Source: Halobaculum limi (lineage in GTDB: Archaea; Halobacteriota; Halobacteria; Halobacteriales; Haloferacaceae). Taken from it: 64,000 nucleotides of DNA. This document shows positions 1 to 64,000 of this stretch, one piece after another. Where the stretch lies: the NCBI RefSeq assembly GCF_029490015.1, contig NZ_CP120468.1:62001-126000 (forward strand). Reading direction: 5' to 3'. The position numbers and the translations under genes were made by a program. The stretch's first letter is position 1. Every line of letters begins with the position of its first letter. Under the pieces are notes generated by a model. That model ran no database searches, was not told the origin of the DNA, and saw only the letters and a program-made list of their open reading frames with translations.

Positions 1-2
1 TG

Positions 3-2366
3 TGTTTCGTCGAGCAGACGACGCGGGCGTCGTCGTTCACGGACGAAGAGCAGACGTTGGTACGCCACATCGTCGAGTGGCTCCGCCGGGAGTTCGAGCA
101 AGTCCAGTATCGCCGCGAGGTCGACCAGACAAGAGACCGCCTCGAAGACACGTTCGATCGGGTGAGCGACGCGTTCTTCGGGCTCGACCGAGACTGGCGA
201 GTCCGCTACGCCAACGATACCGGGGCCGGGGTGCTTCGCGACGCGATGGACCTGCCGGCGGACGCCGAGGTCCGCGGCCGACACCTCTGGGAGGAGGTTC
301 CGGATGCCGTCGGCACCAGATTCGAGTCGGCGTATCGACAGGCGCTGCGTGAGCAAGAGCAGGTCACCTTCGAAGAGTACTTCGAGGCGATGGACACCTG
401 GTTCGAGGTGCGCGCGTACCCCGACGAGGGTGGTCTGTCGGTGTACTTCTCCGACGTGACCGACCGGAAGTGGACACAACGTGCGCGTCGTCGCCTGATC
501 ACCGGAACGCAGGAACTGTTCGACGCGGAGACGAATCAGGCGCTCGCCGACGCGGTCGCCGAGACGGCGGCGGACGTCTTCGAGCGTCCGGCGACACTGT
601 ACCTGGCCGACGACTCGGGCGACCGCGGCGACACCGAGACGTTCACCGCGGTGTCCACAGCCGGGACCGACGCAGCGAGCGTCGACGGGCAGGTGCTCGC
701 GCCAGACGACGAGGCGGTGTGGCCGGCGCATCGTGATGAGACGACCGTCGTCGAACTCGACGGTGACCGCGACCGCGACAGTGGCGGTGACGACCTCGAT
801 GCCGTCCTACTGGCCCCCGTCGGCGACCGAGGTACGATCGCAATCGCTGGAGACGACTCGGTCGACTTCGACGAGACCGACCGTGATCTGGCGGAGTTGC
901 TGTCGGTGAACACCGAGACAGCGGTGGCGAAACTCGACCGACGGCGCGAACTCGAGCGCTACGAGACGCTGTTCGAGACGGCGCGCGAGATGACATACGT
1001 CGTCGACGACGATGGCCGGATCGAACTGATTAGTGAACCGTTGGCCGCAGCCATCGGCTACGACCGCGAGGACCTCGTCGGTACGCACATCTCAGAGATA
1101 TCGACGGACGAGACCGAGGAGACGGCCACCGAGCGCGTGGTCGACCTCCTCGTGACACCCGGCGAAACGAGCGACACCTTCGAAGGGGCGTTACTGACGC
1201 GCGACGGGACGGAACTCCCCGTCGAGGTCGAACTCGCGTTGCTCCCGTACGACGACTCCTTCCGTGGGACCGTCGGGTCGGTCCGTGACATCAGCGAACG
1301 CAGACAACGCGAGGAAGAACTCGAAATCGTCCAACAAGCAGTCACCGAGGCAGGCGTCGGCCTCGCGATGTACGACGAGTCGGGTCACCTCGAGTACGTC
1401 AACGACCAGTGTGCACGGCTGTTGGGTCGCACGCGGGAGTCGGTCGAGGAGACGCCAGCGTGGGAGTCGATCACCTCGATTGACGCCGATGGCTTCGAGA
1501 CGTACTGGGAGAGTTTCGACGAGGGCGAGACACGGACACAGGAGACGCAACTGCGCCGTGCCGACCGCTCGACGACGCCAGTCGAGACGGTGACGACCCG
1601 GGTGACGATCGACGGTGAGACCCACAACATCGTCACCGTCCACAGTATCGCCGGACGGCGCGAACGCCGACAGCAGTCGGAGGTGCTCCACCGGGTCCTC
1701 CGACACAACCTTCGCAACGACCTCACCGTCATCCACGGCCACGCGGATCTGCTGGTTGACCGACTCGATGGAGCCGAAGCGGAGACCGCCACGACGATCC
1801 GTCGCCGTGCGAACCACCTCGACGACATCGCGGATACCGCACAGCAAGCGCAGACAGTTATCAACAGAGACGTGGTCCGCAAGCCGGTCGACGTCATCGA
1901 CCAACTCCGGGAGGCCGCCGCCCGCGTCGTTCCCGACGCGGGCGTCCACCTCACGGCCGACGTCCCGGAGCGTCACTACGTCCTCGCCAGCAGCACACTC
2001 CAGTTCGCGTTCGAGCAACTGTTGGAAAATGCGGTCGAACACGCCGAGGGCGACGCGACGAGCATCGATATATCTGTCAGTCGAGATGATGAACGAGACA
2101 GGTGGACCGAGATAGCCATCGCCGACGACGGCCCCGGCATCCCCGAACACGAGGTCGCCGTGTTGAGCGCGGGCGAGGAGACGTCGCTGCAACACGGGAG
2201 CGGCCTCGGCCTGTGGGTGGCTCACTGGGTCGTCACGCGCTACGGGGGCGAACTCGAGTTCGACGACTGCGACGACGGCGGGACGGTCGTCCGAGTTCGG
2301 CTTCCGTCTGCGGAGTCGACGACCAGCTCAGAATCAGTGACCGACCGCCGGCAGAGCGCCGAATAA
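3..2366 (+). CDS. PAS/GAF sensor histidine kinase, 5' end cut by the window edge
   Basis: The reading frame is open from the window edge. A TTG at 57 is possible, but the upstream codons look like the end of a GAF domain, so the true start lies outside. Counting from 57: PAS about 30-140, GAF-like about 148-290, PAS about 302-415, PAS about 420-540, then the haloarchaeal H-box with His545 (RHNLRND), an N-box near Asn658 (ENAVEHAEG), DDGPGIP near 690 and GSGLGLW near 714. This is a complete kinase core with no receiver or membrane segment, so it is probably a soluble redox, light or ligand sensor that signals to a separate response regulator. The signal is unknown. It is followed by a second kinase on the same strand with its own promoter. 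Confidence 0.93.
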   Translation, partial: CFVEQTTRASSFTDEEQTLVRHIVEWLRREFEQVQYRREVDQTRDRLEDTFDRVSDAFFGLDRDWRVRYANDTGAGVLRDAMDLPADAEVRGRHLWEEVPDAVGTRFESAYRQALREQEQVTFEEYFEAMDTWFEVRAYPDEGGLSVYFSDVTDRKWTQRARRRLITGTQELFDAETNQALADAVAETAADVFERPATLYLADDSGDRGDTETFTAVSTAGTDAASVDGQVLAPDDEAVWPAHRDETTVVELDGDRDRDSGGDDLDAVLLAPVGDRGTIAIAGDDSVDFDETDRDLAELLSVNTETAVAKLDRRRELERYETLFETAREMTYVVDDDGRIELISEPLAAAIGYDREDLVGTHISEISTDETEETATERVVDLLVTPGETSDTFEGALLTRDGTELPVEVELALLPYDDSFRGTVGSVRDISERRQREEELEIVQQAVTEAGVGLAMYDESGHLEYVNDQCARLLGRTRESVEETPAWESITSIDADGFETYWESFDEGETRTQETQLRRADRSTTPVETVTTRVTIDGETHNIVTVHSIAGRRERRQQSEVLHRVLRHNLRNDLTVIHGHADLLVDRLDGAEAETATTIRRRANHLDDIADTAQQAQTVINRDVVRKPVDVIDQLREAAARVVPDAGVHLTADVPERHYVLASSTLQFAFEQLLENAVEHAEGDATSIDISVSRDDERDRWTEIAIADDGPGIPEHEVAVLSAGEETSLQHGSGLGLWVAHWVVTRYGGELEFDDCDDGGTVVRVRLPSAESTTSSESVTDRRQSAE

Positions 2367-2382
2367 TGTAGACACCATACAA

Positions 2383-2388
2383 TTATAA
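2383..2388 (+). promoter_or_regulatory. TATA box of the second kinase gene
   Basis: TTATAA inside an AT-rich run (about 2378-2394) between two G+C-rich genes. It lies 28-33 bases before the ATG at 2416, the spacing expected for a leaderless or nearly leaderless archaeal transcript. It implies that the second kinase is transcribed independently of the first. Confidence 0.7.
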
Positions 2389-2415
2389 CATAAAGCGCCA
2401 TACTGCGTCGATAGG

Positions 2416-3426
2416 ATGGACGACGAGCCACCGACGGCGGCTGACCTCGATACGGCGTTCTTCGAGCGGATGGTCGAGACGGTCGGCGTCGGCGTCGGCA
2501 TCTACGGCGAAGACGGTCGCTTCCGGTACGTGAATCAGGCGTACGCCGACCTGTTCGAGACGACGACCGATGACCTGGTCGGGACGGCGCTGTGGGAGAT
2601 CGCACCCGACTTCGAACGGGGGCGGTTCGACGACTACTGGACGTCGTTCGCGGAAGGTGACACCCGGACGGCCGAGACGACCCACGAGTTCGACGGCGTC
2701 AGCGTCCCCGTCGAGACGACGACGACGCGCGGCCACATCGACGGCGAACCGTACAACTTCGGCACCATCGCAGACATCACTGAACGCAAGCGTCGTGAGG
2801 CGGAACTGCGGCGCCAGAACGAGCGCCTCGACTCGTTCGTCGGCGTCGTCTCCCACGACCTGCGCAACCCGCTCAACGTCGCACAGGGGTACCTCGACAT
2901 CCTTCGGGCGGAGGTCGACCGCGACGAGGTGGAACTCGTCGACAGCGCACTCACGCGGATGGAGACGCTCATCGAGGACCTGCTGACAGTCGCCCGCGGC
3001 GGCGACCCGATCAGCGATTTGGAACCCGTCCGCCTCGACGAGGTTGCACGCGCGGCGTGGCAGAGCGTCGACACAGACGAAGCGACGATCGAAGTCAAGC
3101 CGGGCGACCACGCACTCGCCGCCGACCCAGGACGGTTACAACAACTGCTGGAGAACCTGTTCCGCAACGGCGTCGACCACGCGGGTGAAGACGTGACCGT
3201 CACCGTCGGTGCCCTCGAGGGCGGCGGCTTCTACGTCGCCGACGACGGCCCCGGAATCGACCCGGAGGTCCACGACCAGATGTTCGAGGCGGGTGTGACC
3301 GGCGACGACGGCGGTACGGGACTCGGCCTCCTCATCGTCTCAGAGATCGCCGAGGCACACGACTGGCAGACGGTCGCCATCGAGAGTGACGACGGCGGCG
3401 CTCGGTTCGAGTTCCGCGTCGAGTGA
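2416..3426 (+). CDS. PAS sensor histidine kinase
   Basis: A 336-residue cytoplasmic two-component kinase. A single PAS domain (about 15-125) precedes a HisKA helix with phospho-acceptor His147 in VVSHDLRNPL. The ATPase domain has an N-box around Asn252 (LFRNGVDHA), DDGPGID near 276 and GTGLGL near 302. Unlike its upstream neighbour it carries the classical HisKA H-box rather than the haloarchaeal RHNLRND type, so the two are not recent duplicates. No receiver, HAMP or membrane helix is visible. The ATG follows a well-placed TATA box. It converges with the halorhodopsin gene 60 bases downstream. A regulatory link to that gene is possible but not shown by the sequence. Confidence 0.92.
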   Translation: MDDEPPTAADLDTAFFERMVETVGVGVGIYGEDGRFRYVNQAYADLFETTTDDLVGTALWEIAPDFERGRFDDYWTSFAEGDTRTAETTHEFDGVSVPVETTTTRGHIDGEPYNFGTIADITERKRREAELRRQNERLDSFVGVVSHDLRNPLNVAQGYLDILRAEVDRDEVELVDSALTRMETLIEDLLTVARGGDPISDLEPVRLDEVARAAWQSVDTDEATIEVKPGDHALAADPGRLQQLLENLFRNGVDHAGEDVTVTVGALEGGGFYVADDGPGIDPEVHDQMFEAGVTGDDGGTGLGLLIVSEIAEAHDWQTVAIESDDGGARFEFRVE

Positions 3427-3486
3427 GCGAGAAAAGCGCGGCGAGTGGCTGAAGAACGAGCAGCGACGCGGTCGGATCGGTCCCGA

Positions 3487-4314
3487 TCAGTCGTCTGCGA
3501 GTGCCGCACCCGAGGTACTCGCACCTGCCACCGTCGACTCGTTGTTCGCGACCCACCGCAGCAGGAGGTACGCGAACACGTACTTGGCGAAGATGTCGAG
3601 CGCCGAGTACGCCCACGAGGTGACGCCGACCGACTGGATCAGCGCGAAGCCCTCGACGCCGAGCGCCCACACGATGGGGTAGCCCAACCAGAGGACAATG
3701 GTGAGCACGCGCAGCGTGTCGAATATCTCGTCGGTGCCGGCGGCGCTCGCGGCGGCCGCCCACTCGGTGAGCAGGGCGTACAGCACCACCGCGAAGAACG
3801 CGCAACTGATCAGGTAGAACGCCCACCGGAGCAGGTACGACGAGGTGACGAGCGCGGCCGCCAGTCCGGTGATACACATCGCGATGTCGGCGACGATGAC
3901 GGTGAACAGGCTGCCGCGGTCGACGTCGGCCAAGAGGCCGAGTGCGAGCAGGATCATCGGCGTCGACAGCGCCCACGTGAGGTATCGTCCCCATTGACTC
4001 AGCACTTCCTCACCCGCTAATGCGTGGCCCGGCGGCATCTGGATGAGGCCGACCGTCAGTCCGGAGACGAGGCCGACGTAACTGGAGATGGACACCAGCG
4101 GGATCATCAGCGTCGCCGCCCAGATCAATTTCGCACGTGGCGAGGACACCTGCCGACCCATATACACGAACAGCAGGATGGACAGCCCAGCCAGCGCGAT
4201 GTTCGCCCACAGCGAGGAACTGAGGAGGACGTCGTCTCGGATTAGGTCGAATACCTCCGACTGCGTCACCTGGAGTACCGGTGATCCGGCGACTGATTCG
4301 AACTGGAATGTCAT
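3487..4314 (-). CDS. hop: halorhodopsin, light-driven inward chloride pump
   Basis: Seven-helix retinal protein of 275 residues. Retinal Schiff-base Lys244 sits in DIFAKYVFAYLL, preceded by counter-ion Asp240. Helix C reads RYLTWALSTPMILLALG and has Thr113, Ser117 and Ala124 where proton pumps have Asp, Thr and Asp. This TSA signature identifies a chloride pump. WLGYPIVWALGVEG matches helix F of known halorhodopsins. The B-C loop (MPPGHALAGEEVLSQWGR) is shorter than in the Natronomonas protein. I prefer the ATG at 4314 because translation then begins MTFQFESVAG, close to known N-termini. An upstream ATG at 4368 would add 18 unlike residues. The expected product is an inner-membrane pump that helps salt uptake during growth. 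Confidence 0.96.
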   Translation of the reverse strand: MTFQFESVAGSPVLQVTQSEVFDLIRDDVLLSSSLWANIALAGLSILLFVYMGRQVSSPRAKLIWAATLMIPLVSISSYVGLVSGLTVGLIQMPPGHALAGEEVLSQWGRYLTWALSTPMILLALGLLADVDRGSLFTVIVADIAMCITGLAAALVTSSYLLRWAFYLISCAFFAVVLYALLTEWAAAASAAGTDEIFDTLRVLTIVLWLGYPIVWALGVEGFALIQSVGVTSWAYSALDIFAKYVFAYLLLRWVANNESTVAGASTSGAALADD

Positions 4315-4657
4315 ATTCCCTGTAGGTCGCCAAGTGATATGAAAGTAATAGGTCGGGGGTACTCGCATTCGTCATCGGTATCTTCCTCTCTCACCGTGAC
4401 GATCGACGACACCCGAATGGGTGAACTGAGTCACCGAATGCCCCTACAACACCGAGGAAGCACACCCTTGCTACACACCTATATGAATATGATCACTCTT
4501 TCGCAGAATAGTTGTAAAACCGGTTAGTCAGACACAGTAACAGTTAAGGAATTAGCTACTAAAACCCGAGTTATTGTACGCTTGACGTAATTATTCGCCA
4601 TTTTCGACCATGGTCGGTGCTCCCTTTATCATAGGATACCCGAGACGCTTTGCTGTT
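4315..4657. other. divergent intergenic region between hop and the ABC importer
   Basis: 343 bases without a convincing gene. The left part must hold the hop promoter; on the minus strand a weak TATA-like TTTCATAT lies about 23-31 bases before the ATG. Bases about 4480-4605 are strongly AT-rich compared with the surroundings, and the far end holds the TATA box of the importer operon. No clear bop-type upstream activator sequence was recognised. Confidence 0.6.
4625..4630 (+). promoter_or_regulatory. TATA box of the ABC importer operon
   Basis: TTTATC lies 28-33 bases before the ATG at 4658. It would fall inside the coding region if the upstream ATG at 4610 were used, so it decides the start in favour of 4658 and suggests a leaderless mRNA. 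Confidence 0.7.
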
Positions 4658-6010
4658 ATGGGAGTTAAAAAGCCGAACCGGGGAGACCGCCGATCATTTC
4701 TGACTGCTGTCGGTGCTGGGGGAATCGCCGGACTCGCTGGCTGTGTGGGCTTCGGAGGCGGTGAGGGGGAAAGCGACGGCGGAGACGGTGGTTCGACCGC
4801 TAGTGGTGCGACGGCCGGCGACACCGGAACAGACACGATCGTATTCGGACAGCCGGGTGCACTGACCGGCGCGTTCGACTTCCTCCAACCCGGCGTCTCA
4901 CAGGCAGCCGACGCCGCCGTCAGCCACATCAACGAGGCGGGCGGCCCGCTGGGTGCCGAGTTGGAACTGGTTCGCCGTGACACCGCTGTGAACCCACAGG
5001 AAGCACGGAGTGTCACGACGCAACTTGTCGAAAACGACGACGCAGCGGCGATCGTCGGACTGTTCTCGAGTGAGATCAATCCGCTGTGGAACTTCATCCA
5101 GGATCTCCAGATGCCGATCGTCACGCCGTGGCCGGGATCTACGTTCCTCGACACCCGAGGGGGAGACAAGGCGACGCCCAGCGATCTCAGCGACGACGAG
5201 TGGGTGTGGCGGACGGTTGTCGGTGACACCGTCCACACCGGCGGGAGCGCCGTGTACGCTCTCGAGCAAGGGTTCGAGACGCTCGGGATCATCAACGGGA
5301 ACACCGAGGGTGAGCGGAGCTACGTCGACGGATTCCTCTCCGTCTTCGAGGAGAACGGCGGCAGCGTCGCCGAGCAAGTCGAGGTCGAACTGGGCAGTTC
5401 GAGCTACCAGTCGGCGCTCAGCAGACTGTTTGAAGCTGACTTCGATGCGTTCCTGGTGAGTATGCCCCAGGAGTCGGCGATCACCGCGCTGAGTGACTGG
5501 TCTGACGGCGGCTACGGTCGCCAGCCGATCCTCTCGGACACGCTCGCACAGCAGGAAGTGATCGACCAGGTCGGCAGCGACCTCCACGGTGCGTGGGTCG
5601 CACAGCCCGGACGGTCGGGTCCGAGCTACGACACTTTCGAAGGGATCTACACGGAGGCAGGCGACGCGTCGATCAACGGCTGGACGCCCCCGTCGTGGGA
5701 CGCCGTTCAGGTAACCGCGCTGGCTATCGAACGCGCCGGCGACACGAGCCCCGAGGCGATCCAACAGAACCTCGGTCCGGTCAGTCGCGGCGATGGAACG
5801 CCCGTCGCCACGTTCGCCGAGGGGAAAGAGGCCCTCGCCAACGGCGACGAGATCACCTACGAAGGCGCGGCGACGCCCACCACGTTCACCCAACATGGCA
5901 ACGTCTTCGGGACGGTGTCGATCAACACCGCACAGGACGGCGCGTTCACCGAGACGACACAGGTTTCGGCCGAGGACGTGCGCGAGTACGTCGCAGAAGG
6001 TGAATACTGA
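4658..6010 (+). CDS. ABC importer substrate-binding lipoprotein (branched-chain amino acid/urea/amide class)
   Basis: A 450-residue periplasmic-type binding protein of the LivK/UrtA/AmiC fold. The N-terminus has a twin-arginine signal (DRRSFLTAVG, Arg11-Arg12) and a lipobox LAGC with Cys29, so it should be Tat-exported and lipid-anchored. A Gly/Asp-rich linker follows, and the mature domain begins near TIVFGQPGALTGAFDF. It heads a five-gene operon with two LivH/LivM-type permeases and two ATPases. The ligand cannot be read from the sequence: amino acids, urea and short amides all use this class, and no urease or amidase genes are nearby. The start was chosen from the TATA spacing and the signal peptide. 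Confidence 0.92.
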   Translation: MGVKKPNRGDRRSFLTAVGAGGIAGLAGCVGFGGGEGESDGGDGGSTASGATAGDTGTDTIVFGQPGALTGAFDFLQPGVSQAADAAVSHINEAGGPLGAELELVRRDTAVNPQEARSVTTQLVENDDAAAIVGLFSSEINPLWNFIQDLQMPIVTPWPGSTFLDTRGGDKATPSDLSDDEWVWRTVVGDTVHTGGSAVYALEQGFETLGIINGNTEGERSYVDGFLSVFEENGGSVAEQVEVELGSSSYQSALSRLFEADFDAFLVSMPQESAITALSDWSDGGYGRQPILSDTLAQQEVIDQVGSDLHGAWVAQPGRSGPSYDTFEGIYTEAGDASINGWTPPSWDAVQVTALAIERAGDTSPEAIQQNLGPVSRGDGTPVATFAEGKEALANGDEITYEGAATPTTFTQHGNVFGTVSINTAQDGAFTETTQVSAEDVREYVAEGEY

Positions 6011-6015
6011 TAGCA

Positions 6016-6930
6016 ATGGGACTCTCCCAGAACGTCGTCTTCGGACTGGTTACTGGGTCATACATCGCGATCGCGGCGATCGGGTTCACCCTGATATACG
6101 GGATCGTGAACATGATCAACTTCGCCTACGGGGAGTATCTCACGATGGGGGCGTTCCTCGGCCTCATCGCTGTCACGATGCTTCCGGTGCCCCTTCCGGT
6201 CGCCGTCATCCTCGCGATGATCGGCGGAGGGATCATCAGCCTCGCGCTCGCTCGCGGGTTCTTCACACCGATCAATCAGACCGGCCCAGTTCCGTTGCTG
6301 CTAACGTCGATCGGGCTCGGAATCGCACTTCGGAGCGGGATCCGTCTCCTCGCCGGACGCAGCGCCAGATACTACGACACCGAAACCGTGACGTATCGCT
6401 TCGACTCGTTGCCCGACCTCTCGGTCGGGTCGGTCGACCTGCTCGGTGGCTTCTTCGTCACCTCTGAACACCTGATCGTGATCGGATGCGCAGTCGGCGT
6501 GTTCGCGCTTCTCCACGCCCTACTGACGCGAACCGACGTTGGAATCGCGATGCGCGCGATGGGCGACGACGAGAGTTTGGCGCGGGTTCGCGGGATCGAC
6601 ACGCAGTTGATCCGCGATAGCGTCTGGGTGCTGGCTGGCGTCCTCGCTGGACTCGCGGGCGTGCTCATGGCAATCCAGACCAACGTCAGTGCAGACACCG
6701 GGTTCAGCCACATTCTGCAGATACTGTCGGCTGCCATTCTCGGCGGTGCTGGCAGCCCCTACGGGGCGATCCTCGGAGCGTACGTCATCGGTCTCGTGTT
6801 GGCGCTCTCGACGGCGTTTCTCCCGTCCGGGCTGACTGGGCTGTCCTCGGCGGTCGCATTCGTGATCCTCGTGGCCGTGCTGCTGGTCAAACCCAGCGGA
6901 ATCGCCGGCAAGGAGGTGCGTGAAGCGTGA
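6016..6930 (+). CDS. livH: ABC importer permease, LivH type
   Basis: A 304-residue integral membrane permease with about eight hydrophobic segments. The N-terminus has the family pattern YGIVNMINFAYGEYLTMGAF, and a later GGAGSPYGAILGAYVIG matches the conserved cytoplasmic loop that contacts the ATPases. It pairs with the next gene to form the translocation pore. It starts 5 bases after the binding-protein stop. A strong Shine-Dalgarno (GGAGGTG, 6912-6918) near its 3' end serves the following gene. The symbol reflects the family and not a proven substrate. Confidence 0.93.
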   Translation: MGLSQNVVFGLVTGSYIAIAAIGFTLIYGIVNMINFAYGEYLTMGAFLGLIAVTMLPVPLPVAVILAMIGGGIISLALARGFFTPINQTGPVPLLLTSIGLGIALRSGIRLLAGRSARYYDTETVTYRFDSLPDLSVGSVDLLGGFFVTSEHLIVIGCAVGVFALLHALLTRTDVGIAMRAMGDDESLARVRGIDTQLIRDSVWVLAGVLAGLAGVLMAIQTNVSADTGFSHILQILSAAILGGAGSPYGAILGAYVIGLVLALSTAFLPSGLTGLSSAVAFVILVAVLLVKPSGIAGKEVREA

Positions 6931-7970
6931 GCGTCCTCGATCGCCTGCCGTCCGACCACGCACACCAGGCGTTCCTCGCCGGTGCCGTCTGCTTGGTCGT
7001 CGGTGCGCTGTTCGCGCTCACGCCGCTGCGGGCGCAACTCCCGAGTGCGCTGTACGTGTTCGTCGAGGTCGGGATCCTGTTCGTGATCTACGGACTCTTA
7101 GTTCTCGGGCTCGACCTACAGTACGGGCACACGGGGCTGGTCAACTTCGGGCACGTCGTCTTCTTCGCCGTCGGCGCGTACACGACCGCGATGCTATCCG
7201 CCCAAGACACGTTCGCGGGGATCGGCTTGGGATACCCGTGGCCGCTCGCGCTGGTCGTCGGCGTGATCGTCACTGCGATCGTCGGGGCTGGGGTGGGCGT
7301 CACCTCGATCCGGCTCCGCGGAGACTTCCTCGCCATCGTCACCCTGGCGACCGCCGAGATCTTCCACTCGCTGTTCGTCAACTTCGAGGACATCTTCGGC
7401 GGGAACGTCGGGATACTCGGCGTCCCACAGCCGATCGCCGCAGTCGCCACCAACGGCGACACCAGGATGATAGCGACCCTGTTGGTGCTCGGCGGAATCA
7501 CGCTCGTGACGCTCGCCAGCCTCACCCGCCTCACGGAGGCACCGTACGGCCGGGTTCTCCGAGCGATACGGGCCGACGAACTGGTGACGAGATCGGTCGG
7601 TAAGTCTACGGTGACCTACAAGATGCAGGCATTCGTCTACGGTGCCGCACTCGCCGGTCTCGCCGGGGGGCTGTTCGCACTGTACAACGGCGCGGTCGCA
7701 CCCGGGTTCTTCACGATCCAGGTGACGGTGACGATCTGGATCGGGATGCTGCTCGGCGGCGCGGCGAACCACCGCGCGGTGCTCGCCGGGTTGGCGATCA
7801 TTATGGGACTCAGACTCGTCTCCCGGTTCGCTCTCGACGTGACACCGGTGTCTGGTGACGTCTTCGCGTCGCTTCGACTCATCGTCGTCGGCCTGATCTT
7901 GGTTGCGGTGATCCGGTATCGCCCCGCCGGGATCTGGGGGAATGAGCAGGAACTGGGGGTGGACTCGTGA
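6927..7970 (+). CDS. livM: ABC importer permease, LivM type
   Basis: A 347-residue second permease half. Family hallmarks are LDLQYGHTGLVNFGHVVFFAVGAY and a late LRLIVVGLILVAVIRYRPAGIWG, typical of LivM/UrtC proteins. The GTG start overlaps the livH stop by four bases (GTGA) and is preceded by GGAGGTG eight bases upstream, so translation is coupled. Its last four bases in turn overlap livG. Confidence 0.93.
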   Translation: MSVLDRLPSDHAHQAFLAGAVCLVVGALFALTPLRAQLPSALYVFVEVGILFVIYGLLVLGLDLQYGHTGLVNFGHVVFFAVGAYTTAMLSAQDTFAGIGLGYPWPLALVVGVIVTAIVGAGVGVTSIRLRGDFLAIVTLATAEIFHSLFVNFEDIFGGNVGILGVPQPIAAVATNGDTRMIATLLVLGGITLVTLASLTRLTEAPYGRVLRAIRADELVTRSVGKSTVTYKMQAFVYGAALAGLAGGLFALYNGAVAPGFFTIQVTVTIWIGMLLGGAANHRAVLAGLAIIMGLRLVSRFALDVTPVSGDVFASLRLIVVGLILVAVIRYRPAGIWGNEQELGVDS

Positions 7971-8731
7971 GCCTCTTCTCGACGGACGGCCTCGTGAAGG
8001 ACTTCGGTGGCCTCCGAGCGATCGACGACCTGTCGGTGTCGGTCGACGACGGGGAGATAGTCGGCGTGATGGGCCCCAACGGTGCGGGCAAGTCGACGTT
8101 CTTCAACTGCGTCAGCGGGGTCATCACCCCGGACGACGGAACTGTCACCTTCGACGGGAGCGACGTGACGGGGAAGGCACCGGAGACGCTCGCCCGGCGT
8201 GGGTTGGTGCGGACGTTCCAGCACACGCGGGAGTTAGAGACGATGACCGTTCGCGACAACGTTCGGCTCGCGGCGCCGGACCAGCCTGGAGAGCGAACGA
8301 TCCCCGCGCTGGTTCGCGGCGACTCGATGCAAGCCAACGAGGAGACCGTTCGCGCACGGGCAGAAGAACTGATCGAGCTATTCGAACTCGACCACCTCGC
8401 AGACGACTACAGCGGGACGCTCTCGGGGGGGCAACGCAAACTGCTCGAACTCGCACGAACGCTTATGTTGGAGCCGAAGATGCTGCTGTTGGACGAGCCG
8501 TTCGCGGGCGTCAATCCGACGCTAACCCGCGAAATCGCTGACCACATTCGCGATCTCAACGCAGACGGGATGACCGTCGTCATCATCGAACACGAACTCG
8601 AGACGCTGACTGAACTCGTCGACCGCCTCGTCGTCCTCCAGCAAGGGAGCCTCCTCGTGGAGGGCGACCCCGAGTCGGTGTTGTCCGACGAGCGCGTCAT
8701 CGAGGCGTACCTCGGAGGTGAAATCGAATGA
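7967..8731 (+). CDS. livG: ABC importer ATPase, LivG type
   Basis: A 254-residue nucleotide-binding subunit. Walker A is GPNGAGKST, the signature is LSGGQRK and Walker B is MLLLDEPFAGVNP, followed by an H-loop HELE. The sequence VRTFQHTRELETMTVRDNV matches LivG rather than LivF. It couples ATP hydrolysis to the two permeases and forms a heterodimer with the next gene product. GTGA overlap at its start. Confidence 0.94.
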   Translation: MSLFSTDGLVKDFGGLRAIDDLSVSVDDGEIVGVMGPNGAGKSTFFNCVSGVITPDDGTVTFDGSDVTGKAPETLARRGLVRTFQHTRELETMTVRDNVRLAAPDQPGERTIPALVRGDSMQANEETVRARAEELIELFELDHLADDYSGTLSGGQRKLLELARTLMLEPKMLLLDEPFAGVNPTLTREIADHIRDLNADGMTVVIIEHELETLTELVDRLVVLQQGSLLVEGDPESVLSDERVIEAYLGGEIE

Positions 8732-9432
8732 GCCTCCTCGAGATCGACGACCTCGACGCCGGCTACGGCGACTTACAGGTCCTCTCGGGGATCGACCTCA
8801 CCGTCGACGACGGTGAGTACGTGACGATCGTCGGGCCGAACGGCGCGGGCAAATCGACGGTGATGAAGACCGTCGTCGGGATCGCATCGCACCAGAGCGG
8901 GTCGATCAACTACCGCGGAACAGAGATCGCTGGGACCTCTCCCGAGGAGATCGTTCGGGAGGGGATCGGGTACGTCCCACAGACAGACAACGTCTTCCCG
9001 ACGCTGACAGTCGCCGAGAACCTTCGGCTCGGCGCGTACGTGCTCGACGGCGTGCCGACCGAACGGAAGCAAGACGTGTACGATCGGTTCCCGGCGCTTG
9101 CGGAGCGACCCGACGAGGACGCTGGGTCGCTCTCCGGTGGGCAACAACAGATGCTCGCGATGGGGTGTGCCCTGATGCTGGATCCGGATCTCATCCTGTT
9201 GGACGAGCCGTCAGCCGGACTCGCACCGGATCTGGTCGACGAGATGTTCGACCGGGTCGACGAGATCAACGATGCGGGAACGACGGTCCTGATGGTCGAA
9301 CAGAACGCAAAAGAGGCGCTGCGGCGCTGCGACCGCGGCTACGTGCTCGCCAACGGCGAGAACCGATACGAGGACGACGGGGACGCCCTCCTCTCGGACG
9401 AGGAGGTCCGGCGACAGTTCCTGGGCGGGTGA
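8728..9432 (+). CDS. livF: ABC importer ATPase, LivF type
   Basis: A 234-residue nucleotide-binding subunit. Walker A is GPNGAGKST, the signature LSGGQQQM and Walker B LILLDEPSAGLAP. VPQTDNVFPTLTVAENLRLG is typical of LivF. A perfect Shine-Dalgarno GGAGGTGA (8714-8721) lies six bases before the ATG, inside the end of livG. The protein ends normally (RRQFLGG), so the transposable element whose terminal hairpin begins five bases after the stop has not damaged it. The element may, however, supply the transcript's new 3' end. Confidence 0.94.
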   Translation: MSLLEIDDLDAGYGDLQVLSGIDLTVDDGEYVTIVGPNGAGKSTVMKTVVGIASHQSGSINYRGTEIAGTSPEEIVREGIGYVPQTDNVFPTLTVAENLRLGAYVLDGVPTERKQDVYDRFPALAERPDEDAGSLSGGQQQMLAMGCALMLDPDLILLDEPSAGLAPDLVDEMFDRVDEINDAGTTVLMVEQNAKEALRRCDRGYVLANGENRYEDDGDALLSDEEVRRQFLGG

Positions 9433-9436
9433 ACTA

Positions 9437-9486
9437 CCCTCCCCTACTCGCTCACGGCTGACGCCGTTCGCTCCTTGAGGGGAGGG
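9437..9486 (-). other. TnpB element right-end hairpin, candidate 3' end of omega RNA
   Basis: A 9-bp perfect inverted repeat, CCCTCCCCT (9437-9445) and AGGGGAGGG (9478-9486), encloses a smaller hairpin ACGGC-TGAC-GCCGT. The structure overlaps the last codons and stop of tnpB, as expected for IS200/IS605-family right ends. There the 3' part of the tnpB transcript is processed to the guide (omega) RNA; in Halobacterium similar sense-overlapping transcripts have been reported. If so, the guide would be read from the sequence just left of 9437, the end of livF. Confidence 0.6.
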
Positions 9487-10715
9487 CTTCCTGCTTCCAC
9501 GACGCGCTTTGCAGGCACGAGACGGAACGACAAATCGTCGTCCACGTCCGCACCCGTAGGGAGCGCAGTCTCCACAGGCGTTCCTTCGGAGTGTCCCACT
9601 CCTACATCTTCGAGGCCGCGAGAAAGGATGTTCCACGCCGCGTTCGCGTCCCTATCCGCCTCAAACCCACAGGCGGGACAGGAGTGTTCACGGACCCACA
9701 ACGGCTTGTCCGTCGAAACGCCGCACGACGCGCACTCCTTGGTCGTCCCGCTCGGATTAACCGCCGCGAAGTGCGTCCCCTCACGCTCGCACTTGTATAT
9801 GAGCATCGAGAGGAACGTTCGCCACGCGGCGGATGCGGTGTTGCGGCTGTTCGACGGCGACTCCATCATCCTCTTCACGTTCAGGTCTTCAACCGCCACA
9901 AGGTCGTACTCCCGAGCGTAGTACGCTGAGAGTTTGTGCAGGAAGTCGCGGCGCTTCCGACGGAGGTCGGCGTGACACTCCGCCACGCGACGCCGTTGTT
10001 TCTCGTAGTTGTTCGACCCATATTCCTTCCGCGAGAGTTTCCGTTGCTCACGCTCCAAGCGTTCACGCTCGTCGGAGTGGTCGAGCGACCCGACTGCCGT
10101 GCCGTCGGTGTCGTGGGCGTACTTGCAAATCCCCACGTCGATGCCGACGCACTTCTCGGGGCTCTCAGGCGGTTCAGGCGCTTCACGGTCCATTTCGACA
10201 CCGAACGTGGCGAACCATTCGCCTGTCGGCTCTTTCTTGAGCGTAACCTGCTTGAGTGTCGCGTCGTCGGGGATGGCGCGGTGGAGCCGAATCGGGATGT
10301 CCGCGAGTTTCGAGAGGGACAGCACAGTCTGACCGCCCTTCTTGTCGAGCTTGAAGCCAGACTGACTGTACGTGAAACTGCGAAACTCCCGTGGTGGCTT
10401 CCACTTGAGTTGACCCACACCGTGTCCATTGTCCTTGAGTCCGCCGAGTGACTTGACGTTCTGCTCGATTCGCATAACCGCTGTTTGCAGAACTGTCGAG
10501 TACACGTCCAAGAGGTCGCCCCACCAGTCTTTCAGGGACGGAATTTCATCACGGATGGACCGAACACGCTGGTTGAGCGTGCCTGTGTCCTCGGGGACTT
10601 GGTTGAAGCGGTAGAGCGCGTGATTGTACAGTTGCCTACAAATGTCTCGGTGGCGGTCCAACTCCTCGCAGTGGGCGTCGGACGGCTTGAGACGGTACTT
10701 GTAGGCGTAGTACAT
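9444..10715 (-). CDS. tnpB: TnpB, RNA-guided DNA endonuclease of the element
   Basis: 423 residues with an intact RuvC-like site: Asp193 in GIDVG, Glu276 in VEDLNV and the third acidic residue in DRDANAAWN (Asp354/Asp356). The zinc ribbon is complete (Cys328, Cys331, Cys346, Cys349). The N-terminal helix-turn-helix/wedge region begins MYYAYKYRLKP, typical of the family. TnpB proteins cut DNA next to a short target-adjacent motif under omega-RNA guidance and help keep the element in place. No frameshift or premature stop, so it is probably functional. The C-terminal about 45 residues are acidic/low-complexity and overlap the right-end hairpin. Confidence 0.95.
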   Translation of the reverse strand: MYYAYKYRLKPSDAHCEELDRHRDICRQLYNHALYRFNQVPEDTGTLNQRVRSIRDEIPSLKDWWGDLLDVYSTVLQTAVMRIEQNVKSLGGLKDNGHGVGQLKWKPPREFRSFTYSQSGFKLDKKGGQTVLSLSKLADIPIRLHRAIPDDATLKQVTLKKEPTGEWFATFGVEMDREAPEPPESPEKCVGIDVGICKYAHDTDGTAVGSLDHSDERERLEREQRKLSRKEYGSNNYEKQRRRVAECHADLRRKRRDFLHKLSAYYAREYDLVAVEDLNVKRMMESPSNSRNTASAAWRTFLSMLIYKCEREGTHFAAVNPSGTTKECASCGVSTDKPLWVREHSCPACGFEADRDANAAWNILSRGLEDVGVGHSEGTPVETALPTGADVDDDLSFRLVPAKRVVEAGSPPLKERTASAVSE

Positions 10716-10718
10716 CCG

Positions 10719-10838
10719 TTACTCTCGTTCCTCGATTAGCTCATCCAGTTGCTCACGGATGAACGACGAGAGGTTGAGGTGGTGGTCCTCAATCCACTCG
10801 TCTTGGTCTTCGCGGATGGTGATTGTCTTCCGTTTCAC
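10719..10838 (-). CDS. ribbon-helix-helix microprotein of the TnpB element
   Basis: 39 residues starting at a GTG (10838): KRKTITIREDQDEWI then LSSFIREQLDELIEERE, the beta-strand plus two helices of a ribbon-helix-helix DNA binder. Small proteins of this kind usually precede haloarchaeal IS1341 tnpB genes. The stop is 3 bases before tnpB, so they are co-transcribed. Just upstream are direct repeats TGCACG/TGCACG (about 10844-10858), a possible autoregulatory operator. A longer reading with ATG at 10964 exists but its extra residues look non-coding. Confidence 0.7.
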   Translation of the reverse strand: MKRKTITIREDQDEWIEDHHLNLSSFIREQLDELIEERE

Positions 10839-10933
10839 CGTAATGCACGGTATGCACGTTACATGTATAGCATCTTCGGTGGCGTGGGCCTGTGGGCCGA
10901 GCGCCGAACGTGATTGGAAATTGTGCGGCGTTG

Positions 10934-10980
10934 ACGAGACGCGAAGCGTCTCGTTCGCGCACAAGAGCGCAGCTCTTGTG
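10934..10980. repeat. two adjacent perfect hairpins
   Basis: ACGAGACGC-GAA-GCGTCTCGT (10934-10954) and CACAAGAGC-GCA-GCTCTTGTG (10960-10980): each has a 9-bp perfect stem and a 3-base loop, separated by only five bases. They lie between the microprotein and the second end-like structure. They may be subterminal hairpins of the element's left end, or a REP-like extragenic palindrome pair. Confidence 0.6.
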
Positions 10981-10990
10981 AACGCTGTAT

Positions 10991-11045
10991 CCCCTCCCTG
11001 CTCGCGCCTTCCCTTCGGTCGGCGCTCGCTGAGGAAGGGGGCTTA
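10991..11045 (-). repeat. solitary right-end-like structure of a TnpB element
   Basis: A C-rich arm (10991-10999), an inner stem GCGCC/GGCGC and a G-rich arm followed by GGGCTT (to about 11044). Order, orientation and spacing match the true right end at 9437-9490, but no tnpB follows it. It looks like the remnant of a second, deleted element or a MITE derived from one. It could still produce an omega-like RNA usable by the neighbouring TnpB. Confidence 0.5.
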
Positions 11046-11076
11046 GCGCCTACTTTCAGCTAATCGGTTCCCAACC

Positions 11077-11916
11077 TCACTCCGTTGTTTCGGCGACCCC
11101 GATGTACTGATAGCCAGCCGGGTCGGTCACGGGAAGCCAGTCTATTTCTCGATCGCCGAGTGATCCGTCGGTGCAGTCGTCGAATGGCGTCGTCGCACCG
11201 GCATCGCGCCCGAGAACGTACGCGACCGGAGCGGGACCGAACTCGTCGACTCGTTCGGCGAACCAACCGTCTCCGTTCGGTTGTGCCAGCGCGATCGGTT
11301 GCTCGGGGAAGACCGCCACGTCGGCATCCAGTTCCGCGAATTTGCTCATTGTGGGCGCAGCCAGATCGAAGGCATCGGTGAGTTGTCGGACTGCAGCGTC
11401 GAGGTCGTCGACGCCGACGACCACGGTATCGATCCCGACGATCGGTGACGACGCCATATCACCCGTGGGCCGGACGCGGCGTTCTCGCGGTGTCCGATCA
11501 GTGATGAGAAACGGGAGGAACGACCCTGGGTCGCCCTCACCGAGATACGTCAGGTCCCACTCGACGAGCGTCCCGTCGTCGCGTGTGCGCTCGTACGCGG
11601 CGGGGCCGTCGACGCGAACGCCGCGGTCGTCGAGCGCTGCAGTCGACGCCTCGATGTCATCGACACCGATCGCCCACGCGCACGGACCACCGTCTCGGCG
11701 GATCGCGTCGTCCCACCACGGAGAGTCCACCCCCGACTCGATCGTAGAGATGAGTTCGATGTAACTCCCGTCTCGAAATCCCACGATCGCCATGTGCGTG
11801 ACGCCGTTGGAGTGAGCGCCGCCGTACTCGACCGGGAACCCGGCCGCCTCGAACGTGTCGGTGAGTCGCTCGAGGCTCTGCCCGGCGACCGTGACGTGGT
11901 CAACTCGGAGGTCCAT
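11077..11916 (-). CDS. VOC/glyoxalase-like domain protein
   Basis: 279 residues from the ATG at 11916 (MDLRVDHVTVAG). The N-terminal half (HVTVAGQSLERL, then IVGFRDGSYIELIS) has the beta-alpha-beta-beta-beta module of the vicinal-oxygen-chelate fold. The second half (VVVGVDDLDAAVRQLTDAF) repeats it, so two modules form one barrel. It resembles the Glyoxalase_3-like group, whose members bind metals or small ligands; the substrate is unknown. Translation from further upstream is unlikely because those residues are Arg/Ser-rich. Ordinary monocistronic gene beside the element remnants. Confidence 0.8.
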   Translation of the reverse strand: MDLRVDHVTVAGQSLERLTDTFEAAGFPVEYGGAHSNGVTHMAIVGFRDGSYIELISTIESGVDSPWWDDAIRRDGGPCAWAIGVDDIEASTAALDDRGVRVDGPAAYERTRDDGTLVEWDLTYLGEGDPGSFLPFLITDRTPRERRVRPTGDMASSPIVGIDTVVVGVDDLDAAVRQLTDAFDLAAPTMSKFAELDADVAVFPEQPIALAQPNGDGWFAERVDEFGPAPVAYVLGRDAGATTPFDDCTDGSLGDREIDWLPVTDPAGYQYIGVAETTE

Positions 11917-12012
11917 ACGGAGACGGCGAATCGAGCGATCATATGCGTTGTGGAGGGTCGACTGCGCTCGACTGCGATGGCGTGCCACCGTAGTGACGGC
12001 GGGGCGGTCGAA

Positions 12013-12060
12013 CTACCTCATCGAGACGACCGTGAGGAACACGAGCGCGATGAACTGCTG
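12013..12060 (-). pseudogene. relic of the 3' end of a small four-helix membrane protein gene (DUF7521-like)
   Basis: These 48 bases encode QQFIALVFLTVVSMR and a stop. They match 42 of 48 bases of the 3' end of the intact gene at 24649-24948, whose product ends LQFVALVFLTVVSMR. A stop codon lies four codons upstream in frame and nothing of the N-terminal part remains. It is a deletion remnant of a paralogue. Confidence 0.75.
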
Positions 12061-12169
12061 AACACGGTGTCACCGGATGTCGAACGAGCAGTCGCTCGCT
12101 ACGTGGGTGCGTGGTGGGTCGAGAAAGAGTAACGTGGGGTGTGGTTGGTTACTCAGCGCCGTCGGGAGG

Positions 12170-12388
12170 TCAGACCACCTCGATGGGGTCACCGAGCTCG
12201 AAGCCGTAGTCGTCGATAGCCTCGCCCATCGCGTCGGGGAGTGACGCCTCGTAGCCGACCTCGAGGGTTCCGTGCTCGGCGTTGGCGTCGGCGAACGTCA
12301 CCGCCGAAAACGATTCGACTGCCGACTCGACCAGTACTTCACAGCCAGTACAACTCATTCCGCTCACGCGGTATTGCCGTCGTGGCAC
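12170..12388 (-). CDS. heavy-metal-associated (CopZ-like) metallochaperone
   Basis: 72 residues, a single HMA domain: a ferredoxin-like fold with metal-binding GMSCTGC near residues 10-16. Such proteins carry Cu(I) (or other soft metals) to P-type ATPases or permeases. A GTG start at 12388 places the first beta-strand (RQYRVSG) right after the N-terminus. It follows the TRASH-type permease gene by 74 bases on the same strand, which supports a role in metal handling with it. Confidence 0.88.
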   Translation of the reverse strand: MPRRQYRVSGMSCTGCEVLVESAVESFSAVTFADANAEHGTLEVGYEASLPDAMGEAIDDYGFELGDPIEVV

Positions 12389-12462
12389 AGATTACGAGAG
12401 GGGTGCAGAGGGGATAATTCGGGATCAGCGTACAGAAAATTGGACCGTTCGGGGCCGTGTCG

Positions 12463-13938
12463 TCAGTCCCACGCGCGGACCCGTGCCCGGGTGGCGTCGG
12501 TCCACGTCTCGAGGTCGTCGCGACAGCCGCGAAGGCGCGTGGCTACGACGTCGAGCAGGGCGCTCGCGGCGGCGGCACCGTCGCTGAGCGTCCGGCCGCC
12601 GCCGGCGAGGAATCCCGCGGCCATCGCTGTCAGCGTCAGTGCCGTAACGCCAGCCTCGGGCACGCGGAGCGCGACCGTCGCGAGGTGACGCGCCCCGTAG
12701 GTGACGTACAGTTCCGCGATGAACACCCCGGTGAACAGGAGGTTCAGCGGGAGCGTGTACCAGTCGGGGGCGGTGCCGTTGGTGACACCCGTCGGCGGGA
12801 TCAAGCCCGCGAATCCGAACAGGTAGTGGATGACAATGCCCGCGACGACGGAGGCGACGAACAGCACGACGAAGATGGTCGCGGCCATCCGCGTACCGTA
12901 GTACCGCCGGTACGCCGACACGAGCGGGGGGATGACCAGGTCGGCGTAGATGAACGCCAACACCCCGCCGAACGCGATACCATTGTTCCACAACACGAGC
13001 GCGAACGGGACGTTCCCGACCGAGCAGAGGAACGTGACGACGCCGACGAGCGTCGCGATCACGACGCTGGCGACGACCCACGTCGGCCCGCTCGATCCGA
13101 CGACCGTGAATAGGTCTAGCCAAGCCGACTGCGGAACGAACGCCTCCAACGCACCCGCGATGAGGAAGCCCAGTGCAATGTCGTGCCAGAGCATATCCCA
13201 CTCACGGATCGCGGTCCGGCCAGCTCGCTTCCACCCCTCGGCCGACACGAGCGGTCCCGCACCGGAGGCGTCATCCGTCGCCGCGGCGCCGATCCCGCCG
13301 GCGGTACTGGCACTGGCGTCCGGAAGTTCGTCGGTGTCGGCTTCCGCAGCGGCGACGAACGCGCGCTCACAGCCCCCACAACAGAAGTACTGCGGACGGC
13401 CATCGACCTCGGTGACGACTGTGTCAGGAGCGTCCGGGTCGGCGTCCATATTGCAGGCGGCACAGCGCGTGTCACCGAGTGCGAGTGCGTGTTCGCGGGC
13501 GGCGTCGATCCAGTCGTCGGGAACGTAGCGCCGGACGAGTCCGGCGACGACGACGACGGCGATCACCCCGCCGACGACGTCGGCGGCGACGAACTGCCAC
13601 CCGAGCAGTATCCACAGCACCAGCCCCAACTCGATGACGAGGTCTGTGCTGGCGAACATAAACGCCAGCGATGCGGTGAACGACGCGCCCTTCTCGACGA
13701 AGACGCGGGCCGTCGAGGTCGCCGAGTACGAACAACTGGACGAGGCGGCGCCGAAGGCGGTGGCGAGCCCGATAGTCTCCCAGTCGTCGTCACCGAGGAG
13801 GCTCGTCATCGCATCCTCGGAGACGAACTCGCCGACGACACCGGTGAGCGTGAATCCGAGGACGAGCGCCCACCACGTCTCCCACGCCATCCCGAGGGCA
13901 ACGCGGAGCGCCTCGACGAGTGCGACGAACAGCCCCAC
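12463..13938 (-). CDS. predicted permease with inserted TRASH-like metal-binding domain
   Basis: 491 residues. Two blocks of about four to five membrane helices each (about 5-135 and 245-460) belong to the DUF318/ArsP-like permease family; each half carries the conserved small-residue motif (AASSSCSYSAT at 63-73, VTFLCSVGNVPFA later). Between them lies a soluble insert with Cys159, Cys162, Cys186, Cys187 and Cys190 (CAAC, then YFCCGGCERAF), a TRASH/YHS-like metal site. The likely role is export or sensing of Cu or another soft metal. The gene starts at GTG 3 bases after the DUF2182 gene and is followed by the HMA chaperone. Confidence 0.85.
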   Translation of the reverse strand: MGLFVALVEALRVALGMAWETWWALVLGFTLTGVVGEFVSEDAMTSLLGDDDWETIGLATAFGAASSSCSYSATSTARVFVEKGASFTASLAFMFASTDLVIELGLVLWILLGWQFVAADVVGGVIAVVVVAGLVRRYVPDDWIDAAREHALALGDTRCAACNMDADPDAPDTVVTEVDGRPQYFCCGGCERAFVAAAEADTDELPDASASTAGGIGAAATDDASGAGPLVSAEGWKRAGRTAIREWDMLWHDIALGFLIAGALEAFVPQSAWLDLFTVVGSSGPTWVVASVVIATLVGVVTFLCSVGNVPFALVLWNNGIAFGGVLAFIYADLVIPPLVSAYRRYYGTRMAATIFVVLFVASVVAGIVIHYLFGFAGLIPPTGVTNGTAPDWYTLPLNLLFTGVFIAELYVTYGARHLATVALRVPEAGVTALTLTAMAAGFLAGGGRTLSDGAAAASALLDVVATRLRGCRDDLETWTDATRARVRAWD

Positions 13939-13941
13939 GGC

Positions 13942-14769
13942 TCAGAAGTAGCCGGGGACGCCGGTGAGGAGCACGCTTGCGGCTGTCCACAGCAGCATCG
14001 CGCCCACGGTCGCTGCAACCCGGTCGCCGTCGGTGGCGCGTTCGGCCGTGAACACGGCGGACAACAGCAGCATCCAGAACAGGTTCATCGTCCCGAACAC
14101 GACCATCAGTGAGCACAGCGCCCACGTGCAGGTAAAACACGACTTGAAGTGGCGAAGGCCGTCGCGGACCGCGCCCGCGACGAGGCCGTCGCCGCAGGAC
14201 GGCGTCATCGCACAGCAGGAGGCGACAGCGTCGCGCTTGTGGCGGGTGAACTGGTAGACGCCGGCGACGACCAGTGCCGCCGGAACGACGAACCGGCCGT
14301 ACGTCGTTGCGAGCGTGTTGACGTCGACGAGCACCTCGACGACCAGGGGTATCACCCCCGTCGTGACCCACGCGAGACTGTAGGCGCCGAGGAAGCCGGT
14401 GCCGACGAACAGTTTCGTGACCGCCGATCCGTCGACCGACTCGACGTAGTCCACGCTCCGGCTGAATACAGCCGGGTACATCATCGCGGCCATCATCACT
14501 CCCCACATGAGGAGGTACTGAGCAGCACCGGAGAACCCGGCGGCGACCGCGGCGGCTTCTGGAGCACCGGGAGCGGTCATCCCGAGTCCCGCCGGCATCT
14601 CGGGAAACGGAAGAACACCGGCGAACAACGCCGTCCAGAGGACGATCGTCAGTTTGCCGAGTGTGAGCGCCGTCGGCGAGAGGCCATCGGCGGTGGTCGT
14701 GCGTTCGAGGAATCGGACGACCGGGTCGGGGAGGATCCGGGTCGCGACTGTGACTTTGTCTTGAATCAT
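13942..14769 (-). CDS. DUF2182 predicted metal-binding integral membrane protein
   Basis: 275 residues from the ATG at 14769. The family hallmark MWGVMMAAMMYPAVFS is present, followed by several helices, a Cys-rich loop (SCCAMTPSCGDG) and SCFTCTWALCS in a helix. About seven to eight membrane segments. Members occur with copper and cytochrome-oxidase genes and are suspected of metal binding; their biochemical role is unknown. It forms a tight pair with the downstream permease (3-base gap). Confidence 0.88.
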   Translation of the reverse strand: MIQDKVTVATRILPDPVVRFLERTTTADGLSPTALTLGKLTIVLWTALFAGVLPFPEMPAGLGMTAPGAPEAAAVAAGFSGAAQYLLMWGVMMAAMMYPAVFSRSVDYVESVDGSAVTKLFVGTGFLGAYSLAWVTTGVIPLVVEVLVDVNTLATTYGRFVVPAALVVAGVYQFTRHKRDAVASCCAMTPSCGDGLVAGAVRDGLRHFKSCFTCTWALCSLMVVFGTMNLFWMLLLSAVFTAERATDGDRVAATVGAMLLWTAASVLLTGVPGYF

Positions 14770-14796
14770 TCGTGGTTGAGTGTTGGACTGCGTTCG

Positions 14797-14858
14797 GTGT
14801 GCGAGCGGTGCGACTCGGCGTGAATCGACTGCGGGAGTGGTGTGCGAGCGATGCGACT
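14797..14858. repeat. two copies of a 19-base motif upstream of the DUF2182 gene
   Basis: GTGTGCGAGCGGTGCGACT (14797-14815) and GTGTGCGAGCGATGCGACT (14840-14858), one mismatch, 43 bases apart. A third copy with three mismatches (21503-21521) lies in the other gene chain of this region. The surrounding 145-base gap (14770-14914) holds no gene I can support. Confidence 0.5.
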
Positions 14859-14914
14859 GCGGGAGTCGTGTTCGAGACGTCGCGGCCGCGAGGAGGGCGA
14901 CGGTGAGCGAGGAC

Positions 14915-15346
14915 TTACGGGACGCCGAGGCGGTCGTGTCGGCGGTAGAGGTAGCCTGCGCAGGCGGCGAAGGCGGTCGCGACCAGCGTCGGGACGCCAG
15001 CGACGATGCTCGCGTTGACGCCAAAGAACGCCTTCGTGCCGTAGGCGACGGTCGCCGGGACGGCGACGCTGGCGCCGAGGTACACCCACCAGGCCGGTTC
15101 CCAGCGGGCGTTCGCTCGGTCCAGTGCGACGCTGTCGCGAACGAGCGCGTACAGCGCACCGAGGCTCGCGACGACGAGCAGGACCAGCACGATGACCGTG
15201 AGCGACCCGGTCAGCACCGACGGAAGGCTGTTCCCGACGACCGGGATGGAGACGACGCCCAGCACCGTGACGAGCAGGTAGACGGCGAGGGCTCGCCAGT
15301 AGCGGCCAGTCACGTCGACGACTCCGTCGGTTCGGCGGGTCGTCAT
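14915..15346 (-). CDS. four-helix membrane protein of unknown function
   Basis: 143 residues with four hydrophobic segments (about 18-38, 45-68, 88-106, 112-132) and the N-terminus MTTRRTDGVVDVTG. The ATG overlaps the stop of the beta-propeller gene by four bases (ATGA), so it is translationally coupled to it. No motif was recognised. By position it could be a membrane partner of the propeller protein. Confidence 0.75.
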   Translation of the reverse strand: MTTRRTDGVVDVTGRYWRALAVYLLVTVLGVVSIPVVGNSLPSVLTGSLTVIVLVLLVVASLGALYALVRDSVALDRANARWEPAWWVYLGASVAVPATVAYGTKAFFGVNASIVAGVPTLVATAFAACAGYLYRRHDRLGVP

Positions 15347-16311
15347 CGCTCGATTACGGTGCCGGCGGCGCCGACGGCGACGTCGATTTCGCCGAGAGCG
15401 ATCCCCCGGAGGGTCGCTTCGGTCGCCGTCGTGGATGGAGTCCACCCAGCAGCGGTGCGCTCGACGACAGTGCCGTTTGCGCCGGCGACTGCGAACCGCC
15501 CGTCGTGGAAGTCGACTGTCCGCAGGGCCACGTGGGCGGTGTTGAGCGGCGTCCAGTTCTGGCAAGCGCGGTCGTAGCGGAACACGGTGCCGCCGCCGCC
15601 GGCGACGATCAGTCGGTCGGCGTCGGCGTACACGTCGGAGAAGTTCACTTGGGCGTTGCGAATGCCGATGTCTTCCCAGCCCTCGGTGGTCTCGGCGAAC
15701 ACGTTTCCGCTGGTGTCGATCGCGACGAAGCCGTCGTCACTGGCGGTGATAGCGGGGATCGTCGACCCCGACCCGGGTTTGACGACGTCGCCCCACTGGG
15801 GGCAGCCCTGCTCGTCTGTCGTCGCCGCCATCACCTCGCCGGAGCCGTTGGCGATGCGGAGCGTCTCGCTCCCGGCGGCACCGGAGACGGCGATCCCCTC
15901 CCACGTACTCGTCTTCTCGCGAGGAGCCGAGTAGTCGGACTTGCGCCCGGTCCTCACGTCGTAGTAGCCCAACGCACCCGAGGAGCCGGCGAACCAGACG
16001 CGTTCACCGTCGTCAGTCGCGGCCGCACAGGTGAGCGCGTACCCTCGTGCCTGCGGGCCATCCGGCACAGCGAGGCTCCACTCGCCGTCGCTGCGGAGCA
16101 AGCCAACCCCGCCGGCCCCGACCGCGAACGGACCCGCCGCCGTCGATACCACCTCGTTGAGCGGCTTCTCCGTCGGCACGTCGGCGACGGTCCAAGCGGG
16201 TCCGTCGCTCGCGTCGGTCGTCGAGTCCGTGGTCGAGTCGTCGGTACTCACGTCGTCATCACCTCCGCCGGTCGTCGCGTCACGGAGTCGGTCGGCGAGG
16301 GCGTCGAGCAT
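15343..16311 (-). CDS. BNR/YCF48-like beta-propeller protein without signal peptide
   Basis: 322 residues from the ATG at 16311. An acidic/Thr-rich N-terminal segment (residues about 15-40) is followed by repeated blade units of the type GPFAVGAGGVGLLR, VWFAGSSGALGYYD, RFAVAGANGTVVER and VAVGAAGTVIER. It shares the blade sequence SAPREKTSTWEG with the lipoprotein at 20327-21310 (SAPLGKTSSWEA), so the two are paralogues. It lacks an obvious Tat or Sec signal, unlike the paralogue. Propellers of this kind (for example YCF48/HCF136) assist assembly of membrane electron-transport complexes, which fits a region with oxidase subunit I. This role is inferred. Confidence 0.78.
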   Translation of the reverse strand: MLDALADRLRDATTGGGDDDVSTDDSTTDSTTDASDGPAWTVADVPTEKPLNEVVSTAAGPFAVGAGGVGLLRSDGEWSLAVPDGPQARGYALTCAAATDDGERVWFAGSSGALGYYDVRTGRKSDYSAPREKTSTWEGIAVSGAAGSETLRIANGSGEVMAATTDEQGCPQWGDVVKPGSGSTIPAITASDDGFVAIDTSGNVFAETTEGWEDIGIRNAQVNFSDVYADADRLIVAGGGGTVFRYDRACQNWTPLNTAHVALRTVDFHDGRFAVAGANGTVVERTAAGWTPSTTATEATLRGIALGEIDVAVGAAGTVIER

Positions 16312-16315
16312 CGGT

Positions 16316-16696
16316 TCACGCGCCCCCCTCCGCGTCGGCGGTGCTCCCGAACAGACACTGCGCCTCCCAGCGGATATGGGCGTGTAGCCGGCGGGCTGTC
16401 TCCTCGGTGAGTTTGTAACCGTTCGTCCGCCCATCGATCGGTCGAACGTCGACGTAGCCGTCTTCGGCCAACTCCGAGAGGTTGCGGTAGAAGCGGCCGT
16501 GCTTCACCTCGTCTGTCGGACACTGCGCTTGGACGGCCTCGTGAATCTCCCGTCCCGAGGGACGCGGTTCGTCCAACTGCGAGAGGATGAACAGGAGATT
16601 TAGCTTGAACCCACCGAGTTCGGTGAGGGGGGCGGGATCGAAGCTGGTTGGTCTGCGGATGGTACTCGTCGGTCTGAAGTCGGTAGTTGGATACAT
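16316..16696 (-). CDS. PadR-like winged-helix regulator
   Basis: 126 residues from the ATG at 16696. The core reads FKLNLLFILSQLDEPRPSG, then HGRFYRNLSELAEDGYVDV and a wing DGRTNGYKLTEE, the PadR-type winged helix, with a short C-terminal helix. It stops 4 bases before the propeller gene, so it is probably the first or second gene of that unit and may control it. Inducer unknown. Confidence 0.82.
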   Translation of the reverse strand: MYPTTDFRPTSTIRRPTSFDPAPLTELGGFKLNLLFILSQLDEPRPSGREIHEAVQAQCPTDEVKHGRFYRNLSELAEDGYVDVRPIDGRTNGYKLTEETARRLHAHIRWEAQCLFGSTADAEGGA

Positions 16697-16789
16697 CGGT
16701 GTGGCTTCGCTCTGAGAGATCGCTCGGCTGTAGAGTCGGTCGCGCGGTCGCGGACGGTTTCTGACGTGGTGCACGCGGCGGTCCCGAGT

Positions 16790-17104
16790 TCAGGGACCGA
16801 AGTTGGCCTGATGATCGCGGTACAGAACCGCGGCGACGAACAGGAACGGCAGGAGCGCCAACACAGTGACACCGAACGTCAACTGGAGTACCGGTGGGAA
16901 CGACGTCGTCGAGACGAGGAAGGTGATGGCGCCCGCGGCACCCGCGAGGAACAGCCCGATGCTGGCGATCGCCGACAGGAAGCCGGCCTTCCGTGCGGCC
17001 CACGGGAGGTTGTCCGAGCGCCGGAGCATCTTCAGCAGGATCGTCACCGGCGGGATCGCCAGTGCCTGCAGTTGGAGCATCGTGAGCGCGACGTCGGTAC
17101 TCAC
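16790..17104 (-). CDS. small three-helix membrane protein
   Basis: 104 residues from a GTG. Hydrophobic segments lie about 8-25, 44-66 and 72-94, with LLKMLRRSDNLPWAARKAG between the first two. No family recognised. It precedes the PadR gene by 93 bases on the same strand and probably begins the second transcription unit of this metal/respiration region. Confidence 0.65.
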   Translation of the reverse strand: MSTDVALTMLQLQALAIPPVTILLKMLRRSDNLPWAARKAGFLSAIASIGLFLAGAAGAITFLVSTTSFPPVLQLTFGVTVLALLPFLFVAAVLYRDHQANFGP

Positions 17105-17400
17105 GACGGTGGCCCCCGCGAGCGCGACGACTTCAGTTCGGGTACGACCGCGGCGACGAGCGGCCGGGAAACGGTCATCCTGGTGGCGCAGGCGGAGAGT
17201 GCGATTCGACGACTGGTATCGTATGGTTTATGTCTCATTGTCGATGGTCGGCCCGGTGGGTCGACGGTTCGGTCCCGAGCGCGGAGCGTTCGCTTCGCAC
17301 CCGGGAGTCATCCGCTGTTGCGTCGTCCCGGCCCGTGGCCACTCTTAGCCACTCAGAGAGATTATTTAATACTCAATGATTGTGGAATAAACTAGACTGT
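17105..17400. other. intergenic region between the oxidase chain and the PadR/propeller unit
   Basis: 296 bases without a supportable gene. Bases about 17358-17395 are AT-rich (ATTATTTAATACTCAATGATT) and directly follow the oxidase subunit I stop. On the minus strand TATTAAATAAT could act as a TATA region for the genes to the left, but this would imply a leader of about 250 bases. A smaller AT-rich patch lies near 17215-17240. Confidence 0.45.
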
Positions 17401-19008
17401 TCAGTCGAGATCGCTATCCTGTCTGGCGATCGGGTCGCCGTCGTCGCTGGCGGCCGTGTCAGCGATCCACTCGCGGGTTCGTGCCTCGCCGAGGTCCCAC
17501 ACGTCGCCAGAGACTCGTGGCCCAGCGAGTGCCGACCACGCCACGTTCACGAGCCAGGCGAGTTGCCCGGCGCCGAGCAGGTACGCGCCGACAGTGCTCA
17601 CGCGCTGGGCGGTCGCGAACGTCGCCGGGTACGTCGCTGTGCGGCGTGGGAGTCCGTCGAGTCCGATGAGCAACAGTGGAAGAAACGTCACCAAGACCCC
17701 GGTCACTGAACACCAGAAGTGGAGGCGAGCGAGGAACGGGTCGTACAGCCGCCCCGTCAGTAATGGGAACCAGTAGTAGACGGCCGCGAACGCTCCGAAA
17801 ACGGTCAACCCGACGAGCATGAGGTGGAAGTGCCCGACGACGTAGAACGTGTCGTGGAGCACGATGTCGATCGGGATGGATGCGAGGAACACGCCCGTGA
17901 CGCCCCCGAGGACGAACGTCGCGACCGCGCCCAGACAGAACAGCATCGGTGCCGTGAGCCGAATGGAGCCGTTCCACAGCGTCGCGATCCAGTTGAACGT
18001 CTTCACCGCAGAGGGGACGCCGATGGCGAGGGTAACAGCCATGAACGACGCTTTGAGTCGTGGGTCCAGTCCCGTCGTGAACATGTGGTGTGCCCAGACG
18101 CCGAACGAGAGCGTCCCGACCGCGAGCGTCGAGTAGACGACCGAGTTGCGGCCGAACAACTCTCGCCCCGCGAACTTCGGCAACACGTGACTGATCACGC
18201 CCATCGCGGGCAGTGCGAGCACGTACACTTCCGGGTGGCCCCAGAACCAGAACAGGTGTTGCCACAGCATCGGCCCGCCGCCGTCGACCGCGAAGTACGT
18301 CGTGCCGACGTTGCGGTCGAGCAGCAACATGAGCAGCGCCGACCCGAGGATCGGGAACGCAAACATCGCCAACCCCGCGGCGACGAGCATCGACCACGTG
18401 AACAGGTCGAGGCGGTCCCACGTGACCGCTGGCGCCCGCTCGGTGATCACGGTGACGACGACGTTGATCGACGCGAGGATCGTCCCGACGCCGGAGAGGT
18501 GCAGCCCCAAAAGCGTGAGGTCGACTGCCGGGTTTGTCGACTGCGTCGACAGCGGCGGGTACAGCGTCCAGCCGAGCGCGACAGGGGCCAGCGACTCGAC
18601 GCCAGGGAGCGCGAGTGCTACGGTGCCGGCGCGAACGAGTAGGATCGACGGGGGGAGTAGCCACACCGCGGTGGCGTTGGCCCGCGGGAACGCCATCTCG
18701 TCGGCGCCGATGAGCGGCGGCACGACGACGTTCGCCAGTCCGAAGAAGCCAGGCGTGGCGAACAAGAACACCATCGTCAGTCCGTGGGTTGTGAATAACT
18801 CGTCGTAGGTGGCCGCCTCGACGAGCGTCGCCTGTGGCGTCAACAGCGCCGTCCGGATCACCATCGCGTCGACCGCTCCCCACAGCCCCGCAACCGAGGC
18901 GAACACCAAGTAGAGGATACCGACTCGCCGGTGGTCAACCGTCGTCAGCCAACCGACCAGCCCCGTGGGGACGAGTCGCCGAGGAGAGCCGTGGGGACGG
19001 GGGCTCAC
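17401..19008 (-). CDS. haem-copper oxidase subunit I
   Basis: 535 residues, about 12 membrane helices. Low-spin haem ligands are His75 (TTHGLTM) and His395; haem a3 ligand is His393 (VGHFHLM). The CuB ligands are His258 (WGHPEVY, with Glu260 and cross-link Tyr262) and His307-His308 (VWAHHMF). The K-channel Lys336 is present (AVKTFNW). At the D-channel entrance A-type enzymes read GAPDMAFPR, while this protein reads GADEMAFPR, so Glu104 replaces the usual Asp. The GTG start overlaps the preceding gene (GTGA). No subunit II (CuA), III or haem A synthase gene is nearby. Confidence 0.93.
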   Translation of the reverse strand: MSPRPHGSPRRLVPTGLVGWLTTVDHRRVGILYLVFASVAGLWGAVDAMVIRTALLTPQATLVEAATYDELFTTHGLTMVFLFATPGFFGLANVVVPPLIGADEMAFPRANATAVWLLPPSILLVRAGTVALALPGVESLAPVALGWTLYPPLSTQSTNPAVDLTLLGLHLSGVGTILASINVVVTVITERAPAVTWDRLDLFTWSMLVAAGLAMFAFPILGSALLMLLLDRNVGTTYFAVDGGGPMLWQHLFWFWGHPEVYVLALPAMGVISHVLPKFAGRELFGRNSVVYSTLAVGTLSFGVWAHHMFTTGLDPRLKASFMAVTLAIGVPSAVKTFNWIATLWNGSIRLTAPMLFCLGAVATFVLGGVTGVFLASIPIDIVLHDTFYVVGHFHLMLVGLTVFGAFAAVYYWFPLLTGRLYDPFLARLHFWCSVTGVLVTFLPLLLIGLDGLPRRTATYPATFATAQRVSTVGAYLLGAGQLAWLVNVAWSALAGPRVSGDVWDLGEARTREWIADTAASDDGDPIARQDSDLD

Positions 19009-20330
19009 TCGGCGACCCCCCGAGCGACCCGACCGATCGCGGCTCGAATTTGCCGCCGGTACAGTTCGTACACGCCGACTGCAGCGACAAAGGCGGCGAG
19101 TCGGAAGGCGAACTCCGGCGCGAGCGCGTACGCAGCGGTCACAGGCACCACGGCGAGTGCGCGGGCAGCGGGTTGTGCCAGTCGGTAGGCGACTGCGAGT
19201 TCCGGGTCCAAGCTGTCGACCAGCCTCCGGCGAGCGGGGTCGGCGAGGCGTCGCGTGCCGTACAGTCCGAACGCGACTGCATCGGTCGCGATGGTCGGCG
19301 TGGGTTCGACGAGCGCCAGTGGCGCCACGACACCAGCGAGGAGTCCGAGCGCGAGGGTCGCTCGCCGCGAGGTCGCCGCCAGCAACACTTCCCCGGCGGC
19401 CGGGGCGACCGCAGCGGCGACCGCCTCCAGCCCGAGCAGCAGCGCGAACGCGGCAACCGGGCCGACGTCCAGCCACAACACCCGCTCGGCGGGCGTCCGC
19501 ACCGCGAGCACGAGGACGGGCGCGAACGCGACGAACGCGGCGACGGAGAGCCCACCCGCGACGTCGGCGACGAGTGCCGTCCGGATCGGCCGCGGTGCCG
19601 TCTGGAGGCGGCCGACGAGCGTCCGCGCCGAGCGGTCGGGCGCCGCCAGCGACGGCCGATCGTCGCCACGGAGTCGGCCTCCCCTCCCGTTGAGCGCGAC
19701 CGACACCATCGTCACGCCCAATCCGACGGTGACCGTCACCGCGAGCAGTAGTCCCACGACGACCGTGACTCGGTCGGTGAGCGCCGAGACGGCGAACGCG
19801 AACGCCAGCACCATCGGGCGGGCGAGCCGAGCGGTCGACGCCGCCGAGACGATCCGAACGAGCGTGTCGCCGCCGCCGCCGGCGTCGCTGCCGATCACAG
19901 CCCGGATCGCACGCAAGCCGGCGTCGTAGCCCGCGGTGGGCCAGACGGCGACGAGCGGTGCCACGAGGAGGACCCACGCCGACGCCGGAAGGACGTGACC
20001 GTTCACCCCCCCGATTCCTGGCGCGAGCAGCCACACTAACAGGCCGAAGGCGGCCACGAGCGCCAGCGGCGTCACAGCGGGGAACGAGCCGCTGAGGGCA
20101 GTGTCCTCCGCAGAGAGGGCGGGGTAGACGACCGGAACTCCGAGGACGACGAGGCCGAACGCGCCCAGCGCGACCGGGCCACCGCCGAGCGCGAGGAGGT
20201 AGGCGGGGGCGTACCGGAGCGTGACGGCGACGGCCGCGGTGTACCCGACTGTCACGAGTGCGAGTGTCGCCGGCTCCGAGCCGACGCGCTCGACGCCGCT
20301 CGCGAGGCGGACGAAGGAGTCGCGGGTCAC
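19005..20330 (-). CDS. MFS-like membrane protein
   Basis: 441 residues with about ten to twelve hydrophobic segments and a central cytoplasmic loop (about residues 215-250). Segments such as PRPIRTALVADVAGGLSVA and a late PEFAFRLAAFVAAVGVYEL resemble haloarchaeal major-facilitator transporters, but the usual loop 2-3 signature is weak. The call is therefore fold-level only and the substrate is unknown. GTG start overlaps the propeller lipoprotein and the stop overlaps oxidase subunit I, both by four bases, so its amount is tied to them. Confidence 0.65.
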   Translation of the reverse strand: MTRDSFVRLASGVERVGSEPATLALVTVGYTAAVAVTLRYAPAYLLALGGGPVALGAFGLVVLGVPVVYPALSAEDTALSGSFPAVTPLALVAAFGLLVWLLAPGIGGVNGHVLPASAWVLLVAPLVAVWPTAGYDAGLRAIRAVIGSDAGGGGDTLVRIVSAASTARLARPMVLAFAFAVSALTDRVTVVVGLLLAVTVTVGLGVTMVSVALNGRGGRLRGDDRPSLAAPDRSARTLVGRLQTAPRPIRTALVADVAGGLSVAAFVAFAPVLVLAVRTPAERVLWLDVGPVAAFALLLGLEAVAAAVAPAAGEVLLAATSRRATLALGLLAGVVAPLALVEPTPTIATDAVAFGLYGTRRLADPARRRLVDSLDPELAVAYRLAQPAARALAVVPVTAAYALAPEFAFRLAAFVAAVGVYELYRRQIRAAIGRVARGVAE

Positions 20331-21310
20331 GGGTCGTCCGGACGCGGGCGCTCGACGATCTCACCCGAGTCACCCACGGCGACCGGGGGGTACTGGCCTG
20401 CGCCAAGCGTCGCCCCGTGGAGCGCCGCCGACGCCTGCAGGGAGTCCTGTTGCCAGCCGTCCGGCGTCAGTTGGTAGATGACTCCCGACTCGCCGACGGC
20501 GAGTCCGCCGCGCTTGGTGCGGTCGATCGCGTGGAGGTCGGCCGTTCCGGCCTCAATAGTGGTCCAATCGAAGCCGTTGTACCGAAAGATACGGCCGTCT
20601 TGGGCGGCCGCTGCGGCGCGCTCCTCCCCGAACGGAGAGACGTCGAACAGCGAGTCGCTCGTGGTATCGATACCGATCCGACGCCACTCCTCCCGGTCGA
20701 CCGTCTTGAACACCTCACCGCCGGAGTCGACGACGTAGCCGAAGCCGTTGTCGCCGAACGCGACCGCCGTGCCAGTCGTCCCGCTACCGGGTTCGAACGG
20801 GTCGTCCCAGTCGACAGTTCCGTCGCCACCGTAGCGGCCCCGGAGCAGTTCCCCGGAGCCGTTGAGGAGGAACACCCACTCCTCGCCGGCGACGCCGAGG
20901 ACGCCGACGGCCTCCCAGGAACTGGTCTTCCCAAGCGGTGCAGAGAAGTCGGTCGACGTTCGTGTGACTACGTCGTAGCGACCGACCGCACCGGAGTCGC
21001 CTGCGGCCCACATCGCCCGCCCGTCGTCGGTCCCGTCGGCGTCGAACAGTGCATTGCCGCCGTTGCCCGGGCCGTGTTTGGAGACGGTTGCCCAACCGAG
21101 GTGACAGCGGGCGACGATCCGCCCAGACTCGCCGACAGCGTACGGACCGTCTCGGGTTGCAGTGACGGCGTACAAGGACTTCATCGTCGGCGACTCGACC
21201 GGTTCCCAGCGACTGGTGTCGTCATCGCCGCCGACACAGCCTGTCAACGCGAGCGTGCCGGCCGAACCGATCGCCGCGAGCGCCGCCCGTCGCGTCGGGT
21301 GGCGGATCAC
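20327..21310 (-). CDS. Tat-exported beta-propeller lipoprotein (BNR/YCF48-like)
   Basis: 327 residues from the GTG at 21310. The signal RHPTRRAALAAIGSAG ends in lipobox LTGC, so the protein should be lipid-anchored on the outer face. Repeated blades read GPYAVGESGRIV, MWAAGDSGAVGRYD, GYVVDSGGEVFK and LAVGESGVIY. It is a paralogue of 15343-16311. Being outside and encoded directly ahead of an MFS-like protein and oxidase subunit I, it could assist assembly or copper loading of the oxidase (inferred from YCF48-type proteins). Start chosen because the GTG overlaps the 89-aa gene stop (GTGA) and gives a clean signal. Confidence 0.82.
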   Translation of the reverse strand: MIRHPTRRAALAAIGSAGTLALTGCVGGDDDTSRWEPVESPTMKSLYAVTATRDGPYAVGESGRIVARCHLGWATVSKHGPGNGGNALFDADGTDDGRAMWAAGDSGAVGRYDVVTRTSTDFSAPLGKTSSWEAVGVLGVAGEEWVFLLNGSGELLRGRYGGDGTVDWDDPFEPGSGTTGTAVAFGDNGFGYVVDSGGEVFKTVDREEWRRIGIDTTSDSLFDVSPFGEERAAAAAQDGRIFRYNGFDWTTIEAGTADLHAIDRTKRGGLAVGESGVIYQLTPDGWQQDSLQASAALHGATLGAGQYPPVAVGDSGEIVERPRPDDP

Positions 21311-21576
21311 GGACCGACCTCCACGAGAGACGTACCCAGTGGCTCCAGCAGCCACACACTCAGCGGTCGGTCCCTCTGGGGGAGATCAGTCGGAGTGGTG
21401 ACGTCGCGGTACTCGGCGTGGTCGCAGCAGTCGTCGTGGTTGGTCTGGCTGTCCGTCTGGCGTCCGATGTCGTGTCTGTGCATGGTGTTGTGTACGCGTC
21501 GGGTGGTCGAGCGATGCGATTCGGTGTGACCCGCCGAGTCGGGTCGGCAGGGCGATAGGAGAGCAGTGGTCGTCAT
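21307..21576 (-). CDS. small hydrophilic protein, function unknown, coupled on both sides
   Basis: 89 residues. The ATG overlaps the stop of the 414-aa membrane protein (ATGA at 21573-21576) and its own stop overlaps the lipoprotein GTG (GTGA), which is good evidence for a real gene despite its lack of relatives I recognise. It is rich in His, Asp, Arg and Thr, with a NHDDCCDHAEY cluster that could bind a metal and a hydrophobic C-terminal stretch LSVWLLEPLGTSLVEV. An internal ATG at 21483 would give 58 residues. Part of its DNA (21503-21521) resembles the repeat found before the DUF2182 gene. Confidence 0.6.
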   Translation of the reverse strand: MTTTALLSPCRPDSAGHTESHRSTTRRVHNTMHRHDIGRQTDSQTNHDDCCDHAEYRDVTTPTDLPQRDRPLSVWLLEPLGTSLVEVGP

Positions 21577-22817
21577 CGCGGGGGACTGAACGGGCCGGGG
21601 GCAGCCGAACGCTGGACGACGGTCGACAGGCGGACGACGTGCGCAAACAGCACGGCGAACGGCGCGAACGCGGCCGCGAGCGAGGCGCTAACCAGCAGCA
21701 ACAAGGGAAACGCGTGGACCACCGGCGGGTAGCCGCTTGCGTAGATCATGACGACCAACGAGGCGGCGACCAGCGCGATCGCGCCGGTGTAGGCCAGTCG
21801 CCGCGAGAGACGAGCGAGCGAGCGCTGGATGTACAGCGTCGAGAAGTACTGCCCGGCGACTTCGAGCGTGGAGAGCGCCTCCTCGCTGTCGACGAGCGCC
21901 TCGCCGATGGCAGGGGGTGGATCGTTGCGCTCCCGGAGTCGACGGGAGGCAGCAAGACGGCTTCCGACCCCCTCGTCGAGCATCGGGAGTAGGACCTCGA
22001 ACGTCGCGTCGGCGGGGCGGCACCGCTCGGTCAGCCGGGTGGCCAGATCGGTAACAGCGACGCCGTGGTCGTGGATCGGTCCGTCGCGGCCGGCCGTCGC
22101 CGAGACGACGGCGTCTGCACGGTCGTCGACAGCGGCGACCAGACCGCGCGTGAACGCGACCGGGTCAGCCGTAGCCTCGGCGACAGCCCCGTCGAGCGCC
22201 TCCGCCTCAGCACGAAACTCGTCTATCTCCTCGAGTCGCTCGCGGTGGCTCTCTGGCGTCCCCGTCAACCACGTCAACGCGAGTTGGTTGACCCCGATCA
22301 CCACCGGGACAAACGAGAACAGCCCTGCGATGATAGTCGAGAACATCGTCGTGACGAAGTCGCTCTCGCGAACGCCGATGACGCCCGCGACGCCGAGGCC
22401 GAGGGTGCCGAAGAACACCACCGCGACGAAGGCGACGACGACGTGCGTGCGGTCGCCGGCGACGAGGAGCCAGCGGTTGGCGTCGTCGCGCGCTTCGCCG
22501 AACAGGATCTCACGGAAGCCGGTCAACAGCCACGAGAGGAGGGTCGCACCGACGCGGACGAGCAGCGTCGCGAGGGCGACCAGCAGTCGGGCGAGGACGC
22601 CGAAGAGCGTCGCCATCGCGTCGACGACTTCGCCGTCTTCGTGGGGTGTATTGCGGTCGATGCGCGCTTCGATGTGGTCGATGGTGTCCAGCGAATCGTC
22701 AACCCGCGTCGGCGGCGTTGGTTCGTCGCCGAGGGCGTCACCAGCGACGTCAGCCTGAGCGTCGCCACCGGTGGATCCGTCACCTCCGTCACCGCCGAAT
22801 CTGTCGTCGCGGGTCAC
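21573..22817 (-). CDS. membrane protein of unknown function
   Basis: 414 residues from the GTG at 22817, which overlaps the DUF389 stop (GTGA). An acidic Gly/Asp-rich N-terminal tail is followed by two helices near 70-100, two near 125-190, a long soluble coiled region (about 205-345, GTPESHRERLEEIDEFRAEA) and two C-terminal helices. Translation from further upstream would add only Arg/Pro-rich residues. Family not recognised. The co-translation with DUF389 and the propeller/oxidase genes suggests a membrane complex or a shared stress response. Confidence 0.75.
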   Translation of the reverse strand: MTRDDRFGGDGGDGSTGGDAQADVAGDALGDEPTPPTRVDDSLDTIDHIEARIDRNTPHEDGEVVDAMATLFGVLARLLVALATLLVRVGATLLSWLLTGFREILFGEARDDANRWLLVAGDRTHVVVAFVAVVFFGTLGLGVAGVIGVRESDFVTTMFSTIIAGLFSFVPVVIGVNQLALTWLTGTPESHRERLEEIDEFRAEAEALDGAVAEATADPVAFTRGLVAAVDDRADAVVSATAGRDGPIHDHGVAVTDLATRLTERCRPADATFEVLLPMLDEGVGSRLAASRRLRERNDPPPAIGEALVDSEEALSTLEVAGQYFSTLYIQRSLARLSRRLAYTGAIALVAASLVVMIYASGYPPVVHAFPLLLLVSASLAAAFAPFAVLFAHVVRLSTVVQRSAAPGPFSPPR

Positions 22818-23860
22818 AACAGTCCTCCAGTGAGGAGGTCGCCGTGTGACAACTCGACCAGCAGGAACGTGACGACACCCAACAGCGCGAGCAGGCCGGC
22901 GACGAGTTTCAGGATGTGACCACGGGTACGCCGCAGTTGTGTCCAGTTGTCTGGGTGGTAGCCCAGCGACCACAAGGAGACGACCGCTGCCAACTCAATG
23001 GCGACGAAGTTCAGCCCGTTGACAGCGAGCGCGCCGACGACGAGTCGGGGTGCCCACCAGACGAGACCGACGCCGGCGACGCCGACGGGCGGCACGAGTG
23101 CCGACGCGAGCATCACCTGCGTCACGACCGTCGAACCGTCCGTCGAGAGCCCGACGGCACCCGCGATGCCGGAACCGAGGGCGACGACGAGCAGTAACAT
23201 CGCCGAGGAGCCGAGACTGCTCGCGGAGACGACCGCGCTCGCGTCGAACACCCCGTCGGCGACCGGCGTGAGCCGAACCACGAGCGCGAAGCCGGTCGCG
23301 CTGGTGACACCGACGACGGTGCCCAGCGCCTGCATGAGCAGCCCGTCGCGTGCGAGGGAGTCGTCGCCGGTGACGGTGCCCACGCTGGCGGCCATCGCCG
23401 GCGCGAACAGCGGCGCGATCACCATCGCACCGAGGACGACCGTCAGGGAGTTCAACAGAAACCCTGCCGTCGCGAGCGTCGCGCCGATGGCCGTCAGCAA
23501 ACAGTAGATGCGCGTCGCCGGGAGGATGTCACGCGCCGTCGACCGGAGTTCGTCACGGGCGATGCGGCGGCTGTCGGTAGGAGAGGCCTCGCCCTCGTCT
23601 TCGCGCAGGTGGTTGAACCGATCGGAGACGACAGCCTCTGCGTCTTGAACGACGGTGTAGGTGTCGCCGGTGACGCCGAGGTCGTCGAGGCGGTCGAGCA
23701 CGGGTTCCACTGCATTCGCTGGCACCGGGAGCGACACCACCGTCGAGCCGTCGGTGTCGGAGCGATCCGTCACGACGTAGTCGAGTTCCTCCTCCTCCAA
23801 CGCCGTGAGCACCGGGTCGATCACCTCCGCCCGAGTGGCGAGAATCTCGACGAGCCGCAT
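22814..23860 (-). CDS. DUF389 family membrane protein
   Basis: 348 residues (ATG at 23860; an ATG at 23875 would add five). The N-terminal about 95 residues form a soluble ACT-like domain (MRLVEILATRAEVIDPVL, then VSLPVPANAVEPVLDRL). The C-terminal part has six to seven helices with the family motif LTVVLGAMVIAPLFAPAMAAS. The family is widespread but its function is unknown. It is the first gene of the overlapping six-gene minus-strand chain. Confidence 0.88.
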   Translation of the reverse strand: MRLVEILATRAEVIDPVLTALEEEELDYVVTDRSDTDGSTVVSLPVPANAVEPVLDRLDDLGVTGDTYTVVQDAEAVVSDRFNHLREDEGEASPTDSRRIARDELRSTARDILPATRIYCLLTAIGATLATAGFLLNSLTVVLGAMVIAPLFAPAMAASVGTVTGDDSLARDGLLMQALGTVVGVTSATGFALVVRLTPVADGVFDASAVVSASSLGSSAMLLLVVALGSGIAGAVGLSTDGSTVVTQVMLASALVPPVGVAGVGLVWWAPRLVVGALAVNGLNFVAIELAAVVSLWSLGYHPDNWTQLRRTRGHILKLVAGLLALLGVVTFLLVELSHGDLLTGGLL

Positions 23861-23884
23861 ATTCCGTTCGTGCATCCCGACGAC

Positions 23885-24451
23885 TCACCACCACCGCTCA
23901 CGAAGCGTCTCGGCTACGACGGCGTCGTCGAAGGCGGCCGTGTAGCGGGCGGCGATCGCGTTCCAGATGCGCTCCCCGCGGTCGCTCGGGTCACCCCGGC
24001 AGTCGGTCACACAGCGGGCGATCACTCCGTCGCCGACTGGGTGAAACCGCAGGTGGCCGTAACAGACGGGACAGCGCCACTCGGCGTGCGATCCCATCCA
24101 CTCGACGTCGTGGCCTGCACGACGAAGGCGCTCGGCGAGGGCGTACCAGACGACGACGTCCCAGACGGCCTCACCACCGCCGGCGCGCTTGAGACGGCGG
24201 ATCGCGAGCGCTGCCGCACGGTCGATCGACTCGTCGGCCGGTCCACTCGCGTTCCGACTGCGGCGGAAGTGGACGACGAGCGCCGTCGCCGACGAGCAGC
24301 GCTCGCCGTTCGTCAACTCGCCCGTCGGCTCGACGTCGGGCGGACTATCGTCGTCGATCGGGACTCGTTCGGCCCGCCCGCGATCGTCGTAGTGGAGTTC
24401 CTCAGACAGCGATGCACCGGTCGTCGGACAGAACGCGTTGCTACCTTTCAT
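23885..24451 (-). CDS. zinc-ribbon protein, function unknown
   Basis: 188 residues. The C-terminal half has CPVC (WRCPVCYGHLRF) and CVTDC (VIARCVTDCRGD), a likely single zinc site, followed by ERIWNAIAARY. The N-terminus (FCPTTGASLSEEL) has one more Cys. No enzyme motif. It ends 24 bases before the DUF389 start on the same strand, so it may be co-transcribed with the chain. Confidence 0.7.
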   Translation of the reverse strand: MKGSNAFCPTTGASLSEELHYDDRGRAERVPIDDDSPPDVEPTGELTNGERCSSATALVVHFRRSRNASGPADESIDRAAALAIRRLKRAGGGEAVWDVVVWYALAERLRRAGHDVEWMGSHAEWRCPVCYGHLRFHPVGDGVIARCVTDCRGDPSDRGERIWNAIAARYTAAFDDAVVAETLRERWW

Positions 24452-24544
24452 CGTTCTCGTGAACCTGTCGCTGGCGGGGTGCCGTCGTTCACGCTGCCGC
24501 GCATCGGGCCCCCGACTCGTCCGATTCGACGACCGGATGGGCCT

Positions 24545-24574
24545 TATATTTCGTACAATATATAGTGAAATATA
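24545..24574. promoter_or_regulatory. AT-rich palindromic site
   Basis: TATATTTC (24545-24552) and GAAATATA (24567-24574) form a perfect 8-bp inverted repeat around a TATATA core in otherwise G+C-rich DNA. It lies between the 3' end of the small membrane protein gene and the zinc-ribbon gene, about 95 bases before the latter's start. It could be an operator combined with a TATA box. The rest of the 24452-24648 gap shows nothing. Confidence 0.5.
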
Positions 24575-24648
24575 CTATCTGCCGAACCGAAGACTGGTCT
24601 GGGGGAGCAAAACACTGAGAGGAGCGGTGGGGAGCCCGTTCGGTCTAC

Positions 24649-24948
24649 TTACCGCATCGAGACGACTGTCAGGAACACGAGCGCGACGAACTGCAGCGCC
24701 CGCATCGCCAGCACGGTCGACTGCGCGAGCGTCGACCCCGCGTACAGCATCCCCATATCGAAGAAGAAGAACAGGGCGACGAGGTTCTCGACGAGGAGGA
24801 CGACCGCGAAGCCGAGCAAGCCGAGCGTGAGCGGCGTGCGGAACGTTCGGTAGTTGCGCCCCCAGACGACGAGCAACGCCAGCAGGAGGACGACGTTTAG
24901 CGCCGAAAGGGCGCTCGCGACGGTCAACAGGGAGGTCATCTGAGCCAT
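24649..24948 (-). CDS. small membrane protein resembling DUF7521
   Basis: 99 residues with four hydrophobic segments (about 5-27, 41-62, 64-74 plus, 82-97) and a short basic loop GRNYRTFRTP after helix 1, the feature it shares with the two small membrane proteins at 61818-62368. It starts 2 bases after the winged-helix gene, so they are one unit. The likely role is a membrane sensor or partner for that regulator; this is inferred from the repeated pairing. A relic of a paralogue's 3' end is at 12013-12060. Confidence 0.75.
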   Translation of the reverse strand: MAQMTSLLTVASALSALNVVLLLALLVVWGRNYRTFRTPLTLGLLGFAVVLLVENLVALFFFFDMGMLYAGSTLAQSTVLAMRALQFVALVFLTVVSMR

Positions 24949-24950
24949 AG

Positions 24951-25277
24951 TCAGTCGGTGGTGTCGGTGTCGTCAGTGGTGTGGTGGTCACTCGGGTCGG
25001 TCGTGTCGATTCGATCGGTGATCCGCTCGAACGACTCGCGGTGGCGCTCGAAGCGATCGGTGAGGAAGTACAGTTTGCCGTACTCCTCGGCGCCGGGTTC
25101 GACCACGTCGTGGTCGACGAGCATATCGAGGTGATGCCGGACGGTGTTGTAGTCTACGTCGAGTTCGGCCGCCAGTTGGTTGGCGTTGCGCGGCCGGTCG
25201 TCGAGGATCCGGATGATCCGCGCGCGGTTGACGCCGCCGCGGGTGCCGGCCAGTAGATACCACAACGCCTTCTCCAT
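24951..25277 (-). CDS. winged-helix regulator (ArsR/HTH_20-like)
   Basis: 108 residues from the ATG at 25277 (MEKALWYLLAGTRGG). The core is INRARIIR-type helix, RPRNANQLAAELDVDYNTVRHHLDML (recognition helix TVRHHLDM) and a wing VVEPGAEEYGKLYFLT. The C-terminal tail is Asp/Thr-rich. Proteins that begin this way are common in haloarchaea beside small four-helix membrane proteins. It lies between the molybdoenzyme (62-base gap) and the membrane-protein gene (2-base gap), all on the minus strand. Confidence 0.85.
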   Translation of the reverse strand: MEKALWYLLAGTRGGVNRARIIRILDDRPRNANQLAAELDVDYNTVRHHLDMLVDHDVVEPGAEEYGKLYFLTDRFERHRESFERITDRIDTTDPSDHHTTDDTDTTD

Positions 25278-25339
25278 ACTGTGTACTCGGATATGCTCGG
25301 TGTATCGCCCTAAAACGTTCGCAGCCGCGAGCGTCGCCG

Positions 25340-26851
25340 TCACGCGTTCACGGTCCGTGACACCCAGCCTGCGGGGCCGTTGGGGAACGACCCCCGCTCG
25401 TCCTCCGGTTGGAGCGTGCCGGTGCCATCCGTCGCCCGGACGACCACCTCGTGTTCTGTGCCGGGCGAGTCGTAGCGGTGGACCCACTGGCGCCACACGT
25501 CGTCACCGGGAAGCGGTTCCGAGAGGGACGCATCCGTCCACGTCTCGCCGCCGTCGACGGACACCTCGACGCGGTCGACGCCGCGCGTCCCGGCGTAGGC
25601 GTGGCCTGCGACTTCGATGCGGCCGTCGTCGAGGCGGTTGATCACGTGGAGTTTGGCGACCGTCTCGACGGGGCCGGTGCCGTGCCAGCCGCGCTGTTCC
25701 CAGTAGCCGTCCATCGGTTCGTCGAGGATCTCGATCTCGGTGAGCCACTTGACGTTGATCTCACCCCAGTGACCGGGAATGAGCGCCCGGACGGGCGCGC
25801 CGTGGCCGCGGGGGAGCGGGGCGCCGTTCATTCCGTACGCGAGGAAGCCCGACCGGAGCGCAGACACGGAGAACTCCTCGAAGAAGCCGTCGGCCGCACG
25901 GAGCATCACGTACTCCCCCTGCGGGTTCGCTGCCTCGACGATGTCCATCAGCGGGGTGCCCGTCCAGAGGGCGTTGTCCATCTTCTTGCCGTTGAGTCGC
26001 TCGCCGACACAGCGGAGCGTGTTGAACCGATGTTCGGGGTCGCGACTCGTGAGGTCGTCGTAGGTGTACTCCGCTTCCATCTCGACAGCCCCCGTCACCG
26101 ACAGCGTCCACTCGTCCGGGTCGGGCGTTGGGTCGACCTGGTTGATGTCGACCGTGTAGAACTCGTCGCTGACGAGTGGCTCTAACCCCTCAACGTCCAG
26201 CGAGTTGTCGCGGGCCATCCCGAGGAGTTGGCCCTCGGGAGAGTCAGCGGGGACCGTCGCGTCGGCGTCGCCCGCCGAGACGGTGCGCCGAGAGCCGAGG
26301 ACGCCACCGGCGAACACGAGGCCGATGGCCGCCGCGAGACTCCCGAGGGCGGCCCGCCTCCCGGCCGGCGCGGGCTCTACCGACCGGCTGGCCAGCGTCG
26401 CAACGCCGAGCGGAATCGACGCACCGACCGTCGCCCCGAGCGCGGAGGCGGCGTCGCCGCCGAGTGCGAACGAGAAGAGGAGGACGGCCACCAGCGAGAG
26501 CGTCGTCGCGGCGACGGGGGCGTCGAATCGGTCGGCGTCGACGGCGGCCGCCGCGCGGTGAACCGTCCAGACGACGGCCGCGAACAGGAGGGCCGTGAGC
26601 GCGAGCGCCAGCAGGAACGCGAGGCTGTCGCCGAGGCTGCCGAGCAGCAGGATGGAGTAGCGGATGATGACGTCGGGTGTGGCCGCGACGACCACCTCGG
26701 CGACCGGAGCGGCGACGAACCCCGGGAGGCGGCCAGCGACCGCGAACGATCCGGCGACGGCACCGACTCCCGCCGCCACCGCGAGCAGAACCGCTGGGCC
26801 GTGCTCACGGACGACCGCCGCCAGCGCCGTGGTGCGTGCGTCGTGCTCCAT
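25340..26851 (-). CDS. sulfite-oxidase-fold molybdopterin oxidoreductase with membrane N-terminus
   Basis: 503 residues from the ATG at 26851 (an ATG at 26878 would add nine). About four to five hydrophobic segments (20-185) precede an extracytoplasmic domain with molybdenum-ligand Cys281 in LRCVGERLNG, the family patterns SALRSGFLAYGMNG and LPRGHGAPVRALIPGHWGE, and a C-terminal Mo-co dimerisation domain (VDRVEVSVDGGETW). It probably oxidises or reduces a small S- or N-compound at the outer membrane face; substrate unknown. It is the first gene before the winged-helix/DUF7521-like pair. Period-11 repeats lie just upstream. Confidence 0.9.
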   Translation of the reverse strand: MEHDARTTALAAVVREHGPAVLLAVAAGVGAVAGSFAVAGRLPGFVAAPVAEVVVAATPDVIIRYSILLLGSLGDSLAFLLALALTALLFAAVVWTVHRAAAAVDADRFDAPVAATTLSLVAVLLFSFALGGDAASALGATVGASIPLGVATLASRSVEPAPAGRRAALGSLAAAIGLVFAGGVLGSRRTVSAGDADATVPADSPEGQLLGMARDNSLDVEGLEPLVSDEFYTVDINQVDPTPDPDEWTLSVTGAVEMEAEYTYDDLTSRDPEHRFNTLRCVGERLNGKKMDNALWTGTPLMDIVEAANPQGEYVMLRAADGFFEEFSVSALRSGFLAYGMNGAPLPRGHGAPVRALIPGHWGEINVKWLTEIEILDEPMDGYWEQRGWHGTGPVETVAKLHVINRLDDGRIEVAGHAYAGTRGVDRVEVSVDGGETWTDASLSEPLPGDDVWRQWVHRYDSPGTEHEVVVRATDGTGTLQPEDERGSFPNGPAGWVSRTVNA

Positions 26852-26901
26852 ACTGACACGAACGGCGTTCTGCGTCATAGGGATTGTTCGAACTCGGGGC
26901 G

Positions 26902-26945
26902 AGGTCCGCACAAGGTCCGTGCAAACTCCGTACAAACTTCGTCTC
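26902..26945. repeat. four tandem 11-base repeats upstream of the molybdoenzyme gene
   Basis: AGGTCCGCACA (26902-26912), AGGTCCGTGCA (26913-26923), AACTCCGTACA (26924-26934) and a decayed AACTTCGTCTC (26935-26945), exactly head to tail. Eleven bases is one helical turn, so the copies lie on one face of the DNA. They sit 51-94 bases before the ATG at 26851 and could be binding sites for a regulator. The rest of the gap up to 27120 is AT-rich near 27015-27085 (promoter of the next gene). Confidence 0.6.
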
Positions 26946-27120
26946 GACTCCCTCGACGCCGACCATCCACTCACTCGCCGCAGGTCGAGAGACAGCTGTG
27001 CGAGCCGAAGACAGTTCAGCGAGATAAAATTTCAGCCTTCGAAGAGTTATAATTCTGCTTAGAGCCGTGTAATTTATTTACCCTGTTTTCGTAGCCTCAC
27101 TCGCAACTGAGTATAGATAG

Positions 27121-28068
27121 ATGGGGGGGAGCACACATCCACGCAGACAGCGTCTGCTAACGGCACTGGTAGTATCAATATTGATAACATCGCTCGTCGC
27201 GTTCGCGGGCACGTCCGCTGCGGTGCGGACGACCGTAGACGGTCCCGACGAGGTGACGCGACCCGACGCGGTGGCGTTCACTTCGACGGTCGACGTCCGC
27301 GACGACGAACGCGTTCGGATCGACAGCCTCACGCTGACGATCCAACCCGAGGACTCGCCCGACGAGGCGGTTCGCGTCACGTTCGCGCCAAACGGGTCTG
27401 TCCTGGCGATAACGCCGTCTTCGGGCGTCGCTGGACAGGGGGAGATTCGGATCGAACAACTGCGACGGTCACTCGATGTCACCGTCTCCGGTACCGACGG
27501 TGCCTACGGATACGGCTACGGCTACGACGGTGGAATCGACGAACGCGCGGGTGAGAACGGCTCCGACGCCGCCGTCGGCTACGGCTACGGCTACGCCGAC
27601 ACCTCGATTACCGTCGAGGCCGCCTTCGACTCGCGGGCGCTCAAACACGGGAACTACGAGGTCTTCCTCACCGTGAACACGCCCGAGGAAGACGACCGCT
27701 TCCGTTCGAACGTCGAGTCGTTCGAGGTCCTCGTGCCCGGGAACGGGTCGCCGCCCGACCGCGGTGAAGGGCCCGATAACGGCCCCGACGACGCTGAGAA
27801 CGCGGACGACGCGGACGATGCAGACGGCGCTGAAGATGCGGACGGCGCAGACGAGTCCGACGACGCTGACGACACAGAAGACGCCGACGAGGAGGCGACG
27901 GAGACAGAGTCCGAGGAGGAGTCTGAATCCGACGAGGCCGAAGACGCCGACTCCGACGACCGCGGGAACGGCAACGGACCGCCGTCGAACCCCGGGAACG
28001 GCAACGGCCCACCAGACCACGCGAACGGCAACGGGCCGCCCGAGGACGTCCCGCGAGGCGGGCGCTGA
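27121..28068 (+). CDS. secreted acidic low-complexity protein
   Basis: 315 residues. A Sec signal (RRQRLLTALVVSILITSLVAFAG, cleavage near TSAA) precedes a beta-rich domain (about 35-120 and 155-195) containing two GYGYGY clusters (about 129-135 and 153-157). Then comes an Asp/Glu/Ala tract (about 215-280) and three NGNGPP repeats at the C-terminus. Three N-x-S sequons occur (NGSVL, NGSDA, NGSPP), so N-glycosylation is possible. There is no C-terminal membrane anchor. Together with the following flippase and glycosyltransferases it suggests an exported surface or matrix component; binding partners are unknown. Confidence 0.75.
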   Translation: MGGSTHPRRQRLLTALVVSILITSLVAFAGTSAAVRTTVDGPDEVTRPDAVAFTSTVDVRDDERVRIDSLTLTIQPEDSPDEAVRVTFAPNGSVLAITPSSGVAGQGEIRIEQLRRSLDVTVSGTDGAYGYGYGYDGGIDERAGENGSDAAVGYGYGYADTSITVEAAFDSRALKHGNYEVFLTVNTPEEDDRFRSNVESFEVLVPGNGSPPDRGEGPDNGPDDAENADDADDADGAEDADGADESDDADDTEDADEEATETESEEESESDEAEDADSDDRGNGNGPPSNPGNGNGPPDHANGNGPPEDVPRGGR

Positions 28069-28085
28069 TCGACTGAGACACACTC

Positions 28086-29432
28086 ATGTCTGATCAGAAC
28101 ACGCTCCCGTTTGAGCGACTGGTACATCGATTCGCCCACGCCGTCCGCACCGTCAGCACCGACGACCTCGTCCACCACGGCGGGGTGATGGCCGCCGCGA
28201 CCGTTGTCGCCGGTGGCTTCAACTACGGCTATCAGGTGTTCGTCGGCCGCGTCCTCGGCGCGGAGGCGTACGGCGCGTTCGGCGCGTTGTTCGCGCTGTT
28301 TTACCTCCTGCACGTCGTCGGCCGCGGCGTCAGGTTCAGCGCCTCTCGCTTCGCCGCCGAACTCGACGGCCCCAACGAACGCGCCGCGTTCTATCGCGGC
28401 TTCCTGCTGCGTTCGACGGCCCTCGGCGTCGTGGGGACGGTCCTCCTCGTCGCCGCAAGCCCCGTCATCGCGGGCTTTCTCGGCCTCGACTCCGCCGCAC
28501 CGGTGACGGTCGTCGCCGTCGCCATCGGCGTCGAACTCGTGTTGACCGCGAACCAGGGGACGCTACAGGGCCTCCAGCGGTTCGGTGCCCTCGGCGCGTT
28601 CAAGGTGGCGCAGGCGGCCGTGAAACTCGCGCTTGGCGTCGCCCTCGTCCTCGCCGGCCTCCGACTGTACGGCGCGTTCGCCGCGGTGGCGTTGGGGTCG
28701 GCGGTCGTCCTCGCCGCCTCGACTGCGTACCTCCTCTGGAACCTCGGTCGACCGGCGGCCGCCACGACCCAATTCCGCTACCGCCGGGCGTACCGCTACG
28801 TCGTCCCGGCCGCCATCGCGGGGTTTTGTCTCACGGTGCCGGCCAACGCCGACGTCATCGTGGTCAAGCACTTCTTCCCGGCCGTCGACGCCGGCTACTA
28901 CGCCGCCGCGTCGGTGTTCGGGAAGGTGCTGTTGTTCCTGCCGATGGGCATCTCGACGGCACTGTTCCCGAAGGTGACGGCCGACCACGCCGCCGCACGG
29001 AACAAGCGGCTGCACGCACTGTTCGACCGCGCACTCGCGTATGCAGCGCTCGTCGGGGTCGGTGGCGCAGTCGGCTTCTGGCTGTTCGCCGAACGACTCC
29101 TCGCACTCGCGTACGGCCCCGAGTACGTCGCCGCCGCGCCGCTGGTCCGCTGGTACGGCCTCGCCATCGTCGGCGTCGTCCTCGCCGTCGTCGTCTTGAA
29201 CTTCGAGTTGGCCCGCGACCGCACCGGCTACGTCTACGTGTTCGCCGTCGGCTCGGTGGTCGAACTCGCGCTCATCTGGACGTTCCACGCTTCGCTGATC
29301 CAAGTCGCACAGATCGTCCTGATCTCGAACGCCGCGCTGTTCCTCGTTGGCCTCGCGGCGGTGAAACTCGACGTCGACCTGGACCCGACCCGCCTCACGA
29401 CCACCTCCACCGACTCTTCCAATGAACGCTGA
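28086..29432 (+). CDS. polysaccharide/oligosaccharide flippase (Wzx-like)
   Basis: 448 residues, 12 to 14 membrane helices of the polysaccharide-transporter branch of the MOP superfamily (YQVFVGRVLGAEAYGAFGAL near the N-terminus, PANADVIVVKHFFPAVDAGYYAAA in the middle). It would move lipid-linked sugars across the membrane for surface glycan or S-layer glycoprotein assembly. It starts 17 bases after the secreted-protein gene, and its last 11 bases overlap the glycosyltransferase start, so the three are one operon. Confidence 0.9.
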   Translation: MSDQNTLPFERLVHRFAHAVRTVSTDDLVHHGGVMAAATVVAGGFNYGYQVFVGRVLGAEAYGAFGALFALFYLLHVVGRGVRFSASRFAAELDGPNERAAFYRGFLLRSTALGVVGTVLLVAASPVIAGFLGLDSAAPVTVVAVAIGVELVLTANQGTLQGLQRFGALGAFKVAQAAVKLALGVALVLAGLRLYGAFAAVALGSAVVLAASTAYLLWNLGRPAAATTQFRYRRAYRYVVPAAIAGFCLTVPANADVIVVKHFFPAVDAGYYAAASVFGKVLLFLPMGISTALFPKVTADHAAARNKRLHALFDRALAYAALVGVGGAVGFWLFAERLLALAYGPEYVAAAPLVRWYGLAIVGVVLAVVVLNFELARDRTGYVYVFAVGSVVELALIWTFHASLIQVAQIVLISNAALFLVGLAAVKLDVDLDPTRLTTTSTDSSNER

Positions 29433-31473
29433 CAGTCCACACACCCGCACAGACACCGAACCCACAGCACAGTCCGCCGACCACGCCCGCGACCAGCCAC
29501 ACGACCGCTCGCCCGAGCGCTCGGTCGTCCTCCCGGTGTATCAAGAACGACCGGACGTGTGGACGGGACTCGTCGAACGCCTCCTGATCGCCGGGTGGGA
29601 CGAAGTCGTCGTCTGCCTCGACGCCCCCGACGACGAGACGGCCGCCGCCGCCGACCGCGTCGGTGAACACGACGGCGTCACGCTCGCGACGAGCGACGAC
29701 CGCCGCGGGAAAGGCGGTGCGCTCCGCGACGGCCTCGCGGCCGCCGACGGCGACGTACTGGGCTTCGTCGACGCCGACGGCGCGGTGACGGTCGACGCCC
29801 TCGACCGTCTCTACCGGACCGTCGAGTGGGGCACCGCCGCCGTCGCCGCCGGGTCGCGAGACGCCGGCGACGCCGACCGGACGGGCCAGTCGCTCGTCCG
29901 ACGGACGCTCGGCCGGGGCTACCGTCTGCTCGCGCGTGGGATGACGGGTGTTCCCGTCAGCGACTTCCAGTGTGGCGCGAAGGCGTTCCGTCGCGAGGTG
30001 TGGACGGCAATCGCCGCCGACGTCGACGAGACGGGGTTCGCATTCGACACCGAACTGCTCGCGCTGGCGCACCGCCACGACTTCGACATTCGCGAGGTGC
30101 CCATCGCGTGGGACGACCCCGGCGACAGCGACGTCGACGTCGGCACGGACGCACCCGCCCTGTTCCGGTCGCTGCTCCGCATCCGGCGGTCGCTCCCGGA
30201 GACGCCGCGAGCGCTCTCCGACGGCGGGGCCAACGCCGAGGCAGACACTGGCCCGACTGTCGACACCAGCCCAGACGCCGACGACCCGATGCACGTCGCA
30301 CTCGTCACCTCGCACCCGCCTAACCGAGGCCACCTCGCGGAGTACGGCGAGGAGTTAGCCCGATCGTACGCCGCCCGCGACGACACCGAAGTGACGGTGT
30401 TCGCACGGCGTACGGACCGCGCTCCGGCGGTCGAGGACCGCGGTGACTACGAGGTGCGTCGCGTGTGGGCCCGCGACTCCGCTCGCTCGGCGTGGGACCT
30501 CGTCCGCGAACTCCGCGAGGACGAGTACGACGCCGTCCAGTTCAACCTCCACATGACGTACTTCGGGACGACGAACGCCTACCGGTTCCTCGGCCTTGCA
30601 CTGCCGCCGCTGTGTCGGGCCCTGCTGGACGTGCCCGTCGTCACGACGCTGCACGACCTCCTCGAAATCGTCGAGGACGACCACGTCGACGACACCGTCG
30701 GCACGCTCGAACGCGTCGGCGCGCGGGCGGCCACGCAACTGGTGCTTCTGTCGGACGCGACCACCGTGACCGCCGCCGAGTACCGCGACATCGTCGCCGA
30801 ACGCTACCCGCTGGGTGACCCGGTCCACGTCCCGCACGGGACGTTCAAGCGGGCCGACGGTGGGGTCGCGCCGCTGGACCCGCCGCTGCGCCTGCTCGTG
30901 TTCGGCTTCCTCGGCCCGACGAAAGACATCGAGACGACCGTCCGCGCGTTCCGCGAGGTGCGCGAGGCGGTGCCGAACGCCGAACTCGTGATCGCAGGGG
31001 GGTCACACCCCGACTACCCCGGCCACCGCGAGCAACTGGAGGCTCGCTTCGGCGACGAACCGGGCGTCACCTTCACCGGCTACGTCGAGGAGGACGACCT
31101 CGACGACGTGTGGGGGTCGGCCACCGCCGTTCTGATGCCGTACCACACTTGCACCGGCGTCAGCGGCGTCTTCCAACTCGCCAAGTCCTACGGCAAGCCC
31201 GTCATCGCCTTCGAGAACGAGGGAATGCGTACCTCCACCGTCGAGACGGGCGGGGAAGCCGCGTTCGTCGACCCCGACTCGCCCACGGCGCTCGCCGAGG
31301 GCATCGTCGACCTCTGGAACGACCGCGACCGCCTGCGCGACATCGCCCGTACCAACGCCGCCGCTGGCGACCGTGTCAGTATGGCCGAGACGACCGACCA
31401 GATGGTCGACCTGCTCACGGACCCGTCGACACCGCCGACGGCCGCCGCGACCGACGGAGGTGAGGATGCGTGA
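29422..31473 (+). CDS. fused GT2-GT4 glycosyltransferase
   Basis: 683 residues. The N-terminal domain (about 33-235) is a GT2/dolichol-phosphate-sugar-synthase type: SVVLPVYQE, FVDADGAVT (DxD metal site) and VPVSDFQCGAKAFRREVW. After an acidic linker (about 265-288) a complete GT4 domain begins at Met290 (MHVALVTSHPPNRGHLAEY) with LVFGFLGPTKDIETTVRAF and PYHTCTGVSGVFQLA. Two enzymes normally encoded separately are thus in one chain, which would link lipid-sugar charging to a later transfer. An ancestral gene boundary at Met290 is plausible. Acts on the cytoplasmic face. Confidence 0.9.
   Translation: MNADSPHTRTDTEPTAQSADHARDQPHDRSPERSVVLPVYQERPDVWTGLVERLLIAGWDEVVVCLDAPDDETAAAADRVGEHDGVTLATSDDRRGKGGALRDGLAAADGDVLGFVDADGAVTVDALDRLYRTVEWGTAAVAAGSRDAGDADRTGQSLVRRTLGRGYRLLARGMTGVPVSDFQCGAKAFRREVWTAIAADVDETGFAFDTELLALAHRHDFDIREVPIAWDDPGDSDVDVGTDAPALFRSLLRIRRSLPETPRALSDGGANAEADTGPTVDTSPDADDPMHVALVTSHPPNRGHLAEYGEELARSYAARDDTEVTVFARRTDRAPAVEDRGDYEVRRVWARDSARSAWDLVRELREDEYDAVQFNLHMTYFGTTNAYRFLGLALPPLCRALLDVPVVTTLHDLLEIVEDDHVDDTVGTLERVGARAATQLVLLSDATTVTAAEYRDIVAERYPLGDPVHVPHGTFKRADGGVAPLDPPLRLLVFGFLGPTKDIETTVRAFREVREAVPNAELVIAGGSHPDYPGHREQLEARFGDEPGVTFTGYVEEDDLDDVWGSATAVLMPYHTCTGVSGVFQLAKSYGKPVIAFENEGMRTSTVETGGEAAFVDPDSPTALAEGIVDLWNDRDRLRDIARTNAAAGDRVSMAETTDQMVDLLTDPSTPPTAAATDGGEDA
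31456..31463 (+). promoter_or_regulatory. Shine-Dalgarno for the zinc microprotein
   Basis: GGAGGTGA, fully complementary to the archaeal 16S 3' end, lies six bases before the GTG at 31470 and inside the last codons of the glycosyltransferase gene. It is the main support for the short gene that follows. Confidence 0.75.
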
Positions 31474-31649
31474 GCCAACGACCTGAGGGACGGCCGACCG
31501 GCCGCGACGTACTCGCTCGCCTCGACGGCGACGACTGCACGCTGCCCGCCTGCGACGGGACGCTCGACCGACAGCCGTTCAAACAGACGGACGCAGTCGT
31601 CTGCGACGAGTGCGGGACGCCGCAAGTGCGGGTGTGGGACGATGACTGA
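31470..31649 (+). CDS. zinc-finger microprotein in the glycan locus
   Basis: 59 residues from a GTG that overlaps the glycosyltransferase stop (GTGA). Cys23 and Cys28 (CTLPAC) and Cys45 and Cys48 (VVCDECG) make a four-cysteine zinc ribbon; the ends are DGTLDRQPF and PQVRVWDDD. Its last eight bases overlap the next gene start. The strong ribosome site and the overlaps on both sides show that it is translated. Such microproteins are numerous in haloarchaea, and some affect biofilm or motility; the role here is unknown. Confidence 0.8.
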   Translation: MSQRPEGRPTGRDVLARLDGDDCTLPACDGTLDRQPFKQTDAVVCDECGTPQVRVWDDD

Positions 31650-33075
31650 GCGCGAGTCCGCCGCCGACACGGACGACGGAACCGACGAGGGATCCACCCT
31701 CGACGACGTGACCCGGAGACTCGCACAGCGGCTCCCACACAGCGTCAAGCGCCTGCTCGCGGTGCCGTACAATCGCGTGCAGCGAGTCCGCGCAGATCGG
31801 TCGTTCGCGCATCGTGCCGACCAGTTCCCGTCGCTGGCACCTGCGAACGACGCACCCCGACACGTCGTCTGCGTGGTCGTCGACGCGCTTCGTGCCGACG
31901 TGGTCGACAGCGAGACGACGCCGTTTCTCGCACAGCGACAAGTCGACACCGCCGTCACGCCGTCACCGTGGACGTTCCCTGCCGTCACGTCGCTGCTCAC
32001 CGGGCGCTACCCCCACGAACACGGGTCGATGCGCCAGTCCGACGACGCCGACCGAGGCGCACGCGATCTGGTCATCCCGCCGACGCTCCCGGAGGAAGAA
32101 CGGACGTTCTCTGAACTGTTCGCCGCCGCGGGCTACGACACTTACGGCGGCTTCGCGTTCCACATGCCGTTCTTCGCGGTGGGCGGTCGCTTCGCGACGA
32201 ACCGCGTGTACGACGACGCGCCCGCCACGACTGTTATCGACGACTTCCTCCAGTGGTTCGACCGCCGACGCGACGGGCGGACCTGCTCGTACCTCCACCT
32301 CGGCGACCTCCACGAACCGGTCGACCCACCGACGGCGTACTGGGACCGCTTCGACGTCGACGACTCCATCGACGGGATTCGGCGGTGGCGCTTCCGCGCC
32401 GATACCGACCCCGGTCCCGAGGGTGAGCGCTACCGCCGACACCGTCGCCGCCTGTACCGCGCGGCCGCGGCCCACGTCGACGCCCGACTGGAAGTGCTCC
32501 GTGAGCGACTGCCCGACGACGTGGCACTCGTCGTGACCGGCGACCACGGCGAGGCACTGTGGGAGCAGTCCACCCTCGACCGCCGCACGTTCCGCGACTC
32601 TCGCCCGGCGTACGGCATCGACCACGGGGGCACGCCGTTCGAGGCGGTCGCGCGAGTGCCGCTGGCAGTCGACGGACTCGACGTTCGCGACAGGGGGACG
32701 CCCTCGCTGGTCGACATCGCGCCGACGCTGTTGGACGCGCTTGGGCAGATGGAGACGCTGGCGACCAGCGGGTGTTCGCTCTCGCGGGGCGTCCCCGAAG
32801 ACCGGGTGCCACTCGTCGAGGCCGCCCGCTACGGCCACGAGAAGAAGGCCGTCTACCGCGACGGCTGGAAACTGATCGTCTCCCGCGGCGACGACGCCGC
32901 GGTGGGCTTTCGCCTCCCCGACGACTCGGGCGCAACCGCCGAGGAGGCCGACCTCCCACCAGACGTGGAGGCCGACCTCTACGACGCGCTTCCCGCGTGG
33001 CCCGACGGGACCGAGCCTGAACGCCGGGTGTCGGGAATGGCCCAACAGCGCCTGGAGGACCTGGGCTATGTGTGA
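31642..33075 (+). CDS. sulfatase/alkaline-phosphatase-fold protein
   Basis: 477 residues. Metal-binding elements of the fold are visible: VVVDALRADV (about 76-85) and VTGDHGEALWE (about 300), plus TFPAVTSLLTGRYPHEHG. The position of the catalytic formylglycine Cys in true sulfatases is occupied by the TPSPWT segment with no Cys, so it is not a classical sulfatase. Haloarchaeal glycan loci often carry such proteins; transfer or removal of phosphate or sulfate on glycans is possible. No signal peptide is seen. The 8-base overlap with the zinc microprotein couples them. Confidence 0.82.
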   Translation: MTERESAADTDDGTDEGSTLDDVTRRLAQRLPHSVKRLLAVPYNRVQRVRADRSFAHRADQFPSLAPANDAPRHVVCVVVDALRADVVDSETTPFLAQRQVDTAVTPSPWTFPAVTSLLTGRYPHEHGSMRQSDDADRGARDLVIPPTLPEEERTFSELFAAAGYDTYGGFAFHMPFFAVGGRFATNRVYDDAPATTVIDDFLQWFDRRRDGRTCSYLHLGDLHEPVDPPTAYWDRFDVDDSIDGIRRWRFRADTDPGPEGERYRRHRRRLYRAAAAHVDARLEVLRERLPDDVALVVTGDHGEALWEQSTLDRRTFRDSRPAYGIDHGGTPFEAVARVPLAVDGLDVRDRGTPSLVDIAPTLLDALGQMETLATSGCSLSRGVPEDRVPLVEAARYGHEKKAVYRDGWKLIVSRGDDAAVGFRLPDDSGATAEEADLPPDVEADLYDALPAWPDGTEPERRVSGMAQQRLEDLGYV

Positions 33076-33087
33076 GGTGCGACGGGG

Positions 33088-35883
33088 ATGAGCGACTCGC
33101 AGGGCACTCGATTCGGCCTCGACGTCTCCCGCGACGACCTCGCGCCCCACGCCGTCGGGACGGGGCTGTTCCTGCTGGCGTACGCGATGCTCCTCCGCGG
33201 CGTCGAACTGGGTCGACTGTACGCCTTCGGCGACTTCGTCCCCTACTACGGCGGCCGGGCGTTCGCGAAGTTCCTCGGGACGTGGCACGAAGGTGGTCTC
33301 GGCTTCCCGTACGTGTACAACGTGATGCCCGCGTATCTCGGGACGGTAACCGCGGTGGGCGGAGCGCTCGGACAGAACCTGTTTTACCTCGCGCTTGTCC
33401 CCGCTGGCTTCGCGGCGTTCTTCGTGTTCGCAGGCCGCTTCGTCGAGCGCCCGATCCCACGCTACCTTGCGGCCGCCGTGTACGCCATCAACCCCGTCAC
33501 CATCGGCGAGTTCGTCAACGGCGGCGTCTCGACGCTCATCGGCTTCGTCGGCTTCCCGCTCATCGTCCACTTCCTCTACGAGATAGACGAACGCGACACG
33601 TGGCGGCCCGCCGTCCTCGTCGGCGTCGTGTTCGGCGCGACCGCTATCGTGCCGTGGCTCGTCTTCTGGATGATCGGTCCGTTCGCCGCCTACTTCGCGT
33701 ACCGCTCGCGCGACAACCTCCCGAAACTCGCGAAGTTCGTCGCCAGCGGTGGGCTCGGTGTCGTCCTCTCGCTGCCGAACGTCCACCACATCCTCCAGCG
33801 AGCCGCCGGCTTCGGCGACGGCGACGGCGTCCTCTGGACCACCCTGCAGTGGAACTACGAGCAAGCCGACCCGCTGGCGGTCCTCCGACTCGCCGGCAAC
33901 CACGGGATGCTCGCGATGAACCAACTCGGTTACAACACCGATCCGACGATGGTCATCGGCCTCGTCATCCCGCTGGTCGCCCTGTTCGCGGTCGAACGCG
34001 AGCGCCTCCGCTTGTACTACGCCATCGCAGTCGGCTGTGTCGCGTTCGTCTCACTCACCTGGCTGCAACTGACGTACCCGCTGTTCGAGACCATCCCGCT
34101 GTTCTGGTCGGTGCGCAACCCCGCGAAACTCCAGTACCCACTCCTGTTGTCGCTGAGCCTTCTGTTCGGCGCGGGCTTGGAGACGGTCCTCCACGGCACG
34201 CGGGCAGGGACTCTCGCCCAAGGTGCCTTCGACCTCGACGCGCATCGCTCGCGGGCGAGTGACGCCCGCGACCCCCTGATCCGTGGTCTCCTCGTCGGCC
34301 TCGTCGTCCTCTCGCTGGTCGCGTACGCCGCCCCTGCGGCGGGCGCGTTCGGCTTGGAGGGCGTCCGCGGCGACGACTACGCCGTGCCCGCGGAGTACGA
34401 GACGGTCGCCGACGAGTTGGACGGCCGGGCGCTGTGGGTACCGTACGGCTACACCACGCAACTGCGCCTGCGCGACACCCATCCGAACCACGTCGGCATC
34501 AAGAGCGGCGGCCTCGTCCAGGGCATCCCGAACGTCGAGTACGTCACTCACCTGTTCGAGGACGTCGCCGCCGGCGACCCCGTCCACGGGCGACTGCGCG
34601 ACCTCGGCGTGCAGTACGTCGTCGTCGAGTCGGACCCGCCGGGCGCGTACGGGAACGGCGCGCCGCGCGTGCAGTCGAAGTGGGGGTCGCCGTGGCTGTT
34701 CGGCGACCCCGCGACGCTGAACGCCCGCTTCGCTGAGTCGTCGGCGTACGAACGCGCCTTCACGACCAACGGGTTCACCGTCTACCGCGTGACCGGCGTC
34801 CCCGACCGCGACCGCGTCGTACAAGAGCGGGGTCTCCACGCGCTGGTGTACTCCGAGTCGACCGACACAGAGGTCGTCGGGGAGAACCTGCTCGCGAACC
34901 CCTCGTTCGACGACGGAACTGGTGGCTGGTGGACGCCGTCCAACGAGTCCGGACGGACGACCGAGTACGTCGGGACAAGCGGGGGCGGCGGCGTCGAACT
35001 CGCGGTCGACGGCGACACCCAGCCGTTGCCCGTCGCACAGGCGGTGTCGACGCGCGACGGCTACCCGTACCGCGTCGACGTGAACGCGACCGGCGCGGGC
35101 GTCGCCACCCTCTACTGGTACGAGGGCGAGAAGTCGCCCGACTCGCTGGTCACCCGCGAGGTCGTCCCGCTGTCGGCGTTCCCGCAGGCGGTGACCGCGA
35201 AGGGCGACACGTTGTCGATTCGGATCAAGCCGAACGCTTCCAGTGAGATACGCGTCCGCAAGGTGACGGTCGCGCGGTCGACGTACCCCGCGGCGACTGG
35301 CTTCACCGCGAACGGCGAGGGGATACCGGGCGTCGTCGTCGACGGACGTGACGATCCGCCCGAGAACGCCACCGTCGTCGCGGTCAACCTTGGAGCCGAG
35401 GCGGCCGCCGACGCTGACGCGACCGTGCGCGTCGTCGACGCCGAGACGGTCCTCGACGGGCAGTTGGCGTTCAACGACACCCTCCGGCAGGGTGCCGGAA
35501 TCGTAATCGAGGAGGGCGAACGGCCGGACGCCGTCCCCGACGACGCACGACTCGTCACCCGTGAGACGGAGAACGGGACCGTCCTCGACTACTGGGTCGC
35601 GGGTGAGTTCGACGAGACGCCGGTGACGACCGTCCGCACCTCCTACGCCGCTGGCTGGTCCGGGTCGCCCGACGCCGAGCACTTCCGGGCGCAGGGGTGG
35701 GCGAACGGCTTCACCGACACGACGCCCGAGGAGGTGGCGTGGACCGGCGGCGGCCTCCGCGGCCTCGTCGTCCGGGTGTGGCTGGCCGCGTGGGCGCTGA
35801 CGCTGCTCGCACTCACCGCCCCACCGGTCGTCCGCCGACTCCGGGAACGCTATGACGACGGGGGTTCCACCGACCTGCCGTGA
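33088..35883 (+). CDS. large GT-C/YfhO-like membrane protein with CBM-like module
   Basis: 931 residues. About 11 to 13 helices in the first 430 residues, with an early acidic loop FGDFVPYYGG typical of GT-C enzymes that use lipid-linked sugars. Then comes an extracytoplasmic region with LGVQYVVVESD (near 505-515) as in YfhO-type proteins. A jelly-roll-like module follows (about 590-735, starting GENLLANPSFDDGTGGWW), resembling carbohydrate-binding modules of the CBM4/9 type. The chain ends in a single helix (VRVWLAAWALTLLALTAP). It is probably a membrane glycosyltransferase acting outside the cell. The next gene, a related but shorter protein, overlaps its stop. Confidence 0.82.
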   Translation: MSDSQGTRFGLDVSRDDLAPHAVGTGLFLLAYAMLLRGVELGRLYAFGDFVPYYGGRAFAKFLGTWHEGGLGFPYVYNVMPAYLGTVTAVGGALGQNLFYLALVPAGFAAFFVFAGRFVERPIPRYLAAAVYAINPVTIGEFVNGGVSTLIGFVGFPLIVHFLYEIDERDTWRPAVLVGVVFGATAIVPWLVFWMIGPFAAYFAYRSRDNLPKLAKFVASGGLGVVLSLPNVHHILQRAAGFGDGDGVLWTTLQWNYEQADPLAVLRLAGNHGMLAMNQLGYNTDPTMVIGLVIPLVALFAVERERLRLYYAIAVGCVAFVSLTWLQLTYPLFETIPLFWSVRNPAKLQYPLLLSLSLLFGAGLETVLHGTRAGTLAQGAFDLDAHRSRASDARDPLIRGLLVGLVVLSLVAYAAPAAGAFGLEGVRGDDYAVPAEYETVADELDGRALWVPYGYTTQLRLRDTHPNHVGIKSGGLVQGIPNVEYVTHLFEDVAAGDPVHGRLRDLGVQYVVVESDPPGAYGNGAPRVQSKWGSPWLFGDPATLNARFAESSAYERAFTTNGFTVYRVTGVPDRDRVVQERGLHALVYSESTDTEVVGENLLANPSFDDGTGGWWTPSNESGRTTEYVGTSGGGGVELAVDGDTQPLPVAQAVSTRDGYPYRVDVNATGAGVATLYWYEGEKSPDSLVTREVVPLSAFPQAVTAKGDTLSIRIKPNASSEIRVRKVTVARSTYPAATGFTANGEGIPGVVVDGRDDPPENATVVAVNLGAEAAADADATVRVVDAETVLDGQLAFNDTLRQGAGIVIEEGERPDAVPDDARLVTRETENGTVLDYWVAGEFDETPVTTVRTSYAAGWSGSPDAEHFRAQGWANGFTDTTPEEVAWTGGGLRGLVVRVWLAAWALTLLALTAPPVVRRLRERYDDGGSTDLP

Positions 35884-37808
35884 ACCTCCGGGGGGACGAC
35901 AGCCACGGCGACCGCGGTGAGTTCGGCGACGGTGACGACCGCGGCGACCGTGACAGGCGCGACGGCCGCGAGCGCCGTCGGCGCGAGAACCGCCTCGCGG
36001 CGGGCCTGTTCCTCGCGGTCGCAGCGCTCGCGTTCCTCCCGCCGTTAGGTCCTGGCGAGGGCTTCCTCCCCGCGCTAGATATGGTGTTCGCGCCGGACGC
36101 CTCCCACCTCCAGTTCGCGCTCGACGCGAAGGGGCCGCTGTACTACGGTCGCCTCCCGTTCGTCGCACTGGTGGACGCCGTGTCCGCGGTCGTCCCCGCG
36201 TGGGTCGTCCAGCGTGTGATCCTCGTCGGCATCGTCGCGGGCGCTGGCTACGTAGGCTACGCCGCGGCAGGCGCACTACTCGGGAAGACGAGCGACGGGA
36301 CCGCCCCGTTCGTGGCCCGCCTGTTTGCGGGGCTACTGTTCGCCGTCAATCCGTTTCTGTACGTCCGCCTCCTCGCGGGCCAGTGGTTCTTCGCGCTCGG
36401 GTACGCCGTCCTCCCGCTGGCGGTCGTCGCCTTCCACGCGTACGTCGCCGGCGAGGAGTCCCGACCGACCCGTGCGCTCGCGTGGGTGACGCTCGTCGCC
36501 GTATTCGACCCGCACGCGGCCGTCCTCGCGGCAGTCGGGGGCGCGGTCCTCTTCGTCGTCGAGGTCGCCGCCGCGGGCGTCGACACCGACGCCGCCCGGG
36601 AGACGGTCGCCCGCGCCGTGCGGTTCTGTGCGCTCGCGGTCGGCGTCAACGCCTACTGGCTGTTGCCGGCGGTCGCGGCCGTCCTCGGCGGCGACTCGCA
36701 CCTGTCGACCGTCGATGGTGCAGACCTGGCCGCGTTCAGTCCCCGCGGGAGCGTCCTCGGCAACGTCCCGCTGTCGGTGGCGATGCTGTACGGCTTCTGG
36801 CGCGAGGGGTACGTCTACCCGTTCGACGTGGCGCCGCTGTGGCTTGTCGTCTGCGGGTTCGTCTTCCTCCTCACGCTCGCGGTGTACGGGTGGCTGATCA
36901 CCGACAGCCCGGCGGCGACGGGGTTCGCGCTCGTCGGTCTCGTGGCGGCCGTCCTCGGTCTCGGCGTCGCAGTGCCCGCCGTCGCGCCGGTGTACCGCGC
37001 GTTCGCGACGACGCCCGTCGGCGCGGGGATGCGCGAGGCAGGGAAGTTCGTCGGCCTCCTCGCGGTGGCGTACGCGCTCCTCGGTGCGTTGGGCGTGCGG
37101 CAGATCCGGGCAGATCTGACGAGACTCGCGGAACGACGCTCGCTCACGGCCGACCGCCGACGCCTGCTCGCCGGCCTCCTCCTCGTCTGCGTGGTCGCGC
37201 TCCCCGTGACGTACACCGCGCCGATGGTCGCCGGCTTCGGCGGCCAGTTCGAGGCGACCGACTACCCCGACGACTGGCACGCCGTCGAGGAGCAACTGGC
37301 CGACGACGACGCCGAGTTTCGGACGCTGTATCTCCCGTGGCACCAGTACATACGCTACGAGTGGGCGGGCGGCACCGTCGCCGCGCCCGCGCCGCTGTTC
37401 TTCGGGCCGGACACCGTCGCGAGCCGTGACCCCGACCTCGGCATCGGGAGTCAGGCGACCGACCCGACCCACCGACGGATCGGTGCCCTCCTGGCAGACG
37501 ACCCCGGCGACGGGTTCGGCGCGGCCGTCGCGCCGCTGGGCGTGAAGTACGTCGTCGTCTCGCAGACAGCAGACTACGAGCGCTACGTCACCCTCGACGC
37601 CGACCCCGCGCTCGAAACGGTGTATCGCGGTGACCGCCTCGTCCTCTACGAGAACCGCGCGTTCGACGGCGGCGACCCGGCCTCGTGGCCGGCGGATGGC
37701 CCTGCCGTCCCTTGGTCGGCGCTCGCGTTCGGGTCGGTCGTCTCGCTGGCGACCGTCGGCGGGAGTCTGCGGAAGTTGGTCGGTCGACGGACGAGGCCCC
37801 GTGATTGA
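35880..37808 (+). CDS. GT-C/YfhO-like membrane protein
   Basis: 642 residues from a GTG that overlaps the preceding stop (GTGA). An acidic/Arg-rich N-terminal 40 residues, about 12 helices, an early loop FAPDASHLQFALDAKGPLYY, and a C-terminal extracytoplasmic domain (about 455-610) with GVKYVVVSQTADY, the counterpart of the motif in the previous protein. It lacks the CBM-like module. It is probably a second lipid-sugar-dependent glycosyltransferase, possibly forming a pair with the 931-residue protein. End of the glycan operon. Confidence 0.8.
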   Translation: MNLRGDDSHGDRGEFGDGDDRGDRDRRDGRERRRRENRLAAGLFLAVAALAFLPPLGPGEGFLPALDMVFAPDASHLQFALDAKGPLYYGRLPFVALVDAVSAVVPAWVVQRVILVGIVAGAGYVGYAAAGALLGKTSDGTAPFVARLFAGLLFAVNPFLYVRLLAGQWFFALGYAVLPLAVVAFHAYVAGEESRPTRALAWVTLVAVFDPHAAVLAAVGGAVLFVVEVAAAGVDTDAARETVARAVRFCALAVGVNAYWLLPAVAAVLGGDSHLSTVDGADLAAFSPRGSVLGNVPLSVAMLYGFWREGYVYPFDVAPLWLVVCGFVFLLTLAVYGWLITDSPAATGFALVGLVAAVLGLGVAVPAVAPVYRAFATTPVGAGMREAGKFVGLLAVAYALLGALGVRQIRADLTRLAERRSLTADRRRLLAGLLLVCVVALPVTYTAPMVAGFGGQFEATDYPDDWHAVEEQLADDDAEFRTLYLPWHQYIRYEWAGGTVAAPAPLFFGPDTVASRDPDLGIGSQATDPTHRRIGALLADDPGDGFGAAVAPLGVKYVVVSQTADYERYVTLDADPALETVYRGDRLVLYENRAFDGGDPASWPADGPAVPWSALAFGSVVSLATVGGSLRKLVGRRTRPRD

Positions 37809-37874
37809 AACGGATTACTTCCCCGTACACACGGCTTTGCCCACAGCGAACGAACCGGTACGGTGGTGAACTAG

Positions 37875-38174
37875 ATGACGACGATTATGATCGACCACAC
37901 CGTCGAGGACTACGAGACGTGGAAGCCGCACTTCGACGACCACGCGACGTCGCGAGCCGAACACGGCTCACAGGGCTACCGACTGCTCCGCGGCGCCGAC
38001 GACCCGAACCGGGTCACGATTCTGTTCGAGTGGGACAGCCTCGACAACGCGCGGTCGTTCGTCGACGACCCCGACCTCGCCGCGAAGATGAAGGAGGCGG
38101 GCGTGGTGGGCGAACCGACGATGGTGTTCCTCGACGAGGAGGAGACGACCACCTCCGAACCGACGCCGGCGTGA
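37875..38174 (+). CDS. dimeric alpha-beta barrel (ABM-like) protein
   Basis: 99 residues: MTTIMIDHTVEDYETWKPHFDDH, then YRLLRGADDPNRVTILFEW and ARSFVDDPDLAAKM. This is the ferredoxin-like fold of antibiotic-biosynthesis-monooxygenase/cyclase-like proteins that act as dimers on small ligands. An acidic Thr-rich tail follows. Substrate unknown. Convergent with the next gene, with only three bases between the stops. Confidence 0.8.
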   Translation: MTTIMIDHTVEDYETWKPHFDDHATSRAEHGSQGYRLLRGADDPNRVTILFEWDSLDNARSFVDDPDLAAKMKEAGVVGEPTMVFLDEEETTTSEPTPA

Positions 38175-38177
38175 GCC

Positions 38178-38363
38178 TCAGGCGGCCGGCGATCTGAACT
38201 GTTCTTCGACTCGAAGGTCGACCGTCGGGTCCGCGTCGAGTGCCTCCAGACACGCCCCACAGACCGGACGGTTCCGGAACGACCGCGGCGGCGACGCGTC
38301 GCTCGCCCGCGCGACCGCGTCGTCTCCGGTACAGGCACGCCAGATCGAACACTCCAGTTGCAT
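38178..38363 (-). CDS. small cysteine-pair protein, probable zinc finger
   Basis: 61 residues from the ATG at 38363 (MQLECSIWRACTGDD). Cysteines at LECSIWRAC and at RPVCGACLEAL are spaced like a treble-clef or zinc-ribbon site, with an acidic C-terminus. It lies alone, with an AT-rich upstream stretch (AATAAATACT near 38390-38400) that can serve as promoter. Function unknown. Confidence 0.65.
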   Translation of the reverse strand: MQLECSIWRACTGDDAVARASDASPPRSFRNRPVCGACLEALDADPTVDLRVEEQFRSPAA

Positions 38364-38489
38364 AGCGGTTGATGATTGGTAGCACACCACAATAAATACT
38401 CACCGGTTAGCCCACCGCCAAAGCGGAACCTGGAACAACTCACCGCAGACGGCCACAACTCACCACAGACGACCACGACTACGTGACGT

Positions 38490-39227
38490 TCACCACCCGG
38501 CGAACTTGTCGCGCCGGTAGAGGTCGAGTTCGCTCACCGTGTCGGTACCCTCCTGCGAGAGGCAAAAGCGGATACCATCGGCGATGGCCGTCGGGTCGGT
38601 CACGTCGTCGGAGTCGAACCGCTCCTCGAACGACTCACCCTGTTCGGAGGCGAACTCCGTGCGGACCTCGGTCGGGTTGACGACGCTGACGGCGACGCCG
38701 TCGGTTCCCACGTCGCCTTCGAGACTGTGGGCGAACCCGCGCACCCACCACTTCGTCGCGGCGTACACCGGGTTGCCGGGGCGGGGATACTCGCCCGCGA
38801 AACTGGCGACGAACACGAGCGTCCCGTCTGACTCTCGGAGGTGCGGAATCGCCGCCCGCGCGGTGTAGAACGCGCCGTCGACGTTGACGCCCATCATCGC
38901 CCGATACTCCTCCTCGGTCATCGTGTCCACGTCGCCGTCGAGACCGATACCCGCGTTGACGACGACGCCGTCGAGACCGCCGAGCGTGTCAGTCGCCGTC
39001 GCGACGAACGCGTCCACTGCCTCGCGGTCGGTCACGTCGACCGGAATCGGTTCGACCGAGACGCCGTGTTCGTCGCGGAGTTCCTCGGCGAGGGCGGTCA
39101 GGCGGTCCTCCCGTCGTGCGCCGAGAGCGAGGTCTGTGCCGGCGGCCGCGAGCGTCCGTGCGGTCGCCGCGCCGATACCCGAACTCGCGCCCGTGATCGC
39201 GACTACGTCGCCGTCGATGTCGTGCAT
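38490..39227 (-). CDS. short-chain dehydrogenase/reductase
   Basis: 245 residues, classical SDR: cofactor loop TGASSGIG near the N-terminus, GARRED (Arg after beta-2 suggests NADP preference), VVNAGIG, a catalytic Ser in FVASFAG and YAATK. The C-terminus (LDLYRRDKFAGW) resembles YdfG/serine-dehydrogenase-like SDRs. The likely substrate is a small hydroxy compound; not identifiable from sequence. Confidence 0.88.
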   Translation of the reverse strand: MHDIDGDVVAITGASSGIGAATARTLAAAGTDLALGARREDRLTALAEELRDEHGVSVEPIPVDVTDREAVDAFVATATDTLGGLDGVVVNAGIGLDGDVDTMTEEEYRAMMGVNVDGAFYTARAAIPHLRESDGTLVFVASFAGEYPRPGNPVYAATKWWVRGFAHSLEGDVGTDGVAVSVVNPTEVRTEFASEQGESFEERFDSDDVTDPTAIADGIRFCLSQEGTDTVSELDLYRRDKFAGW

Positions 39228-39299
39228 ACTCGGGGCGACAGTCGCCGGCCAGATAGCCGTTTTCCCGTCGACAGCTCCACTGCTCGTCCGCGGCCTCCG

Positions 39300-40625
39300 T
39301 CAGTCGTCGGCCGGGACACCCGGACGGGACACCGCGGCGGTCCCAGCGGCGGGGCTGCTCTCTGCGACGCGAAGGGAGACGAGGCCCGCCGCACCGAGTG
39401 CCAGGACGGACGCGGCGGCGAACGCGGTCGGGTAGCCCGCGACGGTCGCGACGGCACCGACGCCGAGGGGTCCGACGACGCCGCCGACCGAGCGGAACGT
39501 CGACGCCAGCCCCATCAACTCGGATTCGCGATTCTCGGGGGCGACGTCGCCGACGAATGCGACCGACCCGGTCCACATCGCGGAGAAGGCGATGGCGAGC
39601 GTCACGTAGCCGAGGGCGACGACGGCCGCCGTCGCGAGGCGGCCGGGCGCGAACACCGCCGCGGCCGCGACGAGACCGAACGCCGCCGACCCGGCCATCC
39701 CGAGTGTGATCATCGGTTTCCGTCCGCGTTCGTCGACGACGCCACCCAGGTAGTACATCAGCGCGGTCTGTGAGACGGGGTTGAACGCCAGCACCGCACC
39801 CATCCACACCTCCGGCAGGTCGAGCGTCGTCACGATGTAGACGGGCATCAACGCGCCAACGCCGGAGACGGTCGCCTGGCGCGCGGATAAGCCGAGATAC
39901 AGCCACCCCAGGCCGTTCGTGCGGAGGTGGTCACGCTCGCCCGCCGCGGGGAGGAGTCGCGAACGTACCTCGCTCGGGAGTGACCCCGCGTCGGGGTCGG
40001 GCGTCGACTCGCCCGTGTCGACGAACGCGACGACGACCGTCGCCAGCAGGGAGACGCCCGCGACGACGACGTAGACGCCGTTGGGGATGAGCGCACCCAA
40101 CAGGAGCCCCGCGACGAACTGGCCGGTGCCCGCGCCGGCGGCGGTGAAGGCGTTGTACGACCCGACGGACTTCCCGCGGCCGCCAGCACCACCGCGTTCG
40201 GAGGCGACAGTGAGCATTAGCGGGGCGAAGCCGGCGATGAACACGGCGTAGAGGCCGCGGACGCCGACCTGTACCCACACGGAGTCGACGGCGACCGGGA
40301 GTATGCCGTCGGTCACGCTCGCCAGGGCCTCGATGGCGAACAGCGGCGTCAGCGCCAGCGTCGCACCCAGTCCGGTCGCGACGAGGATCAGTCGACGGCG
40401 ACCAGTCACGTCTGCAAGTGCACCCCAGACCGGCGCGAAGAGGATGATACCGAGCGAGAAGGCCGTCGCGAGCAGCGACACCTCCAGCGCGGTGCCGGTG
40501 CGGCCGACGTGGACCGCCAGCGACGTACCCAACAGCGCGCCGGCCGTCACGCGCGTCACCGCGGCGAGGCCGACGAGCGCCGTTCCCCCGTCGAGACGGG
40601 AACGGAGCGTAGAGAGCGGAGTCAT
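39300..40625 (-). CDS. MFS transporter
   Basis: 441 residues from the ATG at 40625, twelve helices. Loop 2-3 carries the MFS signature as GALADVTGRRRLILVA and the second half repeats it as GGVVDERGRKPMITLG. The central loop (about 195-220) is acidic. Probably a drug or metabolite efflux/uptake carrier. Upstream in-frame codons up to 41189 are Arg/Ser-rich and not part of the gene. Confidence 0.87.
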   Translation of the reverse strand: MTPLSTLRSRLDGGTALVGLAAVTRVTAGALLGTSLAVHVGRTGTALEVSLLATAFSLGIILFAPVWGALADVTGRRRLILVATGLGATLALTPLFAIEALASVTDGILPVAVDSVWVQVGVRGLYAVFIAGFAPLMLTVASERGGAGGRGKSVGSYNAFTAAGAGTGQFVAGLLLGALIPNGVYVVVAGVSLLATVVVAFVDTGESTPDPDAGSLPSEVRSRLLPAAGERDHLRTNGLGWLYLGLSARQATVSGVGALMPVYIVTTLDLPEVWMGAVLAFNPVSQTALMYYLGGVVDERGRKPMITLGMAGSAAFGLVAAAAVFAPGRLATAAVVALGYVTLAIAFSAMWTGSVAFVGDVAPENRESELMGLASTFRSVGGVVGPLGVGAVATVAGYPTAFAAASVLALGAAGLVSLRVAESSPAAGTAAVSRPGVPADD

Positions 40626-41007
40626 ACGAACCGAAACATCCCGGGCGTGCAAAGCGCACCGCTCGCGGCGGGCATCGCCGGAAAGCGTGCGGGCCGAACA
40701 CACGAGTCGTGGCAGCCACTCGCGCCCCCGCATCAGCGCGCGGGCGGGCGGCGAGACGCGACCGAGGCGATGTCGAGGTGACACCGACCCCTCGAAGGTC
40801 GACCTTGTCGCGATCGATCCGGCGACGCAAAACGGTCGCAAATGAGCCAATAAACTGTCTAAGTGATTTTGAAACAGTCTTAAAATGAAGCTGCTCCCGA
40901 CAGCCGAGCGGTGAACGGTCGTGAACGACGGTGGAACGAAGCGAACACTGCCCAACGGTCTGACGGGTATAGGTGGTCGGCAGTCGATGCACCGAGTGCG
41001 CTCACCA
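40626..41007. other. intergenic region with AT-rich core and direct repeat
   Basis: 382 bases between two divergent genes, no supportable coding region. An AT-rich core (about 40840-40890) contains TAAACTGTCTAAG (40851-40863) and GAAACAGTCTTAA (40871-40883), an imperfect direct repeat with a 20-base period (two helical turns). It could be a regulatory site for either neighbour. Confidence 0.5.
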
Positions 41008-41292
41008 ATGTCGACGACCGACCGAACATCCCCCACGCCCTCCGCCCGAACCGCCCTCGACAACGTCCCCGCTGGCAGCCTCCTCCAGTCCGTCCGCGAC
41101 GTCGCGGACCTGGTCGTCGCCGTCGTCCGCGCGGTCGCCTTCTGGGCCGCCGCGTTGTTCCCGCTGACGTACCTCCCGGCGTTCCTCACCGGAACAACCG
41201 CGAATCACCCCCTCCTCATCGGCGGTCTAGTGCTCGTGCACGTCGCCACCCTCGTCGTCGGTCGACGCCACGGCCTCGACGCCGACGCCTGA
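41008..41292 (+). CDS. small membrane protein
   Basis: 94 residues from the ATG at 41008 (MSTTDRTSPTPSART). Two to three hydrophobic segments (about 32-58 and 70-86) and a C-terminus VVGRRHGLDADA. Family not recognised. It lies 83 bases before the membrane histidine kinase on the same strand; the kinase has its own TATA box, so the two need not be co-transcribed. Confidence 0.65.
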   Translation: MSTTDRTSPTPSARTALDNVPAGSLLQSVRDVADLVVAVVRAVAFWAAALFPLTYLPAFLTGTTANHPLLIGGLVLVHVATLVVGRRHGLDADA

Positions 41293-41375
41293 GCGCCACA
41301 GCCGGCAGAGTTGTCGGGTTGTCGACTGTTCGCGTAGGCTTATCACGCTGGCTCACGGTGTTGAGACGACTCACG

Positions 41376-42596
41376 ATGCGAGAGCACTCCCTCCGCGAGC
41401 GCGTTTCCACACTCCTCGGCCTCCAACCGGTCGATGGCGTCGGTGACGGCGCAGACGGCCACCCGGTTCGGATCGGTGCTGCGCTGTCGGTTACCGTGAC
41501 CGGTGTCGTGCTGGCAATCGCGAACGCCGGCGGTATCACCGCCGCCGTCGGGCCAGTACAGGCGGGGGTCGCGGTCGTCGGGACACTCGTCTCACTCGGC
41601 CTCGCGACGGTCGGCGTCGTGTTGTACCGCAGTCGCTTCACCGCTCGGAACCTCCTCCGAGTGGCGGTGTGGAACCTGATGGGCCTGTTCTTACTCGGGG
41701 GTGTGATGAGTATCCACGTCGTCACCGCCGGCCTCAGCGCCGCCGGAAGCGGCACCTTCCTCGTCGCGAACATCCTTGCGGTCGGCGCGGCTGCCCACGT
41801 CATCATCGGCTTCTACGACGTCCAACGGGTCCGTGCGGGCCAGCTCGCACGCGAGCGCCGGAAGTTGGCCGTCCTCGCACGCGTCCTCAGACACAATCTC
41901 CGCAACGACGTGAACGTCGTCGAGGGACACACCACCCGCGCCCGCGACGCGCTCCGCGGCGGCGCGGCGACGACCGACGGCGGCGTCGACGCTCGTGGCG
42001 GCGGTGACGGCAACGGCGACGGTGAGGAAGCTCTCGACCAGACACAGACGCCGACGCCCGATGTCGACACCGCACTCGAATCGCTGTCGATCATCGCGAC
42101 GCGGGCCGACCGACTCGGCGGCTACGCGGAGTCGACCGGCCGGATCCTCTCGGCGTACGAGCAGCCGGTCGGTCGCACGGACTCGGTCGACCTGTCGACG
42201 GCGGTTCGGCGGGCCGTCGAGGCCGTTCGCGACCGGTATCCAGAGACCGAAATCCGCGTGTCGACGCCGGGACCGACGCCGGTTCGCGGCGACGAGCGCG
42301 TGGTTCGAGCGGTCGCAGAACTCGTCGAGAACAGTTGTGAACACGCGGGCACGGACCCGAGCGTCGAGGTGACGGTCGAGAGCGGGGGCGACGGACGGGC
42401 GACCGTCACGGTCACCGACGACGGCGACGGCATCCCCGCCGACGAGCGGTTGACCGTGTTCGAGGACGCCGAAATCACGCAGACGACGCACGGAACCGGG
42501 CTCGGCCTGTGGACGGTGAAGGCAGCCATCGATTCCTGCGGCGGCACCACGACTGTCGACGGGTCGACGGTGACGGTCAGTCTGCCGGTAGCCTGA
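41376..42596 (+). CDS. membrane sensor histidine kinase
   Basis: 406 residues from the ATG at 41376; TTATC at 41340-41344 is a plausible TATA box. Four hydrophobic segments (about 28-48, 55-75, 90-112, 115-137) are followed by a cytoplasmic kinase core with His173 (VLRHNLRNDVNVVEGH, the haloarchaeal type), an acidic/Gly insert (about 190-228), an N-box near Asn319 (ELVENSCEHAG), DDGDGIP and HGTGLGLW. No PAS or receiver domain. The membrane part may sense the bilayer or a small ligand. Confidence 0.88.
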   Translation: MREHSLRERVSTLLGLQPVDGVGDGADGHPVRIGAALSVTVTGVVLAIANAGGITAAVGPVQAGVAVVGTLVSLGLATVGVVLYRSRFTARNLLRVAVWNLMGLFLLGGVMSIHVVTAGLSAAGSGTFLVANILAVGAAAHVIIGFYDVQRVRAGQLARERRKLAVLARVLRHNLRNDVNVVEGHTTRARDALRGGAATTDGGVDARGGGDGNGDGEEALDQTQTPTPDVDTALESLSIIATRADRLGGYAESTGRILSAYEQPVGRTDSVDLSTAVRRAVEAVRDRYPETEIRVSTPGPTPVRGDERVVRAVAELVENSCEHAGTDPSVEVTVESGGDGRATVTVTDDGDGIPADERLTVFEDAEITQTTHGTGLGLWTVKAAIDSCGGTTTVDGSTVTVSLPVA

Positions 42597-42605
42597 ACCA
42601 CCGAC

Positions 42606-43427
42606 TCAGTCGTCTCCCGCCGCCCGTTCGAGTCGCCGCCGTTCCTCCCGAAGCACCCGCTCCCAGACGCCGAACAGCGTCGAGTTGAGCCGGTAACTCG
42701 TGTCGACGTCGCGCACCCACGCGTCGTCGGCGAACAAGAGCTGTTGGAAACGTCGAATCCGCGGGGACAGCGTGTCACGCTCGTCGGTGTAGTACGCCGC
42801 CGACTCTCGGATCGTTCGCTCGACAAGCGTCTGCGGGACGTCGACGCCGGCCGCACGGGCCACGTCTGCGAACCACTCGGTGTGCAACACCGCGTCCGCG
42901 AGGACGAACGACCGCCGGAACGCCTCGACGCCGCCGGCGTCTCTGATGGCGTGGATTCGTTCGGCCCCCACCGCTAACTCCGCAGGCCGAGAAAATTCGG
43001 GCGACAGCGACGACCGGACGGCCGTCAAGTCGCCGCCGTCGGTCGCGTGCGTCCCGCCCGTCGCCGCCTGCTGGACGAACGGTTCGGCGACACGCCGGAG
43101 GCGCTTACGGGCGAGGGCGACCGGCCCGGCCAGCGCGAGTCGATACCACCGTGGCGTGTACGCGAGAAACGGCGGGCCGAACTCCGCGTCGCCGAGGTAG
43201 GTGGCCGCGACGACGGGCGCGACGCCGCGGGGGAGCGCCGTCTCCCCGCGCGACAGCGCCGCGACGGTCGGGTCGGGGTCGGCCAATGGGTCCGCGCCGG
43301 ACGGCCCGATGCCCGCGCGGTCGAACCCCATCCCGTCGGCCACGTAGTCGGTGTACTCCGCACCGGCGCGGAACCACTCTGCGAAGTCTGCCACCTCGTG
43401 GGCGGCCAGCAGTCGAAGCAGCGTCAC
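42606..43427 (-). CDS. conserved haloarchaeal protein, function unknown
   Basis: 273 residues from a GTG. The sequence is soluble and helix-rich: LLAAHEVADFAEWFRAGAEYTDYVADGMG at the N-terminus, AVLHTEWFADVARAAGVDVP in the middle and RRFQQLLFADDAWVRDVDTSY near the end. No enzyme motif recognised. Convergent with the kinase gene. Confidence 0.7.
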   Translation of the reverse strand: MTLLRLLAAHEVADFAEWFRAGAEYTDYVADGMGFDRAGIGPSGADPLADPDPTVAALSRGETALPRGVAPVVAATYLGDAEFGPPFLAYTPRWYRLALAGPVALARKRLRRVAEPFVQQAATGGTHATDGGDLTAVRSSLSPEFSRPAELAVGAERIHAIRDAGGVEAFRRSFVLADAVLHTEWFADVARAAGVDVPQTLVERTIRESAAYYTDERDTLSPRIRRFQQLLFADDAWVRDVDTSYRLNSTLFGVWERVLREERRRLERAAGDD

Positions 43428-43501
43428 TATCTGCTCGTGGAGGGCAGCGACCGTATGTGGCTCGGTCTAGCGGTGTGCCCGTGTTGTGCGACGCCACTCG
43501 C

Positions 43502-44701
43502 TCAGTTGCTGCCAGTCGCGTCGCCGGCGCCGTCAGTCCCGCCCGCGTCGCCGTGATCGCTCGCCTCGGGAGTCGTCTCCGAGGAGTCCGTATCAGCTGG
43601 ATGCGGATCCGAGCCAATGTCGACACCATCGGCGTTCACGTCGACTGGGTCGCCCGTGACGACGTGCGGGAACGCGTGGGCGACGACTTGGACGACGACG
43701 ACAGCAAGCAACGGACCGAGGAACAGGCCGTACCAGCCGAACAGCGCCGCGCCGAGGACGTACGCGAACAGCACGAGACCGGTGTGGAGCGTCCGCCCCG
43801 ACAGCACCGGCCGAACGACCGTCTGCGGCAAGATGTCGAGCAGGAGGAACGACGCCACGAGGAACGCGACTGGCGAGAGGAAGGAGGCGTCGGCGACCGC
43901 CGCCTCGCGGAACAGATACGCTGTCGCAGGGACGTACACGAGTTTCCCGACGACGATTGGAACGAACGTCGCGAGGCCGGTCAACAGCGCGAGCAGCGTC
44001 GGAACTGGGAGTGATACGGTCGCTGGCGCCACAGCGTTGTAGCCGTTGTACACGAGTACGGCCGCGGCCGTCACCCCACCGACGGTCGCAACGTTACCGA
44101 AGTATACTCGTTCGAGGTCGGCGTCCACCGCCCGCAAGAACGAGTACGCAGCCGTCTCCGCGTCTGCGACGCGTTCGCGTACCCACGCGTCGAGGCGTAC
44201 GCTGTCGCGCAGAAGGAAGAACGCCAGTGACAGCGACAGCGTGAGGTGCAACGCGCCAGTGGCGACGGTCCCGGTCGTTGAGAGGAACGTGGAGACACCG
44301 CTTTGCAGGCGGTCGAGACGGTCAAGGCGAGCGAGCGACGCAGGTGGCTCGCGAACCAGCGCCGAGATGGAGCGCGGGTCGCCGGGGAGCAAGCCCAACG
44401 CCGCGTCGACCGCGTCCGGATCGGCGACAGCCGTGAACTCGCGGAAAGCGACAACGCCAGCGTAGCCGACCAGCGTCAACACCGGCACGACCAGCGCCAG
44501 CATCGTGAGCGTCGCCGCGAGTGAGCGATTGTCGACGCGTGCAACTACCGCTCGGTGGACCGGTCGGGCGGCATAATAGACGAACAGACCGAGGACAACG
44601 GTACCGACGAATGAGTAGATGAACAGGCCGATGACGCCGGCCGCGATGAAGACTGCCGCGAGCCACAACTGTCTCGACCGCGATGGCGAACGCAGGTCCA
44701 T
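43502..44701 (-). CDS. AI-2E family transporter
   Basis: 399 residues with about eight helices. The family patterns are present: VLGLFVYYAARPVHRAVV near the N-terminus, the pair of coiled/amphipathic segments, and LPQTVVRPVLSGRTLHTGLVLFAYVLGAALFGWYGLFLGPLLAVVVV near the end. The family includes exporters of small molecules and Na+/H+ antiporters; the name does not imply AI-2 transport here. Acidic Gly/Thr-rich C-terminal tail. Confidence 0.9.
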   Translation of the reverse strand: MDLRSPSRSRQLWLAAVFIAAGVIGLFIYSFVGTVVLGLFVYYAARPVHRAVVARVDNRSLAATLTMLALVVPVLTLVGYAGVVAFREFTAVADPDAVDAALGLLPGDPRSISALVREPPASLARLDRLDRLQSGVSTFLSTTGTVATGALHLTLSLSLAFFLLRDSVRLDAWVRERVADAETAAYSFLRAVDADLERVYFGNVATVGGVTAAAVLVYNGYNAVAPATVSLPVPTLLALLTGLATFVPIVVGKLVYVPATAYLFREAAVADASFLSPVAFLVASFLLLDILPQTVVRPVLSGRTLHTGLVLFAYVLGAALFGWYGLFLGPLLAVVVVQVVAHAFPHVVTGDPVDVNADGVDIGSDPHPADTDSSETTPEASDHGDAGGTDGAGDATGSN

Positions 44702-45100
44702 ACGGCCCGGTTCACGCTCGCGTGGTGTGTAGCCTGTGGCTTACACAACTGCGAGGTGGTCTGTCAGCCCCTACTCGGCTACCCGCACCCTCGCCTCCAT
44801 CCGTGTGGCCGCCCAAACCGATGCACTCCTCATCGGCGCGAAGTACGCTCAGCGATTCGTGGTCGCCGCCCGATCCGGGGTGGTCAGGAGGTGCGGCCGC
44901 GTGAGTTCGCTCCACCAGTGTGTCGTCGTTTACGAGGTGCAGGCGAGCACGCGTCGTCAGATACGCGGAACGGTGCCGCCGCGGTCACGTCGGGGTGACG
45001 CGTACGAACGTAGCTCCTGCAAGAGATGTGAGCGCTGCAGGACCATCAGCGTCGTACACGAGCGCCGGACGGCCCGGGCAACTCGCACAGCGCCGCCGAC
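44702..45100. other. gene-poor stretch
   Basis: 399 bases between two minus-strand genes. Several short open frames cross it but none has haloarchaeal-type acidic composition, a ribosome site or a recognisable fold; a 67-codon minus-strand frame (44712-44915) is the least unlikely. A short inverted repeat TCCTGCA/TGCAGGA lies near 45025-45055. I see no gene that I can support. Confidence 0.5.
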
Positions 45101-46555
45101 TCAGCGGTAGCCCAGGGCGTCGAGGCGACGTGCGAGTTCGTCCGGGAGGTCGTCGTCACCCTCGTTAGCGCCGTCGTCGCGGTCAGCCGTGTCGCCGGCC
45201 GCGGGCGACCCGTCGAGTGCGGCCAGTCGCTCGTCTACGGCCCGTTCGAGCGAGACGAGTGTCTCACGAGGGACGACGTCGGGGTCGAGCGGGTCGTGTT
45301 CGGTCGGATCGGCCTCGCGGTCGAACACGCGGACGGCGTCGCCAGGGCCGCGGATGTACGTCCAGCGCTCGGTCCGCGCGGCGACGAGTGGCGTTCCGTC
45401 GCTCAGCCTGCGGGGAATCGGCTGACTGGTAACGGAGTCGCCCCGAATCGCGAGCGACGTGACCGGCCCGCGCTCGGGTGCGACGCCGTCGACGACGGTC
45501 GGGAGGAGGCTCTCGCCCGCGAACGACGTCGGCGGCGTGATGCCGAGCGCATCACACACCGTCGGCGGCACGTCGCTCAGTGGAACGACGTCGGACTCAC
45601 GCTGGGGCGGCGCGTTCGGGTGGTCGACGACGAACGGGACGCGAACGAGTTCGTCGTACAGTTTCGGGTAGTGCGCGAGGTGGCCGTGGTCGAGGAACTC
45701 TTCGCCGTGGTCGCCCGCGAGGACGACCGTCGTCTCCCCGCGCAGGCCCGCATCGTCGACGGCGCCGAGGACGCGGTCGACCGACTCGTCGATCTGTCGG
45801 ACGGACGCGTCGTAGAGGGCGCGAAGCGTCCGAAGCGTCGACTCGTCGACTTCCTTCCCGAGTCCGGCGCGAAGGTGGCCCAACAGCGTCTGGACGCTGC
45901 CCACTTCCCCGTCGGTGACGGCGCGAACGTGGCGGGGAGCGGGGACGTACGGCGTGTGTGCGTCCATATAGTGGAGCCACAGGAAGAACGGCTGGTCGGC
46001 GTCGTCCTCGGCAGCCGACTCGACGGCACGCAACGCGCGGCGTTCGAGCGCGTGGAGGTGCGAGGTGTCGACGGCGTGGCGACGTTCGCGGCCACGAAGC
46101 CGCGCGGCCGCGCTTCCGAGCGGCCAGCCGAGGTACTGCACCCAGCCGTTGACCGTCGGATGCGTGGTGAGGAATCGCCCGAGTGGGGTGCGACCGCTGT
46201 CGAGGAACGACTCGAACTCGTCGAAGCCGCGGTCGTAGCCGTAGTACTCCGTGATGAAGCCGTTGCCGGCGTTGACGCCGGTGGTTCGAACACCGGCAGT
46301 CGACAGCGTCTCTGCGAGCGTCGGGTCGGCGGCGGGTCCCGGCGTCGAGGCGTCCGCGAACACCGGACGGGCACCGAGGATATCGGGGAACGAGAACGGC
46401 GTCCAGTTGCCGCCCGCGATGGCTGCATCGAAGGTGGTTCCGCGCCGAACCAGATCACGCAGCGCCGGCGTGTGCGGCCCGAGGGCGTCAGCACGGAGCG
46501 AGTCGACGGTAATCAGGATGACCCCCCGTGACGGGGCGTCGCCTGCGACAGTCAC
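45101..46555 (-). CDS. sulfatase/alkaline-phosphatase-fold protein
   Basis: 484 residues. Metal-site elements ITVDSLRADALG (about 14-25), WLHYMDAHTPY and VLAGDHGEEFLDHGH are intact. The segment that should hold the formylglycine Cys (GGNWTPFSFPDILG) has none, so the activity is uncertain. The C-terminal about 40 residues are acidic. It belongs to the same superfamily as the 477-residue protein of the glycan locus but is not a close copy. No signal peptide, so it is cytoplasmic or membrane-associated. Confidence 0.83.
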   Translation of the reverse strand: MTVAGDAPSRGVILITVDSLRADALGPHTPALRDLVRRGTTFDAAIAGGNWTPFSFPDILGARPVFADASTPGPAADPTLAETLSTAGVRTTGVNAGNGFITEYYGYDRGFDEFESFLDSGRTPLGRFLTTHPTVNGWVQYLGWPLGSAAARLRGRERRHAVDTSHLHALERRALRAVESAAEDDADQPFFLWLHYMDAHTPYVPAPRHVRAVTDGEVGSVQTLLGHLRAGLGKEVDESTLRTLRALYDASVRQIDESVDRVLGAVDDAGLRGETTVVLAGDHGEEFLDHGHLAHYPKLYDELVRVPFVVDHPNAPPQRESDVVPLSDVPPTVCDALGITPPTSFAGESLLPTVVDGVAPERGPVTSLAIRGDSVTSQPIPRRLSDGTPLVAARTERWTYIRGPGDAVRVFDREADPTEHDPLDPDVVPRETLVSLERAVDERLAALDGSPAAGDTADRDDGANEGDDDLPDELARRLDALGYR

Positions 46556-46631
46556 AACGGATCGAAAGAGGAGTGAAGCCTGCGTAAACGTTTCTACGTC
46601 TCGTCAAAACGGCCCGCCCCGTCGCGACCGG

Positions 46632-46838
46632 TCACCCGCTTCTGTCGAACCGGAACTCCCGTCGGTCGACCGCGCCACACCGCGGGCAGATGTGTCGGTA
46701 CACCAGTCGCCGTTCGCGGTACGCGGTTCGCCACGTTCCGCCCTCGTCCGTGAATCCGCACTTCCCACACGTCGGGGCGTCACGGAGTTGCTCGCGGTAC
46801 AGTTCGAGAGCGCTGGTGCTCGGCCGCTTCATTGCCAT
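46632..46838 (-). CDS. small zinc-ribbon protein (HVO_0649-like)
   Basis: 68 residues. CGKC (TCGKCGFTDEGGTW) and CPRC (HICPRCGAVDRREF) form a four-cysteine zinc ribbon; the N-terminus (STSALELYREQLRDAP) is helical. It resembles small haloarchaeal zinc-finger proteins of the HVO_0649 type. Starts at ATG 46838; a second ATG two codons later is equally possible. Confidence 0.75.
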   Translation of the reverse strand: MAMKRPSTSALELYREQLRDAPTCGKCGFTDEGGTWRTAYRERRLVYRHICPRCGAVDRREFRFDRSG

Positions 46839-46915
46839 ACGATAACATACCTCTTACGTGGGTTTGAGACTACCTACCAAGTGCCTATCTGACCGCGAAG
46901 AACACCGGAGGCCGG

Positions 46916-47176
46916 TTAGGCGTCGTCGAACAGGTCGTCGACGGCGTCGCGGGCCGCGCGTGCGGCCTCGTCGGCCACCTGTTGTGCGTCGGCGGCCGCG
47001 TCCTCCGGTGGGTTGATGTACACGTCGACGTCAAGGACACCATCGACGAAGGTGACGGTGACGTCGAAGTCACGCAGTTCTGACTGTTTGTACCGGTCGA
47101 GGACGAGGCCTTCCGCCGCCTCGGAGGCGGTCTGCACGACCTCCTCGTCCGTCGGATCCGGTCGCTCCTCGCTCAC
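46916..47176 (-). CDS. DUF3194 family protein
   Basis: 86 residues, very acidic, with a central FDVTVTFVDGVLDVDVYI beta-hairpin between helices, as in DUF3194, which in archaea is regularly encoded beside prefoldin beta. It starts 3 bases after the prefoldin gene stop. Its biochemical role is not known. Confidence 0.85.
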   Translation of the reverse strand: MSEERPDPTDEEVVQTASEAAEGLVLDRYKQSELRDFDVTVTFVDGVLDVDVYINPPEDAAADAQQVADEAARAARDAVDDLFDDA

Positions 47177-47179
47177 GGC

Positions 47180-47575
47180 TTACGCGCCGCCGGCACCGGG
47201 GCCGCCGGGGCCCATCGGGCCGCCGCCCGCGCCGCCCTGCAGCATCTGCTGGAGTTCTTCTTGCAGGTCCTCGAACTGCTCTTGGACTTTCGACTCCTGG
47301 GAGTCGAAGCGCTCTGCGCGCATTTCCAGCGTGTCGACCTTCTCTTCGAGGTCGTCGAAGGCGGTCTCGTAGTCGGTCTCGACGAGGATCTCGCCGATCT
47401 CACGGTACATCGTCGACTCCTCGTCGACGTCTTCGAGCGCGTCCAGCGCGGCCTTCGCCTCGGTCAGCGAAGTCTGCGTGGACTGCTTCTGCTCTGCGAG
47501 TTGCTGGGCCTGCTCCTGCAGGTCCTGGAGTTCCTCGATCTTCTCTTGGGCTTCTGGCGGCAGACTACCCTGCAT
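47180..47575 (-). CDS. pfdB: prefoldin subunit beta
   Basis: 131 residues from the ATG at 47575 ([20 protein letters not shown]). Two long coiled-coil helices flank a beta-hairpin region around [16 protein letters not shown], the standard beta-prefoldin layout, with a Gly/Pro-rich tail ([12 protein letters not shown]). With prefoldin alpha it forms the hexameric holdase that hands unfolded proteins to the thermosome. GTTTTT about 33-38 bases upstream may be its own TATA box, which would uncouple it from pcc1. Confidence 0.93.
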
Positions 47576-47851
47576 ACACGGGCAGTTGTGCTTCGGGGTG
47601 AAAAACCCGGTCATCGGAGGCGAGGCGTGAGTGAGCGAGCGACGCGAGCGAACGAGCGCCTCGGATCAGCGGCGGAGCGGTCTCCGGGCCGCTCCGCCCA
47701 CAGAACAAGCGCGGTCGAACGAGTGGTGCGAGTGAGGCCGCGACTCTCCAGCGGCGAGGTCTGAAGGGCCGAGCCGCCGGCAAAGAGCGAGACGTGAGTG
47801 AGCGACCCGCGATCGAACGCGACAGCGTCTCGCGCCGCCGCTAACAGGTTC
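47576..47851. other. intergenic spacer with repeated GAG(C/T)GA-rich sequence
   Basis: 276 bases between pcc1 and prefoldin beta, genes that are usually close. GTGAGTGAGCGA occurs twice (about 47629 and 47794) amid other GCGAGCGA-type words, as in haloarchaeal low-complexity intergenic DNA. No coding region I can support; the right part near 47600 holds the pfdB promoter. Confidence 0.5.
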
Positions 47852-48115
47852 CTACTGCGAGTCGCCGACCGCCGCGACCGTCTCGGCGGCTTCGACTAAC
47901 CGCGTCCACGTGTTGACGCCCGCCCGCAGGGCGACGAGGTCGCGTGCCCGGACGACCACCTCGACGGTGTCGTCGGTTCGGGTCACGTCGGCGGTCGAGC
48001 GGTCGTCGTCGATGCCGCCGACCTCGACGCGAATCGCGTCGTGGACGACCCGTGCGCGCCGCTCGTCGGCGTAGGGAAACGAAAGAACAGCGCGGTGGTC
48101 GTACGTGTCGGGCAC
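47852..48115 (-). CDS. pcc1: KEOPS complex subunit Pcc1
   Basis: 87 residues with the Pcc1 fold: HRAVLSFPYADERRARVVHDAI, DVTRTDDTVEVVVRARDLVALRAGVNTWTRLVEAAE. Pcc1 dimerises at the core of KEOPS, which makes the t6A37 modification of ANN-decoding tRNAs. It is encoded directly after rpoP and rpl37ae, the usual archaeal order. Confidence 0.9.
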   Translation of the reverse strand: MPDTYDHRAVLSFPYADERRARVVHDAIRVEVGGIDDDRSTADVTRTDDTVEVVVRARDLVALRAGVNTWTRLVEAAETVAAVGDSQ

Positions 48116-48129
48116 GGCGGGCGCCCGCG

Positions 48130-48264
48130 TCAGTTGACTTCGACCGTCTTCACGTCGGGCGCACGCTCCTTGAGGAGCACGCGGTGGCCGCAGTACGGAC
48201 AGCGCACGCCGCCGTACTCGTCGAGTTCGACGTCGCGCTTACACCGGGAACACTTGTAACTCAT
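48130..48264 (-). CDS. rpoP: DNA-directed RNA polymerase subunit P (Rpb12/Rpo12)
   Basis: 44 residues, complete. The product starts [19 protein letters not shown] and continues [19 protein letters not shown], with four zinc cysteines as CSRC and CPYC. It is an essential small subunit of the archaeal polymerase core. It lies between rpl37ae (18-base gap) and pcc1 (14-base gap). Confidence 0.95.
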
Positions 48265-48282
48265 CTGTGAGAGGAGGGGTGA

Positions 48283-48561
48283 TTACTCGTCGACGCTCTC
48301 GTCTTCGAGCGCGGCGCGGATGCTACGCCGGACGGAGCGGCCGCCGGGCGTCTCGGGGCGGTACGCGCCGCCGGTGAACGTCTCGCCGGTCTCTTTGTTG
48401 ACCCACATACCGGTCCCGATGCGCTTGACTGAGTCGCCGTCGACCGTCGCGTTCTTCATCTGTGCTTCGATGTCGGAGACGCGCTTGCGGGCGACACGCC
48501 CGTATCGTGCGCCGAACCGGCCGGCGCTGCCGACCTTCCGCGCCTTCTTCTGTTCAGCCAT
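48283..48561 (-). CDS. rpl37ae: 50S ribosomal protein L37Ae (eL43)
   Basis: 92 residues from the ATG at 48561: [23 protein letters not shown] is the family N-terminus. The zinc cysteines found in most L37Ae proteins are replaced here ([19 protein letters not shown]), as is seen in haloarchaeal members that lack the zinc site. First gene of the rpl37ae-rpoP-pcc1 unit. Confidence 0.93.
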
Positions 48562-48727
48562 ATGGGAGTCGGTTCGCCGTTCGGCGTCAAAAACCCCGCG
48601 AATCTCGTCTGGCAGTGTGACACCGAGTGTCGTCGTATCGGCGGCGACGACGCGGGTGTGTGACGAACGACCTCGTGGCACAGTTTTATCTCCGTGGGTG
48701 GCCGCTACTGTGCTAGGAGACGCCGGG

Positions 48728-49216
48728 ATGCTCATCGCCGAATTCAACCTGTCGACGCCCGTACTGCGTGACGCGCTTGCGGCCGCCCCCGAGGTCACCG
48801 CCGACCTCGAGCGGACGGTCGAGGGTGAGACCACGCGTATCGAGTTTTTCGCCCGTGGTGACGACCTCACGCGCTTCGAGGACGCCCTCGGAAACGACCC
48901 CTCCGTCGAGGACATCCGCATCCTCGGGGAAGGCCCGGACTTCCGATTCTATCGGGCGACGCTCGCACGCGAGGCGACCCGGCGGACGACGTACCACGCC
49001 TTCGCCGAGACCGGTGCACACCCCGTCTCGGCACGCGGCGACCACACTGGGTGGAACTTCCGCGTGCAGTTCCCCGACCGGGCGGCGCTAGCGCGCTACC
49101 GCGACAGTTGCCGCGAACGCGACGTGTCGTTCACGCTGCACGCCCTGTACGAGCGTGCCGACCCCCGCTCGGAGGCCGACGAGTACGGCCTCGCGGGCGA
49201 CCAAGGCACAGTCTGA
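48728..49216 (+). CDS. BAT-type regulator N-domain without its HTH (truncated)
   Basis: 162 residues from the ATG at 48728. The sequence ([17 protein letters not shown], then [14 protein letters not shown] and [19 protein letters not shown]) is the N-terminal domain of haloarchaeal BAT/DmsR-type HTH_10 regulators. In those proteins the linker reads YDLTDAQREAL-like and leads into the HTH. Here it reads [10 protein letters not shown] and stops, so the DNA-binding domain is missing. Downstream DNA (49217-49257) has no HTH coding in any frame. It is either a decayed gene or a naturally HTH-free partner. TTTTAT at 48684-48689 and AGGAG near 48715 could drive expression. Confidence 0.75.
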
Positions 49217-49257
49217 GCCGGCGGACGCGCCACACTGTTGGGCTCACTACCCCGCCG

Positions 49258-50031
49258 TCATCGCCGACTTCCTTCCTCGTCGAACCCGGCGTCGGTCAGC
49301 ACTTCGTTGAGGTCGTCCCGCACTCGCTCACCCATCTCGCGGTCGCCCGCGGTCGTGACGACGCGATTCTCTTGGACGCTGGAGCCGTCGCGAAGCAGGA
49401 GTCGGACGTTGCCGTGGTGGTCCGCGCGCGTCACCTTCGCGCGGAGGCCGCTCTGTGAGCCCTGTCCACCGGCGTCGATGGGGCCGGGAATGATCTTCTT
49501 GACGTGCGGGTGGCCCGCCGCCGTGAGGATGGCTTTCATCCCCGTGCGCTCGCCGATGAGCGTCGAGTGCGACCCGCCGAGTTTCGCCTCCGGCGGTGTC
49601 TCTACCACCTCCAGTGCGGGGTCGCCACGACGCTCCAACACCGCACCCACCGGGTCGTCGTCGGGTACGCGGTAGAACTCGTAGTGCAACTGCGCGCGGG
49701 CCTCCCGGAGCGGCGCACGCTCCCCGGCGGCGTACACCGTCTCCGGGCGCTTGCGGCGCACCTCGTCGGCGACGCGTCCGGCGAAGTTACGGAGGTAGAC
49801 GGTCGCCGTCCGCTCTCCGTCGTCCGGAACGGCAGTGACGGTCGTCTCGCCGAGGACCAGGTCGTGTGGGTCGAAGTCGTCGCCGGGATGCTCCGGTTCG
49901 AAGCCGAGCATCGTGAGCGTCGCGCGATCCGTCTCGAAGTCGACGACGACACTCTCGCAGTTGGCGGTGTCACAGGAGAGACAGTAGTCTCCGGGCTTTC
50001 GGAGGGACGAGCCACACCGCCGGCAGTTCAT
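49258..50031 (-). CDS. DUF2103 predicted metal-binding protein
   Basis: 257 residues. N-terminal zinc ribbon (MNCRRCGSSLRKPGDYCLSC) followed by a domain with VYLRNFAGRVADEVRRKRPETVY and the family block GGSHSTLIGERTGMKAILTAAGHPHVKKIIPGPI. DUF2103 proteins are archaeal and uncharacterised, and the ribbon hints at nucleic-acid binding. GATAAA on the plus strand at 50056-50061 (TTTATC on the coding strand) is a TATA box 25-30 bases before the ATG. Confidence 0.88.
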   Translation of the reverse strand: MNCRRCGSSLRKPGDYCLSCDTANCESVVVDFETDRATLTMLGFEPEHPGDDFDPHDLVLGETTVTAVPDDGERTATVYLRNFAGRVADEVRRKRPETVYAAGERAPLREARAQLHYEFYRVPDDDPVGAVLERRGDPALEVVETPPEAKLGGSHSTLIGERTGMKAILTAAGHPHVKKIIPGPIDAGGQGSQSGLRAKVTRADHHGNVRLLLRDGSSVQENRVVTTAGDREMGERVRDDLNEVLTDAGFDEEGSRR

Positions 50032-50055
50032 TGTCGACGTGAAGGGTGGCGCGTG

Positions 50056-50061
50056 GATAAA
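50056..50061 (-). promoter_or_regulatory. TATA box of the DUF2103 gene
   Basis: TTTATC on the minus strand, 25-30 bases before the ATG at 50031, predicting a leaderless transcript. Confidence 0.6.
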
Positions 50062-50113
50062 CGCGTTCGTTTGAGCCGTCTCGACAGGGGTAGCGACGCC
50101 GCGTCGCTTCGCT

Positions 50114-51484
50114 TCAGAGTCGCTCGGGGTCGCACTTCAGGTACTCCCGCAGCAGCGCCGTCGCGTACGACCCCGAGGGGAGCGCGAACCCGAACACTGG
50201 GTCGCCCTCCCGTTCAGAGACGGTCAAGTCCGTCGGCACCGCGATCGCCCGGCGCGTCCCCCGTGATTCGAACTCACCGGGTAACTCGAAGTCGTCCGGT
50301 TCGATGTCGAGGTCGGTCAGGATCTCCCGTTCTATTTCGCCCGGTTCGCCGTCCGCGAGGTCGGTTTCGGTCCCCACGAGTGGTGCGGTGACGAACGCGC
50401 GCCCCCGTTCACAGTGTCGGGCGAGCGTGTCGACTCGGCCATCTGTGGCTCGCTGGAGACGGTCCATATCCGGCTTCGGGAACGCGACGTCACGTTCGAC
50501 GAACGCCACCACGTCGCCCTCGACGGGGCGGGTGAACGGCAGGCCGCGACGCAGGCGCTCACTGAGGATGCGGTTGAACACGTACGACTGCGCGGCGTTG
50601 ACGAACAGTCGCTGGAGGTTCGAGGGGACGGCCTCCAGCGCTTCGCGCCAGTCGGCGCCTTCGTCGAGACGGTGGAGCATCGACCGCTCGTAGCGGAGGC
50701 GGCCCGGCATCGCGTCGAGGGCGACGCTCCAGTCCGGGTCGGCGCTGTCGGCTTGGTCTTCGACGACCTCGCGGGCACGCTGGGAGCCCTCCGGTTCAGC
50801 CTCGTTCGGGTTGCCGCAGTACGCCAGCACCGCCCCGCGCCAGTCGCCGCGGACGGCCGCGAGGCCGACCTCGTGGGTGACGGGCCGACGACTCCCGAAG
50901 CGCTGGTGCCCGAAGTAGTTGGGGACCGCCACCGCGACGGACCCATCTCCGTCCGTCTCGTCATCAGCCAGGTCGACTGTCTCCGGGTCCTCGCCCGCCG
51001 CGAACGCCCGAAGGTCGCGTGTGATCGGAGCGGGGTCGCCCTCGGCCTCGCGCACGCGAATCTCGAACTCGTTGCCCGCGAGGTCGCCGAAGGTGAGTGC
51101 CCGGCCGACGCGCCCGAGCACCTCGATATCAGCGCCGTCGAGGTCGGGGAGGTCGTCGGGGTCGGCGTCGCGAACGGTGAACAACTGCGTGGTGACGGCG
51201 TGTTTGTCCTTCGTGCCGGCCCACGAGACGCGTTCGCGACTCGCGCCCATCGAATCCGAGAGCGCGCCCGCGAAGTCGTTGGTGTCCCAGCCCCGAAGGG
51301 TGGCCCGCAGGAGGAGGAACGGGTACGACCCCTCGTGGGCGTCGAGTGGTTCTGGGTCCATCCGCTCGCGTTCGCGCACCCGGAAGTCCTCGGGCGCGAC
51401 GCGGAGGCGACCGCCGATGCCGTCGGCGTCGCTCACGTAGTAGTCGACGCCAGTCGCTCGCTCGCGAGGGTGTGCCTCCCGCAT
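50114..51484 (-). CDS. truD: tRNA pseudouridine synthase D
   Basis: 456 residues, the archaeal length. The catalytic Asp93 lies in [14 protein letters not shown]; other TruD patterns are APEDFRVRE near the N-terminus, [19 protein letters not shown] and [16 protein letters not shown]. It converts U13 of tRNAs to pseudouridine. Its ATG overlaps the pth2 stop by one base, so the two are co-translated. Confidence 0.95.
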
Positions 51485-51828
51485 CAGTACAGCGAGAGGT
51501 CGCCGGTCACCTTGTCGACGATGGCCTCGTCACCCGGCCCGACGGCGAGCGTCGTCACCGTCCCCGGGTCCAGTTGCGTGTGGCCCGCGTCGCGGATGAC
51601 GGCGTTCGGGAGGCCCTCGCGTTCGGCACGGTCCGCGAGTTCGAATAGCTGTGACTCGCCGGCAGCCTTGAGGACGACTTTCTTCTGCCCCTCACCTTTC
51701 CACGCGCGGGCGGTCTTCCCGTCGGCGTCCTCGTACGCCGACAGCGAGGCGTGAGCGACCTGTGCCGCCAGTTTGCCCGTTCCCATCCCGAGGTCGGTCC
51801 TGACGACGATGGCCTGCTTCATGCTCAT
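51484..51828 (-). CDS. pth2: peptidyl-tRNA hydrolase, archaeal type (Pth2)
   Basis: 114 residues. [27 protein letters not shown] is diagnostic, with Lys19, His26 and Asp12 at the active site; [22 protein letters not shown] completes it. It frees tRNA from stalled peptidyl-tRNA. Transcribed ahead of truD. The second Met (residue 3) is an alternative start. Confidence 0.95.
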
Positions 51829-51981
51829 ACCTCGGAGTCGGAGAGCGACCGGGAAAGCCCTTCGTCACGGGGTAGGCACTCGGGAACCGCTTGTGTCTCT
51901 CGATTTTCGAACCTTGACCGGTGGTGCCCGTCCGTCGCACAGGCGGTGCGTAGTAAAGCGGATCAGACGCCTCTGTGTGGT

Positions 51982-52374
51982 ATGACTCCACATAGCAATA
52001 TTCGCGACGGCGTTCGTCTGGACCCACAGACGTTCGCAGACCACGGCGTGGCCGACGCGCGTGTCCTCTACCGCGCCGTCGAGGGGCAACTCGCCGTTCC
52101 CGCCGGGACGACCGTCACCGTCGACACGATGCCGTTGGGCGTCATCGCCGCCGCCTTCCGTGACGCGTTCCGGTCGGTGGCCGGGCACACTGAGGCGACC
52201 GGTGGCATCCCGCACGACGTTGCGGTCGCGTTGAGCGACGCCGTCGCCGTCACCGACGAGCGCTTCCGCGGCCACTCGGTCGACGTGCGGGGCGACCTCC
52301 TCCCGACGTTCTTCGCGGCGTTCCTCGGCTTCCACGACGCCTACCACGGCGGCGCACACCCCGTCGTCGCGTAA
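51982..52374 (+). CDS. haloarchaeal protein, function unknown
   Basis: 130 residues from the ATG at 51982, which follows AGTAAAGC about 30 bases upstream. It is soluble, mixed alpha/beta: DARVLYRAVEGQLAVPAGTTVTVDTM, then a helical middle AAAFRDAFRSVAGHTEATGG and a His/Gly-rich end FHDAYHGGAHPVV. No family recognised. Monocistronic. Confidence 0.65.
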   Translation: MTPHSNIRDGVRLDPQTFADHGVADARVLYRAVEGQLAVPAGTTVTVDTMPLGVIAAAFRDAFRSVAGHTEATGGIPHDVAVALSDAVAVTDERFRGHSVDVRGDLLPTFFAAFLGFHDAYHGGAHPVVA

Positions 52375-52440
52375 TCGAGAGACCACCGGCACCGACAGTC
52401 GAGGACAAGACACTTTTCGACTGCGGGCGCACGCCCGACG

Positions 52441-53157
52441 ATGGCTGGTCCCCGAACGCCCCTCCTCCGCCCGCATCGCTACTTCCGTCGCCACGACGGG
52501 TCGCCACCGCTGGCACACGCTGTCGCCGTCGTCGCCGTGGTGACCGTCGCCGTCGCCGGCGGCATCGCGGTGTTCCTCGGCGAGTTCGCGGCAGCGCTCG
52601 ATATGACAACGACCGTCGACAACCCCGCGTATCCCGGGGACGCCTTCTGTGAGAACTCCGCGTTCGAGGACACCCCGACAGGCTGTTCGGAACCGAAGAC
52701 GGTCGAACGCGAAGTCGGCGCACTCGTCACCGAGGAACTGTCGTGGGTGCCGGCGGCGGCGCTCGTCGCCGTGCCGCTGTTCTGGCTGTTCGAGGCGGGC
52801 GTCCTCCACGCAGCGAGCGCCCTTGCCGGCGGCGATGGCCCGTTTCGCGACACCCTCGCCATCTCCGGGTGGGCGATGGCCCCTGCACTGGTTCGACTGG
52901 CCGCCGTCGGCGGCTTCCTCGTCTATCAACTTCGGACGGTCGCACTCTCGGGGTCGGTCGACGGCGCTATCGACGCGCTACAAGCGGCAATCGCGGGCGT
53001 CCAGACCGTCAGCCTCGCCGCGGCACTCGTCGTCGGAGTGTGGGGTGGCATCATCCGCGCCTACGGGATCAGCGAAGCACGCGACCACCCGGTGCGCGAG
53101 GCGGCACTCGTCGTCGCCGTCCTCACCGTCCTCGGACTGCTGTACGAACTGGTGTGA
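52441..53157 (+). CDS. Yip1-like membrane protein
   Basis: 238 residues with five hydrophobic segments (about 25-48, 100-125, 132-160, 175-200, 215-235) and an extracytoplasmic loop with two cysteines ([18 protein letters not shown]) after helix 1. The helix pattern [17 protein letters not shown] is typical of archaeal YIP1-family proteins, whose role is unknown. Confidence 0.78.
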
Positions 53158-53240
53158 CCGGTGGGCGCGCACCGATCTGGAGACGCCGCTTGTCGCCACG
53201 GGAGGGAAGTTTTACGCCGGGGCGCACCCGCCCTCCGACA

Positions 53241-53837
53241 ATGATACTCGCGGACACGGATATCCTCGCACGCCTCGAGGAGGGCGACCTCGTCATCGAC
53301 CCACTCGACGACATCGACACGCAGGTACAGCCCGCGAGCGTCGACCTCAGACTGGGCTCGGAGTTCTTGGAGTTCCGCCGGACGAACATCCCCTGCATCC
53401 ACCCGAACGACGCCCGCGAGGTGGGCGAGTACGTCGAGGAGACGCACATCCCCGAGGGCGACGACTTCATCCTCCACCCCGGCGACTTCGTCCTCGGCAC
53501 GACGAAAGAGACGGTCGCCATCCCCGACGACATCGTCGCTCACGTCGAGGGGCGATCCTCGCTGGGTCGCCTCGCCATCGTCGTCCACGCGACGGCCGGC
53601 CTGTGTGATCCCGGCTATCAGGGACAGATCACGCTCGAACTGTCGAATCTCGGCAATGCGCCGGTCGCGCTCTCGCCGGGGATGCGCATCTCTCAGTTGA
53701 CGTTCACGGAGTTGAAGTCGCCCGCCGACCGGCCGTACGGGGCCGAGCGTGGATCGAAGTATCAGGGACAGACCGGTCCGCAAGCGTCCAGGATCGGTGA
53801 CGACCCCGAGTTCGCGCCCGACGCGGACGAGCGATGA
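53241..53837 (+). CDS. dcd: dCTP deaminase
   Basis: 198 residues. Substrate loop [19 protein letters not shown], the catalytic segment [20 protein letters not shown] and [14 protein letters not shown] are all intact. It makes dUTP (or dUMP, if bifunctional as in some archaea) for dTTP synthesis. TTTTAC at 53210-53215 is a TATA box 26-31 bases before the ATG. Its stop overlaps the ThiN-regulator start (ATGA). Confidence 0.94.
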
Positions 53838-54763
53838 AGTTCATCGAGGAGGTCGTCGTCGACGAGTTCCTCCCCACGGTGCGAGCGATGCTGGCGGAGG
53901 AACTGCGCGACCGCGACCTCACCCAGCGAGAGGTGGCCGACACGCTCGGCATCAGCCAGTCGGCGGTTTCGAAGTACGCCCACGGCGACGTGGCGACGAA
54001 CGACCGCGTCGCCAACGACGACCGCGTGCGCGAGACGGTCGAACGCGTCGCCGCCGGCCTCGCAGACGGCGACCTCACGCGGGTCGCCGCCCTCGTGGAG
54101 TTGGAGGTGTTGATCCGTCGCCTGGAGGCGGGCGACCTGCTGGCGGACCTCCACGAGGCGGCGATGCCGGCGCTGGCGGGCGCGGAGTACGACTTCGCCA
54201 TCCACGACCCCGATAGCGGACTTCGCGACCGCGAGCGAACGCTGTCGTCGCTCCGGCGTGGCCTGCGGACGCTCACCGCCGCGTCGGGCTTTGCGGGCCT
54301 CATCCCCAACGTCGGGTCGAACCTCGCGGAGTGCGTCCCCGATGCTGTCGACATCGAAGACGTGGCCGCCGTGCCGGGCCGCATCTTCGATGTGAAAGGG
54401 ACGGCGACGGTGCCGAGCGACCCGGAGTTCGGCGTCAGCGAACACGTCGCCGGCGTCCTCTTGTCGGCGCGCGACGCCGGCCTCGACGTGCGCGGAGCAG
54501 TCAACGTCCGGTACAACCCGGCGCTCGTTGACGCCCTCGCCGCCGACGGCGTCACCACCGTTGAGTTCACTCCGGTCGAATACGGCGAGACGAGCGACGG
54601 AACGGACGACCCCGTGCGGGCGGCGCTGGCCGACCGCGACGCCGCGTCGCTCGGGGACGTGGTCGCCGTCTACCAGACCGGCGGCGTCGGCGTCGAACCG
54701 GTATTGTACGTCATCGGTCCCGACGCGCCGACGGTCGCACGGGTCGTCAGAGGCCTGTTGTAG
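53834..54763 (+). CDS. thiR: thiamine-responsive regulator, XRE HTH fused to ThiN domain
   Basis: 309 residues. HTH about 28-52 ([20 protein letters not shown]), a helical linker, then a C-terminal ThiN domain (about 125-305) with [26 protein letters not shown] and [14 protein letters not shown]. Such HTH-ThiN proteins bind thiamine phosphate and repress thiamine-synthesis genes (ThiR of Haloferax/Halobacterium relatives). No thiamine-synthesis genes are in the window. Coupled to dcd by ATGA overlap, which links nucleotide and vitamin control at the level of expression only. Confidence 0.9.
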
Positions 54764-54765
54764 CC

Positions 54766-55467
54766 GTGTCGTCGCCCGTCCCGACCGCGACGCTTGCGGC
54801 GTCGATGTCCGCACCGGAGTTCTACACCCGACTCGCGCGAGTGTACGACACACTCGCGAGACACGGCCCCGGTGTGGGACGCCTGCGCCGGACGCTCGCA
54901 GACGCGCTCGACCCACCCAGCGGCGCGACCGTCGTGGAGTTCGGCTGTGGGACTGCGGCGAACCGGCCGTATCTCGACGCGAAGGTCGGCCCCGAGGGGA
55001 CGTACGTCGGCGTCGACTTCGCGCCAGGCGTGCTTCGGGTCGCCCGCGAGCGAGGGCGCGACAGGGGTGACGTTCCCCACCTGATCCGCGGCGACGCCAC
55101 CCGTCCCCCGCTCAAGCCCGAAGCGGTCGACGCCTGCTGTGGTGCGTTCGTCGCGGGGATGCTCGCGGACCCGGCAGAAGCCGTGCGCGACTGGGCCGGT
55201 CTCGTCGGGCCGGGCGGGCGCATCGCCCTCCTCGACCTAGCGCAGTCGACTCGTCCGGGATGGCGGCGACTGAACCCCGCGTACAGGCTGTTCGTGCGTG
55301 CGGGGTCGCCGCCCGGAACGGCGCGGTCGCTGGAGCGGTCGCCGGCGGCCGTACAGGACGAACGCGTCGTGGCGGCCCACCGAGCGCTCCGGGCGGTGTG
55401 TACCGATATCGAGTACGAGACGGTCCTCGGCGGGTTTGGTCGCGTCAGCGCCGGGACCGTCGAGTAA
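54766..55467 (+). CDS. class I SAM-dependent methyltransferase
   Basis: 233 residues from a GTG 2 bases after the thiR stop; an ATG at 54808 is an alternative. Motif I is VVEFGCGTAANRPYLD, then GVDFAPGVLRVARERG, the acidic RGDATRPP and VGPGGRIALLDLAQS. It resembles UbiE/Methyltransf_11-type enzymes that methylate small lipids or quinones; substrate not known. Confidence 0.86.
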   Translation: MSSPVPTATLAASMSAPEFYTRLARVYDTLARHGPGVGRLRRTLADALDPPSGATVVEFGCGTAANRPYLDAKVGPEGTYVGVDFAPGVLRVARERGRDRGDVPHLIRGDATRPPLKPEAVDACCGAFVAGMLADPAEAVRDWAGLVGPGGRIALLDLAQSTRPGWRRLNPAYRLFVRAGSPPGTARSLERSPAAVQDERVVAAHRALRAVCTDIEYETVLGGFGRVSAGTVE

Positions 55468-55482
55468 GACAGTCGGGGGCGG

Positions 55483-55641
55483 CTATCCGCGATTCGCTCG
55501 GGCCTTCCGAACCTCCGCGCCGTCGCGGACGAGGTCGTCGCAGTTCGGGCACACCCGCGGCCCCGCCGTCGAGTCCGGCGCGAACACACGCGCGTACCGC
55601 TCGGTCACCATCGACTCGCAGTTCTGACATTCCCGTCCCAT
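55483..55641 (-). CDS. small zinc-finger protein (DUF7563-like)
   Basis: 52 residues from the ATG at 55641: GRECQNCESMVTERYARVF and then RVCPNCDDLVRDG, CxxC pairs of a zinc ribbon. Similar 50-60 residue proteins are conserved in haloarchaea and of unknown function. The AT-rich AATTTCTTCCCTAAA upstream (about 55668-55684) fits a promoter. Confidence 0.78.
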   Translation of the reverse strand: MGRECQNCESMVTERYARVFAPDSTAGPRVCPNCDDLVRDGAEVRKARANRG

Positions 55642-55774
55642 ACCTCGCGGTTCGACACACCCCCATATAATTTCTTCCCTAAATCTGAGAAAAATTCCCC
55701 ACGGCGACGCGGTCGAGTGCCCAGGATCCGCCGCCACACGGCTTTACCGTCTCGCGGCCGTCTCTGTGTCCACA

Positions 55775-56800
55775 ATGAGCGACGCGACCAATATGCTCGT
55801 CGACGGCGAGTGGCGCACGGGCGTCCGCCGTGACACCGGCGACTCCGGCGAGTTCGAGCGAACCGAGACGAGTTTCCGCGACTGGATCGACGGGTCGATC
55901 CCCGAACCCGGCGCAGACCCAGTCGACAACCCCGAGTTCCCCGCGGAGCCTGGGCGCTATCACGTCTACATCTGCCGCGCGTGTCCGTGGGCCCACCGCG
56001 TCGCGATGACGCGGACGCTGAAGGGACTCGAAGACGACATCTCGCTGTCGCTGACCCAACCCGAACGCTACGACGAAGGGTGGGAGTTCTCCGAGGCGGA
56101 GTCCGATCCGCTGTACGACGCCGAGTACCTCCGCGAGATATACACCCGGGCCGACGACGAGTACACCGGGCGCGTGACCGTCCCCGTCCTCTGGGACAAG
56201 AAGCAAGAGACCATCGTCAACAACGAGAGCGAGGAGATAATGCGGATGCTCGACACCGCCTTCGAGGGCAACGGCGTCGACCTGTGGCCCGAGGGGAGTC
56301 GCCAAGAGGTGGACGACCGCATCGACGACATCTACCCCCGCATCAACAACGGCGTCTATCGCTCGGGCTTCGCGAGCACGCAGGAGGCGTACGACGAGGC
56401 CGTGAACGAACTGTTCGACGCCCTCGACGAGTACGACGAGTTGCTCGCTGACCGACGGTACCTCGCGGGCGACCGACTCACCGAGGCCGACGTGGCGATG
56501 TTCGCCACGCTCGTCCGCTTCGACCACGTCTACCACACCCACTTCCGGTGCAACCGGAAGGGCATCCACGAGTACGAGAATCTCTGGAACTACACGAAGG
56601 ACCTCTACCAGACGCCAGGTGTCGAGCAGACGGTGAATATGGACCACATCACGCGTCACTACTACAAGTCCCACGAGAGCCTCAACCCCAAGCGCCTCGT
56701 GCCGACCGGGCCGGACATCGACTTCACCGAGGCACACGACCGCGACGAACTACCCGGCGGCCCGCCCGCAGAACTCACCCCCGACGCGACGGCTGACTGA
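55775..56800 (+). CDS. glutathionyl-hydroquinone reductase-like (Xi-class GST) protein
   Basis: 341 residues from the ATG at 55775; TTTA at 55743-55746 is 29-32 bases upstream, which decides the start over a GTG at 55766. The thioredoxin-like domain has YICRACPWAHRVA with catalytic Cys70; further family patterns are PVLWDKKQETIVNNESEEIMRML and the helical domain with RYLAGDRLTEADVAMFATLVRFD. Xi-class enzymes reduce S-glutathionyl quinols. Haloarchaea lack glutathione and use gamma-glutamylcysteine, so the natural thiol is probably that. Confidence 0.9.
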   Translation: MSDATNMLVDGEWRTGVRRDTGDSGEFERTETSFRDWIDGSIPEPGADPVDNPEFPAEPGRYHVYICRACPWAHRVAMTRTLKGLEDDISLSLTQPERYDEGWEFSEAESDPLYDAEYLREIYTRADDEYTGRVTVPVLWDKKQETIVNNESEEIMRMLDTAFEGNGVDLWPEGSRQEVDDRIDDIYPRINNGVYRSGFASTQEAYDEAVNELFDALDEYDELLADRRYLAGDRLTEADVAMFATLVRFDHVYHTHFRCNRKGIHEYENLWNYTKDLYQTPGVEQTVNMDHITRHYYKSHESLNPKRLVPTGPDIDFTEAHDRDELPGGPPAELTPDATAD

Positions 56801-56837
56801 GCGGCGAACAAACGGCGCGCGAGCGCCGAACGAGCGA

Positions 56838-57953
56838 CTATCGGTCCCGGAACGTCGCGACGACGCCGGCGTGATCCGACGGCCACAGCGAGATGGAGTC
56901 GTCCTCGCCGTCACGCTGGACGGTCACGCGGTCGGCGCGGCGGTGGTTCACCCGGTCGACGGCGGTCGCGCGGAGTCGTCCCCGGCGGAGGACGGCGTCG
57001 ATGCGACGGTCGAGATTCGAGCGGTCGTTTCTGAGCGTCGCCGACTGACAGCAGGTGCGCCCGCCCCGGTAGCGCAGTCGCACGAACGGATCGGTGAACG
57101 ACTCCGTAAGCAGGTCGTACGCCGCCGAGTCGGTGTTCGGACCGCTGTTGAGGTCGCCCGCGAGGATGACCCGCCGCCCCCGCGGGAGGGCGTCGAGCAA
57201 CTCCGACGCCTGCAGGTACCGCATAAACGACGACACCGACTCCAAGTGCGTCGAGACGGCGGTGAACGCTAGACCGTCCATCGACAGGTCGGCCCGCGCG
57301 TAGCCGCGGCGAAGCGCCACCGTCTGGTCCGTCTCGGGAATCTGGAACCCCACACTCGTGTCGAATCGCCTCCGTACTCGCCGCTCGACGTCGATACCGC
57401 TTCGAACGAGCAGTGCGTTCCGATCGGTGATCCGGAGATCTGCGGTGCCGTCGGCGGTCGTTCCGGGGAGTTCCGCGTCGCTGGTCGTCGTCACCGCCGC
57501 ACGGTCGAAGTCGAGACCGCGGCGGTCGAGGGCCGTCTCCACCTCCGCGAGCAGGTCGACCGCAACCTCGGTCGCGGCCCCACCCCCACGGGTGGCGTAG
57601 TCGCTCGGTCGCTGAACGCGGAACAGCGTCGCCTCCTGAAGGGCCACCACGTCAGCGTCTGCGGCCGCGACCGACGCCGCAATTCCTTCGGCGCGGGCGC
57701 GGTACACCGCGGGATCGAGGTCGTCGACGAAGCCCCCGACGATGCGGCGAAAGCCGCGCAGCGAATCGGCGACCAGCAACGGCGAGAGGTCGAATCCGAA
57801 GTAGAGATTCTGTGTCAGCACGGTCGGTCTGGGGCTGTTCCGTGCTGTGACCGCCGTCGCACCGCTCGTTCCCGCCACGCCGATACCGACGCCCGCGAGT
57901 CCTCGGAGGAACGCGCGGCGACTCCCACCCGACTCGGTTCCGTTCGGCGACAT
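56838..57953 (-). CDS. Tat-exported endonuclease/exonuclease/phosphatase-fold protein
   Basis: 371 residues from the ATG at 57953. A twin-arginine signal (SRRAFLRGLAGVGIGVAG) precedes an EEP domain: LTQNLYFG, DVVALQEATLF (catalytic Glu), VSTHLESVS, ILAGDLNSGPNT and a final WPSDHAGVVATF. The metal-dependent hydrolase acts outside the cell on DNA, phospholipids or phosphodiesters; the tail is not diagnostic. The 282-base divergent gap to the right holds both promoters. Confidence 0.88.
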   Translation of the reverse strand: MSPNGTESGGSRRAFLRGLAGVGIGVAGTSGATAVTARNSPRPTVLTQNLYFGFDLSPLLVADSLRGFRRIVGGFVDDLDPAVYRARAEGIAASVAAADADVVALQEATLFRVQRPSDYATRGGGAATEVAVDLLAEVETALDRRGLDFDRAAVTTTSDAELPGTTADGTADLRITDRNALLVRSGIDVERRVRRRFDTSVGFQIPETDQTVALRRGYARADLSMDGLAFTAVSTHLESVSSFMRYLQASELLDALPRGRRVILAGDLNSGPNTDSAAYDLLTESFTDPFVRLRYRGGRTCCQSATLRNDRSNLDRRIDAVLRRGRLRATAVDRVNHRRADRVTVQRDGEDDSISLWPSDHAGVVATFRDR

Positions 57954-58235
57954 CTGTCTGTCTGGCCACACGTCTCCGCGGCGTTTCGTTAGCCGGGAGT
58001 GATTCACGGTACGCGACGGGTATCGATCAGACCGCCATTGGGAGTCGGTCGAGGCTGGAACTGCCTCCCGCCGGGCGACACCACCGATCCGACCCGTCGC
58101 AGTCTGTCGGTAAGGTCGGTCGAGTCGACGCCGGTTCGTCGGAAGGTCGGCGTCGACACGCGCTAACTTGGCCGCCGGGTCCACGCTATCGTCGGGGACG
58201 CGTACCTTCAACACGGCCCGCGCCGACCGCCACGT
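57954..58235. other. divergent intergenic region
   Basis: 282 bases between the EEP gene and the aminotransferase gene. GTTTCGTTAGC near 57987-57997 is a weak TATA region for the minus gene; GTACCTTCAAC near 58201-58211 for the plus gene. No gene supported. Confidence 0.4.
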
Positions 58236-59387
58236 ATGCTCGAACCCACCGTCCGCGTCCGTGCGTGCGACCGCTCTCGCATCCGCGTGATGTTCGACCT
58301 CGCGGAGGAGTTGGAACGCGAGGGGCGCGACCTCGTCCGCCTCGAAGTGGGCGAACCCGACTTCGACACGCCCGACCACGTCGTCGAGGCGGCCGTCGAC
58401 GCCGCCCGCGGCGGCCACACGCACTACACCTCGAACGCCGGCCTCCCCGAACTGCGGATGGCCATCTCGGAGACGCTCGACCGCGAGTACGGCATCCGGC
58501 ACGACCCCGACGAGATACTGACGACGACTGGCGGGATGGAGGCACTCCACCTCGCGATACTGGCGACCGCAGAGCAGGGATCGGAGGTGCTCATCCCCTC
58601 GCCCGCGTGGCCGAACTACTGGACGCAGGCCCGTCTCGCGGACGCGACGCCCGTCGAGGTACCGATGCCGGGCCCCGACTACGACCTCGATGCCGACCGC
58701 GTCGTCGCGGAGATGAGCGAGGATACCTCGGTCGTCGTCCTCTGTACCCCGTCGAATCCGACCGGGCGCGTCGCCGACCCCGAGGAGATTCGGACGGTCG
58801 TCGACGCCGCCGCCGACCACGGCGCGTACGTCCTCGCCGACGAGGTGTACGCGAAACTCACCTACGACCGCGACCCCGAGGGCGTCGCGTCGCTCACGGG
58901 CCACCCCGACCACGTCCTCACGGTCGGATCCTGCTCGAAGACGTACGCGATGACCGGGTGGCGCGTGGGATGGCTCGCAGGCGAGCGAACCATCGTCGAC
59001 GAGGCGACGAAGGTGCGCGAGTCGACGACCGCCTGCACGGGAAGCGTCGCCCAACACGCCGCAATCGCGGCGCTGACCGGCCCACAAGAGCCCGTCGAAG
59101 AGATGTACGACGCCTTCCGTGAGCGGCGTGACTACGTCGCCGACCGCCTCGCCGAGATGGACGGCGTCTCGGCCCCGCGCCCGGAGGGGGCCTTCTACGC
59201 GTTCTTGAACCCCGACACCGACGAGGCGAGCCTCCCCCTCGCGAAGCGCCTGTGCCGCGAGGCGGGCGTCGTCCTCGCGCCTGGGGACGGCTTCGGTGAG
59301 GCCGGCGCGGGCCAGTTGCGCCTCTCGTTTGCCAACTCGCTGGAGCGGTTGGAGGAAGGACTCGACCGGATCGAAGCGGCGCTGTAG
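58236..59387 (+). CDS. PLP-dependent aminotransferase, class I/II
   Basis: 383 residues. The fold-type I pattern is complete: LEVGEPDFDTPDHV near the N-terminus, TTGGMEALHLAI, CTPSNPTGRVA, LADEVYAKLTY and the PLP Lys235 in SCSKTYAMTGWRVGW, with LRLSFANS (Arg for the substrate carboxylate) near the end. Aspartate/aromatic-type specificity is likely but not decided by the sequence. Confidence 0.93.
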   Translation: MLEPTVRVRACDRSRIRVMFDLAEELEREGRDLVRLEVGEPDFDTPDHVVEAAVDAARGGHTHYTSNAGLPELRMAISETLDREYGIRHDPDEILTTTGGMEALHLAILATAEQGSEVLIPSPAWPNYWTQARLADATPVEVPMPGPDYDLDADRVVAEMSEDTSVVVLCTPSNPTGRVADPEEIRTVVDAAADHGAYVLADEVYAKLTYDRDPEGVASLTGHPDHVLTVGSCSKTYAMTGWRVGWLAGERTIVDEATKVRESTTACTGSVAQHAAIAALTGPQEPVEEMYDAFRERRDYVADRLAEMDGVSAPRPEGAFYAFLNPDTDEASLPLAKRLCREAGVVLAPGDGFGEAGAGQLRLSFANSLERLEEGLDRIEAAL

Positions 59388-59477
59388 GGGCCGCTCACGT
59401 CTGTCGTTCTCCGGAACTGGGAACCAGCACAAGTCCGATAGTCTTGTAGTCATTATTCACAACTAGAGGTGAAGACG

Positions 59478-59807
59478 ATGATCACACTCACCGGACTCGT
59501 GGCACAGGTCGGCCCACACGCCCCGATGGGGCCCGGTCCACACGGCCCCGCGGGCGGGGGCTGGATGGGAAGCGGATGGATGGGCGGCGGCCTGTTCCCG
59601 TGGCTCGGACCGTGGGCAGGCCTCTTCGTGATGCTCCTCGTCCTCGGCCTTCTCGCGGCCGTCGTCTACGCGGCGGTCACGCTCGCGCAAGACGCCGACG
59701 GCGACCGGCCGGACGACGCAGTCTCCGTCCTCGACCGCCGGTACGCCCGAGGCGAGGTCGACGACGAGGAGTACCGCGAGCGTCGCCGTCGCCTGACCGA
59801 CGGCTGA
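59478..59807 (+). CDS. membrane protein with SHOCT domain
   Basis: 109 residues. A Gly/Pro/Trp/Met-rich N-terminus (GPHGPAGGGWMGSGWMGGG), one helix (about 43-66) and a C-terminal SHOCT motif (SVLDRRYARGEVDDEEYRERRRRL). A clear ribosome site GAGGTGA (59466-59472) five bases before the ATG at 59478 sets the start, three codons after an alternative GTG. SHOCT proteins often help oligomerise other membrane proteins; the partner is unknown. Confidence 0.85.
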   Translation: MITLTGLVAQVGPHAPMGPGPHGPAGGGWMGSGWMGGGLFPWLGPWAGLFVMLLVLGLLAAVVYAAVTLAQDADGDRPDDAVSVLDRRYARGEVDDEEYRERRRRLTDG

Positions 59808-59845
59808 CCCTCACCCACCATCGAACCAACCCCCTTCTGCTTCGC

Positions 59846-60580
59846 TTATCGCATCAACTCGCCGCCGTTAACGTTCAGCGTCTCGCCGGTGACGAACCGC
59901 GCGTCTCGGAGGTACGCGACGGCGTCGGCGATATCGGCTGGCGCTCCGAAGTAGTCCATCGGGATCCCCGCCAGTTCCTCTTGTTTCTCCGCCTCGGTGC
60001 GGTCGCTCGTCATGTCCGTCTCGACGTGACCCGGCGCGACGGCGTTCACGCGCACCGCGGGCGCGAAGTCGCGGGCGTGGCTCTTGGTGAGCGAGAGCAG
60101 CGCCCCCTTCGACCCGGCGTAGTGGACCTCGATGGGTGCGCCGGTGTACGCGAGGATAGAGGAGACGTTCGTCACCGACGGCGTCGGGTCGGCGTCGCTC
60201 TCGCGGAGGTGCGGGAGCGCCGCCTTCGTGACGCAGAAGGCGCTGTTGACGTTCACGTCCATCACGCGGTCGAAGTCCTCCGGCGACAGGTCCTCGGTGT
60301 AGACGTGTTGGTCGATGCCGGCGTTGTTGACGACGTGGTCGAGACCGCCGAGTTCGTCGACGGTCGTCTCGACGAGGCGGCTCGCATCGTCGGCGTCCGA
60401 GACGTCAGCACCGACGACGACGGCCGCTTGGCCGTGGTCGCGGACCCGGTCGGCCGTCTCCTCGGCGGCCGCCTCGGAGGTGTGGTAGTTGACCGCGACG
60501 TCGTAGCCGTCGGCGGCGAAGCGCTCGGCGATTGCCGCGCCGATACCGCGTGAGGATCCGGTGACGAGTGCGACTGGCAT
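59846..60580 (-). CDS. short-chain dehydrogenase (3-oxoacyl-ACP-reductase-like)
   Basis: 244 residues. TGSSRGIGAAIAERF cofactor loop, VNNAGI, catalytic Ser in NVSSILAYTG and Tyr/Lys in YAGSKGAL, then VAPGHVETDM and a C-terminus FVTGETLNVNGGELM typical of FabG-like SDRs. Acts on 3-oxoacyl or sugar-like substrates with NAD(P)H. Confidence 0.9.
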   Translation of the reverse strand: MPVALVTGSSRGIGAAIAERFAADGYDVAVNYHTSEAAAEETADRVRDHGQAAVVVGADVSDADDASRLVETTVDELGGLDHVVNNAGIDQHVYTEDLSPEDFDRVMDVNVNSAFCVTKAALPHLRESDADPTPSVTNVSSILAYTGAPIEVHYAGSKGALLSLTKSHARDFAPAVRVNAVAPGHVETDMTSDRTEAEKQEELAGIPMDYFGAPADIADAVAYLRDARFVTGETLNVNGGELMR

Positions 60581-60640
60581 ACCCGCCGCGAGGGCCGACC
60601 GGAACTTGGGCGTTGCCGTCGGCGACAGCGTGTGGTCCCG

Positions 60641-61351
60641 TCAGTGCGTGTGACCGAGCATCCCGTTGACCGTCTCGTTGAGGCCGTGAATCTTCTCACG
60701 GGCGCCCGACGGAAGCGACGACTGAGCCTCGGCGAGTCCGGTCGCGTCGTGCGGGTCGGGCTTCCCGACGACGATAGTCGCGACCATCCCCATCGCCTCG
60801 TGGGGAGCACAGTAGTAGTCGTACACGCCGGGCGTGTCGAGCGTCACCTCGTGTTCTGCCCCCGACTCGGTCAGCATCCCCGTGTCGAACGCAGCGGCGT
60901 CTTCGGGGATGCGCTGGGGCTTGTCGTTGGCCTGTGCGTACGCCGTCGCGGTGTGGCTGCCCGACTCGTTGTGGAAGGTGACAGTGCCCCCCTCCTCGAC
61001 CCAGACGACGTGCGGGTCGAAGTGGTACCCCTCGTCGGTCGTGACGAGGTTCACCGTCGCCGACGCCGACGGTTCCTCGGGGACGCCGTGCCCGTGGTCC
61101 GAACTGTGCCCGTCGTCGTGGCTCGTTTCGGTCTCCTCGGCGTGGTGAGTGTTCTCCTCGTGGTGCCCCTCTTCGTCGCCGCCGTGACCGCCGTCGTCGT
61201 GCGACTCGGTCGACGTCGTGGTGGACGCGGCGGCCGCCGTGTCCGTGCCACCGGCCCCCTCGCGGCTTCCGGCCACACAGCCAGCAGTCCCGGTCACCGC
61301 GGCGATAGTCGCTGCGACGAACGTCCGTCGACGGAGTGTGGTCTTCGACAT
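60641..61351 (-). CDS. halocyanin-like blue copper lipoprotein
   Basis: 236 residues from the ATG at 61351; GAGGTGA (61357-61363 on the minus strand) is a good ribosome site. Twin-arginine-like signal (RRRTFVAATIAA) and lipobox with Cys25 (TAGC). A long His/Asp/Glu/Gly linker (about 45-95) precedes a plastocyanin fold with copper ligands in GSHTATAY and YYCAPHEAMGM. The C-terminus is helical (GLNETVNGMLGHTH). It is an outer-face electron carrier; it is divergent from the molybdoenzyme unit and could be its redox partner (inferred). The His-rich linker may hold extra copper. Confidence 0.9.
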   Translation of the reverse strand: MSKTTLRRRTFVAATIAAVTGTAGCVAGSREGAGGTDTAAAASTTTSTESHDDGGHGGDEEGHHEENTHHAEETETSHDDGHSSDHGHGVPEEPSASATVNLVTTDEGYHFDPHVVWVEEGGTVTFHNESGSHTATAYAQANDKPQRIPEDAAAFDTGMLTESGAEHEVTLDTPGVYDYYCAPHEAMGMVATIVVGKPDPHDATGLAEAQSSLPSGAREKIHGLNETVNGMLGHTH

Positions 61352-61436
61352 CTGGGTCACCTCACAGGTGGTGATAGGCACACCGTACACATACACCCGC
61401 CAGCACGTTCGCTGGGCCAGCGACTCACCCCCCATA

Positions 61437-61445
61437 TTTTATATA
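61437..61445 (+). promoter_or_regulatory. TATA box of the winged-helix/DUF7521-like unit
   Basis: TTTTATATA in the divergent 113-base gap between the halocyanin and the winged-helix gene, 20-28 bases before the GTG at 61465; predicts a leaderless transcript. Confidence 0.65.
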
Positions 61446-61464
61446 GGAGAAACGAACTGCCGGT

Positions 61465-61818
61465 GTGAGCGAGGACCGGACCGCCGACGGCGTACTCGAC
61501 CTACTTGGAGACGAGTACGCCAGGTCCATTCTCGCGGCCGTGAGCACCGACGCGATGTCGGCCGCAGAACTCGGGGAGCACTGTGATATGTCCGTCTCGA
61601 CGGTGTACCGACGGGCCGAGGCGCTGGTGGAGCGAGACCTCCTCGTCGAGCGGGTGCGCATCGACCCCGACGGCCACCACGAGTCGGTGTTTGAACCGGC
61701 CGTCGAACGCCTGGCGGTGGAGGTACGCGACGGCTCGCTCGACGTCGACATCGAGCAACCGAACGAGGACGCCGTGGATCGGTTCACGCGCGTCTGGGAG
61801 GACATCAGGGAGAGCTAA
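61465..61818 (+). CDS. winged-helix regulator (HTH_20/ArsR-like)
   Basis: 117 residues from a GTG: VLDLLGDEYARSILAAV, SAAELGEHCDMSVSTVYRRAEAL (recognition helix STVYRRAEA) and a wing with VERVRIDPDGHHESVF. The C-terminus is amphipathic (AVDRFTRVWEDIRES). Its stop shares one base with the next start, so it is coupled to the small membrane proteins. The second copy of this gene pairing in the window is at 24649-25277. Confidence 0.88.
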   Translation: MSEDRTADGVLDLLGDEYARSILAAVSTDAMSAAELGEHCDMSVSTVYRRAEALVERDLLVERVRIDPDGHHESVFEPAVERLAVEVRDGSLDVDIEQPNEDAVDRFTRVWEDIRES

Positions 61819-62096
61819 TGCACATCGAACTCGTCATCGCGAAGGTCGCCACGGTACTGTTGGGAACCGCCATCTCGATCCAGGCGCTGCGGGGCTACCG
61901 TCGCCACGGGAGCGAGCCGATGCTGTATCTCGGAGCTGGGTTCCTGTTCGTCACTATCGGCTCGGTACTGGAGGGCGTCCTGTTCGACGTACTCGGGTGG
62001 AGTCTGTTTGCCGCGGGTGCGGTCCAGACGTCGCTCGTCGCGGTTGGGATGCTCGTCATCCTCTACTCGCTGTTCGGCGAGGTGTCGGTGTCGTGA
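61818..62096 (+). CDS. small membrane protein resembling DUF7521, copy A
   Basis: 92 residues with three to four hydrophobic segments (about 5-22, 33-52, 54-66 plus, 68-86). A basic loop (ALRGYRRHGSEP) after helix 1 and an acidic residue in GSVLEGVLFDV match the following gene product (AARAYHRVGEP; AGVLVEGVLFQF). So the two are tandem duplicates. Probably a membrane partner or sensor for the upstream regulator (inferred). Confidence 0.78.
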   Translation: MHIELVIAKVATVLLGTAISIQALRGYRRHGSEPMLYLGAGFLFVTIGSVLEGVLFDVLGWSLFAAGAVQTSLVAVGMLVILYSLFGEVSVS

Positions 62097-62368
62097 CCGA
62101 CGGTACGCACCTCGCGCTGGGCGTCGTCCGCGCGGCCGTCCTCGTGTTGGGTGTCGGCGTAACCGTGACTGCCGCCCGTGCGTACCACCGAGTCGGCGAA
62201 CCGTACCTCCGTGACGCCGCCGTCGCCTTCGGCGTCATCACCGCCGGTGTGCTCGTCGAGGGAGTGTTGTTCCAGTTCACAACCCTCGACCTGACCGCAG
62301 TCCACCTCGTCGAGTCCGTCGCTATCGGCGTCGGATTCTTGATTCTCCTCCGGTCGCTGCGCGCGTGA
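62093..62368 (+). CDS. small membrane protein resembling DUF7521, copy B
   Basis: 91 residues from a GTG overlapping copy A by four bases (GTGA). Hydrophobic segments about 9-28, 36-58, 60-70 plus, 73-87. The basic loop RAYHRVGEP and VLVEGVLFQF are as in copy A. The two copies may act as a heterodimer. It is followed 46 bases later by the cytochrome-b/molybdopterin gene on the same strand. Confidence 0.75.
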   Translation: MTDGTHLALGVVRAAVLVLGVGVTVTAARAYHRVGEPYLRDAAVAFGVITAGVLVEGVLFQFTTLDLTAVHLVESVAIGVGFLILLRSLRA

Positions 62369-62381
62369 TTCCGCGGCGGAA

Positions 62382-62387
62382 CTATAC
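62382..62387 (+). promoter_or_regulatory. TATA box of the cytochrome-b/molybdopterin gene
   Basis: CTATAC 28-33 bases before the ATG at 62415, so this gene can be transcribed separately from the preceding regulator unit. Confidence 0.55.
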
Positions 62388-62414
62388 GCCTCCACCCCCT
62401 TCTGTACGAACGAG

Positions 62415-63542
62415 ATGAACGGGTCCGAACGCGGCCACACGAGTCGCGTTCGCGGCGTCGTCGCACGCACGCTTCGCCGCGTCGAGCCACCGCCACGCGT
62501 CGTCGACTGGGCCATCGCCGTCGCGGTCGCCGTCGAAGTCGCCTCGGGACTGTACTCGTTCACGCAGGGGACGCCGAGCGGCGCGTGGGTGTTCTGGTTC
62601 CACTCGACGGTCGGCCTGACGCTCGCGGCGCTCGTCGCGTTCAAACTGTACCGCGTTCGCCGTCGAGTGACCAGCGCCGCCGCGTGGGACCGATTCACCC
62701 CTATCTCGGTCCTCCAGGCGATCGTCACGCTCGCGGCGCTCGGGACGGGTGTGTTCTGGGTGCTCGGCGGCAACGTCCCTATCTTCGCGTGGACGACGCT
62801 GAACCTCCACGTCGGCCTGGGCCTCCTGCTGGTCCCGCTGGTCCTGTGGCACCTCCGCGGACGGTACCACTCCCCACGAGCCCTCGACCCCGACCGCCGG
62901 GCGGCGCTGAAGGTCGGCGCTCTCCTCGTCGCGGGCACGGTCGCGTGGCGAGTGACCGAGAGCGCCGACACCGTCCTCGGTGGCGCGAGCAGACGGTTCA
63001 CCGGGTCGAAACCGACGGGCGACCTCTACGACACCGAGACGGAGGGTGGCGGCTTCCCCGTCACGTCGTGGGTCGCCGACGACCCCGACCCCGTCGACCG
63101 CGCAGCGTGGACGCTGTCGGTGCGTGGCCTCGTCGACGAGGAACTCGACCTGTCGTACGCCGGCCTCGCCGGGGACGGCCCCGACCGTGAACTGGACGCG
63201 ACGCTCGACTGCACCTCCGGGTGGTACACCCACCAGCGATGGGGCGGCGTCCGCGTCGGCGACCTGCTCGATTCCGCGGGCGTCGACGAGCGTGCCCGCT
63301 ACGTTCGCTTCACCTCGGTCACGGGCTACCGCTGGTCACTCCCGGTCGAGGAGGCCCGCGATGCCCTCCTCGCGACGCACGTCCGCGGCGACCGACTCAG
63401 CCACGGGCACGGCGCACCCGCTCGACTCGTCGCGGCGGGGCGTCGAGGGTTCCAGTGGGTGAAATGGGTCGAGTCGGTGGAGGTGCGCGAGCGAGGCGAC
63501 CCGATGCAGTGGCTCGTGACGCTGGTCTCCGGCTTCGATTAG
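62415..63542 (+). CDS. cytochrome b561-like/molybdopterin oxidoreductase fusion
   Basis: 375 residues. The N-terminal four-helix part (about 30-150) has His63 (FWFHSTVGL), His132 (LNLHVGLG), His146 and His152, likely ligands for one or two b-type haems. A fifth segment (about 165-180) leads to a sulfite-oxidase-fold domain (205-360) with molybdenum-ligand Cys266 in LDCTSGWYTHQ and SHGHGAPARLV. Electrons could pass from the molybdenum centre to membrane haem and then to quinone or the neighbouring halocyanin. Substrate unknown. Its stop overlaps the NUDIX stop from the other strand (TTAG). Confidence 0.88.
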   Translation: MNGSERGHTSRVRGVVARTLRRVEPPPRVVDWAIAVAVAVEVASGLYSFTQGTPSGAWVFWFHSTVGLTLAALVAFKLYRVRRRVTSAAAWDRFTPISVLQAIVTLAALGTGVFWVLGGNVPIFAWTTLNLHVGLGLLLVPLVLWHLRGRYHSPRALDPDRRAALKVGALLVAGTVAWRVTESADTVLGGASRRFTGSKPTGDLYDTETEGGGFPVTSWVADDPDPVDRAAWTLSVRGLVDEELDLSYAGLAGDGPDRELDATLDCTSGWYTHQRWGGVRVGDLLDSAGVDERARYVRFTSVTGYRWSLPVEEARDALLATHVRGDRLSHGHGAPARLVAAGRRGFQWVKWVESVEVRERGDPMQWLVTLVSGFD

Positions 63543-64000
63543 TCGTCGTCGCCACCGACCGCGTCGACGTCGGCTTCCTGCGGACTGACGACGTGAACGT
63601 GGCCGTCGGCGGCGACCGCGTCGGCGACGCCCGCGGGGAAGAACGGCGCGTCGGCCGCGCGCAGGTCCGCGAGCGAACGCCAGTACGCCTCGTACTCGAT
63701 GCGCTCGCCGTCCGCGCCGTCGACGCCTGCGAACGTCTCCCGGTCGTACAGCACGTCGTCCACGAACGTCGCCGCCCGGACGACGGCGAACTCGTGGTGC
63801 GACTCGCCGCCGAACTCGAACAGGTTCTCGACAGTGCAGAACGCGGGCCCGGCGTCGACGGCGACGCCCAACTCCTCGCGAAACTCGCGCTCCAGCGCCG
63901 CGTCACTCGGCTCTCCCGGCTCGATACCGCCGCCGATGAAGCGATGGAAGTGGGTATCGTCGGTGCCGGACAGTCGCTGCACGAGGTACTCGCCGGTGTC
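63539..64000 (-). CDS. NUDIX hydrolase, 5' end cut by the window edge
   Basis: The frame is open to the right edge; the N-terminus is outside (a GTG at 63982 exists but in-frame codons continue beyond). The NUDIX box GGGIEPGEPSDAALEREFREELG is complete with its catalytic Glu residues. After it come a beta-rich part and an acidic C-terminus. It hydrolyses a nucleoside-diphosphate-linked substrate, identity unknown. Convergent with the molybdoenzyme gene. Confidence 0.88.
   Translation of the reverse strand, partial: DTGEYLVQRLSGTDDTHFHRFIGGGIEPGEPSDAALEREFREELGVAVDAGPAFCTVENLFEFGGESHHEFAVVRAATFVDDVLYDRETFAGVDGADGERIEYEAYWRSLADLRAADAPFFPAGVADAVAADGHVHVVSPQEADVDAVGGDDD

Follow-up and report, generated by a model that had tools for sequence, protein, structure and literature searches.

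A conserved haloarchaeal gene cluster that places an A-type haem-copper oxidase subunit I among putative copper-handling genes

The window analysed here is a stretch of 64,000 nucleotides from Halobaculum limi (contig NZ_CP120468.1, positions 62,001 to 126,000). Compared with related genomes, its region 12170-24451 is a single conserved haloarchaeal gene cluster, lying on the minus strand throughout (Table 1). The initial annotation had proposed a cluster of six genes within positions 17401-23860; that cluster is real, but these positions hold only half of the conserved unit and the copper genes were missed. Beyond the six genes, the cluster includes three for copper handling, namely a CopZ-like HMA chaperone, a permease of ArsP_1/Cu-Zn-efflux-like type and a PpoB2-type copper chaperone. 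It also holds a second propeller that is YCF48-like, a PadR-like regulator and a protein resembling zinc ribbons. The copper genes are the most telling part of the cluster, and the 4-base overlaps between its genes are the least informative.

Table 1. Features of the conserved gene cluster, in window positions.
Feature	Position	Strand	Basis or remark
up188	23885..24451	-	188 aa; CPxC...C...C zinc-ribbon-like motif; first gene of conserved block; homologues co-located in most loci
DUF389/TIGR00341-like membrane protein	22814..23875 (start 23875 or 23860)	-	PF04087 E 1e-23
M414	21573..22817	-	414-aa membrane protein; expanded haloarchaeal family
S89, 89-aa ORF, doubtful	21307..21576	-	negative codon score; no significant homologue
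LIPO, lipobox beta-propeller (HVO_0234/YCF48-like)	20327..21310	-	PF23366 E 1.4e-6
Putative MFS-type transporter	19005..20330	-	relatives' MFS_1 matches; fold matches
COX1, A-type haem-copper oxidase subunit I	17401..19008	-	PF00115 E 6e-142; CtaD model 617.7 bits
w104, conserved 104-aa hydrophobic protein	16790..17104	-	homologues co-located in most loci
PadR-like winged-helix regulator	16316..16696	-	PF03551 E 5.7e-5, slightly under cut-off; co-located in most loci
PROP2, second propeller, LIPO homologue	15343..16311	-	co-located in most loci; tblastn
w143, 143-aa membrane protein	14915..15346	-	4-base overlap with PROP2
PpoB2/DUF2182 copper-chaperone-type membrane protein	13942..14769	-	PF09948 113.9 bits, cut-off 28.7
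ArsP_1-type permease, Cu/Zn-efflux-like, CxxC...CCxxC metal-binding loop	12463..13938	-	PF03773 E 1.8e-68
CopZ-like heavy-metal-associated chaperone (GMxCxxC)	12170..12367	-	PF00403 E 7.3e-8, over cut-off

Among the six genes first listed, the identities of the DUF389 protein, of COX1 and of the propeller in the lipoprotein hold, but the 89-aa frame is doubtful and the MFS assignment draws upon relatives and a low-confidence model. The DUF389 protein scores 90.5 bits against TIGR00341, just below the cut-off of 94.75, and matches PF04087. In LIPO the lipobox residues G24 and C25 are invariant; the YCF48 profile PF14870 is matched by 5 of 12 orthologues and not by the window protein, and PROP2 shares 36-38% identity with LIPO (tblastn). 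The up188 protein has conserved columns at C127, P128, C130, C147 and C151, with no Pfam family over its cut-off. M414 has relatives in 126 of the 146 genomes of the order; no convincing Pfam family was found for it, and no PDB fold matched its model (pLDDT 65, low confidence) at E<=0.001. The N. zhouii homologue of M414 is recorded as 'cbb3-type cytochrome c oxidase subunit I', a name that no profile supports and that is treated here as a naming error. MFS_1 is matched by 4 of 13 orthologues of the MFS-like protein, the window protein having no Pfam match, and the best PDB fold matches of its model (pLDDT 57, low confidence) are MFS transporters, with E 1.8e-3 at best. No Cys, His or Met (beyond M1) is conserved at 85% among 27 orthologues of this protein. 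CcoA-type MFS copper importers have conserved Met/His copper-binding motifs, and a CcoA-like role was rejected here for want of conserved metal ligands. The small membrane protein w143 has a counterpart of 86.7% identity at the corresponding position in Halobaculum litoreum, and a weak homologue in locus L077.

About 30 loci, located on chromosomes or plasmids, carry the gene set in a largely constant order, and they span several haloarchaeal families. In other genomes the permease and PpoB2 genes sit between LIPO and the MFS gene, and in Natrialbaceae the cluster is divided among divergent operons. The distribution within the genus is all-or-none, with the complete set in 2 of 11 genomes and the whole set absent from the rest; the genes were not found scattered in close relatives. 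The joint function that the initial annotation had suggested for its six genes is supported by this comparison, because the same genes are co-located, with their order largely kept, in some 30 loci from distantly related haloarchaea. Genes in these archaea are tightly packed and frequently overlap, as would be expected if these were ordinary neighbours without joint function; however, conservation of content across several families and the all-or-none pattern in the genus make that reading the least credible of those considered. Our literature search found no description of the cluster and no described oxidase operon with such content, so the earlier statement to that effect is not contradicted.

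All five 4-base junctions between the six genes are present, in the order first given: GTGA at 22817 (DUF389/M414), ATGA at 21576 (M414/S89), and GTGA at 21310 (S89/LIPO), 20330 (LIPO/MFS-like) and 19008 (MFS-like/COX1). Such overlaps join 10 of the 48 co-directional pairs in the window (21%). In related loci, which are not independent of one another, they occur at 45 of 192 junctions between cluster genes versus 46 of 415 outside the cluster (Fisher p = 1.3e-4), and are therefore enriched among cluster genes, not exceptional. The S89 frame scores -0.125 per codon, the other five genes between +0.19 and +0.27, and no significant homologue of S89 was found in 20 cluster loci. In H. litoreum the flanks are about 81% identical on both sides and the S89 stretch does not align; its position is taken by a frame of about 64 codons between ATGA and GTGA, by our reading of the sequence. 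Direct overlap of the M414 and LIPO genes is seen in several other genomes. S89 probably represents a spacer ORF and not a conserved protein: a conserved role is unsupported, given non-coding codon usage and a sole counterpart that is positional and in the nearest relative. With S89 doubtful, three overlaps therefore join well-supported genes.

It had been suggested that this strict coupling implies a fixed stoichiometry, the six proteins forming one complex through translational coupling. The exact overlap does recur at MFS/COX1 (14 of 27 loci) and at DUF389/M414 (11 of 18), but at most junctions the overlap differs from relative to relative. We reject the suggestion because 4-base overlaps are common genome-wide and variable, and S89 is probably no gene. 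The permease and PpoB2 genes lying between LIPO and MFS elsewhere, and the divergent operons of Natrialbaceae, also make such a complex very improbable.

The cluster COX1 proteins form a single clade (SH-aLRT 100), and the solved chains closest to them are COX1 subunits of cytochrome c oxidases. All 28 keep the six His ligands of haem a, haem a3 and CuB, the active-site Tyr (Tyr-I), the K-channel Lys and both Arg; the window protein has every metal ligand along with Tyr262, Lys336 and Glu260. A nitric-oxide-reductase identity was not favoured, the Tyr and CtaD-type features being kept. Few genes of the cluster are as constant as COX1 and its neighbour, the MFS-type and COX1 genes being adjacent in 27 of 28 scored loci. 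The D-channel, whose residues include Asp124, Asn131, Ser134, Asn199 and Glu278 (PMC3084760), is altered: with residues matched by alignment, the window protein keeps the Glu and two Asn, has Glu for the Asp and Ala for Ser134, and Natrialbaceae-type proteins retain the Glu in 1 of 12 and the Asp in 4 of 12. By this alignment, the Natrialbaceae-type COX1 is one in which the D-channel is largely lost and the active site kept.

The products of the copper genes, identified by profile, have conserved Cys and Met residues. The PpoB2-type protein conserves MMxxMM and Cys residues, the permease conserves C159, C162, C186, C187 and C190, and CopZ models match the CopZ-like protein by E-value, though below cut-off. 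PpoB2, permease and HMA genes were all absent from the non-cluster haloarchaeal COX1 loci inspected. In Marinomonas, PpoB2 transfers copper specifically to a co-encoded tyrosinase (PMC2855505); a review of oxidase assembly factors does not name PpoB2 (COG5486/DUF2182) (PMC9145763). These genes might instead form a copper/zinc stress and efflux island, in which the permease, CopZ-like protein and PpoB2 lower copper and a spare COX1 replaces a metal-damaged one or sinks copper; supplying CuB would then not be their purpose. Among NCBIfam models the permease indeed matches the SO_0444 Cu/Zn efflux transporter best (69.8 bits, below the equivalog cut-off of 300), the cluster has a patchy distribution and is frequently plasmid-borne, like resistance islands, and a PadR-like regulator is present. 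We nevertheless regard this as unlikely, if worth keeping in view: the cluster has no recognised gene for a P1B-type ATPase or multicopper oxidase, the known role of PpoB2 is to donate copper to an enzyme, the COX1 gene and the one beside it are so constant, and two propellers have no efflux role.

Subunit II, the usual partner of COX1, is mostly not encoded nearby. In 14 genomes no PF00116 (COX2) gene was found close to the cluster COX1, and a scan of 27 loci showed neither a CuA motif nor a COX2 gene beside the cluster in 26; the exception, Halosimplex aquaticum (L150), has a CuA-bearing COX2 3.4 kb downstream of COX1. COX2 genes lie elsewhere in every genome searched. A dedicated unlinked COX2 was rejected, as the other cluster genomes have no clear orthologue of the L150-type protein (best match 41-46% identity).

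COX1 could alternatively work without CuA or subunit II, taking electrons directly from menaquinol, as quinol oxidases do near the low-spin haem. In favour stand the lack of COX2 and CuA near the cluster in all scanned loci but one, and the residue corresponding to Asp75 of E. coli cytochrome bo3, which is Asp in 28/28 cluster COX1 versus 9/34 others. However, bo3 Arg71 and His98 are not kept, and some COX1 whose neighbour is coxB share the Asp, so a bo3-type site was rejected as proof of a quinol oxidase. The onward route of electrons in haloarchaea without a bc1 complex is described as unresolved (PMC8305020), and the one Natrialbaceae-type genome tested gave no Cytochrom_B_N_2 match; yet a cytochrome-b-type gene is present in 13 of the 14 cluster genomes, which also led us to reject a missing bc1 as the reason for the cluster. 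Together with the CuA-bearing COX2 in L150, these points make direct menaquinol oxidation rather improbable. A bolder version, to which we give slightly less credence still, would have a CuA-independent, menaquinol-fed COX1 receive its CuB from the PpoB2-type chaperone, the Natrialbaceae form, having shed the proton-pumping D-channel, outlining a type outside the A/B/C scheme.

The reading that we prefer, and hold at about even chances, is that the cluster encodes subunit I of an alternative A-type oxygen reductase and a module of its own for loading it with copper, and that subunit II is supplied in trans. The CopZ-like protein would carry Cu(I) in the cytoplasm, the permease would move it outwards, and the PpoB2-type membrane protein would hand copper to CuB of COX1. 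The two extracytoplasmic propellers, with the DUF389 protein, M414 and w104, may be assembly or anchoring factors, and the PadR-like and zinc-ribbon-like proteins may regulate the gene set. Electrons would reach COX1 via a CuA subunit II whose gene lies outside the cluster, at another place in the genome. Several observations count against this reading: the best named relative of the permease is an efflux protein, and the copper genes could serve detoxification; the L150-type COX2 orthologue is missing from other cluster genomes; in the window, four genes (w104, PadR, PROP2 and w143) and a gap of about 300 bp separate COX1 from the PpoB2, permease and HMA genes; the MFS-like protein has no conserved Cys, His or Met beyond the start; and no fold match was obtained for M414, the DUF389 protein or w104.

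The cluster suggests a dedicated, undescribed route to an alternative haem-copper oxidase in archaea, with the PpoB2-type chaperone as a candidate CuB donor; we found no archaeal factor named for this in the literature. It also bears on the supply of electrons and protons to the terminal oxidases of haloarchaea, a bc1 complex being absent from many of them. The Natrialbaceae-type COX1 would be a natural test of the need for the D-channel.

Among known systems, the cluster COX1 resembles the type A haem-copper oxygen reductases (aa3-type, CtaD/CoxA) in its sequence, haem/CuB ligands, Tyr and K-channel Lys. It differs in having no adjoining COX2/COX3 in nearly all loci, in forming a separate clade, in travelling with copper genes and in the Natrialbaceae-type loss of most of the D-channel. 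As in the Marinomonas ppoB operon (PpoB1 tyrosinase and PpoB2), a copper enzyme is co-encoded with a PpoB2-type membrane copper chaperone, but here the enzyme is a haem-copper oxidase subunit, and a permease, an HMA protein and propellers are added. The proposed role in loading CuB would parallel the CuB/CuA loading of Sco, PCuAC, Cox11/Caa3_CtaG and Surf1, although no member of these families was recognised in the cluster of the window. Finally, LIPO recalls the YCF48 photosystem II assembly propeller, being of an extracytoplasmic type with a weak profile match that not all orthologues reach; unlike YCF48, it is linked to no photosystem, and an assembly role would be analogous.

The conservation of the haem-copper oxidase subunit I gene (COX1) together with its neighbours is established by its distribution. 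When a 414-aa membrane protein (M414) and the MFS-like protein were used as queries against 146 genomes of the order, both were found in the same 14 genomes, the window's own included, 4-5 kb apart. Thirteen of these 14 regions were annotated and share a block that runs up188 (188 aa, zinc-ribbon-like), DUF389, M414, optionally PpoB2, LIPO (a lipobox-bearing propeller), optionally HMA, ArsP_1 permease, MFS protein and COX1, and then, in variable order, a PadR-like regulator, PROP2 (a second propeller) and w104 (104 aa, hydrophobic). The window has its permease, PpoB2 and HMA genes on the downstream side of COX1, which gives a conserved unit of about 12.3 kb, on one strand throughout.

A scan of named genomes added the cluster from Halobaculum, Haladaptatus, Haloprofundus, Halomarina, Halosimplex, Natrinema, Natrialba, Haloterrigena, Halovivax, Saliphagus and Natronoglomus. 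In Natrialbaceae the block is divided into two divergent operons, with an added Glu/Leu/Phe/Val-dehydrogenase-like gene. The resulting loci, about 30, do not equal 30 independent species, since a numbered genome and a named one may in some cases belong to a single species. Genes in relatives were called with a codon-based caller, with L070 and L109 (lower GC) checked by tblastn instead; the Halobaculum litoreum locus, L108, has frameshifts relative to the window. Of 11 genomes from the window's genus, taken as Halobaculum from its likeness to H. litoreum, just 2 carry the cluster, and the remainder lack cluster-type COX1, LIPO and permease altogether. In L065, L066 and L068, the genes that come after the cluster encode a membrane protein of 136-141 aa, a TrkA-C-domain protein and an Na+/H+ antiporter-like protein, the latter two named by Pfam in L065 and by likeness in L066 and L068. 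The M414 homologue on a Natrinema zhouii plasmid (L156, 1885-3360) is publicly recorded as "cbb3-type cytochrome c oxidase subunit I", apparently a misnomer.

Features of the window in and around the cluster
Feature	Position	Strand	Remarks
TnpB-family (IS200/IS605) RNA-guided endonuclease gene	9444-10715	-	423 aa; NF040570, E 2e-83; close to the cluster's downstream end; codon usage atypical for the window
Permease, PpoB2 and HMA genes	12170-14769	-	
DUF389	22814-23875 or 22814-23860	-	first of six ORFs
M414, S89 (89-aa ORF), LIPO, MFS-like protein, COX1		-	follow DUF389 in this order
Separate group upstream of cluster	24649-26878	-	99-aa membrane protein, HTH regulator, membrane-anchored molybdopterin oxidoreductase related to sulfite dehydrogenases

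The initial annotation described six genes strictly coupled by five 4-base overlaps. All five overlaps are present in the window sequence, but one of the six genes is doubtful. Codon statistics set DUF389, M414, LIPO, MFS-like protein and COX1 clearly apart from background, while S89 scores negative, has no significant homologue in 20 cluster loci, and falls in a stretch unaligned in L108 despite about 81% identity on both sides of the gap. S89 is not a conserved cluster component. Because L108 has, at the corresponding position, an ORF read as about 64 codons that likewise lies between ATGA and GTGA, a short coupling ORF is possible in the window/L108 lineage. Such overlaps join 10 of the window's 48 co-directional pairs; among related loci, which are not statistically independent, they are enriched within the cluster (45/192 pairs) versus outside (46/415), yet are not extraordinary.

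The copper proteins are identified by profile matches. The 275-aa protein is PpoB2/DUF2182, with MMxxMM and Cys conserved; the Marinomonas PpoB2 delivers copper specifically to the protein that shares its operon (PMC2855505). The permease, of 491 aa, belongs to ArsP_1 and has a conserved CxxC...CCxxC loop; its best NCBIfam match, well under cut-off, is a Cu/Zn efflux transporter. The third protein, of 65 aa, is a CopZ-like HMA domain. All three genes are absent from the other haloarchaeal COX1 loci inspected. Read economically, the cluster would encode an alternative A-type oxygen reductase subunit I, equipped with a copper-loading and assembly set of its own and paired with a subunit II supplied in trans. 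What is shown is the conservation, the identity of the copper proteins and the intact active site; which way copper flows, what the propellers do and how electrons arrive are inferred. A metal-stress island with a spare oxidase aboard is one main rival.

Subunit II genes (COX2) are present in every genome searched, with none near cluster COX1, and the CuA motif is absent in 26 of 27 loci scanned (three control loci gave the expected match). The exception, Halosimplex aquaticum (L150), bears a CuA-containing COX2 3.4 kb downstream of COX1, with no close orthologue in other cluster genomes. COX1 genes outnumber COX2 in several haloarchaeal genomes, G000 and G092 among them (in G092, four COX1 against one COX2 match); a single subunit II may therefore serve several subunits I, or these may function without one. 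Other lone COX1 genes, on haloarchaeal plasmids (L155, L158, L164), are convergent with a DUF6789 gene and have no COX2 or copper genes nearby. The other main rival, a CuA-free menaquinol oxidase, draws on an Asp invariant in cluster COX1, which we take to match Asp75 of E. coli bo3 (provided that the E. coli CyoB segment aligned and our numbering of bovine, Paracoccus and E. coli residues hold); this evidence is weak, because the remaining bo3 quinol-site residues are not kept and some COX1 genes adjoining coxB share the Asp.

The window COX1 matches PF00115 at 474 bits, and CtaD is its best NCBIfam model, scoring under the CtaD cut-off. Cluster COX1 forms a single clade among haloarchaeal COX1 (SH-aLRT 100), and its active site is intact: the haem and CuB histidines, Tyr, K-channel Lys and both Arg are retained in 28/28. 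Using the D-channel residue list of PMC3084760, the Glu is present in 16/16 non-Natrialbaceae sequences versus 1/12 of Natrialbaceae type (10 Leu, 1 Gln), and the entry Asp is substituted in 8 of those 12. The loss of Glu is apparently under constraint. In the Natrialbaceae type (L077, L118/L146, L139-L145, L148, L149), FAHPLVY replaces FGHPEVY in 10/12, and all metal ligands are intact. The published classifier (PMC3084760) recognises A types by D-channel residues; its B and C types lack these and have a different K-channel. Judged by sequence, the Natrialbaceae type would not fit these categories, because the A-type K-channel Lys is kept while the D-channel is mostly lost. No paper contrary to the earlier view that no described oxidase operon has this content, and no description of it, was found in the open-access literature; the cluster is one of known families in a new combination.
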